In this document: positions 1 through 64,000 of the stretch, in pieces
How positions within the stretch are numbered: the stretch's first letter is position 1
Layout: each line of letters begins with the position of its first letter
Origin: Hyaloperonospora brassicae
Taxonomy: Eukaryota; Oomycota; Peronosporomycetes; Peronosporales; Peronosporaceae
NCBI GenBank assembly: GCA_947650285.1
Contig: CANTFL010000421.1
Coordinates: 62,001 to 126,000 of the forward strand
DNA length: 64,000 bases
Direction: 5' to 3'
Notes under the pieces: generated by a model
Database searches by the model: none
What the model saw: the letters and a program-made list of their open reading frames with translations, nothing else
Told to the model about the DNA's origin: nothing
Translations under genes and position numbers: made by a program

Positions 1-346
1 TTCGGGACGACGCGCATGCGCCGTCCCGCCCACAGCAGCATGGAATTGCTGCTGTCTCAACAGCTCCGTCTGTTGAGCACCGAGTTCTCTCAACTGCTCG
101 GCCTGTTGAGAGCCTTGCTGGTGAAGCAAGGCTACTTTCTCCCTCTCGAGAGCAAGTTCATGTCTGAATGAACTTGGCGATAGCGGCATGTTGTTGGTCT
201 CTGTCTAGAGACTCCAACATGGTGCTGACGACGAGTTCGCCTACGGTAGAACTCATTCGTTCTACCGCACCCCATTCGATGTCACTCAAATGGGTAAACC
301 CTTCACGCGTGGCGTGAAAGGTGTCTTCTTCATCCAACATGTTCAT
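1..346 (-). pseudogene. Element A: gag start, Ty3/Gypsy, runs off left edge
   Basis: Reading leftward from an ATG at 346, the first 62 codons (MNMLDEEDTFHATREGFTHL...) closely match the gag starts of B, C and E in this window (MNMLDE/D, then HLSDIEW and ERMSSTV). The frame stops at 158, and the rest continues in another frame as a Q/L/R-rich coiled-coil-like stretch, so a frameshift has occurred. The start lies 44 bp inside the LTR, after the primer site, as in the other copies. In a live element this protein would form the particle. The remainder lies outside the window. Confidence 0.85.
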
Positions 347-380
347 GTTGGATGTTGTGGTCCTTGGAAGGACTACAAAG

Positions 381-388
381 TGCTACCA
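381..388 (-). other. Element A primer binding site
   Basis: TGGTAGCA on the minus strand, two bases inside the LTR end. The same octamer follows the 5' LTR of B, C and E. Its complement TGCTACCA matches the 3' end of animal-type initiator-Met tRNA; which tRNA is used in this organism is an inference. Confidence 0.7.
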
Positions 389-390
389 GG

Positions 391-782
391 TGTAACGGGG
401 CACACCCTTGCGTGAACTTAACGCAAAGGTTTTGGTGCGCCCGACAGACGTACACAAGACAAGCGAGGAAGCGTAGGTAGTGTAAAAGTAGAACTGTTAT
501 ATTAACATAATTAAGTCTTTTGTTACTGTCTCTCTGTTTAACCTGATTTAATTATGTTAATCTAACTTAGTGTATGGTGACGTCTCGTCACCACTCATTG
601 CGCGCGTCCTGCGGCGATTAGTGGGTTGATATCGTCAAGATATCAACCAATGAGCAGAATCTTTGGTCGCTTCACCAATATCACCACTATCGGTGATGTT
701 GTTTAAAGAATATTCAACTTAATATTCTTAATTGCCATTATCTTCTAAATGACAATTATATGTAACGGGCTGCCCCGTTACA
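391..782 (-). repeat. 5' LTR of element A
   Basis: 392 bp, TGTAACGGGG...CCCCGTTACA, bounded by TG/CA with a 9-10 bp terminal inverted repeat. It is a close relative of the LTR at 62804-63192 (element E). It contains serial short inverted repeats, including a near-palindrome at 761-782 and the arms TTGATATC/GATATCAA. The target duplication cannot be tested because the other LTR is outside the window. Confidence 0.9.
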
Positions 783-1599
783 AGTGCAGAGGCCGAAATA
801 AATCTCATAGAATCGATATATCATATTCTGATTAGATATCGGAATTATCAAATCGAATTGACCGATCTAAAGTGCCGCAGTCCAGGGCGTCCGAGGTCCA
901 ATATGTATCGGTAGAAGAACCAGGATTAGCTACCGATCGCAAGCGAGTAAAATTCCACCTACACGACCCCATGACGTATCACCGTACTACAAGGAGTCGA
1001 AAGGGTATCGTATCTCATTTCCTCTGCCCATCCCACACGTATGGTCGCAGAGCTGTATAAGGTGCATACCGAAGAGGGGCAGGGAAGGACGTAAATTTTG
1101 CAGCTTGGGATCGCATGTCAGAGAGGTGCGTCGGCGCGCGCTGCGTAATCGTAAACACCGTCATTTGTCGGGTACATGCACAGAGTTGAGCTCAACTTAT
1201 CAGACGTACGGATATATTAGACGTCATCGCCGACGTAGCGAGAGAAGAGTACTTAATTACCCTCGGTCAACAAGCGGAGCGTACTACGAATTAACGACGC
1301 ATGAATTTCAATCGGGTATTAAATGACGAAAGCGACCGAACGGTCAGTATCATCCAGCAGATTCATGGCACCATTATCCGGAGAGAGATGGAGATAGCTA
1401 CTCGTTTTGCGTCCGAATAACAGCACATTTTTTGCGTCGCCACCATTCTACACCTCTGGGGTATATGGCTTGCGAGTTTAACGCATATGTTAATATTCCG
1501 ACGACAAGGCGCGTCTCGGCGTGAGATAACGGGCAATCGTTGCATGAATTTCAGTATAACAGGTATTCTAAGTACTTTATGCGTTGAATCGGCATAAAT
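783..1599 (+). pseudogene. LINE-1 (upstream half, decayed), interrupted by element B
   Basis: This is the segment between element A and element B. A frame at 1199-1418 reads as protein-like sequence (IRRTDILDVIADVAREEYLI, then a stop, then RVLNDESDRTVSIIQQI). The assignment rests on the junction with 9324 onward: removing B and one TAAAT copy makes RHKLSGVDGL, the conserved stretch at the start of LINE reverse transcriptases. This part would therefore be the region between endonuclease and RT. Several stops and frameshifts are present. The family assignment of the leftmost 400 bp is weak. Confidence 0.5.
1595..1599. repeat. Target site duplication TAAAT (left copy of B)
   Basis: TAAAT directly precedes the B 5' LTR and is repeated exactly at 9319-9323 directly after the B 3' LTR. 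A 5-bp duplication is typical of Ty3/Gypsy integration. Confidence 0.93.
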
Positions 1600-2042
1600 T
1601 GTAACGGGGTAGTCCGTTACATGATATTGTCATTAAGAATAAAATGACAATAAAGAATATCACGATGAATGTTCTTTCAACAATATCACAGAGCATGATG
1701 ATATTGTTGAAGATGACCGAAGGGTCTACTCATTGGTTGATATCGCGATGATATCAACGCACCAATCGCTGCTAGACGCGCGCATTGGGTGGTTAGTAGA
1801 CGGCATCATACAAATAGTTGCATTAGTATAATTAAGTCAGGACAAACAGAGATACAAGAGTTATAGGACTTAATTATATTAATAACAGTTGTACTTTTTC
1901 TACGACTAGAGTCTTTCACCTTAGTCTCCTTTCCTTCCTCTGTGTTGGTGCAACACTTAGCAGGGCACTGACTATCACTGCAGTCAGAGATAGTAAACTC
2001 CGTACTGGTTGACCAGTACGGAGTTGTCGGTGCCCCGTTACA
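1600..2042 (+). repeat. 5' LTR of element B
   Basis: 443 bp, TGTAACGGGG...CCCCGTTACA. Serial inverted repeats include ATTGTCATT/AATGACAAT (1626-1651), CAATATCA/TGATATTG (1681-1706), GTTGATATC/GATATCAAC (1736-1758), a 12-bp pair 1827-1838/1867-1878, and ACTCCGTACTGG/CCAGTACGGAGT (1997-2024). Its U3 half differs from the C and B 3' LTRs, while its last ~150 bp match the C 5' LTR closely, so it is mosaic. Confidence 0.93.
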
Positions 2043-2044
2043 CC

Positions 2045-2052
2045 TGGTAGCA
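2045..2052 (+). other. Element B primer binding site
   Basis: TGGTAGCA two bases after the LTR, as in elements A, C and E. It is complementary to an initiator-Met-like tRNA end (TGCTACCA). Confidence 0.75.
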
Positions 2053-2092
2053 CTTTATAGTCCGTCCAAGTACCACACTCGCATCGCCCAAC

Positions 2093-3207
2093 ATGAACAT
2101 GTTGGACGAAGTCGAAGGCGACAGATTTCACGGAACTCGTGAAAGCTGCTCCCATTTGAGCGATATCGAATGGAGTGCGATCGAACGAATGAGTTCGACC
2201 GTTGAAGAGGGGGCTAGTTGGGCCATGCTATCCACAAGGGATAGAGACCAGCAGCATTCCGTCATTAGCAAGTTCTTGCAACGAGAACTTGATGAGTCGC
2301 GAGCGCAGGTGACCTTGTTGCAACAACAAGATCACCAGCGGAACGAAGAACTGAGACAGTCTCAGTCCGCGCAGTCGACACGGGAGCGTCGACCGAGTCT
2401 CTAAATCTAGAGATATCCAAGTATCACGGAGCCGAGGAAGACTCTCTGTTAAGATAGTTCGTCGAAGTCGACGATGCCATCGAGGCCCGTCGCATCGGCG
2501 ATGAGCGAAGGAAAGTCGCATTCGCTCAGTCGTACTTGGCAGGGGACGTGAGGGATTGGGCCATGAATCTCAAGTTGCACGACCCGAACGTGTTCGAGTC
2601 GTTAGACGTCTTCAAGGCCCTGCTCAGTGAGACGTTTGAGCCTCCCAGGGCAGATTTCAGGACACTATCTGAGCTCCTCGGAATCAAACAGGGTAAGCGT
2701 AAGGTTCACGCTTACGCTCAGCATGTACGCTACCTTGCAAGTTGCATGGTAGTGAACCATGTTAGTGAATTCGTAAAGATCACAATATTCATTCAAGGTC
2801 TTGCAAATGGTCCTGTCAGGGACCACCTGTTTCACGGAGAGATAAAGACGCTCTCCGAAGCGATCTACGCTGCGAAGCAGGAATACTTAAGTTTAAGACA
2901 GGCTTACACTACGCTGGCTTCCTATCGTCCGTAGAGACGATCAGCGGTCGGAGGTCCAGAACCAATGGACCTATGTAATGTCGAGGGCGAGAAACCTCGT
3001 CCTGCGAATGACAAGCGATCGGTAAGATGCCATAGCCGTCATAAGCTGGAAAACTACGCATATGAATGCAGTATCCCTATCTCAGAACCCCGTGGTGCTG
3101 AGAGCAGTAACCGTCCACCAGTTAGAAGAACTGGAGGGCGAGGGTCCGATGCTGTTGCAAAGCCGCAACAGCGAGACAAACCATCAAAAATATGTTGGGG
3201 TCAGTAG
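2093..3207 (+). pseudogene. Element B gag (broken)
   Basis: Capsid-like precursor. Frame one (2093-2404) has the MNMLDEVEGDRF start and a Q-rich coiled coil (SKFLQRELDESRAQVTLLQQ). After a stop, the retrotransposon-gag core reads YLAGDVRDWAMNLKL to SLRQAYTTLASYRP, ending at 2934. A third piece (2965-3207) holds a CCHC knuckle remnant, RCHSRHKLENYAYEC, in which the second Cys is Arg and the His is Asn; element C keeps the second Cys. Internal stops at 2402 and about 2453 show it is dead. The ATG lies in an inverted repeat, CCAACATG/CATGTTGG (2088-2105). Confidence 0.88.
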
Positions 3208-3257
3208 AGGTGGAGCACCCTACTGATCCAGCATCCTCAAGATAATTTGTAAATCTC

Positions 3258-3802
3258 TTGACAAAGGTTGCTCCCGACACAAATTTACTGTGTGTCTCTG
3301 CACTTGGTGATGAAGTGTTCCTCATCACCTTGACGTTGGAAGTGACAAAAGACTTGTCTCTTCGCGCCCTAGTTGACTGTGGGGAGTCGAACAACTTTGT
3401 TCGTTGCCAGTCACAAGAGGCTGGAAGTATCAACTTTGTGGAGAGGGAGATCCCTCCAACGAGAATGACGGTGCGCCTTGCGACATGCGCATCGGTCACT
3501 GTATGAAATGTGTATTCGGAATCCACTACACGTTAAAAGATGAACAGTACGATGATGATTTCATCGTACTCGACCTGGATGACAAATTTGATGTCATCCT
3601 AGGACTACCTTGGCTCAGGAGATACGAGCCCAGGGTGAGCTGGCAGCATCGATCAGTTACGATACCTGCTACTTGTTCCTCAGATGACGATCTGAAGAAT
3701 GTCTTAAACGCCCACATTTACGTGGGTGTACCACGAGCGAGTGCGATGGACTCACTCGTGGTATGGTCGTTAGACGACTGTACAAGAACACATAGTAGAT
3801 GA
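3258..3802 (+). pseudogene. Element B aspartyl protease region (broken)
   Basis: Retropepsin-like domain that would mature the polyprotein. The catalytic motif reads LVDCGESNNFVR; element C has DCGASNNFVR, so B has lost the small residue after Gly. The frame ends at 3506 and the protein continues in another frame to 3802 (FIVLDLDDKFDVILGLPWL), the usual second half of Gypsy proteases. A 10-bp inverted repeat AGTACGATGA/TCATCGTACT sits at 3546-3570 inside the coding sequence. Confidence 0.85.
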
Positions 3803-3835
3803 TCAATATATTGTGGAAAAGCTCTCCTCAACACT

Positions 3836-5132
3836 GTGAATGTGCCTTTCCAGGAAGTAATCGGGACATTAATTGTCTTAGTTATCGATGAATCAAGCGT
3901 AGGCGCTTACACTCTTGATCTGGTTGTGCCTCCGAAACTAACTTCGGAGATAACTCAATTGCCGACGCTAGAACCGAAACGGTTCTTGCGTGATCTGCGT
4001 AGTGACAAAGTCAAGCAGATCTGTGCACTCGTCGCGGAGGACGAGTACGTTTCCGATATTCGGTCGGCAACGGTGTTTACTGTGACCGAGAAGGTTCTCA
4101 GCAGCTCATCGATGGACGAGAGCGTCATCGATGAGAAGACTCGGATTGAGAGATATAAATCTCAATCCTGGAAGTGGCTCCAGGCAAATCCGTTGTATAA
4201 GGATTTGATTGAATTCAAGGATGTACTCCCTGAATCCGTGCCAATGCGAGTTGTCTAAGGACAAAGGCACTCGACACGAGATCGAGCTCAAGCCGGGATC
4301 GAATTACTGTGTCATGAGGCAGTGGCCACTGCCTCGTGAATCGGTGCTAGAGATCGACAAGCTCTTTACCGATCGCTTAGCAGCGGGTCATGTGAGGGAA
4401 TCAACTTCCTCCTACAGCTCTCCGACCTTCTGTGTGCGAAAAGCCACAGGAGGATGGCGGATAGTGCACGCATTCAACAAATTGAATGCTGCAACGGTAC
4501 CGGCTCAGATGCCGATACCGAGAAAGGACGTAATCATAGATGGTATGTCAAACAGGACCATCTTCTCGTCCATGGATCTGATGGACGGATTCTATCAGAT
4601 CCTCATGCGTGAACGGGACATCCCGTACACAGCAGTGAGCACCCGAAGCGGTATGCTGTGGGAGTGGGTAGTGATGCCACAGGAGCTGAGCAATGCCCCT
4701 GCAACATTCAACAGATGTGTTACAAATCGATTGAGATCGGCGCGGGATTTCGCATTGACTTATTTTGACGATATTTTCGTCCATAGTCGGGCTATGGACG
4801 GAACGACGGACGTTGAGGTTCATAGAACTCATGTTCGTCAAGTCCTTCAACTTATGCGCAAGCATAAGTTGTATGCCAATCTCACGAAGTGTATATTCGC
4901 GGCAAACGAAATACCACTTCTTGGGTGCATCGTGGGTAAACACGGCGTACGACCTGATCCCGAAAAGACCAAGGCGATCACCGACTGGCCAGTGCCAGTC
5001 CATGTCAAGGGACTTCGTAAGTTCCTTGGCTTTTCAGCGTACTTACACAAGTACTCGCTCAAATACGCCGATATGACTGTTCATCTTTCTTGCTTGCTCA
5101 AGAAAGATGTGAAGTGGTCATGGAAAGCTTAG
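3836..5132 (+). pseudogene. Element B reverse transcriptase (frameshifted)
   Basis: The N-terminal linker (3836-4258) ends at a frameshift: B has one extra base relative to C near 4240. The RT proper starts about 4256 (DKGTRHEIELKPGS) with the expected blocks: SSYSSPTFCVRKATGGWRIV, MDLMDGFYQI, the catalytic YFDDIFVHSR near 4760-4790, then LGCIVGKHGVRPDPEKTKAI and the connection domain LRKFLGFSAYLHKYS. It ends at a TAG after VKWSWKA, the same stop as in C. The catalytic Asp pair is intact. In life it would copy element RNA in the particle. Confidence 0.93.
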
Positions 5133-5149
5133 TGCCAGCGTTCCTTTGA

Positions 5150-5685
5150 AGGTGTCAATCGGAGCTTGATGAAGTGCCCATCTTGGCGATTGCCGACCAG
5201 GACAGACCATTTCATGTGGACTGTGACGCCAGCAATTTTGCTATCGGCTGTGCGTTGATGCAGTATGACACAGACGGCGCGGAGCTCGTCGTCTTCTATC
5301 AATCGCGTCAGCCGCATCCAGCTGAACGCAATTACCCAGTGTATGACAAGGAAGTCCTGTCATGAAGTACGCACTGGCTAAGTTTCGCGTCTATCTCTTG
5401 GGAGATAGACCGTTCATCGTATATACGGACCATGCGTCACTACGCACGGCCGTAAACAGTCCACACCTCTTGCAACGAATGGCGAGGTGGCTGTCTTTCT
5501 TCGCGGAGTACAACTTCTCCGTGGAATGCAAACCAGGACGACTTGACGTCGTCGCTGATGCGTTATTATGTTGGCCCGATTTCGAGCCGACAACACGCGC
5601 CAACAGTGAGGCCTTGCTCACTGTTGCAGCACTGTCAGTCAGCGTGAAGTCATCGCCTTTACTAGACGACGTGCGGAAGGCATAA
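5150..5685 (+). pseudogene. Element B RNase H
   Basis: Gypsy RNase H: RPFHVDCDASNFAIGCALMQ (first catalytic Asp), VFYQSRQPHPAERNYPVYDKEVLS, then a TGA at 5363-5365, then ALAKFRVYLLGDRPFIVYTDHASL and ADALLCWPDFE (the usual ADALSR altered). The same stop is in C. Hairpin GTCTATCTC/GAGATAGAC lies at 5389-5410 within the domain. Confidence 0.9.
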
Positions 5686-5699
5686 GCAGTGGATATTAT

Positions 5700-6600
5700 T
5701 CTCCTTCGTTTGATGGGTCACCTTGCAAATCCATCCCGGAAATCCTTGTCGGATTTGCCGCCTCTATAACGTTCCTCGTTGGATCGGTATACGACTCTCA
5801 ATGGCCTGCTGTACTACACAGCAGTTGCCGAGGATACACCTCGTGTCGTCGTTACCGATCATGATGATTTGCGTTTACGCATCATGTTCGAATGTCACGA
5901 TGCGGTCTCTGGCGGGCATCGTGGTAGGGAAAAGACCTACCTTACGGTAAGTCGTAAATTTTGCTGGCTCCGCCAGTATTTGTTCGTACGCAAGTACATT
6001 CGTTCTTGCAAGGTCTGTCAACGGGTGGAGCCTAGTCCTTCATTCCCAGCACCATTACAACCTATGCCGGTCCCGACAGAGTGTTGAAAGTCCGTTTCCA
6101 TATACTTTTCCTTCGGGTTTCCTGAATGCACTCACAGGAATAATGCTATTCTTGTGTTTGTGGAAGGTTTCAGTAAGAAGATGCATCGTGCTGCGGTTCC
6201 CAGGTCGATCACTGCACATAGATGTGTGCTTTTCTTCATCGACACAGTATTTCGACTCCACAGATTATCCCGTGAACTCGTATCCAACCGTGATCCTCGG
6301 TTCACGGCGGAGTTTTGGCAATCCGTGTTCCGTTCACTCGGAACACGACTAAAGATGTCCACATCTGACCATCCCGAAACAGATGGTTAGACGGAATGTG
6401 CAAACCGTTTCCTCGAAGAGATCCTTTGAGGATATGTCCACTCCTTTTCGAGTTGAAGTGATTTCTTGCCGATGGTGGAATTTGCCATCAACAATAAGGT
6501 GCATGCGTCAACAACGCATATACAGTTCTATATGAATGGCTTACGCCACCCACGTATTCCCGCCCTTTTATAGAGTGAATCTGGGTTAGAGGGGGAGGGA
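5700..6600 (+). pseudogene. Element B integrase (zinc-binding and core)
   Basis: Zinc finger HDAVSGGHRG...CKVCQ (HHCC) at about 5900-6020, then the core with VSNRDPRFTAEFW and STSDHPETDG. The second catalytic Asp of VSDRDPRF is Asn here but Asp in element C. A TAG follows PETDG in both copies, and further stops break LEEIL and SFSSW-like stretches before VEFAINN. It would have inserted cDNA. Confidence 0.9.
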
Positions 6601-6639
6601 ATCGCTCGAGCAAAAACCGTTTGGCTTTTACTCATCATG

Positions 6640-7261
6640 TATCATCGCACATGCCGATACCTTCGATGTCGATGTCGATCAGGTCGACATCGAAGAAGTT
6701 GATCTTAGCAGTAGCAATGACGCTGCTGCTACTTCAGACAATGATGACGATGCTGGGATATTCAGCATCGTCAACGATTATGCCAGCGAGGAAGAAGAAA
6801 ACCTCGATGAAGAAAAGAAGAATTTCTTAGCAGTGCGCACGAAGCGCACTAAAAGACAAAACAACGAGTCAGCAGAGAACTTTCTGCTGAATCGAGAGTC
6901 GGTAGTCCGTTTCGTTCAGGACTCCATCGCAAATGCGGTGGACCGCCAGAAACGAAACGCAGACAGGAATGGAAGAGCAAATTTTCTTCATTTAAGGTTA
7001 ACGACCTAATACTAATGTCCACGGTAAACTTACCTGGACATGCAGTCACTAGTGTCGGCAGTAGTAAACTACTGCCGAAATACATTGGGCCATTTCGGGT
7101 GTTGCACCGCAAAGGCAACGCATACACGTTTTGAGTTGCCTCGCAGGATGCGCACGCGTCCTACGTTTTATGTTGGTCGTCTCCGTCTGTGCTATCAGTA
7201 CGAGGCCTCATCGAGAGCGGAGATGACCATCACGTTCAAGAATCCCAACCGATTCTTGTGA
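6640..7261 (+). pseudogene. Element B integrase C-terminal region (acidic segment and GPY-like module)
   Basis: An acidic run (DVDQVDIEEVDLSSSNDAAA, EEEENLDEEKK) precedes VRTKRTKRQNNESAENFLLN and FVQDSIANAVDRQKRNADRN, then SSKLLPKYIGPFRVLHRKGN, the GPF/Y module typical of chromovirus integrases, and RRMRTRPTFYVGRL. At least two frameshifts are needed to read it through. Inverted repeats CTTCGATGTCGA/TCGACATCGAAG (6661-6695) and CGATGCTG/CAGCATCG fall in it. Confidence 0.82.
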
Positions 7262-8766
7262 TCACGGACCCAACACTCAAGTTGGTTCTTCAGCAACGCA
7301 GTCTCGCGACGATCCGCCTCTTGCACGTCCCGCAAAAGGCGCGTCTCGCGTTCATTATCAAGCTGAGCGAATGCGAAATCCAATCGGTCTTTCTCCCGAT
7401 CGGTACGAAGACGTCGTACGGTCGCCGGCAATTCGCGCCGACGATCGTATTCGTGATCGATGTCCTCCCTCAACTCTTTTAGGTAACGTTCATGGTTATA
7501 CAAAGTCTCATGCAGTCCCGGTAGCTGAGACGGACCTTTTCTATCCACCACCACCGAAAGCACTGGTGGATTCTCACGGTGGTCGACGCTTTCACGTGGG
7601 GCGTATCTTGAGCCACCGCGTAAAGAACGGGAAGCGTACAAGTTACCTTGTCGGCTGGCGTGGGTACCCACCTTCGTATGACTGCTAGAATACTCCGTCG
7701 TATCTGAAGGATTATGTTGAGGGTCTCGTCCACCAGTACGACGAGGCTCATCCGATAGGTACGAGGGCCCATCGGTAAGCACGCGCCTTGGCGCTTGTAG
7801 AATAATTGCAAGTTTGCAATCGCGTCCCGCATCTCAGCCGAGATGTGTGCCCTTCCCCAGGGCGAACTTAGGAAATTAACATCCCTATGTGCACGTTGCG
7901 AGTTGTCAGCACAACTCGCACAAGGATCACCCAAGTGAGGCAAGGGATGTCTGCCTCACTCGACAAACGATGCAGCCGATACCTTGCACCTGTTGGAGTT
8001 CGTTTCTCAAACTTGATGCGTACTGCTTCAAGTTTCCGGAGCCATCCTTCTCGTCAGAAATTCTTAAAATTTTGGACGAACGCGTTCCATGCAGCCAGAA
8101 GATAAGCTTTGTCACGCTTTTGGCTAACGTTGTACCATCGATGCATGAGGAAAGCATCGACATAGAAGTCTTCTTCAGCGCAAAAGTTCTTCGCGCTGGA
8201 GATCTAGCCATGGATCTCGCTCGCATCGAATAATGTAACTCTATGGTGTTGACTTGTTTCGTGAGACAAGCTATTGATGAGGTGTTCAGGCAAACGCCAC
8301 GGATTCAGCTCATCACGATTCGACGTGGTACCTTTGCCGGTACCACGGTTATCAGTATGACGACGGCTCGTGCCTTCGTCGAATCACTCGTGCGAAGGCG
8401 CACGAGCTGATCGCGGTGATGAGTAATCATACTCATCACCATATTCATCATCACTGCCAAACAGACTGTGACGCATGTCGCGAGTTCGTACGTTCGGCAG
8501 GTCTATGGTGAGCGAGGCACCGCAGGTGAGTGTGATGCCTCTAAAGGATTTTGCGAGTCAGACACATCTGACTCGCCAGCGTAGCTGACCCCTATTTCGA
8601 GGTTACTGTGTGCATGTGGTGCGATACCACATGCGCCTGCAGGAAAAATTGCTGTAGGCTGAGAACGAGCAGCAGACGACGATTCGTCTGCCGCAGAGGC
8701 GGGCGCAGCAAAAGGCTGTGTCGTCTTTGGGTCCCGCCGCATAGACATGTTAACTATGCGAGGCAA
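7195..8766 (-). pseudogene. Element B antisense reading frame (aORF), coiled-coil protein, broken
   Basis: On the strand opposite to gag-pol, from just inside the 3' LTR back to the chromodomain. First a Ser/Ala/Pro-rich piece (from about 8748 to 8503); then 8500-7880, a single frame of 207 codons with only three stops (SLFGSDDEYGDEYDY, NPWRLPEHLINSL, EEDFYVDAFLMHRWYN, KRDKAYLLAAWNAFVQNF); then 7782-7195, a 195-codon open frame ending in a charged coiled coil (LYNHERYLKELREDIDHEYD, LDNERETRLLRDVQEADRRE). Two frameshifts separate the parts. I recognise no domain. Two facts temper it: the sense strand is also partly open, and B and C are not independent. D and F have a frame in the same place and orientation. 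Confidence 0.5.
7262..7745 (+). pseudogene. Element B linker and chromodomain
   Basis: A Pro/Arg/Ser-rich linker, then the chromodomain: FYPPPPKALVDSHGGRRFHV, GRILSHRVKNGKRTSYLVGW, RGYPPSYD. The Trp codon expected next is a stop (7686-7688), after which the end of the fold is still readable (GLVHQYDEAHP). The same stop occurs in C. Chromodomains of this class are thought to steer integration to marked chromatin. The opposite strand here is also open (see the antisense entry). Confidence 0.85.
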
Positions 8767-8865
8767 AGTCAGAATGAATGAATCTGATTAACAAGTACTC
8801 CCGGTCCCGTTGGCATCCAACCGGTGGCCACAAAAGTTTCGATAGTCACACGGTGACTATTAGTT

Positions 8866-8878
8866 GAGGAAGGGGTGC
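8866..8878 (+). other. Element B polypurine tract
   Basis: GAGGAAGGGGTGC directly abutting the 3' LTR start at 8879; the expected plus-strand primer. Element C has GAGGGAGGGGTGC at the same place. Confidence 0.88.
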
Positions 8879-9318
8879 TGTTACGGGGTAGCCCGTTACA
8901 TGATATTGTCATTAAGGATAAAATGACAATAAATAATATTACGATGAATATTCTTTCAACAATATCACAGAGCATGATGATATTGTTAGATGACCGGAGG
9001 GTCTATACATTGGTTTATGTTGTGATGATACCAACCCACCAATTGCTGCTAGACGCGCGCAATGGGTGGTGAGTAGACGTCATCATACAAATAGTTACAT
9101 TAGTATAATTAAGTCAGGACAGACAGAGATACGAGAGTTATAGGACTTAACTATATTAATAACAGTTGTACTTTTTCTACGACTAGAGTCTTTCACCTTA
9201 GTCTCCTTTCCTTCCTCTGTGTTGGTGCTACACCTAGCTGGGCATGGACTATCACCACAGTCAGTTATAGTAAACTCCGTACTGGTTGACCAGTACGTAG
9301 GTGTCGGTGCCCGTTACA
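8879..9318 (+). repeat. 3' LTR of element B
   Basis: 440 bp, starting TGTTACGGGG (one change from TGTAACGGGG) and ending CCCGTTACA, followed by TAAAT. It is much closer to the C LTR sequences than to B's own 5' LTR over the U3 half. Confidence 0.93.
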
Positions 9319-9323
9319 TAAAT
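9319..9323. repeat. Target site duplication TAAAT (right copy of B)
   Basis: Identical to 1595-1599 and directly after the 3' LTR. Confidence 0.93.
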
Positions 9324-11050
9324 TATCAGGTGTGGATGGCCTTTCAAAAATCCTTTACAGATAAATAATCCGAGATGTTTCCTACGATGGTTGCTAAAGG
9401 CAACGAGCTGCTTCGAGGGGGAAAGCCGACCCAATCGTTTTTTGATGGATTTATCATCCCGCTGCGATAGCAGGTGGAATCTATAGACGCGGCGGATTAC
9501 CGACCAATTGCCCTTCTTCAATTATGCTATATAATCTTTGCAAAAGAAATCGCTTCACGTGTGCAAAATGTTTGGGGGAGAGATCAATTGGTGCTTCGCA
9601 ACAAGGCTTAATTTATGAACGTCCGATGATCAATACTCTTATGATGATGATGGCGTTACTGGATAAAGCATCAGCGGATCCGGCTGTGACGGCACTGAAA
9701 AGCCGATCAATTCTCGTACTTAATTCTCGAAAGGACTATGATACAATTTCTTGAGATTCTATAATTTTAAGAGCTACAGCGGTTTCGCTTCTCGAAAGCC
9801 TTTGTGGCTATGATTCGCACTATTAACGATGGCACTACAGCTCATTTTGTCGTTAATAGTGAGCTTTCAAAGCCTCAAGAAGTACTTTCTGCCATCCGGC
9901 AAGGATGACCATTGGCTGCGTTGCAATTCCGTAAAGCGGCTAAAGTGCTTTTGCTGGCTGGATGAGCCGATTCGCAAGTTCTTGGAATCAGCCCACCTCC
10001 AGGTGGAAGGTTACGTCACAAGTTCTCAGCTTTCGTGGACGACTAGATGGTTTTAATGGAGGAGGCGAGCCAATTATTGCTGGTGCTTAAAACCTAGTGC
10101 GGCGTTTTGGTCAATTATCTGGATTACAGATTCAACCAGTGAGAGCAAATCGATTTTTCTAAGTTGGCCGTCGTCAAGGGGGTACTTTCTTTGGCATCTT
10201 GGTCCTTCGGGACGACGAGACGAAGCGATACTTGGGTCAAAAACGCGGTGGGTGCGGGACGTCTTACTAATGCGAACTGGGCGGCAATTATTCGTGATGT
10301 TCAGCGGCTACTAGCAACTTCCAGTCAGCTTATGACCCCTGAATAGTATCGCGTCTTGATCCTCTGCGTCATCATGCTGCCCGCGGTGTTGTTGACAGCG
10401 GCGGTATTCAACCTCCCGTCATGGGCAGAGCAGCAGCTTCGTAATTTTTAAAGCTAATTTTTGTGGCGCCATTCAACTAGCACTGAAGCGTATCGCCACA
10501 AGATGAATCTGTCCCTATTGCACACGATCAAGCAGGCTGGAGGAGTTGGATTGTGATCTATACTGTTTGAGTGTCAAGACTCAGAGGGTCGAACACCCCA
10601 AACTATGGCTCACGCAACGGAAGGACGTGAATATTTTCGGCCTAGCAGGCGCGGGCATTTAGTAACGCGTCGGTCGCGGCGGAAACTAAGGTATCTCTCC
10701 TGTCTTCGTCCGACCACAATAGTCTGCCATTGCTCGCCACGCATTTACAAGCTATTCATTAACCCTGCTCAGTTCCTCGCTTGCTCCATCACTCCTGGAA
10801 CCTGATGATCGTCAGCAACGATACTCAGTAACGCTGCTTCGTTAGACTTCGACATCCCACGACGGGTATACAAATTGATGAATGGACGCTGACACTCCAG
10901 ATTCAGTTTTTGATGCGCTCTCTCAATGACCCCGGGGGAGAAAGCCTCCGGGCCGACATATACATGGTCTGACATCTCCTGGATTGTGGACCACAAGGAG
11001 GAGAAGTTGCGCAAATTTGATAAACTTCATCCGTGTGCACTTGTGACCCT
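9324..11050 (+). pseudogene. LINE-1 reverse transcriptase and downstream domain (decayed)
   Basis: Continuation of the LINE split by element B. Readable blocks on the plus strand: SGVDGLSKI at the junction, EMFPTMVAKGNELLRGGK, IDAADYRPIALLQLCYIIFA near 9483-9540, MINTLMMMMALLDKASADPA, a motif-A remnant LNSRKDYDTIS (Asp replaced by Asn), IRQG-stop-PLA near 9890, and an intact FVDD (10032-10043) followed at once by TAG. Past 10150 come WVKNAVGAGRLTNANWAAII and, near 10830-11030, FDIPRRVYKLMNGR and EKASGPTYTWSDISWIVDHK. This is a non-LTR retrotransposon of the same general type as the LINE at 55640-62803. Confidence 0.78.
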
Positions 11051-12246
11051 TTAACTTCAACGCACTGGGTTACACACATACTCAGTTATTATTCCTACGG
11101 TAGGGAGACAGCGCAACAGTAGGCTAAGTTAAGAATGTGTGGACTGGTGATCCTGTTGAGTGTATCAGAGGTGCCCATTGTAGCGTAATTTACAATCGTA
11201 AGACACCTGCGGCTGAGGCAACCACCGGATCTGGCTCATTCCTGCTGCTGGGAGCATATGCCGACATGACGTGTACAAGAAATAGTGTCCACATTGGGGC
11301 GTGGGTAGCCGGTGTTTATCGTCTAAACACAAGCAATCAACGACATAATTTCGAGTGTGGCAGAGGATACCCCAGACGATCTGCGGACGGCGGCAGACAG
11401 TGAAATTCTTCAACAACGCCAGCTGCTCAATGATATCGTCTTCACTGAACACACAAGCCTTCATGGTGTTCCCTGGCAGATGTACGACAATATGTCCGAT
11501 ATTATTGTGAATCGACATGTTCATTTGGAACTGAAATAACAACCCTTCCGGCATTCTAAAATAACAAAATGCGCGCTTGTATCGATTTTGATGAAGCTGC
11601 AAAGCGGGGCGAAAAAGCGTCTGGCAAGCTGCTGCGTTTTAGCAGACACCGACCACATTGTAAGCGCACAGACACGAGCTCATAGCTTACCAATCGTGGA
11701 TCAGTTATCGCGCTGTGACAGCACAATTGAATCTCTTTTGCACTAGGCGTGCAGTCAATCCGTGTCGTCGCAAGCTTCAATGCTGATGTAAGGAGAAGGA
11801 AATCCTGGAACAACATTTTAATTCCTGACCGTGAGTCCAAGCCCGCTGGCTCAAGCTTACTTGTTACTGAACATGACAACGACGGATTCTACCCAAATTG
11901 TACGGATTTATTATGCACGGCGAGCCAAAGAGCGCCTGATTTATCAAGTGCTGTCCCAGAACATCTCCGCCGGGATCATCCCGACAAAACCAATGCGTAC
12001 GCAGGTGTCTAAAGAGAATTTGGCGTATAATGGGCAGTGTATGCATTACATGCTTATGGATTTAGCGCACCCGAGTCACGTTTTTACAAGAAAGCGTCAC
12101 GATCGCCGGCGGAGTCACAGAACTCCGAAAGACGGGGATGCGGCAACTCCGCGCGGATACCAAGCGAGAATTTCGGTTTTCGGAAACATAGGTACGAAGC
12201 GGCTCGTTTACTGGCTTGCCAAAGGAGGCATAAAAGACAACTTCGA
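11051..12246 (+). pseudogene. Probable LINE-1 3' region, decayed
   Basis: No clean domain. Protein-like plus-strand stretches occur (AEDTPDDLRTAADSEILQQR near 11357-11420; YYARRAKERLIYQVL near 11900) separated by stops, consistent with the end of the LINE body. There is no poly-A end, because element C's LTR begins at 12247. A minus-strand ORF at 11165-11602 resembles a Cys/His-rich SWIM-like pattern only superficially and I did not accept it. Confidence 0.35.
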
Positions 12247-12393
12247 TGTAACGGGGACCGACAGCTACGTGCTGGTCTGCCAGTACGGAGTCAACTCTGA
12301 CTGACAAACGTGAATGTAGTGCCCGGCAAAGTGCAAACACTACACAGAGGAAGGTAACGACTAAGATAAAGACTCTCGTCGTGGTAAAAGTAA

Positions 12394-12401
12394 AACTGTT
12401 A
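12394..12401. repeat. 8-bp target duplication AACTGTTA (left copy)
   Basis: AACTGTTA precedes the transposon end at 12402 and is repeated at 13909-13916 directly after its other end. The duplicated octamer is LTR sequence, so the transposon inserted after the LTR existed. Confidence 0.92.
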
Positions 12402-12540
12402 GGGAAGCGTTATCCATCCACCACGTAAAGGTTACCATCCCCCAAAAATAAATTTTGATTGGCTATAATCCACCTTTCTGATTGGTCAAAGAGAATAAAC
12501 GCAACTGCAAGAATTGCAACACCCACAAAACACTCACCTT
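12402..12540 (+). repeat. Left terminal inverted repeat of the DNA transposon
   Basis: Imperfect match to the reverse complement of 13766-13908. The shared order includes GATTGG, AAAGAGAA, CGCAACTG and ACACTCACC. Confidence 0.8.
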
Positions 12541-13765
12541 CAGATTGCAACCTTCAGCGTACGGGAACGAGGAGGCGGCAAGCTACAGAGACAAAGACGG
12601 AGGCAGAGACGAAGCGCAGTGGCGTCCTTTCCTGTCGGTATCCGCAGGTGAAGAAGAAGGAGAAGGTAGGCAGAAGGAAGAAGAGACAAGGCAGAAGATG
12701 TGGAGGCAGAAGTTGAGGACGAAGCAGAAGGCCAAGGAAGGGAGCAGGAATTAGAACGATGTTGCAAGACTAGGAGCAGGACAAGAGGACGATGTTACAA
12801 GAGGAGGAGCATTAGCAATCGATTTCCCAGGAGATACTTCTGAGGCGAACGTATCTGCAGCAAATGTGCGTTGGTCGTTGCTGTGTCGCAAGAGTGTCTG
12901 TCAAGAGTGTGAGCTGCGTATGGCTCATTTCTTGTGCTTTTGGTGTCTTGCTAGGAACCGACAGCTACAGAGTACGCATCCAGAGCAGGATGACACGAGG
13001 ATTCGGCAGCTCGCGACAAATATTGAGGTGCTGGTGTGCAAAAGGCAAAGACGCGGGTACGTACTGTTTTGTGCTGACGACATTTGGGGTCGTAAGATGA
13101 GTTGCAGACTCTTTTCTCCTCTTTTTCGGTTCCTGACCGATTCTTGTGCTGTTCACTAGACTGGTTACGTATCTGCAATTGATCAGGAAATTCAAAAACT
13201 TTTGCAGGTCGAAATTGCCCAAGCCAACAACGCTGTACTGTATTCAAGCGTGAGTCAACGCTTCGACAATTTGCATCACGAGACTCAAGCTCAACAGTCG
13301 GCAGTGTCTAGGGGGATGCAAAGTAATTACTCCACGAATCAAGCCTCACAGGCGCACAGTTTCGAGTACGCTCTAGCACCATTTCGGGACACGAAAAGCA
13401 GCGATGAATTGTCGACATTCTCTGCTACAATCCAGTCTAGTACCGACAGGTTTCGACATTTTCTGCACCACGTCAATCGATGGGTGCAGTAAACTCGCTC
13501 CAGTCAATGATGAGTGATCAGACGCAGTCGTGTGGATCCAACGATGCGCACTCACAACAGCAATAGATGAACGCAATCAACCAAGGCTTGAACACGCAGG
13601 GCCACCGGCAACTGAGAGCCCGATGTTATCCGCCCACTACGGTCGTGTCACCATCTCGTCAGAACTTCTAGGTCCAAAGTAACTTAGGAAATCCGCCAAA
13701 TCAAGTTTTATCCTACGGCAATATGAAAGGACTACAGCAGCTTGACGATCAAATGAGCAATTTGA

Positions 13766-13908
13766 CGGTGAGTGTCTTGTATATGTTAGAATTCTTACAG
13801 TTGCGTTCGTTCTCTTTTCCAATCAGAATGGATGGTTTTATCCAATCGAAATTAATTTTATTAGAGGTGGATGGTTAACGTTTAAGTGGTGGATATATAA
13901 CGCTTCCC
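13766..13908 (-). repeat. Right terminal inverted repeat of the DNA transposon
   Basis: Mirror of 12402-12540; ends in CGCTTCCC at 13908, then AACTGTTA. Confidence 0.8.
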
Positions 13909-14199
13909 AACTGTTATTAATATATTTAAGTCCTATCAATCTTATTTTCTCTGTTTGTCCTGACCTTAATTATACTAATGTAACTATTTGTATGATGACG
14001 TCTACTCACCACCCATTGCGTGCGTCTAGCAGCAATTGGTGGGTTGGTATCATCACAACATAAACCAATGTATAGACCCTCCGGTCATCTAACAATATCA
14101 TCATGCTCTGTGATATTGTTGAAAGAATATTCATCGTAATATTCTTTATTGTCATTTTATCCTTAATGACAATATCATGTAACGGGCTACCCCGTAACA

Positions 14200-14212
14200 G
14201 CACCCCTCCCTC
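14200..14212 (-). other. Element C polypurine tract
   Basis: GAGGGAGGGGTGC on the minus strand, directly before the 3' LTR start at 14199; equivalent to 8866-8878 in B. Confidence 0.85.
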
Positions 14213-14308
14213 AACTAATAGTCACCGTGTGACTATCGAAACTTTTGTGGCCACCGGTTGGATGCCAACGGGACCGGGAGTACTTGTTAATCAGATTCAT
14301 TCATTCTG

Positions 14309-15882
14309 ACTTTGCCTCGCATAGTTAACATGTCTATGCGGCGGGATCCAAAGACGACACAGCCTTTTGCTGCGCCCGCCTCTGCGGCAGACGAATCTCG
14401 TCTGCTGCTCGTTCTCAGCCTGCAGCAATTTTTCCTGCAGGCGCATGTGGTATCGCACCACATGCACACAGAAACCTCGAAATAGGGGTCAGCTACGCTG
14501 GCGAGTCAGATGTGTCTGACTCGCAAAATCCTTTAGAGGCATCACACTCACCTGCGGTGCCTCGCTCACCATAGACCTGCCGAACGTACGAACTCGCGAC
14601 ATGCGTCACAGTCTGTTTGGCAGTGATGATGAATATGGTGATGAGTATGATTACTCATCACCACGATCAGCTCGTGCGCCTTCGCACGAGTGATTCGACG
14701 AAGGCACGAGCCGTCGTCATACTGATAACCGTGGTACCGGCAAAGGTACCACGTCGAATCGTGATGAGCTGAATCCGTGGCGTTTGCCTGAACACCTCAT
14801 CAATAGCTTGTCTCACGAAACAAGTCAACACCATAGAGTTACATTATTCGATGCGAGCGAGATCCATGGCTAGATCTCCAGCGCGAAGAACTTTTGCGCT
14901 GAAGAAGACTTCTATGTCGATGCTTTCCTCATGCATCGATGGTACAACGTTAGCCAAAAGCGTGACAAAGCTTATCTTCTGGCTGCATGGAACGCGTTCG
15001 TCCAAAATTTTAAGAATTTCTGACGAGAAGGATGGCTCCGGAAACTTGAAGCAGTACGCATCAAGTTTGAGAAACGAACTCCAACAGGTGCAAGGTATCG
15101 GCTGCATCGTTTGTCGAGTGAGGCAGACATCCCTTGCCTCACTTGGGTGATCCTTGTGCGAGTTGTGCTGACAACTCGCAACGTGCACATAGGGATGTTA
15201 ATTTCCTAAGTTCGCCCTGGGGAAGGGCACACATCTCGGCTGAGATGCGGGACGCGATTGCAAACTTGCAATTATTCTACAAGCGCCAAGGCGCGTGCTT
15301 ACCGATGGGCCCTCGTACCTATCGGATGAGCCTCGTCGTACTGGTGGACGAGACCCTCAACATAATCCTTCAGATACGACGGAGTATTCTAGCAGTCATA
15401 CGAAGGTGGGTACCCACGCCAGCCGACAAGGTAACTTGTACGCTTCCCGTTCTTTACGCGGTGGCTCAAGATACGCCCCACGTGAAAGCGTCGACCACCG
15501 TGAGAATCCACCAGTGCTTTCGGTGGTGGTGGATAGAAAAGGTCCGTCTCAGCTACCGGGACTGCATGAGACTTTGTATAACCATGAACGTTACCTAAAA
15601 GAGTTGAGGGAGGACATCGATCACGAATACGATCGTCGGCGCGAATTGCCGGCGACCGTACGACGTCTTCGTACCGATCGGGAGAAAGACCGATTGGATT
15701 TCGCATTCGCTCAGCTTGATAATGAACGCGAGACGCGCCTTTTGCGGGACGTGCAAGAGGCGGATCGTCGCGAGACTGCGTTGCTGAAGAACCAACTTGA
15801 GTGTTGGGTCCGTGATCACAAGAATCGGTTGGGATTCTTGAACGTGATGGTCATCTCCGCTCTCGATGAGGCCTCGTACTGA
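14309..15882 (+). pseudogene. Element C antisense reading frame (aORF)
   Basis: Counterpart of the B antisense frame, on the plus strand because C is inverted. The 195-codon distal frame (15295-15882) encodes the same protein as in B, and the middle part (about 14580-15200) keeps the same three stops. The Ser/Ala-rich first part has an extra frame change relative to B. Because B and C are near-identical, this is not independent support for coding. Confidence 0.45.
15332..15815 (-). pseudogene. Element C linker and chromodomain
   Basis: Same as the B chromodomain: RRFHVGRILSHRVKNGKRTS, YLVGWRGYPPSYDC, then the shared stop (15389-15391) where Trp is expected. Mapped by 23077-x from B. Confidence 0.85.
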
Positions 15883-16440
15883 TAGCACAGACGGAGACGA
15901 CCAACATAAAACGTAGGACGCGTGCGCATCCTGCGAGGCAACTCAAAACGTGTATGCGTTGCCTTTGCGGTGCAACACCCGAAATGGCCCAATGTATTTC
16001 GGCAGTAGTTTACTACTGCCGACACTAGTGACTGCATGTCCAGGTAAGTTTACCGTGGACATTAGTATTAGGTCGTTAACCTTAAATGAAGAAAATTTGC
16101 TCTTCCATTCCTGTCTGCGTTTCGTTTCTGGCGGTCCACCGCATTTGCGATGGAGTCCTGAACGAAACGGACTACCGACTCTCGATTCAGCAGAAAGTTC
16201 TCTGCTGACTCGTTGTTTTGTCTTTTAGTGCGCTTCGTGCGCACTGCTAAGAAATTCTTCTTTTCTTCATCGAGGTTTTCTTCTTCCTCGCTGGCATAAT
16301 CGTTGACGATGCTGAATATCCCAGCATCGTCATCATTGTCTGAAGTAGCAGCAGCGTCATTGCTACTGCTAAGATCAACTTCTTCGATGTCGACCTGATC
16401 GACATCGACATCGAAGGTATCGGCATGTGCGATGATACAT
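15816..16440 (-). pseudogene. Element C integrase C-terminal region
   Basis: Acidic stretch, the KRQNNESAENFLLN and KYIGPFRVLHRKGN blocks, and RRMRTRPTFYVGRL, essentially identical to B and equally frameshifted. Confidence 0.8.
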
Positions 16441-16476
16441 GATGAGTAAAAGCCAAACGGTTTTTGCTCGAGCGAT

Positions 16477-17377
16477 TCCCTCCCCCTCTAACCCAGATTC
16501 ACTCTATAAAAGGGCGGGAATACGTGGGTGGCGTAAGCCATTCATATAGAACTGTATATGCGTTGTTGACGCATGCACCTTATTGTTGATGGCAAATTCC
16601 ACCATCGGCAAGAAATCACTTCAACTCGAAAAGGAGTGGACATATCCTCAAAGGATCTCTTCGAGGAAACGGTTTGCACATTCCGTCTAACCATCTGTTT
16701 CGGGATGGTCAGATGTGGACATCTTTAGTCGTGTTCCGAGTGAACGGAACACGGATTGCCAAAACTCCGCCGTGAACCGAGGATCACGGTCGGATACGAG
16801 TTCACGGGGTAATCTGTGGAGTCGAAACACTGTGTCGATGAAGAAAAGCACACATCTATGTGCAGTGATCGACCTGGGAACCGCAGCACGATGCATCTTC
16901 TTACTGAAACCTTCCACAAACACAAGAATAGCATTATTCCTGTGAGTGTATTCAGGAAACCCGAAGGAAAAGTATATGGAAACGGACTTTCAACACTCTG
17001 TCGGGACCGGCATAGGTTGTAATGGTGCTGGGAATGAAGGACTAGGCTTCACCTGTTGACAGACCTCGCAAGAACGAATGTACTTGCGTACGAACAAATA
17101 CTGGCGGAGCCAGCAAAATTTACGACTTACCGTAAGGTAGGTCTTTTCCCTACCACGATGCCCGCCAGAGACCGCATCGTGACATTCGAACATGATGCGT
17201 AAACGCAAATCATCATGATCGGTAACGACGACACGAGGTGTATCCTCGGCAACTGCTGTGTAGTACAGCAGGCCATTGAGAGTCGTATACCGATCCAACG
17301 AGGAACGTTATAGAGGCGGCAAATCCGACAAGGATTTCCGGGATGGATTTGCAAGGTGACCCATCAAACGAAGGAGA
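16477..17377 (-). pseudogene. Element C integrase zinc-binding and core
   Basis: HHCC finger (HDAVSGGHRG, CEVCQQ) and core VSDRDPRFTAEFW, which retains the catalytic Asp lost in B, then STSDHPETDG and the shared TAG (16687-16689). Downstream stops are as in B. C is therefore slightly less damaged than B in this domain. Confidence 0.9.
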
Positions 17378-17391
17378 ATAATATCCACTGC

Positions 17392-17927
17392 TTATGCCTT
17401 CCGCACGTCGTCTAGTAAAGGCGATGACTTCACGCTGACTGACAGTGCTGCAACAGTGAGCAAGGCCTCACTGTTGGCGCGTGTTGTCGGCTCGAAATCG
17501 GGCCAACATAATAACGCATCAGCGACGACGTCAAGTCGTCCTGGTTTGCATTCCACGGAGAAGTTGTACTCCGCGAAGAAAGACAGCCACCTCGCCATTC
17601 GTTGCAAGAGGTGTGGACTGTTTACGGCCGTGCGTAGTGACGCATGGTCCGTATATACGATGAACGGTCTATCTCCCAAGAGATAGACGCGAAACTTAGC
17701 CAGTGCGTACTTCATGACAGGACTTCCTTGTCATACACTGGGTAATTGCGTTCAGCTGGATGCGGCTGACGCGATTGATAGAAGACGACGAGCTCCGCGC
17801 CGTCTGTGTCATACTGCATCAACGCACAGCCGATAGCAAAATTGCTGGCGTCACAGTCCACATGAAATGGTCTGTCCTGGTCGGCAATCGCCAAGATGGG
17901 CACTTCATCAAGCTCCGATTGATACCT
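17392..17927 (-). pseudogene. Element C RNase H
   Basis: RPFHVDCDASNFAIGCALMQ, PAERNYPVYDKEVLS with the shared stop (17712-17714), then GDRPFIVYTDHASL and ADALLCWPDFE. Same as B. Confidence 0.9.
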
Positions 17928-17944
17928 TCAAAGGAACGCTGGCA

Positions 17945-19117
17945 CTAAGCTTTCCATGACCACTTCACATCTTTCTTGAGCAAGCAAGAAAGATGAACAG
18001 TCATATCGGCGTATTTGAGCGAGTACTTGTGTAAGTACGCTGAAAAGCCAAGGAACTTACGAAGTCCCTTGACATGGACTGGCACTGGCCAGTCGGTGAT
18101 CGCCTTGGTCTTTTCGGGATCAGGTCGTACGCCGTGTTTACCCACGATGCACCCAAGAAGTGGTATTTCGTTTGCCGCGAATATACACTTCGTGAGATTG
18201 GCATACAACTTATGCTTGCGCATAAGTTGAAGGACTTGACGAACATGAGTTCTATGAACCTCAACGTCCGTCGTTCCGTCCATAGCCCGACTATGGACGA
18301 AAACATCGTCAAAATAAGTCAATGCAAAATCCCGCGCCGATCTCAATCGATTTGTAACACATCTGTTGAATGTTGCAGGGGCATTGCTCAGCTCCTGTGG
18401 CATCACTACCCACTCCCACAGCATACCGCTTCGGGTGCTCACTGCTGTGTACGGGATGTCCCGTTCACGCATGAGGATCTGATAGAATCCGTCCATCAGA
18501 TCCATGGACGAGAAGATGGTCCTGTTTGACATACCATCTATGATTACGTCCTTTCTCGGTATCGGCATCTGAGCCGGTACCGTTGCAGCATTCAATTTGT
18601 TGAATGCGTGCACTATCCGCCATCCTCCTGTGGCTTTTCGCACACAGAAGGTCGGAGAGCTGTAGGAGGAAGTTGATTCCCTCACATGACCCGCTGCTAA
18701 GCGATCGGTAAAGAGCTTGTCGATCTCTAGCACCGATTCACGAGGCAGTGGCCACTGCCTCATGACACAGTAATTCGATCCCGGCTTGAGCTCGATCTCG
18801 TGTCGAGTGCCTTTGTCCTTAGGCAACTCGCAAGGTACCGATTCAGGGAACAAATCCTTGAATTCGATCAAATCCTTATACAAAGGATTTGCCTGAATTG
18901 ACTCCCAGGATTGAGACGTGTATCGCTCAATCCAAGTCTTCTCATCGATGACGCTATTGTCCATCGATGAACTGCTGAGAACCCTCTCGGTCACAGTAAA
19001 CACCGTTACCGATCGAATATCGGTAAAGTACTCGTCCTCCGCGACGAGTGCACAGATCTGCTTGACTTTGCCGCTACGCAGATCACGCAAGAACCATTTC
19101 GGTTCTAGCGTCGGCAA
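17945..19117 (-). pseudogene. Element C reverse transcriptase, long open frame
   Basis: 390 codons without a stop, joining the pre-RT linker to RT because C lacks the one-base insertion seen in B (PESVPCELPKDKGTRHEIE reads through). The catalytic motif is YFDDVFVHSR. It ends at the shared TAG after VKWSWKA (17945-17947). The linker (about 18855-19117) differs from B at roughly one residue in seven, while the RT from DKGTRHEIE onward differs at about one residue in 290, a sharp change in similarity. This is the longest open frame in the window. Confidence 0.93.
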
Positions 19118-19241
19118 TCGAGTTATCTTCGAAGTTAGCTTTGAAGGTTATATAAGCATGTACGCGCCTACTCTTGATCCGTCATTAACCAAGACGTTCA
19201 ATGTCTCGATTACTTCCTGGGAAGTCACATCCACAGGGTGA

Positions 19242-20376
19242 TGGAAGATTTCTTCTCAATGAAGTGTTATAAAGTGATCATGAGATTAAAGCGCGGCATT
19301 GGGACGCGGGATGGAATCAGACGACTGAGTGACAGATAACGGATGTTATAGTTATTCGATTTTATCTACCGAACGGTCGAGAAGGATTGTAGCCGAGAAT
19401 CGATTATCGACCGATCGCAACCCGCGATCAAGGGTTTGGATCACCAAATTACAAGTACCGGATCACTCAAGAGGTTAACATCATCCGGAGCACTGGATTG
19501 CTAACGAAAGTGGAAAATAGGTAAATATGGAAGCAAGCTGGAGACGTGGAACGCAAATATCATCAAACATGCGAGGTCTCACAAGTGACGGCGATTCGAC
19601 GGTGGATGCCCGATCAGAGGATAGAAAGATTGACCGCGATCTATCCTGGGTGTGTACTGATTGATTTTGTGGACACATAATTATCGCGGATCACATACCG
19701 CGATTCACGGAGGGTATGCTGTGGACCACATGATGCAAGAGGTGAATGAGATGGACAGGCGATATGCAACAGAGATCTAGCGAAGAGATAAGCATAGTCA
19801 TAGGATTTGGATTTGGCTCGTTGACATTGAACAGAGTTGGCTTTACAACTAAAGACACGCGTCGACTTCTTCCGACAGTAAATTCGACCTCCCGTTTAAT
19901 AAAGAGCCACACGCGTCCTTACAAACTTCTATTTTGAATTGTTTGTCCAGGCGGAACATTAGCTCTCACCTACTTTCAGCTGCGACATGAAAGAGGGGAA
20001 CGTAACGGCTCTTATATAAGATCGCGAGACGGCTCAAGTGGTCTGAAGGCTCGCAAATTAAAAAATGCGTTTGGATACAGACAACTCTGGGAGAACGCCC
20101 AAGTGTTCTTGCGATCGAGTGAAGAGTTTCCACTCGATTCACCCCACGTTAGTCAAAGTGAAGAATTTCCACCCAATCAACACCTAATCCTAAAACGGTC
20201 AAGTTCAGCTTCAACTCAATCCACCAAGACGAGCGCAATCCGTCCCATCGATGGGTACAAAAGGTGAGCAAATCGACATAGAGCACGTAATTGGGGTACC
20301 CTCTCCGTTAGTCGGTCTTCTGTGCGCCAGTGGAGATTTCGGATCACAAGGAATTTGTGATCACCACTCCACCACA
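19242..20376 (+). repeat. Solo LTR of the D family, inserted in element C
   Basis: 1,135 bp, starting TGGAAGATTTC and ending CACCACTCCACCACA, matching the ends of the D LTRs (TGGAGAAG...CCGCCACA) in the opposite orientation. The internal run near 19690-19830 (TGTGGACCACATGATGCAAG, GGCGATATGCAAC) is the reverse complement of the D LTR. It is considerably diverged. It interrupts C between protease and RT where B is continuous. The flanks (GGTGA and GCAGT) do not give a clean 5-bp duplication. Confidence 0.85.
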
Positions 20377-20930
20377 GCAGTGATTTTTTACACTGTGGTC
20401 TTGTACAGTCGTGCTAACGACTGTAAAACAAGTGAGACCATCGCACTTACTCGCAGTACACCAACACAATTGTAAGCGTTCCAAGACGTTCATCAAATGG
20501 CCATCTGGTGAACAAGTAGATTGTATCGAAACTGATCGATGGTGCCAGCTCACCCTTGGCTCGTATCTCCTGATCCAAGGTAGTCCTAGGATGACATCAA
20601 ATTTGTCATCCAGGTCGAGTACGATGAAATCATCATCGTACTGTTCATCTTTTAACGTGTAGTGGATTCCGAATACACATTTCATACAGTGACCGATGCA
20701 CATGTCGCAAGGCGCACCGTCATTCTCGTTGGAGGGACCTCCCTCTCCACGAAGTTGATACTTCCAGCCTCTTGTGACTGGCAACGAACAAAGTTGTTCG
20801 ACGCCCCACAGTCAACTAGGGCGCGAAGTGACAAGTCTTTTGTCACTTCCAACGTCAAGGTGATGAGGAACACTTCATCACCAAGTGCAGAGACACACAG
20901 TAAATTTGTGTCGGGAGCAACCTTTGTCAA
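20377..20930 (-). pseudogene. Element C protease region
   Basis: LVDCGASNNFVR (intact catalytic motif, versus DCGES in B) and, in another frame, FIVLDLDDKFDVILGLPWIR. The downstream end is truncated by the solo LTR junction. Confidence 0.85.
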
Positions 20931-20980
20931 GAGATTTGCAAATTATCTTGAGGATGCTGGATCAGTAGGGTGCTCCACCT

Positions 20981-22094
20981 CTACTGACCCCAACATATTT
21001 TTGATGGTTTGTCTCGCTGTTGCGGCTTTGCAACAGCATCGGACCCTCGCCCTCCAGTTCTTCTAACTGGTGGACGGTTACTGCTCTCAGCACCACGGGG
21101 TTCTGAGATAGGGATACTGCATTCATATGCGTAGTTTTCCAGCTTATGACAGCTATGGCATCTTACCGATCGCTTGTCATTCGCAGGACGAGGTTTCTCG
21201 CCCTCGACATTACATAGGTCCATTGGTTCTGGACCTCCGACCGCTGATCGTCTCTACGGACGATAGGAAGCCAGCGTAGTGTAAGCCTGTCTTAAACTTA
21301 AGTATTCCTGCTTCGCAGCGTAGATCGCTTCGGAGAGCGTCTTTATCTCTCCGTGAAACAGGTGGTCCCTGACAGGACCATTTGCAAGACCTTGAATGAA
21401 TATTGTGATCTTTACAAATTCACTAACATGGTTCACTACCATGCAACTTGCAAGGTAGCGTACATGCTGAGCGTAAGCGTGAACCTTACGCTTACCCTGT
21501 TTGATTCCGAGGAGCTCAGATAGTGTCCTGAACTCTGCCCTGGGAGGCTCAAACGTCTCACTGAGCAGGGCCTTGAAGACGTCTAACGACTCGAACACGT
21601 TCGGGTCGTGCAACTTGAGATTCATGGCCCAATTCCTCACGTCCCCTGCCAAGTACGACTGAGCGAATGCGACTTTCCTTCGCTCATCGCCGATGCGACG
21701 GGCCTCGATGGCATCGTCGACTTCGACGAACTATCTTAACAGAGAGTCTTCCTCGGCTCCGTGATACTTGGATATCTCTAGATTTAGAGACTCGGTCGAC
21801 GCTCCCGTGTCGACTGCGCGGACTGGGACTGTCTCAGTTCTTCGTTCCGCTGGTGATCTTGTTGTTCAACAAGGTCACCTGCGCTCGCGACTCATCAAGT
21901 TCTCGTTGCAAGAACTTGCTAATGACGGAATGCTGCTGGTCTCTATCCCTTGTGGATAGCATGGCCCAACTAGCCCCCTCTTCAACGGTCGAACTCATTC
22001 GTTCGATCGCACTCCATTCGATATCGCTCAAATGGGAGCAGCTTTCACGAGTTCCGTGAAATCTGTCGCCTTCGACTTCGTCCAACATGTTCAT
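20981..22094 (-). pseudogene. Element C gag
   Basis: Start MNMLDEVEGDRFHGTRESCS at 22094, Q-rich coiled coil, gag core LAGDVRNWAMNLKLHDPNVF (21254-21652), and a knuckle RCHSCHKLENYAYEC in which the His is Asn but both central Cys remain. It has a frameshift near 21850 relative to B's reading and stops as in B. Confidence 0.88.
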
Positions 22095-22134
22095 GTTGGG
22101 CGATGCGAGTGTGGCACTTGGACGGACTATAAAG

Positions 22135-22142
22135 TGCTACCA
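22135..22142 (-). other. Element C primer binding site
   Basis: TGGTAGCA on the minus strand, two bases inside the 5' LTR. Confidence 0.75.
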
Positions 22143-22144
22143 GG

Positions 22145-22585
22145 TGTAACGGGGCACCGACAACTCCGTACTGGTCTCCCAGTACGGAGTTTACTATCTC
22201 TGACTGCAGTGATAGTCAGTGCCCTGCTAAGTGTTGCCCCAACACAGAGGAAGGAAAGGAGACTAAGGTGAAAGACTCTAGTCGTAGAAAAAGTACAACT
22301 GTTATTAATATAATTAAGTCCTATAACTCTCGTATCTCTGTTTGTCATGACTTAATTATACTGATGTAACTATTTGTATGATGACGTCTACTCACCACCC
22401 ATTGCGCGCGTCTAGCAGCAATTGGCGGGTTGATCTCATCACAACATAAACCAATGTATAGACCCTCCGGTCACCTAACGATATCATCATGCTCTGTGAT
22501 ATTGTTGAAAGAATATTCATCGTAATATTATTTATTGTCATTTTATCCTTAATGACAATATCATGTAACGGGCTACCGCGACACA
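22145..22585 (-). repeat. 5' LTR of element C
   Basis: 441 bp. The inner end is TGTAACGGGG; the outer end is degraded (CTACCGCGACACA where CTACCCCGTTACA is expected). The part next to the primer site matches the B 5' LTR; the distal part matches the B 3' LTR. Hairpin arms such as CTCCGTACTGG/CCAGTACGGAG persist. Confidence 0.92.
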
Positions 22586-24441
22586 TGAACCATGTGATGT
22601 ATACCCCATCTTTATAAAGCAGTACAAAGTACAGTTGTACAGGCATTTTAGCCACCTAAGAGTATTTTTTGCGTTATACTCTAGTAGGCCAAAATCTTTC
22701 ATTGAAGTACTGAGACGGTTTTTTTCGCGTACATTAGAATGAACATCGTTTCACCGTTCGGTCACTAGAAGATACGTGCATTGCAAAGGCATCCAGATTG
22801 TAAGAGATTGTATTCTACATATGGTCTTCACTCTCGTGCACCTTGTGCCACTAAATTTTAGAATCGTTGATCCCTAGAACCAGGACAATATTCTCTGTGA
22901 TCCGATGTACTCGTTGAGTTGTATCTCGAAACGTAATTCACTCGGGTTAAGTCACTGTCTGTTCTACAAAATAAGTGCTCCTTTGAGATGAAGCTTTCCT
23001 TTCGCAGAAGTTGTGGTAACTCCGCTGCACAAACCAATTAATTTTTAAAATTTTACCATTAAAAATAATTTAAACCTGTCAGTAAGAACGCATTTTCCAA
23101 ACTGCAGGTAGCTGCATCACGACCGTTGAAGTGTTTTCGTTGACAAGTGTGCACCTATTCATACATCTGTTTATACAAAGACGCTTTTCTACATGCCGAA
23201 GCCCTCTTTATCCTGTTGTTAGCGGTAATAAGGCGTATTTCGGGCATGTCGTTAGTCTCGGTAATCCAGATATTTCGGAACATCCTTCTCATCACCTGCA
23301 ACCGCACCAATACATGTTTGTTAGTCCTCATGAAAAACAATAGCTCTTATTGATTGACTAAACGATATCTCAAGCTGCCTGGGTCGTACCTTTAGTACCT
23401 AGAACAGCACTATGTATGCAACATTTATCAGCGACTGTCTAACATTGTTCTTCTAGCAATTTACCCCAACTTTGATATCTGCGTATTGATACATTGGCAG
23501 ATCGTGTAAGTTATACTAAAGGGTTTAAATTTCCGTTACCGACATGTCAAACGACATGCCGCCTTATGCCGTTGACTTTCTAAAATGTTGATGTATAAGC
23601 TTGTTGACTGAATTTAAACACAAAGCTTGTATACTACGTTGACTCCCATTATCGTTACTTCTAAATGAATTAACTCTACAAGTTGTCGTTTGTAGAACTA
23701 GTGAACACTTGTAGTCGGGCTTTTGTGAAAGGAATGAATGGATGTTTGCGATCAACTCTTCCTTTAGCAACGATATATATTATTCGCGCAAAAGATGCTG
23801 TACATAACATTAATTAGGTTGGGCGTACTAAAAAGAAAACGACCCGCGACTTCAACCAGGAGCTTCTAATATTATAGGCACCTCGTGTAGATTGTATATA
23901 ATTATAAACGATATCCAAGCAACTGCACTTACGTCAATCGTCAATCCTTTTATCTTGTTTTCGACATAAAAATAAGTCTTGCATATGCAACACACCTGGA
24001 AATGCATGCAGGAATACGTAAAACCGAATTCCGCACGACACATTCAATATATGTAGTAGGCGAAAACAGAAGCATACCCTGCGTTTTACAACTAGAAATT
24101 CTCATCCTTCGCTCCACGAGAAAGAAGACGGTTCCGCCCCACCTCAAAATAATCTAAATTTCTTGTTTTTTGCAATCGACGCCTTCTGTTAAGAGCCCGC
24201 ATGGAATGGATTGGCCGTTTGATTCCGAGCCGATATATATACAGCCCAACTTGTAAATTATAACGATAAAACCGGAATTTTCTAGAAAGGCTACTCCCAC
24301 GCAATATTTTGTCACGGCCACATATTGATCTCATTAGCTAGTCATTTTGACACACGATGAAGAATGCATATATATTGTACTAAAAAGCTGGAGACATGGT
24401 TTTGTGCTGGGGATTAGTTAAGATTGATGCGATGATAAATG
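22586..24441. other. AT-rich stretch, nothing recognised
   Basis: Unique-looking AT-rich DNA between element C and an LTR fragment. No open frame above about 70 codons looks like protein, and no repeat ends were found. Confidence 0.6.
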
Positions 24442-24680
24442 TGTGGTGGGGTGGAATTTTTAAGATGTGTGAAGAGACCCAAAGCACTCACTTTGTCGGA
24501 CTGACGACTGACGGAGCGGGTACTCCGACGCCGCGCATGGACCTTGACTCACCTTTTGTACCCGTTTGCGAGCGGGTTGCACTTTTCGGTAAGCGTGGTA
24601 GAGATGTATATCTTGGTATGTATAGAGCCAGAAATGAGGACCTGAGTGGATATGCTTCACTCGATGAGCCTGTAGGTCTT
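24442..24680 (-). repeat. Fragment of a D-type LTR
   Basis: TGTGGTGGGGTGGA, then GAGAC, CACTCAC, GGGTAC, CTCACCTT, TGTACCCGT and GCGGGTTGC follow in the same order as the D LTR inner end (28983-29120). Strongly diverged; similarity fades after about 24680. Confidence 0.55.
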
Positions 24681-25257
24681 TACTTGATCAAATTGGTCGA
24701 AAGTGGTTGTATAGCCAAATTCTTCAGAAAGTTTATCGCTCCTCGACGTTTCCTTGTTGTTTCAGGGTGGTGGACTACATAACCTTCGCTCTTTTCCCTG
24801 ACCACGGAGTTGGGCGGCCGCGTCCAAAATCGGATCCTTGGCGGGGCTTTTTTACTCAGCAAGCCCACGGGCCAAAGACTTTCTTGATGTCTATTCACTC
24901 TTGACCCTGCGTCGTGACTGTCTTCAACGGGTGAACCAAAGTCATTTCCTTTCCCGTAACAAGCAAACAGACTTAACAGTATCTTTAATCACGATAACGA
25001 CGTGCCCCGTAGATCGCGGATTTATTAGCATATGAAATATTTTGAGAAATCAATCCATCGATATGATTACAGATAAACCAATGAGGGGCCGAGGACTACC
25101 CTTAAGGTCCGAGGTCTACCGATGAGGGACCAATTTCAACCAATGAATGACCGTTTCCACATAATGAGGAATCGAGGTCTACCTCCTGGAACAAGAACTT
25201 TCTACCATTTCCATGAGGAAACGTGGTCCATTCCTCCAGTATTAATTAAAGGGTACC

Positions 25258-25726
25258 TAAAACGGAGTAGGCCCGTTACGAAAAAATTGGAACAAAAGTA
25301 CCAATTTTTGAATATCATCTATCTTGAGAATATATGATCAACATCACTCGAGAAAAGAGATGTTGACGGTATATATCCTCTAAGGGTAATATCTGTGGAT
25401 GTCCACTTCTTGGTTGATGTACCGTGTCCATCAACTAGTTTAATCACCAATGGCTGCTCGGCGCGCGCAATAAGTGATGGACAGAAGACCCACATGGGAA
25501 TCAGTAGTTGAATATAGTTAGATTAAGACGAAAGATGAGTAAGTAAGAAATTTAGCTTTATTGTGTAACAATTCTACTTTCCCCTCAAGACAGAGCTTTC
25601 GGGTCTAAATTGTCTTGGTAGCGCTTCCGATAGCCACGTGTACGTGACGCCGGGCGTACGCACCCTTGTATTGATATCAATAAAATGCCTTTCTTAGCTA
25701 TCTGAGCAAGGGCGTGCCCCGTTACA
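25258..25726 (+). repeat. Solo LTR of the TGTAACGG superfamily, with perfect 5-bp duplication
   Basis: 469 bp; the start is decayed (TAAAACGGAGTAGGCCCGTTACG), the end is GTGCCCCGTTACA. GTACC occurs directly before 25258 and directly after 25726 (25727-25731). The internal order (GGTTGATG...CATCAAC, GGCGCGCGCAATAAGTGATG, CTTTATTGTGTAACAATTCTAC) follows the A/B LTR plan with other bases. Arms AAAAATTGG/CCAATTTTT (25282-25309) and TCAACATC/GATGTTGA (25338-25366) form hairpins. Confidence 0.88.
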
Positions 25727-25731
25727 GTACC

Positions 25732-28700
25732 CTTGCCACGATTCTCTTGTTGGTTGTTCCCGTCGATTAACTAATTTCTACCCGTTCGCCTCCGGGCCCC
25801 CTTTCTCCTCGGGACTTTTTCCTGGTATGCGGCCTCATATCTCTCCCCTCATCGGCCCTTTGGTCTCTTAATTTCCGAATAGCACTCCACCACAAATGTC
25901 AATGTAGAGATTTTTCATGAAAAAATATCCTATTTACCCATAAATTTGTTCTCTGTGACTCATTATACAAACCAACACGACCTTTTGCTACCGGCTTAAA
26001 TCGATCAAACAGTATACCATAATTTTTCCTAAACTAGAATCTTCAACTACATTTTGGCAGTGTACTACGTATAGGTATCAATAATTTCATTTTGTCGATA
26101 CATCGTTTTTTAGCCTGCCAATTGACTGAGAATTGACCTTTTAGCTACAAATATAAGACCATGCATATTTGGGACGATTAAATGGTCATATGTGGAGTTC
26201 CAACTTTCTGATAACCACAAGAGATACACCTTTGTCTCTATCATCTTTATGTAGTAATTATTGCTCGATCAATCAGTAAACGATGGGGAGACAAGTTGAT
26301 AAAATTCAGGCTTAATATATAAATAGACACTTGCAGGATCTCGTCAACTGTGGCCGTGATGTTGTTTTTGCGTCATACTAAAGTGACTGTATAAAATGAA
26401 AGGAAGGCATGGTAGCCAGCCATCACGATTTCCTAATCGTCATTGCGTAAATGTCATGGCGATTCCTCGTAGCGGCAAACTCTCACGCACTAACAACTTC
26501 AATATAGAGAATGCCGGACATAGATAGAGACAGCTATGGCGTGCTAATCTACGATACAAAAATCAATTTGTTTTTAATTTGTGCAAAGTAATCTCTGATC
26601 GAGATATGATTGATGGAAAAGAAAAAATGTATTTTAGGCATGCGAAGGAGTCACTTTATTGTGTAGGACGGCTATCGAGATTAACGTGTCGTCTTTGGTC
26701 AATTAATCTGCCCGTCACCAGCCTTCCGGTAGATAGACCTATGGTCACACATCTCTTGTTCACCCATAATAGCATTCTTGTGTGTCCAAGTTTGTCACTA
26801 GTAGGAGACGTCACTATTGAAGATTGGAATCTTCCATAGATATAGCCTAATTATACGGACAGTACAATTGTGCTGAAGCGCTTCAGTTCATTGCAATGAC
26901 GACCCCACGGTAAGCTATGAGATAGTCGCATTAAATTTTACCTCAGGTGTTGACGGCGGTATGGTCTATTAGGGCTCTCATCTTCTGGCCTAATAGCATT
27001 GCGATTAATCGACACGCGATCCCTTGACCTGAAAGCCAGTACCGATATATGGTTAATTAATATATTTCGTACGCTATGGTAGTTTTTCGACAAGTATAGA
27101 CAGTGAAAAATTTATGTGATGCTTCACAATATCCCCTCTAGGATATATATATATATATGATTGTAGTCGATTCTTGTTTTCCATGGGATATGGACGGATT
27201 GCGTCTGAAGGTGAACCTTAATAAGATATTGCAGTTGGTTAGACAAATCATATGGAGTATATTGTTGGTAAAAGCGGACCGCTCCCGTGTTAGTGTGGTG
27301 AAGTGGAAAACGAAAATAGTCTTGATTACGATAAGGGTCGATCCAAGATAGCATCTTCTAGGTCTGCCTGATCTGATATGAATTTACGGTCATAACCTAA
27401 TTCTTCCTGAGACGGTACGGTCATCAATTATCTGGAATTTCAAATACATCGAGTTCAACAACCTGTCTGACGATACGTGGGATCTACTTGTCTGTCTTAA
27501 AGCAATTTCCTATTGTTGATCACAAAGATACACAGTTCACACATGGATAATCTCCGATCCTGACCAGAGATTAGTCAAGATCGATGATTTGAATTTGACT
27601 AGTTCCGGATCGTTAGATCTTCCAAAACTAGCATTATCATGACAAAACCTTTTAAGGTTATTTCAATAGTGGTATGTATATATAATTAATAAAACAACTG
27701 TTTCTGGGTATTTGATTATCATAATGTGATGCAAAGAGATTAAGAAAAGAATGAGCGAGTCAGTGGTATGTATTTTGAGACTGAAGTATGAATCGATATC
27801 GATAATAAGGAAGCTCGTTGGGCACGCTTCTTTGCTATTAGCCCATATACGTTTAGTTATAGCTTGGATGCCTTACAAACAATGATAAATTTTGAATAAT
27901 GTTTCGTGTAAATAGAGATTACTCGTAGAGGGTCGGACCAACCTTAATACAAAGGGATTTTAGTATGATATTTGCCGTGCTATCGATTGAGCATGGACAC
28001 GTGGATGATGGATATACCGAGCGTCCTTCTACGTACTTGATGGAATATAGGGAAGGCATTGCAAAGCTCGAATCAAAAATGACAATAGAAGTCACCTAAT
28101 TTGATGGTGTAAAGGTGATTTGAATAGCTTATAAATTGGGCAAGTGGTTATACATACTTACATAATGTATGGACACATACTTATATATTTTTCGAATTTT
28201 GTTTATATACTAGAGTCAATGCTGGAGTACAAAACTTGATCTTTGGCACGTAGGATAAAGGCATCATTTTTAAAATATGATTTCTAAGAGGATCTGTTTT
28301 TAAATTCAACAAAAGTCTAGATTGTATTCGGGAAATTTGAAAATAAAAAGTATTAGGTAAAGTATCGATTCGTTTGGTTAATATGTCTGATGTCACTTGC
28401 ACGCTTGCAGCATCAACATGAATCTGCACTCACCGGCAAAACATTTTTGGCATCCCGAAATTTAAAGAAACAGTATAAGAGCCTTTGCTCTAAAGTATTT
28501 GCAAAGGGTTATCAAGAGCTCTCACATACTTCACCGAGCTGCGATTCGACGCAAAAAACGTGATGGACAAAAGAAATCGATTTTTTTCTATACTGACACG
28601 CGATTTTTGCAAAAACTGGTCTAAAGTTTCAAGAAACAAAGAAGAAGAATAAATAAATGTAAGAGCGGTCAAGTGAACAAGCGTCTACAATTGAATTGTG

Positions 28701-28982
28701 TCGATTAAGAAGACATTTAAACCGAAAATATGGACCGCAAACCTGATCATACAATTCAAGCTCGCAAGACACATCAAGTGTTTAAAAGTCCTTTTCGTGG
28801 ATATGAGACAAGTGTAAGCGATCCAATTATCTTCAAAAGTAGGTCGATCTCTTCCAAAATGAGAACACTCTGATTGGGTTGCTGTGTGGAGAAATTTTGT
28901 AAAGCGATCGTATTAGCAAGCCCAAATATTTACTGAAATAAGTAATTCTTTTTTCAGTTGCAAATAGCTCAAGCCAAATTAA
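25732..28982. other. AT-rich stretch, nothing recognised
   Basis: 3.2 kb of AT-rich DNA with short (AT)n runs (near 27146-27158). No coding or repeat signal was found on either strand. The last bases flank the element D LTR. Confidence 0.6.
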
Positions 28983-30207
28983 TATGGTGGAGTGGTGATC
29001 CCTTGATTTGCGAGACGATCCCGACTCACCACTCGCGGCTGCCCGTTCGACTAATGGAGGGGGTACACCGATATGTGGTGTATGCTTCGCTCACCTTATG
29101 TGCCCGTCGGTAGGGCGGGTTGCGCTCTTCTTGGTGGACTTGAGCTGAGGCTGAACTTGACAGTTTAAGGATAGGGGTAGATTGGGGGGAAATTCTTCAC
29201 CCGGTCAAACGTAGGCGAGGATCGAGTGGGAATTCTTCACTCGATCGTAAGTAGACTTGGGCGTTCTCCCAGAGTCGCCTGTGTCCAAAGATAATTATTG
29301 ATCCGCGAGCCTTCTGACCACTTGAGCCGTCTCGCGATCTTGAGCTAGAACCGTTAGGTTTCCTGCGTCCGATCGCAGTGGGGAAGGTGAGATTGACGTT
29401 CCTCCTGACCACAAAATCCAAGTGCGAAGTTTGTAAAGACGCGGGTGGCTCTCTGTTCAACGGGAGACCAAAGATCTTGCCCGGAAGAAGTCGACGCGTG
29501 TCTTTAGTTGCAAAGTCAATTCTGTTAATGTAAACCAACCAAGTCCAAACCCTACGACTATGCCTATCTCTTAGCTACAGAACTGTTGCATATCGCCTGA
29601 CAATGCCATTCACTTCTTGCATCATGTGGTCCACAGCAGATACTCAGGTGGCGGATCGCTCGGGTAGTGGATCTCTCGGGTAGTGGATCGCTCGGATAGT
29701 GGATCGCGGTATGTGGTCCTCAATAATCATGCAGCCACACAATCAAGAAGTACACACCCAGGATCGATAGTGGTCGATCACTCGAGTCTCTGATCGGCAT
29801 ACACAGTCGAATATTTGTCACTCTTGAGACCTCGCATGTTTTATGACTGTGAAAATACACTCCTCCAGCCTGATTCCATATTCACCCATTATACATTGTC
29901 ATTATCGATCACGTGATCCGGACTTTGGTCACCTCTCGAGTGATCCGGTCCCTGTAGTTTAGTGATCCGAGCCCTTGATCGCGGATCTTGATCGGTCAAT
30001 CGTTGATCGCTGACTATACTCCTTATTGACCTTTTGGAAAATCAATTTGCATCATTCAAACAGTCTTTTTCTTTTACTCAGTCGTTTGGTCACATTCCTC
30101 GTGCCAACAGGCCCGTCCCCGAGCGCGCTTCACCAATCAAACTGCTTTCGCACCTAATGCGGTTCGCACACTCCACCTTTCCATCCTTCTTTCTCTGCCC
30201 TTCTCCA
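28983..30207 (-). repeat. 3' LTR of element D
   Basis: 1,225 bp. On the minus strand it starts TGGAGAAGGG and ends near CCACCATA. It aligns without large gaps to 40258-41481. The ~190 bp at the left end differ by about one base in eight; the other ~1,030 bp differ at about four positions. Confidence 0.9.
29648..29710. repeat. Short tandem repeat in D LTR
   Basis: About four units of 16-19 bp, GTGGATCGCTCGGGTA with variants, in a region dense in GATC. The same array is at 40922-40985. Confidence 0.85.
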
Positions 30208-30275
30208 ATAATTGTCGTCTGCACCGGTGATCGACATACATCGTTGGTCGACTCTGCACTTCTAACATTAATAGA

Positions 30276-32620
30276 CCTGAATCATCCGCAACTTACAGCT
30301 CGCTTGCATCTCAAACTCCCGCTTCGGGGACTGGTAATCCTACCCTGCCTTTTCCTCCGCCACCGGTTTCTACTGGTTGAAGGTGTACCGTTTTTTCTTC
30401 GACACGGGTGAGCGCTACGTCCTTAGTAAATCGCGAGAGTAGGCCCTCATAGATCGCGGCACTCTGAAACTAACTGGACCTTCAGGAAGCGATTGTGAGA
30501 GGTACCCGTTCGATGGAGCAACAATTTCAAGACCAGAAGTTGCAGTCCGACCGGCTCCAGGTGGAACTACGATCGTACGTCTACATCTCCCCGCGCTTGG
30601 CGGAGCATGTCCCGGAACGCCATCTTAGCATCTGGACCAATCACCAGAATTTGATTGAGAGGTCACGTGAACTTCGAACAAATCTGGCACGACGCGGTAG
30701 TCAGGATAACGTAATCCGGGAGTTTAAGACGTCTCCTTTGGAAGATAAAAATAGACTTTTAATGTAAAAAATAGATGGGCGAATTCGCGAGTTGCCTATC
30801 GCCCAAAAACGAAGGGAGAAGTTGACTTCGCGCCTGTCTGCCTCGAAACAAAGTCCCCGGGGGCGATCTATAAGCTGCCACGCTTAAGGCATACAAGTAT
30901 AAGACTCGTTTAAAAGGGTAATAAGAAACTTGGAATGGCCAAAACGGCGTTCAAAGACCGGTCGAGGTCATACAAAGGCCACCATCTCGAATATGAGCAC
31001 GTTGAAGTGGAGCTGTAGCGTTTGGGAGCGAATCTCGCGGACCGTACAGCCAAGGTGGATTGCCTTCGCAGATAAGAATTGGACTGGAAACAGAAGTGTT
31101 CCTCATCCGTCCGCGATCGCGACGTGACCCGGACCCACATGGCTCAGCTGGCTTCTGGCACTCTTCGCCTCACTTCGGGCGTCCCGTCTGCTGCTTTTGC
31201 TACCCGACCAACCAGCAAGTAATCCAGGTCCATAGAAATAAATTTACCGATCAAGCGTCCCCGCGCAACAAAGGTGACGATATCCGAAACGGCGTCGGTG
31301 GCTACCCCCTCGGTTAAGTCAGCCGATGGGTCCCTGCGATCCACTAGTCCAGTGCGATCCGTCAAACCTTCCAGATCTGATATATCATTCCTCGTATCGG
31401 CGCGATCTTCCCGACAGGAGCCCCTGACGACTCCAAAGCTACGTCTGGGTATGCACGGACTTCGTCAACCCAAGGCATCTCACGTAAGACTCGATCTGAC
31501 TTTAAAGCAAGAAGCAGACTGGCCCAGAAGCTTCGGCTTGCAATCTGCGTCTCTCAGATATAGAGCGATTGTACAATACCGAAGAGGATACTCTATCTGC
31601 CTTGTCTGTATCGCGTTCTTCGTTGCGGTGACGTGGATCGTCGATTAGATTTCTGCCTTGATTATAATCGACTCCTGCCCGAATTCTTGTGAATTTTCTG
31701 AGTCCTAAGTCTGGTTCATATCGACTCCCGAGTAAATATGCTCCTGCTGCAACACGTACAAATATGAAAGAGAATTGCTTCCGCCGACTAACACACAATC
31801 AGGAGGACCCAAACGACGTACCCCGCGATCAATGATTTGCCAGATAACGTGATCAGGTACCCTGGACATACCTTCAAATACACCCGTGGTCGGCCCGTAG
31901 TGTTAACTTGACTTACGTAGCGCGGGTGGATGTAGATTCCCCATTCACGCATCTGACGCGGCCAAAAGGGTTCATCTTCCCAGTATTCACAGATCCTCGA
32001 TCAAACGCTGTTCCGCCTGAATCCGAGTAGATTCTGCGTTTGGTCACCTCGGCTTTTGTGCTGGCGCTATATTAGCAAGAGCCCTGGTCCCGCTATCCGA
32101 GCCAAGTCACATTAGTTTCTTTTAGCGCGACTGGTCAGTTCGCAGAGTTGTAATCCTGAATCGCTACTTCGAGACCCGGCTCCTGCAGGCTCTGTGGGAA
32201 GCGACCCACTACGTATACCTGCCAATCGAGTAGCGCGATCGCTATCCGGAGCTGGCGCAGCTTACCAGCAGCGCAAACAGCGGCGATCGCAATCCGGACT
32301 TTAATGGAAAAAGCAGTTGCTGGTCATCTTTTAAGGGGTGATCGATGGAAACTGTGACATAGACTTGATCCTAGATCCCCATTCATGCATCTCCCTTCTC
32401 CACTTAAAATGCGTCCGTTAAATATAAGTCTTGTATTCCGCAGAAGAACATGCCCGACCTGATCACATCGTGGCGCTTGGAACAAGCTGAACTCTGGCGC
32501 AACCAATTTGATTTCGAATTGAGGATCACCCAGGTTCGTCTCTCGCCCGCCTGTCCAGGAATTGTTCCCGATGTAGTCCATAGTGATCCGCACAGTCTCT
32601 TCAATTAATCATTATATACT
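30276..32620 (+). pseudogene. Element D antisense reading frame: coiled coil plus membrane segment, decayed
   Basis: On the strand opposite to D's gag-pol, from just inside the 3' LTR to the chromodomain. In order: a Ser/Pro-rich start (LASQTPASGTGNPTLPFPPP), a coiled coil (MEQQFQDQKLQSDRLQVELR; REFKTSPLEDKNRLL; RIRELPIAQKRREKLTSRLS), a Ser/Arg-rich stretch (SLRSTSPVRSVKPSRSDISF), a hydrophobic segment ICLVCIAFFVAVTWIVD (about 31595-31645) like a membrane helix, then SGTLDIPSN and other pieces to about 32300. Many stops and frameshifts. The layout resembles a membrane-anchored coiled-coil protein. I recognise no family, and the far end is uncertain. Confidence 0.5.
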
Positions 32621-32759
32621 GAATACATTTATATCATTTTCTTTTTTGTCTATCGACATAACTTTACTCATTTGCCTTGTAATATATACCCCCTGCGATC
32701 GGGCTTCAATACCCTGGATGGACACGCGCCACATCTCTCCCGGTACGATTTTTGCAACC

Positions 32760-33460
32760 TTATTGCAGGCCAATTTTGATTCGACACATCAGGTATACAT
32801 CCACTGCTGTTTCGAGTGATTGCATCACCTTGAAGCGATTATTGCTAACTCGATCGCTATCGAACGCTTGCAGCAAGGCTCTACATTTTAAGTCATCTTC
32901 GTCTGTCCATGTCAAACTTCCAGATCTCCTCCATTGCACCAATTACTGGCATTGGATTCTTTCAAAGCAGGTCTTTCTGCATAAACGCACCTCCATTATC
33001 TTCTCGACTTCAAATTTATCTATATCTAATGTGCGTTTCAAGCTGTCTCCTAACAGCATGGCTTCGTCAAAATCGAGCCGATCCACCTCCTATAACATTT
33101 AACTGATTTCTTGGCCGATTTAGTCTCTTTACTCGCTTTAGCGTCGATACATGTACCAGTAGGAACAATCGACACGGAGCACCCCAAAACTTCCAACCGC
33201 ACCGCGTGTCTTCCGCAGAGTTCCTTTACCCGTAATGGACCATCCCGCATGTGTGCCATTTTCGAACGTATCCTTATTTCGCGCAAACAAAGTAGAGCCA
33301 TATTTGCGATTCAAGCTTGCTCTCATGTGATCACTTTTCAGTATTTTGTTGATCGGCCCGGGCCTCAATCGCGATTCGTATACGATCGTAGACTCCTTCT
33401 TGATCGTAGATATTGACGCTGTATATAATATCTCCATCTTCGGTATCCATGATCCCATCA
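32760..33460 (-). pseudogene. Element D integrase C-terminal module and chromodomain
   Basis: Minus strand: RSKMAHMRDGPLRVKELCGR, HAVRLEVLG (GPF/Y-like module, 33301-33150), then DKFEVEKIMEVRLCRKTCFE, a stop, LVQWRRSG, WTDEDDLKCRALLQAFD, the outline of a chromodomain (about 33025-32800). Broken by stops and shifts. Confidence 0.72.
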
Positions 33461-34110
33461 TTTGGTGCTAACTAATGGCAAAGACGCTTCCAGCGTCGAT
33501 CGTGATTCCCAATCGTGGATCAGGTAGAATCGCGTATCTCCTCGCACACCATCCTGTGCCATATTATTGGTGAACGTCAATCTCTCGGCGAATTCGTCCC
33601 AATAGTTCTGATTAGTATCCGTGACGTGCATTATCAAAGCTCTCGTCAGTGTTCGCACCACTCGTTTTGCTGTCCCATTCGCTTGAGGTCGGTGCGCCAT
33701 GGTTGTACGTTGTTTCTTCCCCGCGATCCGATTGAACGCTCGGAAGATAATTGGAAAAGAATCCTGGCTCTCTGTTTTGGAGGATCGCTTCGCTGGCCCT
33801 TAAGCTTTGAAAATACACTCATCGTAACCCTCAGCGATCGTTCGTGCAGTTCTGGAGGAGCTCGCCGTGACGATCACATACCCGAAAAAACGAATATTCC
33901 CACAACAGCAGCTCGGTGTTTCCTGTTCAAAGGTCGCGGTAGTGACGAAATGTGATACATTGCGATTATTTGAAGCGGATAAGTGGCTTGGACATGCCCC
34001 GAAGTTTTGAAGCGAAGAACAGAGTTTCTTTGTACCGTCGTACAATCAACACATTCTCCCACATAATGCTGCACTCTTCGAGAGAGTCCTCCAATGAAAA
34101 TTGGACCAGA
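33458..34110 (-). pseudogene. Element D integrase core
   Basis: YVGECVDCTT (end of the zinc finger), SLPRPLNRKHRA, SSSRTARTIAEGYDEC, then MAHRPQANGTAKRVVRTLTR with the third catalytic residue expected at the Lys of NGTAKR (usually Glu), then YWDEFAERLTFTNNMAQD and VRGDTRFYLIHDWESRSTLE. A Glu-to-Lys change at the catalytic position would by itself inactivate it. Confidence 0.88.
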
Positions 34111-34399
34111 TTCGTCAGTACGTCTGGCCTATACCTTTGTGTTCGCCCTCCAGACTTGGATGGTAATGATGTATGAAATCTTGCTGCAGTACTTCTGATA
34201 ACACAAAACGAACCAACTTCACGCGACTTTCTCGATCTTCTTTTGATCGAGGGCAGAAAATTGACAGTCCGTTTACGTCTACTTCATTTTCCAACGCGAT
34301 TAAAGCACATAGTTTTGCGTTTAAGCTCTCAGCTTCGTTATATATTACTCATCAAAAAAATGATCGAAACCTAGTAGCAATAAAGGGTACTCCGCCTCA

Positions 34400-34930
34400 T
34401 TTACTGTCAAGTCCGTCGCATATTCGGTTACAGCAGTCACTACCTTCCATTATGGGAGCTTCCATACTATTGCGCTATATGCCCGCCCTTTCTTTTACTT
34501 CGGGCCGGTCCATCAAAACTGACCATTCGAAGACTTTCACCCTCCTTCACCGTTGGTGGTGGCATACTTATAAAATGTTTAGGCTGTATCAGAGGACTGA
34601 TCGTGATCATCATCTCGTTAACCTCTTCGTTCGGTCTTATGCTGCCGGCGAGCGTAGCAAGTAATTCATCTTCTCTTTTTTTACACTTCTTGATATCTAA
34701 CGTACATTTCGATAACAACGCCGCCCATATCTCTAGCCTCCAATTCAGGCCTGAAGATTGTACCAGCCAGACCAATGTCGAATGACGCGTGATCACATTT
34801 ATTTCTCGTATAATAAAACATAGTGTAACTGATATCATAAATGCACAGCACAGCTAAAACCTCGTTTCGAACATTCGATAGTTAATCTTGTCGGGTTTTA
34901 GCGTTTGGCTGGTAAACGTTACAGGCCATA
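34400..34930 (-). pseudogene. Element D RNase H start
   Basis: VSFDGPARSKRKGGHIAQ (about 34467-34520) corresponds to the SFDGSAR opening of Gypsy RNase H and contains the first catalytic Asp. The preceding frame (34838 down) is the tether. The remainder is lost to stops. Confidence 0.65.
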
Positions 34931-35399
34931 ATTTTCAATCGTCTTCTTGTAGCAAAGCTGCAGATACTGCTCATTACTAGCATAGACCACGATGATGGAT
35001 AATGGCCCGGATCGATTTTGTTTTAGAATCGGTGTTTTAGCGATCTTATCCTTTAATATATTGAGCGAATTTTTTGCTTTTTCTCATCGACTTCTTTCTG
35101 TCGAGATCAGGTCGTCCCCTGTTACACAGGAAAAATTTGGATCCATCCCTGTGACACCGATTTGATCTGGATCGCTATCAACTTGACCTTTCCGATCGTC
35201 AATTCTTTTCTCATTCCGTGTTGGTGAATTTCCTCTCATCTTTGCGTCTAATCTCGTGGAATTTGGCTTCGCTTAGTTGGTAAATCACTGATTCCTATAT
35301 CGAAAAGTCTTCAATGAATCGGGTATTGTAATTTAACTTTCCAGAAACGACTGGATCGACCAGAGCCATCCAATAAACAGAATATTAACTAGCGATCCG

Positions 35400-36130
35400 A
35401 GATCTTTCGAATGGGATTCAGGTCCAGCGAGCGATACTTGATGACCAAGATAATTTACCCTTGCGACATCCCTGTAAGCTCTTTGTCAGGCTGATCGACA
35501 AATCATATTTGTCGCATGCACGTAGCTTTTTCTCTACTCTTTCGAATATAGCGGTTTACGATTTATCTGGAATCAGTATGTCATCGATGTAAGATCTACG
35601 ACCTAGCACATAAGATGTATGGCTGGTGTCCGACTTTCTTACTGTAAATACGTCGATCCGTTTGGACGGCCTCATCAAGGAGGCCTCTGGATCAGCCCTG
35701 ATCTTCAAAGAGCCATACAATGCATTGTCGATCTGGCATTGGTAAATCTGCGGACCGTTCTTTAATTCGTAGGGCATTCCTAGCCACTCAAACAAGTCTG
35801 ACGGAATAATGATTGCGGAAAAAGTTCTGGCCGGTTTGGTCATCTCTACCACCCATAATCCGCTGGCCATGTCCAGTTAGCAACACCACACCGCTTTGCC
35901 CATGTCCTGTAAAGGTCCACTAATCAATGGCATAGGGTATACCATCAGCCTTCTTGGGTGATTTAATCGTCGATAGTCTACGCACAATCGAATGTCTTTA
36001 CTGTTCTTTTGATAATCACGACGATCGGCGAAACTTATGGTGATGTGGAAGGTCGGATAATCTTGGTTGATAGAAGCACTTTGATCAATTCCGGTAATTT
36101 TTGTCGAAACTTGGGCGCTACATGCCGTAC
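35400..36130 (-). pseudogene. Element D reverse transcriptase
   Basis: The best-preserved frame is 35870-35556: MASGLWVVEMTKPARTFSAI, PSDLFEWLGMPYELKNGPQI, QCQIDNALYGSL and the catalytic SYIDDILIPD. Upstream pieces to about 36130 include DYRRLNHP and YPMPLI. YIDD is the usual catalytic box with Ile. Confidence 0.88.
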
Positions 36131-37439
36131 TTTCTGCGCGATCGGGATCACTACTCCCACGTCAATATAGCATATCGCCTCTCGTGCGGCTCAAGGAAGC
36201 AAGTTCCATTTGCCAATGAGAAGGTGCTTGTTTCTATAGATCAGTTGTCAGAGTCTTTCCTGGTCATCAGTCAGTGGTTAGTCTAGTTTCCCTGCCTCAA
36301 AATATCAAAACGTAACTTCGACAGTAGGCATAACAATGTCAGGAAATACCGCCATGTGCCGATCCATATCCCCGGCGTTCAGTAACCCACTATCATGACG
36401 ATAAGAAGAGACATCCGGCTCTTTATCGATTCAGTCGTACTTAGGACATGGTTCTGCATCTGTCTTTATATCTGGTGAAGGACCGTTCTCTTTCTTCAAC
36501 TGATTTCCGGCTCCGTCATTCGTATTTTGTTAAAAAATATTACTAACAACAGACAGTCACTTGTTGATCGATGATCCACTTGTAGGGCATTGATCACGTC
36601 ACGCGATCCGTCTTGCAATTGATTAAAATCTTTTTTTATCATTGTTTCGCCCCTTCACGTGGCCCCTCGGGTATAATATCGCCCCCGCTCTCATCCTCGA
36701 TAGTGTTAATGACACGTGGTAGTGGGTCCGCACGCGGAACGACTTTCTAAACTTGGATCGAGCTGTCCGTTGATCCATTATCCTCTTTCGGTCGGCTTAA
36801 AATCTTCTTTGGAGTAGGCTTAGTTCGATGATTCACAAGCGGATCAGCGTATTCAAGTGTCATTTCTTCCTCTTTTTCTGTCGTTCCTTTAAATACTTGA
36901 GTCTGTCACTCGTTGTACCGTCGCGATTCAACCGAGACGTATCCTGGATATAGATGCACCCTCATCGTCAGCCATAATTAAACCATAATCCTGTTCTCGA
37001 TCGAAGGTAAACTCTGTTTCGCTGAGCATGTCAGATGCAAGTACTTGATCCAACACGTCCCGGTGGTCACGGTGGGTATTCATGTCGAAATGCGCCTCTC
37101 CCACATCTTGTCGTCAAACCGGATATATCCGATCCTTACCTATACCGATCTACCAGCTGGTAAATTTATGTGCTGTTGTGGGACCATGATTGGATCCATG
37201 GAAGACCCGTACAGAGGTCCACGTCCTGATAGATGAATCATCACTTCATCTGGCAATACCAGCGTCCCATTAGCTTTATCCAGACGTATACCTCCGGCTA
37301 CCATGTAATCCATACATGAAGATCGCTTCTTGACCTACTTAATCACCCACTTAAACATCAAAATGGTATACCAGCGATCCGATTAGGGTGAACTTGATCT
37401 TTGTGCATCCATCAGTCATTTACGTGTTTTCGTATATCT

Positions 37440-37580
37440 CATACGCACCTGTCATTAATTTTCGGCGATAACACATCCTACTTTACGAGCAAAGGCAGTG
37501 TCCACGATCTAGATCTCAGCTCCCGAGTCGAGTAGCATTGTGATCTGATCTTATTGATCTTTCCAACCACTTAAGCTTGC
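37440..37580 (-). pseudogene. Element D aspartyl protease motif
   Basis: On the minus strand ITMLLDSGAEI, a stop, IVDTAFARKVGCVIAEN: the DSGA catalytic loop and following strand of a retropepsin. Surrounding frames are degraded. Confidence 0.78.
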
Positions 37581-38462
37581 TTAAACTATTTTCTCGGTGT
37601 ATGTTATCTTCATTATTCCCTGGATTTTCCAACGTTAGGACAAACTCCATCTTATCGGGCTATCGGGCATATTCATCATGTCGGATGACACTGGAAATGG
37701 AACGAAGACAGTAAGAAGAACCACATACAATATTTATATCGTACTGCTGATCAAATTTCCATCGACAAACTTATTTTTACAAATGAATAGAAGCAGAGCT
37801 TAAAACGCTCGGATCGTACCAGATTTCAACCTGGCGATGGTCCTGATTTAGCATCGGCTTAGCTTGTTCCTACAACATCCCTTCATGCTTGGTAGGGACA
37901 TAGCATTGGCAGATCGTGTTATTAAACTATTTTATCAGGCACTTTCCTTCGTCGTGGATATCTTCCATACAAAACATACATAGTAATATTTGTCTACAGA
38001 CTGACCCTTTAGTCTACATTTCTGACACTTCTGTCATTTTTAACATCCGCGATCGTCATGTCTCTTCGATCCACAGTGCGTACACACTATTTGAGTCTTT
38101 CCATGATCGTTTTACCTCTCTGATCAAATCTATCAGTGTGGATGATCGGGTCTTTTGGCTTCTGAGAGCGATTTGCAGCTACATCCATGTACCCATTGCG
38201 TCGATCAAAGTCAGTATCCTATCCGCCGAAATTGACTTCTCATCCACTGCTCTCGCTTTCCACGTGGATATCTCTCAGAATCCGGGCCGGTTTTGCTAGA
38301 ATTTAGGCCGCCTGTGACGTAAGACGCTGTCGAAATTTATTCGACCTCGTAAAACCGTGAGATTCTCGAACTTCCATATTTTGCATTATTTCAGTGTTTC
38401 TTTATGATCGTCTGCATCTCCAAGGCGTAAAGTTGTCAACATTCTCGCCAGATCGCGAACGG

Positions 38463-40250
38463 CTAGGATACAAATGAAATGATTCCCATGTTTCTTACGG
38501 ACTGCGGGCTACTTTTATCTCGTATCGGGATCTTCGACCGGATCGCGGCCACATTTAAACGGTATAAGTACTCAAATGAAGTCTCGTTAGATCGCTTACG
38601 GGCATGGTAGTAGAGATCTATCCTCAATGCTTTTCTTACATCCGTATTTGGCCATGAAGCCTTCCAGGAGTGCCTTTCACAAAGTCCTGGTCGAGCGACT
38701 GATCCGGTTATACCAGTCACGCGCCGGTACCGTAAGAAGATCGCTAAACGCCATGCGCTATTTTGCATCAGACCCTTGATCACGTAGGAACGCCGACTTC
38801 ACCTTACGTATCCAGTTTTGGGCCCTTTTTGATATTTTCTCGTCCGGAAAACTCTTTCAGTTCGTGCATGGCAGACGTCCAGATTATTTGGTTAGAGAAT
38901 TAACCACTATCCTCCGCCTCTGCCGTTGTCACCTGTGGTAATCTCTTATTTCCTTGGTATCGATGCTCAATACCATAGTCGTGCGATCTACTAGGACGCG
39001 ATCCAATTATTTCCTTGTCTATATCTTGCATATATATATATATATATATATCTGGTTCGATTTGGTGATTAGCTGGTCGTTCAGCGTTCATGAGGGCTTA
39101 TTCTAGCGCATATGTATCCATGGATACTCGAAATTAGGAATTTGCCTGATCTTATTCCACCATGCTCATGAACTGTGTCGCCGATGGCATTCCCGATTGT
39201 GTTTCTGTCTCGTTCAGTTCAAGTATCTTATGCAACATATTCGTACCCGTTGGTCCAAGTAACATCCGTTGGATCTCAATCGAAGCGGTCGATCCATCAT
39301 TAGACTCTGAAGAAGCACATCGGACCGATACTATGTGCTTATCATTTTGGAAGTTGTTAATCGGTGTGAGAACTTGATTCATCGTGGTTCGCGACGTGAT
39401 CTGTCGATCTGTATTGCCAATCGGCGTGTCAGGTTGTCTTCAGGGTCGCGTACGCCTATGATCTGGGCTGTACAAATTGAACTGCGACTGTCGTGCGGCA
39501 AAAACTCAATCGAGGTTGGATTCTAGTAGCGTTTGCGCATTGAACGTTCCAGCTGTATCCCTGCCTCAATTTGCAGATTTTTCAGACGCCGAAATGCCTC
39601 CGACACGTTGGCAATTGTTTGATGTGCTGATATTGGCCCGCGTAGCGAACCGGTCGGCTTCGGCTTTATCGTCTTAAGCACTGGATCGCTCGACAACAGC
39701 TCCTTCAGCTCTTTTAAATGATACGCCGGGCTAATTTCGTCGAATCGCCCATCTTTAAACTTCAATTCGCGATAAACTGACTTCAAATCTTAATCTATCC
39801 TCTCCGTCTTGACCTTGCCTCCGTCATGATTTTTATTGTAACCATTTCGATCTTATTTGAACACGGCCATCTTCTTAAGGTCATCCAAGCTCCCCTCTTT
39901 TCTTCTTCATTATATCTGATAATTCCTTTGATACAAATATATATCTTTGAAGGGTTCCCCAAGCATTTTAATCTTGTAGATCGTGCTTTGCAGCTCAATA
40001 CGCAGTGGCCCCCGAAGGGACCTCAGGAAGGAAATGGTTTTTCTTACCGATCATGCAACCGATCTTATTCTTTTATTTTCTTTTCGTCAAACCCCTCTCA
40101 AAACCCTAAAATACAAGGTTCCTTAATTCCCACGCTTTTGCGACAATATTGCATTCGCTGGCACTTTAAATTTAGGTTCAGATTTGATCTCGACTTCTTC
40201 GCTCAAATACTCACGGTAAAAATACGAGTCACAAAAAGGTCCGGGAACTA
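38463..40250 (-). pseudogene. Element D gag region
   Basis: Pieces in order from 40250: an N-terminal frame (39786-39523, SVYRELKFKDGRFDEISPAY, YHLKELKELLSSDPVLK), a second (39382-39152), and a gag-core remnant (38783-38463) with YYHARKRSNETSFEYLYRLN, the conserved YLYRLN stretch of Gypsy gag. No knuckle was recovered with confidence. Confidence 0.7.
39030..39051. repeat. (AT)11 microsatellite in element D
   Basis: Uninterrupted AT dinucleotide run within the gag region. Confidence 0.95.
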
Positions 40251-40257
40251 GCACCAT

Positions 40258-41481
40258 TGTGGCGGATTGTTGATCCATCGTTTTGCGAGACGATCCCGAC
40301 TCACCACTCGCGGCCGCACGACCGACTAATGGAGGGGGGTACACCGATTCGTGGTGTATGCTTCGTTCAACTTATGTACCCGTCGGTGGGCGGGAGCGCT
40401 CTTCTTGGTGGACTCGAGCTGAGGCTGAATTTGACCGTTTAGGGATAGGGGTAGATTGGGGGGAAATTCTTCACCCGGTCAAACGTAGGCGAGGATCGAG
40501 TGGGAATTCTTCACTCGATCGTAAGTAGACTTGGGCGTTCTCCCAGAGTCGCCTGTGTCCAAAGATAATTATTGATCCGCGAGCCTTCTGACCACTTGAG
40601 CCGTCTCGCGATCTTGAGCTAGAACCGTTAGGTTTCCTGCGTCCGATCGCAGTGGGGAAGGTGAGATTGACGTTCCTCCTGACCACAAAATCCAAGTGCG
40701 AAGTTTGTAAAGACGCGGGTGGCTCTCTGTTCAACGGGAGACCAAAGATCTTGCCCGGAAGAAGTCGACGCGTGTCTTTAGTTGCAAAGTCAATTCTGTT
40801 AATGTAAACCAACCAAGTCCAAACCCTACGACTATGCCTATCTCTTAGCTACAGAACTGTTGCATATCGCCTGACAATGCCATTCACTTCTTGCATCATG
40901 TGGTCCACAGCAGATACTCAGGTGGCGGATCGCTCGGGTAGTGGATCTCTCGGGTAGTGGATCGCTCGGATAGTGGATCGCGGTATGTGGTCCTCAATAA
41001 TCATGCAGCCACACAATCAAGAAGTACACACCCAGGATCGATAGTGGTCGATCACTCGAGTCTCTGATCGGCATACACAGTCGAATATTTGTCACTCTTG
41101 AGACCTCGCATGTTTTATGACTGTGAAAATACACTCCTCCAGCCTGATTCCATATTCACCCATTATACATTGTCATTATCGATCACGTGATCCGGACTTT
41201 GGTCACCTCTCGAGTGATCCGGTCCCTGTAGTTTAGTGATCCGAGCCCTTGATCGCGGATCTTGATCGGTCAATCGTCGATCGCTGACTATACTCCTTAT
41301 TGACCTTTTGGTAAATCAATTTGCATCATTCAAACAGTCTTTTTCTTTTACTCAGTCGTTTGGTCACATTCCTCGTGCCAACAGGCCCGTCCCCGAGCGT
41401 GCTTCACCAATCAAACTGCTTTCGCACCTAATGCGGTTCGCACACTCCACCTTTCCATCCTTCTTTCTCTGCTCTTCTCCA
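40258..41481 (-). repeat. 5' LTR of element D
   Basis: 1,224 bp; TGGAGAAGAG...CCGCCACA on the minus strand. The next internal bases read ATGGTGCTAGTTCC, a possible primer site starting at TGG. Nearly identical to 28983-30207 except at the inner ~190 bp. Confidence 0.9.
40922..40985. repeat. Short tandem repeat in D LTR (second copy)
   Basis: Same GTGGATCGCTCGGGTA-type units as 29648-29710. Confidence 0.85.
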
Positions 41482-43740
41482 CACCAATATAACGTTACAC
41501 GGGGCACCAGTAAGGTTGATCAAGTAACGCAAAGAGGAATTCTATTTTTGAAATGCATCAGGTCTCGAAAATATGGATGCTGCTGTTTACATCGTGCATT
41601 TGGCGATTACCGCTCTTTCAAGCTCGATCTTGTCATTCCTCTATCTATGATGCTAGTATGTCCACAAGCATAGTTATTTGACGATCATGCAGATGGCTAG
41701 GTTTTGTATTGTGTGACTTAGTGAAATGTCTAGACTTAACTGCATGAATGCGCTTTTTTATAAAAACAATCCAAGTAATATTGCAAATATTGCTAATAGC
41801 TGGAGATATTGCATATATTGCTTCCAGTAGATCTTTGCCCATCGCAATAACTACGTGATTCGTACCGAACTCGGCGCCTGAAAGGATTGACAGCGTTGTA
41901 CCGAAAAGAGGCGTAATAGTGTACTTCTCAAATAATTGAGATAGCGCATCAGCGTTAGAAGACGCCAGCAATTGATCTTTAATCCTAGACACATCTATAA
42001 GGCATGTCTTGCGGTTCATATCTTAGCACGCTAAGAGTCTTTATAAGTAAAAAACAGGTGACAAGAATATGACAATAAGGTTTATTTATATGCTTTGAGA
42101 TTACGACTTTCGATAAAAGTATAATTATCCAAATCATCAATTTTTCAATATGAACTCCGACTAGGTTAAATATACAAAAATGTTGCAATATAAGTTCCCT
42201 CCATTAACTTAATGTGTAGCACATTCTGTTGAAAAATTTAAGTAGAGACTTATATGCACCATATAAATAACTTATGTCGAAAATGTATGATCTGTAGGAC
42301 TATTTAAAATATATTGCACATTATTTTTGAAATTGATCGAGCCAATAGTTTCGTTTAGATAAGTCATTTATTTTTCATTAGCGAGTTTGAAGGGATGAAA
42401 CGGCAAATAAATTTATAAATAGATTGAAATATGACTCGCTTAAAATCTATTATTGATCGCTAAATGATGTTCATGTGACAAACTTAACTTTTAATGGTCT
42501 TTTTGTAAAAGCAAAACTATTATATAGTTATACAATTGTCTCCTTTTTGCAATTGTTGCGGCGTAAGTGATCTTGATATAACCCTTAACTCATTATAAAC
42601 TATTCGATGGTTAATTCTTCCTTTGAAGCAGCCGTTATCACCCATGACAACTAAGGTGAATAAAAAATAGTTTCGGTCAACTTAATGACTTCTTCTGGGT
42701 AAATGCTTCGCCTGACGTGGTTTTCAAATTGGGGGTAACGAATAACGGGGTGGCGTTACCTTGTTCAGAGAGGCTACCGATTATGCGGCTGGGCGCAGAC
42801 CCTCTACTTGTGCGTGAGCAGATAGGATTATTTAGGACGGCGCCAACGCCTCCGATTCTCTAAAGGCAGTCCGTACAGACCAATTGACGGATGATACACC
42901 TGTTTTACCGAAGGCGCGATAGTATGACATAGGATAACGGACACGAGTGGAGTAAAAATCAAAATAGGTAAAGTGTTACTCGCCCATGGACCAAAGTGGG
43001 GGAAAGGGCATCCGCTTACCTCGACTCGGAAATACGGCTACCTAGTGAGGTTTTTTTTCCACTCTATCAGCTCTCCGCATATCTATGCCGCAGCCGATAA
43101 GCGCGCGAGTCACTTACATCCACACATACAGGGAAAAAAGCTATGATAACCGATATGAAAAACCCTATTGACTTGAAAAAGGTTACATAATTGGCGACCT
43201 ATGGGGCAATGTTATTTGCCTAACTGAAATTGAATACTCTGATGGAACATGATTCGCTGCCGGCGCAATTTTTGTATGCGTCTCTCAAGAGTTTGAAGGC
43301 AACCTTTCTACTGGTTTTTATATAGAATCTTGTTACCAAGAAGGGTAATTACATGGTGTGTAAAAAGTTTACAAACTCATTGCTTCATATATCTTTTTCT
43401 TAAAAAAGGATTCTATGGTAATTCGCGCAAAACAGCCAGCCATCTTGAATAAGCAAAGGTACCTGTTTTGAACCAGTGTGCGCGCGTAGTCCAACACGGT
43501 GGCACAACAGTGCAATCCCGGTCCACCGTAGAAAGAAAGATTGCTTGCCAAAATTTCGTGTTTAATCCCGCGAAAAAATTAGGACGGCAGAGATCACGCG
43601 GCTGCAATACCTTTGTATGACAATGGATTAAGCGTCGGGTCGGCATGACATGTGAGATGGAACATTATACAGATAGAAAATTGTAAAGAGACTTGTCTTT
43701 AAGAAGATTGCGTGCTAAATCATACCAGTATAGATACGTT
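41482..43740. other. AT-rich stretch with one unassigned frame and a GC-richer patch
   Basis: Minus-strand frame 42019-41645 (124 codons; SNADALSQLFEKYTITPLFG, GKDLLEAIYAISPAISN) looks protein-like but I do not recognise it. From about 42725 to 43060 the base composition becomes clearly richer in GC, starting near GGGGTAACGAATAACGGGGT, somewhat like a TGTAACGGGG LTR start. Nothing else was identified. Confidence 0.4.
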
Positions 43741-43744
43741 GTCG

Positions 43745-46250
43745 CTAAATAAGAGAGGAATTTTAGAAAGAAGAGCGCGATCGCAATCAAGGCAGGAATC
43801 GCGATCAAGAGAGCGATCGCGAAAAACGAATCAACCACAATTTACTACAAAATCGTGATCCGGTGGGTGCATATTACATACGTGATGGCGATCAGAATAG
43901 TATTCGCGATTATGATGGAGATAACGATCGCGATCAGATTTGAGATCAGGACTATAGACGCGATTGGGGTCAAAAAGGTATGTACCGCAACACGCGATGA
44001 GAGACACAATCGAGGTCGCGATCCGTGATCAGAAAAGTACATGAAGTTGGTCACGTCGTGCAAGGATCCGAAAGCAAGGTCGAAGCCTCTGGTAAGCATC
44101 GTAATAACTATTAGTTGATTGGTTAAACATTGAAAAACGTACAATATGAGTCTAAGCACAAGTGACGACTTCTCAACTGCTTGTATTATTGCCCACTTAA
44201 TGTCAAGAAAAGTCGCAAATTTTGATCGAGTGATATCCCTGGATTGTTCGGCTTAGGATCAAGGACTCATAAGCCTACTCTCCTCCAACTCGGATCGGAC
44301 GAAGAAAAACAGTGAATGACAAGGTACAATATCGCGAGACGGATCAAGTGATATTAACGTCAAGTGGATCAACTGTCTACTAATTGGACAAAGCAAACTT
44401 GCAGATATCAGGGTGAATCAATTCAAGCGCCATATATGAATATTCGTGACCGTGTGTATGGTTTCACACGGTCACCTCCAACTATATCACAAATACGGCC
44501 AAGTTTTTATCAACACGAGTCCACCTAGCCCATCATACCGACGGAGACACAATGTGAGGAAATCAATGTGCACGAAAACGGAAATTCGCACCAATAGTAG
44601 GTCGTCTAGGAGTCAGTAATGGTTTGATGTCAAAGGAATTTTACAATTCTCTTCCCCTACAATGGTGCTTGGGCCTAGATCTTTTGGTCACTCGGGCGTT
44701 TATCGTGTATACCGAAAAAATGTTGTAAAAATAAAGATAAAATTTGCGATATAGGCGTCCAAGGCAAAGGGATTGCAGCTAAAAAGTGACACTAAAGGAT
44801 CTCCGGGTTATCTGAGGATGAGAGGGGCTTTTGTTACAAAAAATAAAAGAACACGATCGAATCATGGGTCGAGAAGAGAACCTCGACTCCATCCTGATGT
44901 CATACCGGGACCAACACGAAACGAGCTTCGTTTAAGGATATAAACGGTAAAAACCTTGCAATTATGAACGAGCAAGATTTATCCAAGTGCAATCTCGTGA
45001 TGTCGAAGAAAAAGTATCAAATGCAAAAAGGGAAAATAAATAAGTGACCAAAACGAAGCAACGCAATGGCGCCATGACAGCAGGCTATTGGCCAATCGAA
45101 TTTGTGGGAAATGACGTGACGATGGAGGGTTGGCAATTGAACCTAATTTTAAATTTAAAAAATTTGGAAGGCACATAAGTAGTTGTACCCAGTGACATGG
45201 CGTTACAAATATATAAGCCTAAGATGATAGGAAATGTACAAAGTTCTTCTTCAACCATACATGCAACATTTTAGCACTCAAGATGCAATCAACGATATTA
45301 TTTTAGCTGCTACGAAACGCGTAATTTGTCGTGGAAGTATTTTACGCATAAAACTATTGGAGTGCAAACAATATCAGGTGATCGATGCGTGTCTATCGCA
45401 GTATGCGAGGTTATCCATTGACGGTCGAGAACATTTTTGTAGATTTAGAAGGTACTGCTATCGTAGAGGTATCTATCGAATATCTTTCTTATTTGTATCA
45501 CCACACCTCAGCTAAATAGGTGATCAAATCAGATGATTGATCTTCCATTCAGCTATGTCGCTAGGTTTTAGTGGATCAGCGCACCTGCGTGATCGCGTAG
45601 AAGGAACCAAGACCGAACGGCAGTTGAAGGCAGTATAAGCCAATGAAGATGCGACATCGTCTATTTAAAGACTCCTGCGGTCAAATTCAATGCTGCAAGT
45701 AAACTATATTGACAATAATAACGGATAATACTCGTCTGGTGATCTGGACGAGCCTTAAAATTAGGAATGTACGAGCTCAAGATACTTATACTCCTAACAT
45801 ATAGATAAATCGGTCGGATCGCGCCGTGGTCGATCCGACACCAATGACCCCGAAAGTTTCGATCATAATAACTTAGGACAGAAGAATTTGAGGCGTTCGC
45901 CAGTAGCTTCCACGGAAGCCTTGTTAATTAGTGGCATAGTCACACGGCGTAATGGGGTTCCGTCGATCACATAATCGTAGAAGCTCAATGGCGTATACCG
46001 AGACAAAGATCGAGAAAGAAAATATCAATGCGAAGTACAAATTAGTTCGTATTCAAGCGCCGGACATAGAAAAATGCTTTTTGTTTGGCGACTTGTTGAC
46101 ACACCTGGAGAGGAACTGGTAAAGCCAGCTTAGATCGTTCACTCAATGTTATTGGAAACAATTGTGATCATGTTTTATGATGAAATACAAAGAATACGGT
46201 CTGTCGGTGGTCAGACAATATCATCACGCTCCAAAGTAACTTATTGAGAC
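43745..46250 (+). pseudogene. Decayed retroelement-like coding region, Arg/Asp-rich
   Basis: From 43765 one frame reads ERDRNQGRNRDQESDREKRI, ..., RDGDQNSIRDYDGDNDRDQI, a stop, DQDYRRDWGQKGMYRNTR: an Arg/Asp repeat built on GATCGCGATC-like DNA. Farther on are PTMVLGPRSFGHSGVYRVYR (about 44660-44720), SRREPRLHPDVIPGPT (about 44870-44910) and CRFRRYCYRRGIYRISFLFV (45430-45500). All lie on the plus strand with many stops. This could be the gag end of another Gypsy element; I could not identify LTRs or a polymerase for it. Confidence 0.4.
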
Positions 46251-46287
46251 CCAAATTGATTAAAACGACTTAATATTGCAGCGTTCA

Positions 46288-46817
46288 TGTAACGGAATTA
46301 CACGTCGACTGGTAGTCGACAATAAGTGTGGTGCAGACAAGGGATGGGATCCTCTTTTAAAATGATATTAGAACACACGATCAATATTTGAAGAATGATG
46401 TCTTTAAACCATTGATTAGGAGATCTTTGGAAGAGGTTTATTCAGGACATTAGCGAGTAGGTTAATTACGTTGTTCTAAGGTGATCTTTTTGGTTAAAAA
46501 AGAAATAAATGCAGTTTTCATTTCAATGCGATAGACAAGTGCCTCGTTGAGGCGTCTTGTGATCGTTGGAAAGATATCAACGCCTTGTTAAGACAGCTAC
46601 TTCTTGTGCACTCTGTGCGTCGATTCTATGAATCCTTTGATATTTTTATATTGGGAACGTACGCTCTCTAATCTTGTTGACTCTTTGAGTCGGGTTCTGT
46701 GAACCAAACCTAAGCTCTCCGTGCTTATTGACTCTTCGAGTCGGATTCGTAGAACCAAAGTTGCTCGAGGAGCGTTAAGTCTTCCTCTGACTTAAGGAGC
46801 TGTGTAGCTCCGCTACA
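46288..46817 (+). repeat. 5' LTR of element F
   Basis: About 530 bp, TGTAACGGAATTACA...GCTCCGCTACA. The last 280 bp are a chain of short hairpins: GCCTC/GAGGC (46541-46553), GACT-CTTT-GAGTC, GACT-CTTC-GAGTC, TTAAGTC/GACTTAA, GAGCT/AGCTC. The exact 3' end could be up to 10 bp farther right. Confidence 0.82.
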
Positions 46818-46907
46818 CTAAATAACACCTGACGTCAATTTACATATAAGTCATTACGACTGACCTCTGTGAGGATAAAGCACCCCACACCCCTTCATGA
46901 GGCTTAG

Positions 46908-47905
46908 ATGGTCGCGCTTGATGAGCTGACCACGGCTGTAGGCCCAGAGAATGTAGAGTTTCTAGCCGCACAATATCCCGATGTGCTCAATGCACGAGTT
47001 AAGACCTTCATGCAGTATGAAACGGCCTTGTTGGGGCATGTTCAAAACCAAGTTGCGACGGGTATGCCAACAAGCTATGTGGCTGTGCCAGACGAAGAGG
47101 CTTATCCTCGTCCCCTTCGGGTGGACGTCAAGGATTACTCCGTTTAGGAGGGGGAAATGTCACCCTCTGGATCCGTGTGATTGAGATGGCTATGAGATCT
47201 GGCCTCATCTCTCTTAAGCACCAGTGAGTCTTGCTAGCCATCTCTCAGATCGATGGAAGAGCTAGTGAATGGGCTCTGATGTGTGGCACGTCGGTCGACT
47301 TGGCGTTTCCCATATGGTATTCGCTCGAGTAAGATCTTTTACGAGATTTCCCGACGCCGAATCAGGCTTATCACGTGCGCTCACGCTTCTTATCTTCTCG
47401 TCTGGTTACGAATGAGTTGACGGACTATGTCCAAGAGTTGAGAACTCTTTTGGATGCTATGAAGTCTGACCCTCTCCCTGAGACAGTCTGTCTGACTGTC
47501 TTTATGGAAGGTCTTCGCAATGGCGTTGCCAGGACCGAGGTCTTTTGGGTATGTCCCTCTGCTTTTGAAGAGGCAATGAGTATCGCTCAAAATGCTGAGT
47601 ACAACTTCATGTCGGCTTGCCTTCGTTGAAATTTGTAAAAACCAAGCTTTGCGAGGGCAGCCTCAGTAAATACTCTATTTTACTGTAAGTCCAAACCGAT
47701 GGATCTTAGTCCTGTTGAAGATGAAGGTGGAGCTGAGCTTCATGTTGCAGAGCAACGACAGAAACGGAGAAGCTGTTACATTTGCGGAAGCACTAAACAC
47801 TTGCGCCCCACTTCTCCTTTACGTGAGCAACGACAGACTCCTATGAGTCGAAACCCGGCCCCAACAAGACCTGGTACGACACGGGGAAACGTCGACACCC
47901 AGTAG
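46908..47905 (+). pseudogene. Element F gag
   Basis: The N-terminal frame 46908-47147 (VALDELTTAVGPENVEFLAA) ends at a stop. The gag core 47375-47629 reads SRLVTNELTDYVQELRTLLD and VFMEGLRNGVARTEVF. A knuckle remnant at 47699-47905 reads CYICGSTKHLRPTSP, where the last Cys of CCHC is Pro. Frameshifts lie between the pieces. Confidence 0.82.
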
Positions 47906-47960
47906 GCGCGGTCACTCTACTGAGGTAGAACTAAGTTCTGTCACTTCTCTACGAAGAAGA

Positions 47961-48569
47961 GTGAAACAGGGCGTAGACCCAAAGAGCTCTGTGCCCGCCA
48001 GCCCAGAGCGTGGATACAAGCCTGGCTTGTTAGTTTTCGAGGCGAAGATCAAAGGCTTTGAGAAGCATTGGTCGATCCTGATCGACTCCGAAGCATCATG
48101 CAATTATGCTCGACATCATTCCCTTGAGGGAAGTCAGCGATATGCTAAAGCGCTCAAAGCGCATCAAGGTGCTTTGATCATCGTTCGTTTAGCGACTAGT
48201 AGTCGCGTCACAGTGCCTAAAGTTCCGTCAAACTTAGGTGTGAAGTTCTCGGACTTTGACAGCATTGAACGCTGTATTTTCCTCGATTTGGATTTAAGAT
48301 ATGATCTCATTCTAAGTTTGTCTTGTCTAAGAGGCCATGTGCCATGGATTCATTGGAGGTGTAAGACCTTAGGCGCAACGCGCAATGTTCCTAGCAAAGC
48401 TTTGGGGAGTCATGAACCCACCTTTGCTAGGAAACAAAAGCGCTATTGGCGCGAGAAGTTGACGGAAGATGTCCATGTGCTGGACGTTGGTATGTCAGTA
48501 TTAATTTACTCCAATGTCAATGACATAAAGATTGAGCGGAGCTTTTTCATTGTAGTTAAAGGAAGTTGA
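47961..48569 (+). pseudogene. Element F protease region
   Basis: A 202-codon open frame. LIDSEASCNYARHHSLEG stands where DSGAS is expected, so the catalytic Gly is Glu. The second half has IFLDLDLRYDLILSLSCL, equivalent to VLDLDDKFDVILGLPWL in B. A 12-bp inverted repeat, TTCCTAGCAAAG/CTTTGCTAGGAA (48388-48433), lies in the frame. 48570-49400 is the degraded pre-RT linker. Confidence 0.8.
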
Positions 48570-49416
48570 ACTCCGTTGAGTGATACTCGTTGTTATACTG
48601 AGTCACTGCATCCTGCAAGCATAGTTGGCCTAGGGCCTAGTCATAAGGATGTGGTTCCTATGATTTGAGTGAAGTGGCACGTAAAATTCCAGTGAGAGAG
48701 GGCGGCCGAGATGACACCATACTGAGTGTCGGCTCTGACATTGTTGGCAAAGAGCACAAGCATTAAGGGCTAGGCCGGGGTGCTGTACTGAGTGGTACTT
48801 GGAAATCCACTGGGTGAAGTGTTCGAGTTACGTAACTCTACACCAGATGGCGTTAAAGACATGAGCTCTCGCATAGAGCGTGCTAAGACAAATAGCAACT
48901 ACAAGGGCCCTACTGTCCCGGCCTCTTGGAGGCTTAAGGTTAGTTCGAGTAAACACTCCCGGCGTCGGGTATAAGCTGTTAAGCGCCAAACATCCGAGGT
49001 ATCATGAAGTGATAATATTAATATTACACTCTATACACTTGTCAATGGAGTGACTGGCCATATTGATAGCAACATTAGTCTAGACACTCGTCCGTCCTTG
49101 GATACTCTCTTTAAACAAGAAGAAATGTCTGGTGGCGAATTCACCCATGCCTTGCAGGCAAATAAGTTATCCGATTTAGTTTTTATTCGACCCGACGTTT
49201 AGTTAAACTCATCCTCGTTATAGGACGAGTCCATCCTTGAGGACACGAAGCGACACTAGGTGAGCGCAATGGGTGTGCGATCCTTAAAGGATCCTCTGGA
49301 TCCTTTTCGTCGTTTTGTTAAGTAATTTAAAGACGTGGTGAGTCCCGACCCACCTTCTGGTTTACCTCCTGATAGAGGTGTCCGTCATGTAACTGACTCG
49401 GTTACTGGAACGAAAT

Positions 49417-50230
49417 ATGGGCAACACGGCAGTGTCTTTACCAAAGGAACAGTGTGACGTCATTGAAGAATTTGTATTTGCAAAGCAAGCGACAGGAATG
49501 GTAAGTGAGAGCCGGACTCCCCATTCCACACCGACCTTCTGTGTCAAAAAGCCCAATGGGAAGTGGAGTATTGTTCATGCTTACAATAAGCTTATTGCTG
49601 CCACTGCCCTGGATCAGACACAAATCCCTAGGAAAGATGTTCTTCAGAACAACATGGTGGGATGTACCATGTACAGGGCGCTCGACCAAGTCGATGATTA
49701 TTACCAGTCGCTTATGCGTAAGAGTGATATCCCGCTGATAGAAATTAGCACTCGGAGCGGTTTGCTCTGGAAGTGGCTTAGGATGCCACAGGGGTTGTCA
49801 AATGCCTTAGCTTCATTCAATTGTCTTGTGCACGACTCTTTAGACCTCATCGAGATTATGCACGGAAATACTCCGATGACATCGTTGTCCATAGTCGTGT
49901 TATGAACGATCGGTCAGATGTGAATAATCATATCGACCATATACGAGCGGGGCTTGAGTGCAAGCGCACAAAGAATTATATGCCAACGCATCTGAGTGCA
50001 TCGTTGGTGCAGAAGAGATTCCTTTTCAAGGGTGATTCATTGGATAGCGAGGACTTCAGAGGATACCCGCTAAGGTAAACGCCAAAGTTGATTGGCCGGC
50101 TCCAAAGAACCGAAAGGACTTACTTGAGTGGCTTGGCCTTGCCAATTATATACACAAGTATAGTGCGAACTACGCAGACATGGCTCGGTCATGGTCTAAT
50201 CTCCTACAAAAGAATGTCCGTGGTGCGGAA
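49417..50230 (+). pseudogene. Element F reverse transcriptase
   Basis: 49417-49905: PHSTPTFCVKKPNGKWSIVH, AYNKLIAATALDQTQIPRKD, SGLLWKWLRMPQGLSNALAS. After a frameshift the catalytic box reads YSDDIVVHSR (about 49870-49900), then KVDWPAPKNRKDLLEWLGLA and NYIHKYSANYADMA (connection domain). Confidence 0.9.
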
Positions 50231-50279
50231 CTAGCACCGAGCATGATACTTTCCAAGCAGTTAAATAGAGTATCTATCA

Positions 50280-50760
50280 TACGTTAACCCCTTGGCCTTT
50301 CCGATCCTGATCGGCCTTTCAGTGTCGTCTGTGACGCATCTGACTTTGCCATAGTCAGCGCTCTGTAACAGACAGATTTTGATGGAAGGGAGCGCGTCAT
50401 TGCGTTTATGTCCCTACAGCTGAAAGCAGCGGATAAGAACTATCCCGTTATGACAAAGAGCTACTTGCAATGAAGTATGTTTTGTCTAATTCAGAGTCCT
50501 TCTTCTTTTTCGCTCGAATCCATTTGTGACCTATACAGATCATGCGTCACTACGCACTGCGACATAGACGCTCCACCTCTCTAAGAGAATGGCTCGTTGG
50601 CTTTCCTTCTTTGCAGAGTACAACTTCGAGGTGAAGTATAAGCCGGGCAAGCAGAAATCTTCGCTGATGCGTTGTCACGCAGGCCTGACCATGAGCCTGC
50701 TCATGTGACGACTCTGTCGTCGTCGGTCACTGACCTAATCCGTACGGCATATGCCAAGGA
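50280..50760 (+). pseudogene. Element F RNase H
   Basis: DRPFSVVCDASDFAIVSAL then a stop, DGRERVIAFMSLQLKAADKN, YPV, then frameshifts; TDHASL-like bases at about 50535-50560 and FADALSRRPDHEPAHV near 50660-50705. Confidence 0.82.
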
Positions 50761-50824
50761 TGAACACTGTGTAGCCCTGCTACGTGCTCTAGGGAGAGAG
50801 GAGTTTAAGGACTCAGACAAATAG

Positions 50825-52105
50825 TTGCCGGCACGATTACGTGCGAGGCTACATCGATATTCCATCGATCACGGCCTGTTGTGCTATAGCACGGATGTGG
50901 AGGATACCCCTCGCATGTTTATCTCTCATGATGAGGAGTTGAAGTATTGGATCCTCTATGAGGCACATGATACTGCGTTGAGTGGTCATCTCGGTCTTGA
51001 GAAGACCCACGGCTCAGTTAGACGATGCAATTGGTGGTCCAAACTATACAAATGGGTGAGTACATATGTGCGTTCGTGTGAAACGTGCCAACGGGTGAAA
51101 CCCTAAATTCATGCGGCTGCGCCGCTAACTAGTTTGCCTGTACCCAAGGGGTGTTAGGAGTCCATCAGCATGGATTTCCAGTTTGGTTTACCGAAGAATG
51201 CGTATGGTAATACGATTATTGTGGTCTTTGTTGGTCGTTTGAGCAAGATGGCTCATTTAGCGGCAGTGCCGGATTTCACCGATGATGGGGGTATAGCTAC
51301 GCTGTTTATTGATCGCGTGTTTCGACAACACGTTTTGCCGTTGGCAATTGTCTCCAATAGAGATCCTCTATTCACAATGAAGTTTTGGAAATGCATCTTC
51401 AAAGTGTTCGGCACACGATTCGACATGTCCACAGCGGATCATTCGCAGACCGATGGTCAAACCGAGCGAGTGCATAGCATCATGGGTGACATCTTGCGTA
51501 GTTTGCCCTGTAACTTGTAAGCGTTGAAGTTCGATGCTTCCTGTTGTTAAGCTTGCGTTGAATAACGCCAGCCATGCCTTTACCGGCTACTTCGTTCTAT
51601 GTGAATGGTCTCACACCCTCGCGTTCCGTAAACGTTGACACTACGTGGTTCAGGGCTTGGTGGGGTAAGAGCTGCCGACCGGCTTGCTAATATCAGCCCT
51701 GCTACTATTTAAAAACAGGTAAGCGAGTTTGTCTCAACGCGATTAGATGTCTTACGACATGTGCTTGATCCAGTGGCTGATAGCCAAGACAAGCAGAATG
51801 AACAAGATGATGCTAAAGGAAGAGGTTGTATTAAACGTTGTGAGGTCGGGGACCAAGTTCTGCTTTATGCTAGATCTACTTACAAACGTCGTGTCTGCTG
51901 TCTTCAAGACAAAGTTGCGTCCGCGCTTCATTGGACCATTCACGGTCGTCGCCAAGAAATGACTTGCTTATACGCTCATCCTTCCGCGCAAACTGCGCAC
52001 AAACCTCGTGTTCTACGTTGGTTTGCTTAAGCCGTATCGGGATCCGTCCCACGTGAACTTGATGGCGCTTGCGACGCATCAATTGGCCTTGCCATCGGTT
52101 GCTTA
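50825..52105 (+). pseudogene. Element F integrase
   Basis: Zinc finger 50825-51106 (HDTALSGHLG, CETCQRV). Core 51170-51520 with VSNRDPLFTMKFW (catalytic Asp replaced by Asn, as in B) and STADHSQTDGQTERVH, which retains the third catalytic Glu. The C-terminal part near 51890-52105 reads KLRPRFIGPFTVVAKK and VFYVGLLKPYRDPSH. Frameshifts separate the core and C-terminus. Confidence 0.88.
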
Positions 52106-52338
52106 ATCTATATCAGAAGATCAAGCTGAGCCTCCATCCAAGCTTGGCCACTTTCAATGCCTAGACACGTGCTTGGCCCAACTTCAACACCTTAACACGA
52201 GCTCGAATCGCGTCAAACGCACTCTGAGCCTTATTTAATGTCTCACGAAGACCACTCATCTTGATAAGCACCTTCCCATACTCCTCCTTGGTATACCAAC
52301 CACCTCCGACGCTGCGAGATGAACAAGGGAACCGCCCG

Positions 52339-52600
52339 TTCTATGTGGAGATACTCCTGAAACGACGTCGTCGTTAGGGTCAATTCCAGTATCTAATGAA
52401 GTGGCAAGGGTATCCGGAGTCGGATAACTTATGAAAGTATTAGATACCTATTAGGCAGGATTGCTAATACGCCTTGGATGTTTTTGGGAATCTTGGCAAG
52501 GGTCATCCCACGACCGAGCGCGCTTCTCACCACAAGTGGTGGGAAATAGCGACTTGCATCGCACCATTGGGTCGGAAACCGCGGTTACCTGCGTAGCCAA
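52339..52600 (+). pseudogene. Element F chromodomain
   Basis: FYVEILLKRRRR, a stop, GQFQYLMKWQGYPESDNL, a stop, KY, a stop, then IPIRQDC. The WQGYPESDN core is unmistakable. This is the last sense domain; the antisense frame meets it tail to tail. Confidence 0.78.
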
Positions 52601-53370
52601 AGCATAGCGTGTTCGATTCTACAGTTGGCCGTTGGCCTTGACGTATTCATACCGAAGCTTTCGTTCCAAAATATTATAAGCCACACCGGCACTCACTCTT
52701 AGAGCTGTCATGCTGCTGAGGTGTCGCTTGCAGTACGCCCAGCGTATGAATTGGTTGACATCCTACTCAGGTAACTCACCGGCAAACATCAAAATGGAGA
52801 CGCCCTTAATCCGATTAACTGATTTACTACGATCTAGGGTCTCACGGTGTGCCTTGTACCGACCTTGTGTGGTCAAGAATGATACGAGATATATCTCATG
52901 CAGAAACTGGAGGAAGGCGGTATCTTCTTGCGACGTAGCCCTTGGGGCAGTGGCCTGTGTTAAAAGGCTACGGCCATCCGTTTGACGGAGACTTTGCTCC
53001 ACGTCAGGTGTTAATAACACATAACTGATAAGAGTCGAGTGAGCCTCTTTAACTGAGCGCGACATAGAGATCTCTCCTCACGCTGAAGAATAAACTCATG
53101 TTTCTCGTCGAGTGAATTAATGATGATTTGTTCACCAGAATCTTTTGCATGATGCTGCACTTTTGGCGCATTAGTTTTACCACGTTCAATGAGCCGATTT
53201 GGCGCTTTGAGTTGTCGAGCCTCAGACACAGATGGGGGTGGACATTGTCCCGTCATCTCCCTTGACCTTGGTATCGCTACAGTGGTCCACATCCTCATCA
53301 AAATCGGGGTAGGGGGAAAGCGTCCGAGACTCGTTAGGTGGCGATGCCATAGTGTTTCGTTTTTTTGCAT
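52480..53370 (-). pseudogene. Element F antisense reading frame (aORF), helical protein, broken
   Basis: On the strand opposite to gag-pol. It starts about 100 bp inside the 3' LTR: 53370-53011 (WHRHLTSLGRFPPTPILMRM, LDEKHEFILQREERSL), a frameshift, then 53065-52763 (SRSVKEAHSTLISYVLLTPD, TAFLQFLHEIYLVSFLTTQG, GVSILMFAGELPE), one stop, and the same frame goes on as DVNQFIRWAYCKRHLSSMTA, LRVSAGVAYNILERKLRYEY, a stop, and NRTRYALATQVTAVSDP, fading near 52480. About 295 codons with three defects. The plus strand here has no comparable frame. It is rich in aromatic and hydrophobic residues, so probably a globular helical protein; no family recognised. Confidence 0.6.
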
Positions 53371-53435
53371 ACCGTGGGGTTAAAGCGTACACACAACCAC
53401 CTCTTCGAGTAAAGAATTAGATAATTTCAGTCTTG

Positions 53436-53449
53436 TAGGGGGGGTGAAG
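53436..53449 (+). other. Element F purine tract
   Basis: TAGGGGGGGTGAAG, 23 bp before the 3' LTR start; probably the displaced polypurine tract. Confidence 0.5.
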
Positions 53450-53472
53450 CGCGGTTGCACAATAGGTGTGTG

Positions 53473-53930
53473 TGTAACGAGTTACATTACACGTGTAGTA
53501 CACAAAGGTCGGATTCCAATAATAAATGATAGTAGAACACCGTATCAATTGTCAGGGGCTGACGTGTATCAGCCACCGGATTAAGATCTTTTAAGAGGTT
53601 ATTAATTAATTAGAACAGTAGTAACTAGGTAATGTACGTAGTTCCGAGGTGTTCGTTTTGACAGACAGAAAAAAGAGTTCAATTACCATTTTGGTCAACA
53701 TAAGACACGTGCCTCACGAGGCGTCTTGATCAAAAAAAAGAAGGCCCTTTGGAGGTTGCTGCTCTTGAGCCTTCTGTGCTGTGATTCTCTTGTATCGTTT
53801 TGTTCCCCTGGAACAGGGACCTGAAGCCATCTGAGCTTATTAATTATCTGAGTCTGGTTCTTTGAACTAAAGTTGCTCGTAGAGCATTTAGTATTCTACT
53901 GATTTAAATAGCTGTATAGCTCCGCTACCA
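53473..53930 (+). repeat. 3' LTR of element F
   Basis: About 458 bp, TGTAACGAGTTACA...GCTCCGCTACC. It aligns to 46288-46817 with many changes and about 70 bp missing. The GCCTC/GAGGC hairpin persists with a changed loop. Confidence 0.82.
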
Positions 53931-54379
53931 AACTGCTTCTGCAGTCACGTGCTTTGATACCGGTGACCGCTTACCAGTAGCCAGGCGATATATGTTGCTG
54001 GTGGCATCCCCGTGCGATGCGTCATCGCTTAGGCATAGCTCTCGTCCGATCTGCGAACGATTGAGCGGCCAATGTGGGGCCTGCCCTCACTCGTGGCAGC
54101 AGCCTTACGTTCGGCGCTGTTGTATCGGAAATTGCGCAACAGGTAATAAGACTTTGGTTGATGCTTTCTCCCCTGTATGCATTCCATGCACACTTAATAC
54201 TTGTCCTGCCTTTTAACTCGCAGGGAAAATACATCGACGAACGTAGTCTACAGACGCACATCTCAAATTGCGGTGTCACTTGCCCGAAACATTCCAGCGG
54301 CATTGCCTTACGCATGATAGAGTCGCCCTCAGTAATGTAGACCATGTAACGTAGAAGCGATGATATCGTAGGGTGATAA
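53931..54379. other. Unassigned stretch with an intron-like segment
   Basis: No known element. On the plus strand a frame (LRTIERPMWGLPSL, AAALRSALLYRKLRN) runs into GTAATA at 54143 and TTTTAACTCGCAG at 54223, an 81-bp segment with splice-like borders; the sequence beyond stays open to about 54312. No homologue recognised. Confidence 0.25.
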
Positions 54380-55560
54380 AAATAGGGGAAATAAAAGAAT
54401 GCCCTATTTAATGACGAAAATAAAAAAATGCCCCAGATGATTGGAAATTAAAAAAATGCCCCACGTTCTATCATACTAAATTTTATCTAGCACACATATA
54501 ACCAGACGTCCTCAATCATTTTTTCCATTTTACGGCCGAGACCAACCCCCGCCCTGTTTAGGAAGCCGCGGAGACGGTTCTGCCGCGGGCGTGCTGCGCT
54601 TGCAGTCACCAGTTTCCGGCGCAGACGCGAGATATGAGGACGTAAATAAATTTAGTCGGTGCAAATGTTGTTAATGTTATTGTTATTGTCATTGCTTTTG
54701 TTTTTGTTGTTTTAGTTGCTATTGTTGATGTTGCTACTGCTGCTGTTGTTCTTGAAGAAACTGCGGTTGCTGTTGTTGTTAATCTGTTGATGATGCTACT
54801 GCTTTTGGTGATGCTACTGCTGTTGATGCTGCTACTGTCGTTGTATGTGCTGCGGTTGCTATTCATGATAATCTACTTATGGGATTGCATTTTCGCGCTC
54901 CCTAACGTTTATGCGTCGACTTGACCCGTCGCCATTCCGCAGCTGGCGACGTCGAAGCTCGCCAAGTCCGTTCCGACGCCGACGGAGTTTGAGTCTCAGT
55001 CGCATTCATCCTCCGAGTCGCAGCAGGAGCTCGAGTTGTGGACGTAGCAGCCGGAGCAGCCGCAGATGAAGATTTGGTCGCGTGTGGCAGCAGTTATATG
55101 CACCAGATGCAGTTGTTGCAGAGGATGAATTTGCGTGCACGAACGCCCGCAACAAGCGCGTAAGTTTCTCAATGACAGACATCGTACATTTTCGTGTGTG
55201 TGTAGCTAGAAATAGATGATTGCGGTGCTGCACTTACCGAGCTGCTTTAAGACTACTAAACCGGTTTACTAGAGCGATTGGATTAAAGCAACTTGTACGT
55301 TAAAATGCCAGCATCTACTATAAGGGATTAGAGTAAATTGCATAGCGCTCATGGAAACTGCGTTAAGAACCGTAATCAACAGAACCAGAACTTGGATCGA
55401 TGTGTTGCGCTTGAGTTACTTAAGGCGTGGCTGCATCGTGATTCTCGATATGAGAGGCATTTATGTATGCATGACGTGGGACATTTTTTTATTTTCCCAT
55501 TTATCTGGGGCATTTTTTATTTTCGTGATAATTACGAATTATTGTTTAGGCCACGACTAG
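54380..55560. mobile_element. DNA-transposon-like unit with 51-bp inverted repeats
   Basis: 54414-54464 and 55476-55526 are inverted copies (ACGAAAATAAAAAA(A)TGCCCC... on one side), about 85% alike, each with two AATAAAAAAATGCCCC-type units; a third unit (AATAAAAGAATGCCC) lies outside on the left. The 1 kb between has a GTT/GCT-rich tract and a Ser/Gln/Glu-rich frame (PTPTEFESQSHSSSESQQEL). No transposase and no target duplication found, so its outer ends are uncertain. Confidence 0.5.
54663..54850. repeat. Degenerate GTT/GCT trinucleotide tract
   Basis: Imperfect runs of GTT, GCT and ATT over nearly 190 bp. Confidence 0.85.
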
Positions 55561-55720
55561 GGGCACACCCCACTTTTGCTATTGACACACCCTATTTTTG
55601 CTACGGGTATACCCACCCTTTCAAAGTGGAAAATAGGACTTCACATTTTATGGTGCAGAATGAGTGAAATACGTAGTCACTTACTAGAGAGAGATTTAAT
55701 GACGCTCTATAAATGTAAGA

Positions 55721-57555
55721 TTAAGTGCAAGATGTGTGACAGCTCCGGAGCCAGGAAAGCGTAACCGGTGACGGTAAACTCTCGTGACGGATCTCAGGAG
55801 CAACTGGGAAATCCCACGGCCGAAGAGTAAACAGGTCCATGTAGGCGTGCAATACCGCCCCTTGGACTACTGTATCCAGACGGCGATAGTCACGCTTCAA
55901 CACCGCCGTGAGTTTACATATATTGTGCGCCCAAATAAGGGCGACACTTTTAGTTACTGTGGTCAGCTCTTCTCTAAACACCGCGTCGTTCCGCTCATTC
56001 CATAGATGAGTGAGGCAGATAGTACACATAAAAAAGCAGATTCGCTTCCAGCCCTTAACCACGGCCTCGAAATCGTCCTGAAAACGTTGAAGCAGCAGAT
56101 GAAGCTACCGTGCCGGTATCATAGAAGCTCGTCTAGTGGTGGAGCTGAGCAAAAGTTTCGTATCTCCGAAATAGGCCTCGGTGACGTCTGACCAGCGCCG
56201 GAGGATTTTCTTCCAAAATGCGCGCAACTTCGGACAGTCCCAGAAGATGAAAGCCGGAGACTCCCTAACACCGTGGCACCCCGGAGACGCACGCCTAATA
56301 TGTTCATCCTTCTTACCCGCGTGATATAGTTTAAGGCGCTTCGTAGCAATCCGATATTACGCCCAAACTTGGTGACCCAGAAGCCCATGTGCGTGACGCC
56401 ACACTTGGGACGGACTCTGATGTACGGCTTCCCGCTACCATGAATCCGTATCGACTACGGCTTCCATACGCCGCAATAGCGGCCGTAATTCAACCGCTAA
56501 CGGTCTTTTATGAAGCTGAAAAGCACGACGAAAAATTGTTCTCCGAAGGGAAATATTCGCGACGCGCTCCACTGACTACCATGGAAACCGGTGGTGGCTG
56601 GGATGGGCGTAAATACGACACCGTGCAACTGAAAAAATCGGCTGAAGGTGCGAGCCCAGCAACTAGGGCCGAGGCCGGGTCTGGTTCCTGCGGAAGGAAG
56701 TACCATCGGAACCCGTCGGCCCCCTGCCACAGGTGGACCCAGACATTCGGAAGGAAATGAAGACCCCGTCGTTTCCGGACGATGCGTACCCACATCATCA
56801 TTTATTAGTCATATTCGTACCGAAACGAAGGGGCATGCCGCAACCTTAAAGGAGGCATAACCGCCAATTCTGTACCAACGAGGAAAGGTGGTGACGCCAG
56901 CAGGATAGCCGTTGCCCATCGCCGTAACTTAGACTGTGAGTCGTAAGAAAAGGACGGTCCCGCAGGATAAATGCAGAAGGTAAACTCTGCCTGTCCTGTC
57001 CGACGGACTTGTAAGTCCGAGATAGATTAAGCAACGATCCTGTATAATTTGGAGCTGACCATATGTAGTCCTCGCCTGTCGCATTCCCAGGGGTTATTAA
57101 TCCAGACAAACGTCCACCAAATTCGATATATATTGTGCAAGCGATGGTTCTGAGCAGCTTTTGCATCTGAAAAGCGAAGTTAAGCGACAAAACCCATTTT
57201 TCCCCGTCCCACCGGCTGTCGGCGCCTTGTAGCAAGGGTGCCCCGTGCTCAGTCATCCGGTCCCGGATGCGCTCCAAATGATCATCTGTGGGCTCAAAGA
57301 GCTTGTCCAGATCACTCTCAGCCAAATCATTTAAAGTTTGAGCCAAATCAGCCAACCACGCCCCCCGAGGCCTCTCGTGTAGTACCATCCCAGAAAGGAT
57401 TGTCCGACCTTGATACGGCCAGAAACGCCACGAGCAAAATTATTTATATTTGCTTGTGTGGGCCATTGCAGCGCATGTTTGATTCGCTGTGTTTTTATGG
57501 GGACCTCAAAAGAAGCAACCCCGAATGCCCCTGCCTTTTTAGGTGTAGAGATCAT
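55721..57555 (-). pseudogene. LINE-2 C-terminal region
   Basis: Pieces in order: KAGAFGVASFEVPIKTQRIK (57540-57480), LDKLFEPTDDHLERIRDRMT and SRWDGEKWVLSLNFAFQMQK (57388-56846), MWVRIVRKRRGLHFLPNVWV (56801), WVTKFGRNIGLLRSALNYIT (56388), and CTICLTHLWNERNDAVFREE (56062-55721), the HLWxERN stretch typical of the zinc-binding end of LINE polymerases (zf-RVT type). Frameshifts lie between all of them. Confidence 0.75.
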
Positions 57556-57799
57556 TCCAGGATTCTACTTGTGTCGCCGCGCTTCCGTGGATGTGGCACG
57601 GGCCCACGAAATTGTTTTTACAAATTCTATATCGCCTTTCTTGCCCTTTCCGGCATGCCAAACACTGCGGATGCAACAATGTTCTGACGGCAGGATGATT
57701 CAGTTTAGAATCAAAAACCGATGCTTTACATTAGTTGAAACTTTGACAGCCGTGAACAGGCGCCGTTGTAGCTTCCTAATTCGAAGCGCCCAATTGCAA

Positions 57800-58900
57800 T
57801 GCTGAAAACTACAGCCCCTACATCGTATCCTAGATACCTCACGGTGTCCGCTGGCTGGAGGCCCGATATGCTGTTGAGTCCTTGACGCGACAGCGCAATA
57901 TAGAAAGATCAGCCTACTTTTGCCGGCTGGGATTGTAGACCCGACAAGTCACCAAAGCGAGAAACTAGGTGAAGCACCGTCCCGAGCTGATGCCATTTCT
58001 CCAGAAAGATAGTCGATTCATCCACAAACGCGGAGTTTGTGTGTTGAGCTGTTCTACAACTCGGCACTGGAGCCCTATCAAGTCCGATGTTTCCTGCATT
58101 GCAATGCCCAAGAGCTCGACGGCGAGAAGAAAAAGCAACGGGGCCAGCAGGCAATCTTGGTGAATACTTGTGTCTACGGAAATTGGATTGTAACGCTCTC
58201 CGTTGACCAGGAATGTAGCGGTTGTTCCAGTATGTATCCGGGCGATGATCTGAACATAGCGCTCAGCAAACCCAAACTGCTGCAAAGCCTCATACATAAA
58301 GTCCCTGCCACCGTGTCACACGCTTTACGAAAGGCCAGCAAGAGAATGAACCGACTGTTGATGGCGTCCAGATCCTCGTCCAGCGCCGCAGTGGTCAGCT
58401 GAGATAACACTTCATCACCAAATTTAGCATCTGCCTGCCATGCAAGAACCCTTGTTGTAAGTCCCTAAAGATTTTGGTAGAGCCCGTTGCAGCCGTGAAG
58501 CTAGAAAGATAACAGAAATTTTGTAACTAGTTTGGAGTAACGGGATGGATCGATAATCCATCGCATCCGCCGAGTCTTCTTTTTATCGTAAGGGTTAGAT
58601 CAGGGTCTTAAGAGATGAGGACGGAGGACCCTCCCCGGCCATAATACGATTGCTGAGTCTTACAAGCGCGAGACTAGAATAGCAGCTATATCTTATTTAA
58701 AGGTCACTATCAAGTACATCAGACCTCGCGAATTTGTGACGACTGAGACCTGCAATAGCCGCGAGAACTTCCGCTTCCGTAAAATAGCGTAGAAGCGTCA
58801 TGTTGTCAGCTAGAGGAAGGATCCGCAGAGCGGGATTCGTTGCAAAGCCGCGAATGGCGGAAGGCAAGTCAACGAGAGGCGCAGTCCGATGACTCACACT
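57800..58900 (-). pseudogene. LINE-2 reverse transcriptase
   Basis: RT entry FTEAEVLAAIAGLSRHKFAR (58780-58720); motif A RFILLLAFRKACDTVA (catalytic Asp replaced by Ala); LQQFGFAERYVQIIARIHTG and motif B IHQDCLLAPLLFLLAVELLG (58260-58100, normally IRQGCPL); motif C FVDESTIFL (about 58020, normally FVDDS). Two of three catalytic Asp are therefore gone. Confidence 0.86.
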
Positions 58901-59324
58901 AAGGACAGTCGACTAATCTGATGCAAACTTTTCCGCAATCTACATTATGTGATTAAAAGCCCGCCCGTGCTGATGCAGAAGTGTTGTAACCGATTGATCG
59001 CGTTCTTTGTCTGCTACACGCCGGTAATACCAACGTAACCGGTCTGTAGTTCTACAAGTCGTTGACCGAGATGAATACGATATTCCTAACGTAAAACCTC
59101 TATATTGCTGTCAATCAATTGCTTCCGGGTGAACAAGTGCGTTTGCGTGCTTTGCCGCATGGTGTGCCGGAGCCGCGCCTGGCGCTGCTTGGCCCGTTTG
59201 CCGACCCTATCAATACAGGTCTTACATTTGGTAACTTTTTGATCCCAAGAAGTAGGCTGAGCTACCTGACCAATAGCCAGGGCATCCAATTTGTCTGAGT
59301 GGGCATCATTTATGGGATACATTA

Positions 59325-59950
59325 CACGCTCGTGGCTGAAATGCAGACGAGACCGGCCCGCGCCTCGTAACTCCTGATGATCAGAATGCTAAGATGTAAC
59401 GCTCGCTTCGACTCATTGAAGACGTTCCGCTCACGTTGAGGGTATGTAAAAACAATTGATGTGACTAGCCTTGTACCCTTCCCAGTATGTAAAATTATCC
59501 TTAAAGAAATTCGTCTCGCTATCCTCTGCATGACCTTGCAGCACCCTCGCCTCAGCCAAAACCATAGCTTCCATCACTCTATCCAGGGCCGGGCTTTCTG
59601 ACCGGTTCCAACAGCGATATCGATACCGGTCAATTAAGGGCCTTGCACGCAATAAAATCCCCAGCGATGATCGTGTTCGTGGGGTCCAAATTCGAAGAGA
59701 GGGCAGAAATGAGACAATGCTCGCGTTCCGAAATAGAGAAGGAGCATACACATTTATGAGTACATCCTCTCCCATGGAAATAGCGATCGCCCGGATGCTC
59801 CTTTTCTCCAGATACCAGGCCGTCGCGCGCGCCGCAGAGTGAGTGGTTAGAAGAATCGCTACCCCGCCTTGTTTAGGCGAACCAGTACTACAGTAAGACA
59901 AAGTAACGCTGGGATCCAAATTCTTTCCCCATATTCGTCCCTAATGACGA
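59325..59950 (-). pseudogene. LINE-2 endonuclease (apurinic-endonuclease type)
   Basis: KQGGVAILLTTHSAARATAW, KRSIRAIAISMGEDVLINVY, APSLFRNASIVSFLPSL (59919-59680), then in another frame IIAGDFIACK, matching the GDFN core motif, then ALDRVMEAMVLAEARVLQGH and TYWEGYKASHINCFYIPST. It would nick target DNA to prime reverse transcription. Confidence 0.78.
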
Positions 59951-60450
59951 GTCAAAAGGGCCGCCTCCGCTTTCGTGTGCACATGAGTTTCTAAATGTAC
60001 CACGCCAGTGGAAGCAGTCGCTGAGGCCGTTGTCGCCACGCCGACATCCAATCGAACCGAACACTGCCCTAAAACCCCCTCATATTTTGGGAATTTACAA
60101 CGTGTCTACGAGCTGGCTCCCGTGATAAATTCCCGACGCCTCAGGAGGAGCCCCCAGTTCTTAAGCAGACGATACCTTCCGTAAGCATGTGCTGTATTTA
60201 TTGATATGTGACGGAGATTCGTAGCAAGACACACCCGTGGGCTGCCCTGAGAAATCCAGTAGGCATACCGGCATAGGAGGAACCGAAGCTGTCACGAAGT
60301 AATTGAATAGCTAGCGCCAGTCGACTAGATGGCCCTCAGACGGTCAAACCGCCTTCTTATAGGCCTAATTGGAACGGAGTGGGAGAGAGTAACACCGGAG
60401 TTGCTCCGAAAAAAGCAAAGTTCTGTCACCGTTCCCCGTTAGCGCATAAA

Positions 60451-60990
60451 TTACCTTGTCGAGTAGAATAGCGCAGAGGAGATGTTACTCAGCCGAATGC
60501 GCCGACTAGGGTCACAAAATCGTAAGACGTCATCCCCGGCGTAGTTATCCTTCTTGAGCCTGCTCCGGTCGTCCATATTTTTGATGAGTGGGGCAAGCAT
60601 AGACTGTGAGAGACCCCGCTTCGTGTAAGCCATCCAGTTCTCGATCCACAGGACAGTAGAGGAATCTTTCACCCGATGCCTGTAAGCGTGGATCCCAGAT
60701 AGTCGACATTCCCGCCACCACTGTGCTGTCCACTGCACGAGCACTTGATCAGCTAAGCTTGCAAGAAGTTCGTCCGGAAAGACAAACGGCTGCACGTGAT
60801 ACATGAGAACGCCCGGCTCCTGACGTGCAGTTGTCATCCAAGCCTCGGTGTCACTGTGGGCAAGAAGAAACGGCGTTAAGGCGGTTGGTGGCAAATCAGG
60901 GCTAAGAGCCTGCCAAACCTCCGACCACTCCTCGGGATCAATTCGATCGTCCATTACATTATGAAATAGCAGATTAGGTGCCTCACCCAC
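60451..60990 (-). pseudogene. LINE-2 unassigned upstream domain
   Basis: A 179-codon open frame (RIDPEEWSEVWQALSPDLPP, LMYHVQPFVFPDELLASLAD, LSGIHAYRHRVKD). No family recognised; it lies between the OTU-like domain and the endonuclease, so it is probably part of the element's first protein or the linker. Confidence 0.5.
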
Positions 60991-61559
60991 CCTACCCTTT
61001 TTGAAATGAGATGCGGCAGAAACGTCGGAGATACCGACCCCCTCCGACCCGTCGTTACCCTGGGATCGACGAGGTCACGTTTACGAGCTACACTCGACCC
61101 AACCCATCCTGAGAGCTCACCCAAAGCGACGAGGTTTCAAGTGCAAGCCGCAATGTCTGCGCACCCGAAGCAAAAGCAACTGATACTCCCGAAGAGTGCA
61201 GGATAGAGAAGGTAATGTTGTCTTCTGCCTGATGGGGACTCCCTTCGCTGGAAATTATTAAACAAGGTCGAGCTGCCACGCAAATCCCTTTCTGTGTGAC
61301 GCCGCAGGAACCATCCGCGATCTGATTAACAGGTTGTCCAGGGGCCGTAGATTCTGAAGCATCCGTAAGGCCCAAACGAGCCGTCCCACTTTCTGTATGC
61401 AAACAGGCCGAGAAATGCCGGCCTTCAAACCTGAGAACCCGCGGTGGCTCCCGAGTTTGCTCAATATTTTGCCGCCTGTATATCATCGATGCACCCGAAG
61501 ACCGTCAGTGAATGTTGAGTAGACGACTCCACGACCTTGCCGTACTTAGTCGCCGTCTG

Positions 61560-62090
61560 AGGGAGAAATTATGCGGCAGCGCGACTGCTCTTTACCATCG
61601 CCAAAAGGCAAAATATAAATGGCGCGGTCAAGAAAATGGCGGCCATACCCATCGTGTCACTCCCGCCCCATACATCTACAGGAACTACGTAGTCCCGTTC
61701 TGAAGGGCTGTCCGCATAGTCCTGACAAAAACACCGGAGTTGGGCCGCCGAACCCCTCTGGACATCGTCGATCAACCGCGGCAAACATTCGTGAACGCAT
61801 GAACCCGCAAGTCATGCGCGAGCTGATCCAGGTTCAGAAGCCCCGCATTTTGTTAACCCCGTTAAGTACTGGCTGTAAGGAGCTCCAGGTCCTTATTGGG
61901 CGCATCCAAGCCGGCGTCAGCGGCTGCCTGTGCGATAGCCATCGCCATACAATTACCCGTTGCCGGAATGTATACTTCGCGTAGACCCAGAATGCTTAAC
62001 AGTTTCCTCTCGTTGAAAGGCTCTACCGGAGGACGCGACTCTAAGGAAATCGGATGCCGGTCCGAGGACCGCCTGATACTCAGCAATCGA
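61560..62090 (-). pseudogene. LINE-2 OTU-like cysteine protease domain
   Basis: LGLREVYIPATGNCMAMAIA (about 61980-61920) matches the OTU entry motif xPxDGNCLFxAI with Cys in place but Asp replaced by Thr. It is followed by LDAPNKDLELLTAS, then, after frameshifts, YVVPVDVWGGSDTMGMAAIF (61720-61640), equivalent to the WGG-x-x-E-x-x-A-L-A stretch, and a degraded end where the His would be. OTU domains cleave ubiquitin-type links, and some LINEs are known to carry them; the role in this element is not known. Confidence 0.62.
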
Positions 62091-62639
62091 TCGCAACGAG
62101 TTCGCCCCTGTCATCGATGGTTCATAGGGCCGGTCCTGACAGTACCGGCGCAGAGCCCCGTATCGTCGCCGCTTATTTTCTAGCCCGCTCTCCAGGCGTC
62201 TGATCGAAGACCGACTGTTTGATACTTGATTCCTCGTCCAAAGATAAGCTATCGTCCTGCTGTGTTGGAGGTCCTGCCTATTCCGAAGACAGGCGCCGAC
62301 GAAGAACTGTCATGACCTAAATTCTGAAGGACGTTATACCCGTTCGAGCTGGTGCGAGGCAGAGGCACCGAGGCCTATGGAGCGTAAATTACACGCTCCC
62401 CCCATTTCGGGAGAGTCAACCATGGTTTTTCCCTCCGTCGTCTCAATATAGGTTGTATTATATCTGCGTGCGAGAGAAGGGCAGCACGAACCGGACGGTC
62501 ATTACCGTCAGGGAGCGGGACCGTGACCCCTTGAGGGGCACTGACGACTACTGCCGAGACCTCTGAAATTACCGGTGCCTGGGCCGCCTCGTCTGCCGCC
62601 CTTGTGTTTGAAGCCGTCGACCTGTCATCTGACGCATTT

Positions 62640-62803
62640 CTTACGGGTTGCTAAACGGTTTGGCTAGGTCTTTTACTCCTTCAAGTTCCGCCTTCGTCAC
62701 CACAATGCCTCCTGGCCCACGCAATTCCGCGTCTGTACACGTACACCGTACCGCCGGATGCCCCAACATACCACATTGCAGACGTTGGAACATGGGTCTG
62801 ACA
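62640..62803 (-). pseudogene. LINE-2 CCHC zinc knuckle of the first protein
   Basis: FQRLQCGMLGHPAVRCTC, a Cx2Cx4Hx4C knuckle with the first Cys replaced by Arg, followed by GGIVVTKAELEGVKDLAKPF and a stop. It is cut by the element E LTR at 62804. Confidence 0.65.
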
Positions 62804-63192
62804 TGTAATGGGGCTGCCCGTTACATGGACGTGTCACTTTAAGAAAAGTGACAGTAAAGAATATTAAGTGAATATTCTTTGAACAATATCACCAAAGTGG
62901 TGATATTGGTGAAGCGACCAAAGGATCTGCTAATTGGTTGATATCGTGATGATATCAACCCACCAATCGCCACAAGACGCGCGCAATGAGTGGTGAAGAG
63001 ACGTCACCATACACTCAGTTATATTAACATAATTAAGTTAAGTCAAAGAGAGAGACAGTAGTTAAAAGACTTAATTTATAAATATAACAGTTTTACTTTT
63101 ATCTTATCTACGCTTCCTCCTTTGCCTCGTGTACGTCTGTCGGGGCACCCAAGCCCTTGCGTTAAGTTCACGCAAGGGTGTGCCCCGTTACA
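62804..63192 (+). repeat. 5' LTR of element E
   Basis: 389 bp, TGTAATGGGG...CCCCGTTACA. An almost continuous series of perfect hairpins: TGTCACTTT/AAAGTGACA (62832-62853), AAAGAATATT/AATATTCTTT (62856-62880), CAATATCACCA/TGGTGATATTG (62884-62908), GGTTGATATC/GATATCAACC (62936-62960), TGAGTGGTGA paired with TCACC and ACTCA (62987-63017), CCCTTGCGT/ACGCAAGGG (63154-63178) inside CGGGGCAC/GTGCCCCG (63141-63187). Same family as element A. Confidence 0.93.
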
Positions 63193-63194
63193 CC

Positions 63195-63202
63195 TGGTAG
63201 CA
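63195..63202 (+). other. Element E primer binding site
   Basis: TGGTAGCA two bases after the LTR. Confidence 0.75.
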
Positions 63203-63236
63203 CTTCGTAGTCCTTCCAAGGACCACAACATCCAAC

Positions 63237-64000
63237 ATGAACATGTTGGATGATGAAGAGACCTTATACGCCACGCTTAAAGGGTTTACCCATTTGAGTG
63301 ACATCGAATGGGGTGCGGTAAAACGAATGAGTTCTACCGTAGGTGAGGTCGCTATTAGCGCCAGGTCGGAGTCTCTAGACAGAGACCAACAACATGCCAC
63401 TATCGCCAAGTTCATTCAACATGAACTTGTCACCGAAAGGGAGAAAGTATCCTTGCTTCACCAGCAAGGCTCTCAACATGCCGAGCCGTAGAGAGAACTC
63501 GGTGCTCAACAGACAGAGCTGTTGAGACAGCAGCAATTCCATGATGCTGTGGGCGGGACGGCGCATGCGCGTCATCCCGATGTCATGAAGGTTGACATCT
63601 CCATGTACAGTGGGGTCCCGGAGGACTCCCTGTTACTGTGGTTTGTCGAACTCGACAGAGCCTTAAGGGCTCGTCGCGTCGAAGATGAGCAAATGAAACT
63701 CACATTTGCTCAGACCCACTTGGCAGGGCGTGCCAAAACTTAGCCTCTGGGGCTCGAGAGTAGCGACCCAAATGTGTTTAGGTCGCTAGATGACTTCAAG
63801 TCCCGGCTCAGACACCAGTTTGAGCCGCCACGAGCTGAGTTCAGGGCGCGTTCTGAGCTCCTGAAATTCAAGCAGGGTAAGCGTGGTGTGCACGCTTACG
63901 CACAACATAAACGACTCCTCGCGAGTAGTATAACTGCTAACCCAGTTCGTGAACACACGTTGATTACGGTGTTCATGCAAGGGCTCGCAGAAGGGCCCGT
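63237..64000 (+). pseudogene. Element E gag, runs off right edge
   Basis: MNMLDDEETLYATLKGFTHL start, a stop at 63489-63491, then after a shift VDISMYSGVPEDSLLLWFVE, LTFAQTHLAGRAKT, a stop, and the gag core continuing as DPNVFRSLDDFKSRLRHQFE, KQGKRGVHAYAQHKRLLASS and VFMQGLAEGP at the edge. Related to B gag at low identity. The ATG sits in an 11-bp inverted repeat, CATCCAACATG/CATGTTGGATG (63229-63252). Confidence 0.88.

Follow-up and report, generated by a model that had tools for sequence, protein, structure and literature searches.

The question raised by this locus is why a retrotransposon should be crowded with short perfect inverted repeats, coding regions included. The element concerned, here called B, occupies positions 1600..9318 (forward strand) of the window, i.e., the whole 64,000-nt stretch of Hyaloperonospora brassicae DNA that was analysed, and is a decayed Ty3/gypsy chromovirus of an oomycete. 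Its 5' LTR (1600..2033, the right end being approximate) forms direct repeats with 8879-9287 at 91-94%, and its 3' LTR (8879..9312) was delimited by repeat matches. Pfam recognizes a gag segment (2458..2931; Retrotrans_gag, 6.6e-10; Ty3_capsid, 1.8e-09), a reverse transcriptase segment (4209..5129; RVT_1, 4.6e-22) and a segment with a chromodomain at its end (7227..7685; Chromo, 1.8e-06), all, like both LTRs, on the forward strand; Rfam gave no match. In L061, a nearly whole young relative of B, the ORFs encode gag with a zinc knuckle, protease-RT-RNase H-integrase and SH3-chromo (Pfam). Taken together, the L061 ORFs and the B segments display the gag, the PR-RT-RNase H-INT order, the C-terminal chromodomain and the LTRs of a Ty3/gypsy chromovirus. 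The nearest RT proteins are those of Peronospora matthiolae, Pythium oligandrum and Phytophthora.

With loops of at most 12 nt, B carries 67, 46, 28 and 18 perfect inverted repeats with arms of at least 7, 8, 9 and 10 bp, versus means of 6.4, 2.25, 0.6 and 0.25 in 20 dinucleotide shuffles; for arms of at least 8 bp, 30 further shuffles gave a mean of 1.5 and a maximum of 5. The excess over expectation claimed by the initial annotation is therefore real and was even understated (46 versus about 2 in shuffles). All 13 repeats that it listed were found, two of them exceeding the size given, with arms of 14 bp at 1996-2025 and of 10 bp at 4848-4871. Hairpins are found, for example, in the 5' LTR (1600-1621, 1625-1652, 1676-1711, 1736-1758 and 1996-2025) and in the RT segment (4316-4335, 4470-4489, 4574-4602, 4778-4800, 4848-4871 and 5082-5109). 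These inverted repeats are hairpins, as their loop sizes peak at 4-6 nt.

Other elements of the window show the same feature. C (13965..22585, reverse strand) is another decayed copy, which matches B in the opposite orientation along several kb and has 49 arms of at least 8 bp. Two pieces of the B family detected by tblastn, 1..1500 (reverse strand, gag match at 1-382) and 62001..64000 (forward strand, gag match at 63201-63998), have 11 each, versus 0.2 and 0.4 in shuffles; by counts and shuffles, C and both pieces are hairpin-rich like B. The sister family L063 is represented by a decayed element (46001..52100, forward strand, outer limits approximate; L063 protein matches of 47-78%) of the 5-bp hairpin class, in which 66 stems measure exactly 5 bp (loops of 3-8 nt), versus 20.3 in shuffles. 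The LINEs and element D had been described as unlike B. This holds for the LINE-type stretches (9354-10626 and 56330-59991), which have no arm of at least 8 bp and short hairpins at shuffle level. It mostly holds for D (29122-41071), whose hairpins with loops of 3-8 nt are at shuffle level (63 versus 55.8), but D is not wholly clean of inverted repeats, since it has 11 arms of at least 8 bp with loops of 0-12 nt, versus 1.8 (maximum 6) in shuffles. Eight of these 11 fall in the 38,001-40,000 bin, where none has a loop of 3-8 nt, and the three longest arms overlap one another at 39,030-39,051.

Although its hairpin excess is genuine, B did not deserve to be singled out: intact members of its family have more than twice its number of hairpins, B itself being degraded, which rules it out as a special case. 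L061 has 109 perfect inverted repeats with arms of at least 8 bp, distributed in gag, pol, ORF3, the 3' UTR and the LTR, and 2,002 of its 7,867 bases (about a quarter) lie in such stems; decayed B and C hold fewer than young copies. The pol ORF of L061 has 54 arms of at least 8 bp versus a mean of 1.07 and a maximum of 5 in 100 synonymous shuffles, and its folding energy per 150 nt is -61.6 kcal/mol, versus -41.5 kcal/mol in 20 synonymous shuffles (sd 0.89), which supports the earlier proposal that codon choice is bent to pairing. Dinucleotide and synonymous shuffles rule out chance, base composition and codon bias as the cause. Short Watson-Crick hairpins thus form an array that spans the entire element, through LTRs and reading frames alike, in B's family as well as in its sister families.

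Each family has its own ceiling of stem length, which is about 10 bp for the family of B, 8-9 bp for L064/L067 and 5 bp for the L063 group. With loops of 3-8 nt, L061 has 79, 55, 29 and 4 arms of at least 8, 9, 10 and 11 bp, L064 has 29, 19, 7 and 1 of at least 7, 8, 9 and 10 bp, and L063 and L091 have 81, 17 and 2, and 52, 6 and 0, of at least 5, 6 and 7 bp. The ceilings are equal in coding and noncoding DNA. Lengthening of the arms until the protein halts them is unsupported (of the 54 first mismatches beyond the arms, 21 could be turned into pairs by a silent change, versus 17.8 expected). Likewise, even tiling was not seen, the gaps between hairpins being as irregular as chance (CV 1.09, longest 252 nt).

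Among the families sampled, which for gypsy are those below about 28% or above about 56% identity to B, the array is confined to one clade, defined by pairwise identities. One distant gypsy family and LINE-type loci are near chance. All 30 loci L001-L030, called LINE-type as none matched B's pol at 1e-5, have 0-3 arms of at least 8 bp; in synonymous shuffles of eight of them, L030 stands out with 2 arms of at least 9 bp versus a maximum of 1. Of the stretches that matched a pattern (2 from viral_contigs and 10 from genome_contigs), none was confirmed as a relative.

When members of one family are compared, the divergence of stems is two to five times slower than that of the sequence around them, both at third codon positions (28/298 versus 205/879, 15/333 versus 95/936 and, in a further comparison, 18/148 versus 179/685) and in noncoding DNA (21/432 versus 142/805 and 6/450 versus 56/778, i.e., 3.6-5.4 times slower), whereas loops diverge like the surroundings (30/138 versus 142/805). 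Compensatory double changes versus non-pairing ones amount to 29:19, 5:3, 4:1 and 4:1 in four comparison sets. These source-to-target comparisons take only hairpins whose stem is perfect in the source and were run in both directions for most pairs; hairpins with gaps in the other copy (e.g., 10 of 109) were left out. Stems thus evolve slowly and with compensation within families, and hairpins are lost in dead copies.

This pattern suggests an array of hairpins of family-set stem length selected as cis-signals, which is the best explanation overall and is put forward tentatively. What is selected would be a set of cis-acting signals scattered along the element, and it is the shape and length of each hairpin, not its sequence or energy, that would define it as a signal. 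Their readers would be the element's own nucleic-acid-binding proteins, most likely Gag/nucleocapsid and possibly RT, during packaging, condensing or copying of the genome. A bolder version, which we consider doubtful, is that the clade carries a genome-wide, sequence-independent structural code, with one stem length per family acting as a molecular ruler, written through all genes and LTRs mostly by synonymous choice and read by its own machinery, its divergence between families serving as a mark of self-recognition. In support of selected cis-signals, private changes strike stems and other sites alike (37/972 versus 88/2640). Several observations weigh against them. Changes common to at least three young copies are just weakly rarer in stems (15/972 versus 68/2640; Fisher p 0.07 for stem share against private changes). 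Double changes between decayed B and C lack compensation (1:5 and 1:3). Between sister families, most hairpins turn over, stems are not slower (0.330 versus 0.323 from L064 to L067, where L070, decayed and badly aligned in its first kilobase, was retained and nothing rests on it; 0.438 versus 0.401 from L061 pol to L064) and compensatory double changes occur in the ratio that chance predicts (26:54 and 28:56). Furthermore, loops and sequence are not conserved, unlike in known packaging signals.

The other readings account for part of these data. It is rather unlikely that the array is mutational in origin, the RTs of the clade snapping back on the nascent strand, copying a reverse-complement patch of set length and returning to the template, while those patches that protein function does not purge as harmful build up and are copied again. 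PMC8794818 describes template switching as creating and mending hairpins, and pairing without G-U preference, strand symmetry, equal ceilings in coding and noncoding DNA, B-family stems without G+C enrichment and two clear loop inversions between copies (8 nt and 3 nt) all agree with this process. However, unbiased re-copying predicts a neutral rate in noncoding stems, far from the slow rate given above; changes are spread fairly evenly over both arms (32:19, 15:14, 9:9, 78:84 and 31:37), the remaining inversions match a plain-reversal control (8 versus 11 centres in total), and across 27 young RT loci none of the four hairpin sites private to at most six copies arose by a multi-base patch. 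Template switching, proposed initially, thus explains the two inversions but not, as sole cause, the slow noncoding stems. Selection on structure, its proposed counterpart, fits the evolution within families but not as a plainly RNA feature. Evasion of RNAi, in which self-folding of sense and antisense RNA would hide targets and disable guides and so need Watson-Crick pairing on both strands, is unlikely. Both strands do fold equally well, B's family is large (129 copies scored out of 5,545 first-look candidates), and, according to PMC3522703, Gypsy elements in Phytophthora infestans are matched along their length, in both orientations, by small RNAs (21 and 25/26 nt). Yet 5-bp stems would hide little, the gaps are irregular and the ceilings are left unaccounted for.

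It seems quite unlikely that a stable sense RNA is what is selected, through ordered structure along the whole genome that would serve protection, compaction or translation control. Sense strands do fold beyond sequence-matched shuffles (z of -18.6 for L061 pol, -9.8 for L064, -9.0 for L063 and -3.1 for L067). Stems are G+C-rich in L064 (0.665 versus 0.532) and mildly so in L063, L091 and the L061 3' UTR, L064-L067 single changes lean to G-T over A-C (24:13 and 12:8), and the sense strand of L061 loops is enriched in A and poor in C, a bias weaker or absent in the other five sets. However, in five loci the antisense strand folds as well as the sense strand, both being depleted in G-U; L030, among five L001-L030 loci folded on both strands, gave z of -2.1/-2.8, and the non-clade locus L065 -2.2/-3.1. 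Overall, the stems of the B family show no G+C enrichment (0.521 versus 0.516). G-U costs 1.31 kcal/mol versus 4.93 for A-C, yet L061 and L063/L091 do not tolerate G-T better than A-C: L061 stems continue past both equally (8/35 versus 7/33), and hairpins of other copies viewed in intact young copies show 13 G-T, 17 A-C and 14 other (summed over two comparisons). Plain sense-RNA stability therefore fits poorly in B's and the 5-bp families. A role at the DNA level, with hairpins forming in the single-stranded cDNA or cruciforms in the inserted element, would suit the strand symmetry and the fact that G-T and A-C are equally poorly tolerated, but it does not account for the family-specific stem lengths and is very unlikely.

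Each family maintains its ceiling together with open reading frames. This implies either selection that reads pairing itself along an entire mobile genome or an RT that writes palindromes of set length; to our knowledge, neither has been described. Families with 5-, 8-9- and 10-bp stems in one genome lend themselves to testing what is read by nucleocapsid, RT or silencing machinery, and the presence of both intact and decayed copies allows maintenance to be separated from decay.

In gag with a zinc knuckle, PR-RT-RNase H-integrase and SH3-chromo, these elements resemble other oomycete Ty3/gypsy chromoviruses, for which no report of a hairpin array was found among the literature listings searched; nor did the literature searched provide a precedent for a hairpin-tiled retrotransposon. 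The genomes of some RNA viruses have a genome-scale ordered structure, with pervasive folding beyond shuffles through coding regions. Pervasive folding is common to both, whereas the hairpins described here are local, perfect and strand-symmetric, with a stem-length ceiling and, in two families, no G-U preference. The dispersed packaging signals of RNA viruses are, according to PMC6281560, many stem-loops spread along the genome, as in these elements, that share a motif recognized by the coat protein; here, loops vary like their surroundings, those of a single copy differ from one another, and no common motif was noticed by eye. In the same way, template-switch hairpins, as PMC8794818 presents them (a subject reportedly also treated in PMC8604942), are perfect, made and mended, with loops that can invert, but here just two loops are clearly inverted and noncoding stems are slow.

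The element at 1600-9318 of the window (plus strand; B) is a decayed Ty3/gypsy chromovirus with matches to gag, RT and a chromodomain, broken reading frames and LTR repeats sharing 91-94% identity. Among the best 120 of 1,225 matches, the proteins closest to its RT come from Peronospora matthiolae (81% identity), Pythium oligandrum and Phytophthora species, which identifies the host as an oomycete. A protein search scored 129 B-family places out of 5,545 candidates; they are 85-100% identical to B, and many have frames of at least 1,339 codons. In L061, a nearly whole young copy, the SH3-chromodomain part is a separate 411-codon frame (1384-2616, minus strand) overlapping the pol end.

Most of the perfect inverted repeats (arms ≥7, loops ≤12) detected across all 64 kb lie in B, in a second decayed copy (C, 13965-22585, minus strand) and in pieces at either end of the window. 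B holds 67, 46, 28 and 18 at arms of at least 7, 8, 9 and 10, versus means of 6.4, 2.25, 0.6 and 0.25 in 20 dinucleotide shuffles. The 13 repeats for which the initial annotation, which saw B as saturated with them, gave coordinates were all present on recheck. Its contrast with LINEs also held, the LINE-type stretches (9354-10626 and 56330-59991) not rising above shuffle level, whereas that with element D (29122-41071) stands for loops of 3-8 nt (shuffle level) but fails for 11 longer palindromes whose loops fall outside that range. Most of these cluster at 38-40 kb, and three of them overlap (39030-39051). The LTR-like repeats of D are near-identical (99% over 300 nt); a stretch within C (19610-20145), about 80% similar to parts of them at 29.2-29.8 and 40.5-41.1 kb, is likely a nested insertion. 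B and C are mutually inverted and nearly identical across 4.4 kb, even though B's own LTRs differ by 6-9%; the B-family pieces at 2-688 and 62896-63580 are also mutually inverted. Both arrangements suggest duplication or conversion after decay.

Comparison of 3.9-kb stretches surrounding RT gives 16 arms ≥8 for B and 15 for C, against 40-52 in 28 other B-family loci and 0-3 in all 30 loci of other RVT_1 families. L061 carries 109 in the 7,867 bp analysed, which stop inside the 3' LTR (bins beyond 8,000 contain none). Their density is 9.7-22.1 per kb across gag, pol, ORF3, the 3' UTR and the repeated LTR part, with one hairpin in the 131 bp from this last part to ORF1. Among 99 fully aligned L061 hairpins (10 more were excluded for gaps), 18 are still perfect in B, a loss that fits drift in a dead copy. 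B is the ruin of a stronger hairpin array.

Codon choice was initially proposed to be bent to pairing, and L061 bears this out: arms ≥8 number 54 in pol versus 1.07 (maximum 5) in 100 synonymous shuffles, 16 versus 0.55 in gag and 12 versus 0.70 in ORF3. Folding energy of pol agrees (-61.6 versus -41.5 kcal/mol per 150 nt in 20 shuffles, sd 0.89). Codon bias as the source of the hairpins is ruled out, as synonymous shuffles fall far below all three counts. Registers pairing the third codon position with the first or second, in which pairs can arise by silent change, account for 47/54 hairpins in pol, 12/16 in gag and 9/12 in ORF3, the last two being near the expected two thirds.

The inverted repeats are hairpins of set stem length. 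Their excess in L061 is maximal for loops of 4-6 nt (63 with arms ≥7 versus about 1.1) and falls close to chance above 60 nt. Direct repeats show no excess there (4 versus 4.8 expected); those of at least 8 bp within 60 bp number 13 and 14 in the sister group L064 and L067, versus about 2.5. For loops of 3-8 nt, arms of at least 8, 9, 10 and 11 number 79, 55, 29 and 4 in L061, and arms of at least 7, 8, 9 and 10 number 29, 19, 7 and 1 in L064 (59% pol identity). In the same way, a sister family has 81, 17 and 2 arms of at least 5, 6 and 7 in L063 (56% pol identity) and 52, 6 and 0 in L091 (94% identical to L063). A few repeats with other loop sizes exceed the ceiling, up to 14 bp. The L061 3' UTR keeps it (12, 7, 1 and 0 at arms of at least 8, 9, 10 and 11), so the ceiling does not come from the encoded protein. 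At 46-52 kb the window contains a decayed element of the L063 type with 66 stems of exactly 5 bp versus 20.3, 18 of at least 6 bp versus 7.0 and 2 arms ≥8 versus 1.3; of these 84 stems, the 18 longer ones make up roughly the proportion that 5-bp stems extended by chance would give. L066, from a distant gypsy family (26%), does not rise above shuffle level.

Comparison between copies indicates that pairing is under selection within families. In 26 near-identical copies, private changes are about as frequent in stems (37/972) as elsewhere (88/2640). Those common to at least three copies are rarer in stems (15/972 versus 68/2640), although this contrast does not reach significance by itself (Fisher p 0.07). 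In the comparison with L033, of a 91%-identical subfamily, stems differ at 28/298 third and 10/278 second positions, and the remaining sequence at 205/879 and 40/899, respectively; with L035, the third-position figures are 15/333 in stems and 95/936 outside. Noncoding sequence after the last ORF differs from the L033 element at 21/432 in stems, 30/138 in loops and 142/805 elsewhere, and from the L035 element at 6/450, 11/136 and 56/778, with the same picture in the reverse direction. L063 and L091 each have long open frames, and between them third positions differ at 18/148 in stems and 179/685 outside. Furthermore, compensatory and non-pairing double changes stand at 29:19 (L061-B), 5:3 and, in reverse, 5:0 (L055-L033), 4:1 (L061 3' region-L033) and 4:1 and 2:1 (L063-L091), the chance ratio being by our own estimate about 1:2.

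Between sister families, double changes compensate only at that chance ratio (26:54 and 28:56), and slower stems are seen neither from L064 to L067 nor from L061 to either, so the hairpins turn over and an array is kept rather than a fixed set. Hairpins in the same place with changed sequence number 7/33 for L064-L067 (0.8 expected), 4/45 for L061 pol-L064 (2.0) and 3/42 for L061 pol-L067 (1.2).

The selected trait is not plain stability of the sense RNA. A mismatch there costs 1.31 kcal/mol for G-U and 4.93 for A-C, but in the B family and the L063-L091 pair G-T is tolerated no better than A-C: pairing in L061 resumes past 8/35 G-T, 7/33 A-C and 2/109 other mismatches; hairpins of L031, L033, L035 and L037 viewed in L055 or L061 show 13 G-T, 17 A-C and 14 other single changes (sums over related copies, not all independent); and L063-L091 gives G-T:A-C ratios of 4:5 and 5:5. 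L064-L067 does favour G-T (24:13 and 12:8), L064 stems are G+C-rich (0.665 versus 0.532), those of L063, L091 and the L061 3' UTR mildly so, and on the sense strand the loops of L061 are rich in A and poor in C. However, B-family stems show no G+C enrichment (0.521 versus 0.516), and in L061, L033, L064, L067 and L063 both strands fold about equally beyond shuffles and are depleted in G-U. Such strand symmetry, Watson-Crick pairing and set stem length are compatible with template switching, one of the causes suggested by the initial annotation, which we regard as a source of change and the main rival explanation. Two clear spacer inversions support it, one of 3 nt in L038 and one of 8 nt between L064 and a single member of its group, but the total of 8 centres is no higher than the 11 of the reversal control, changes spread fairly evenly over both arms, and none of four hairpin sites found in at most 6 of 27 young loci arose by a multi-base patch. 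Slow noncoding stems also require more than unbiased re-copying.

What the data establish is the array, its limits among the families sampled, the stem ceilings, the within-family constraint and the loss in decayed copies. Most likely, the element's own nucleic-acid-binding proteins would read one-length hairpins dispersed along its genome, which could serve packaging, condensation or copying. The literature accessible on palindromes, inverted repeats, ordered structure, stem-loops and small RNAs in oomycetes or retrotransposons, mostly open papers other than bioRxiv preprints, yielded no such arrays. Silencing evasion is a possible function that leaves the 5-bp ceiling and irregular hairpin spacing unexplained; in its favour, a study on Phytophthora infestans describes small RNAs of either orientation that map along Gypsy elements (PMC3522703).
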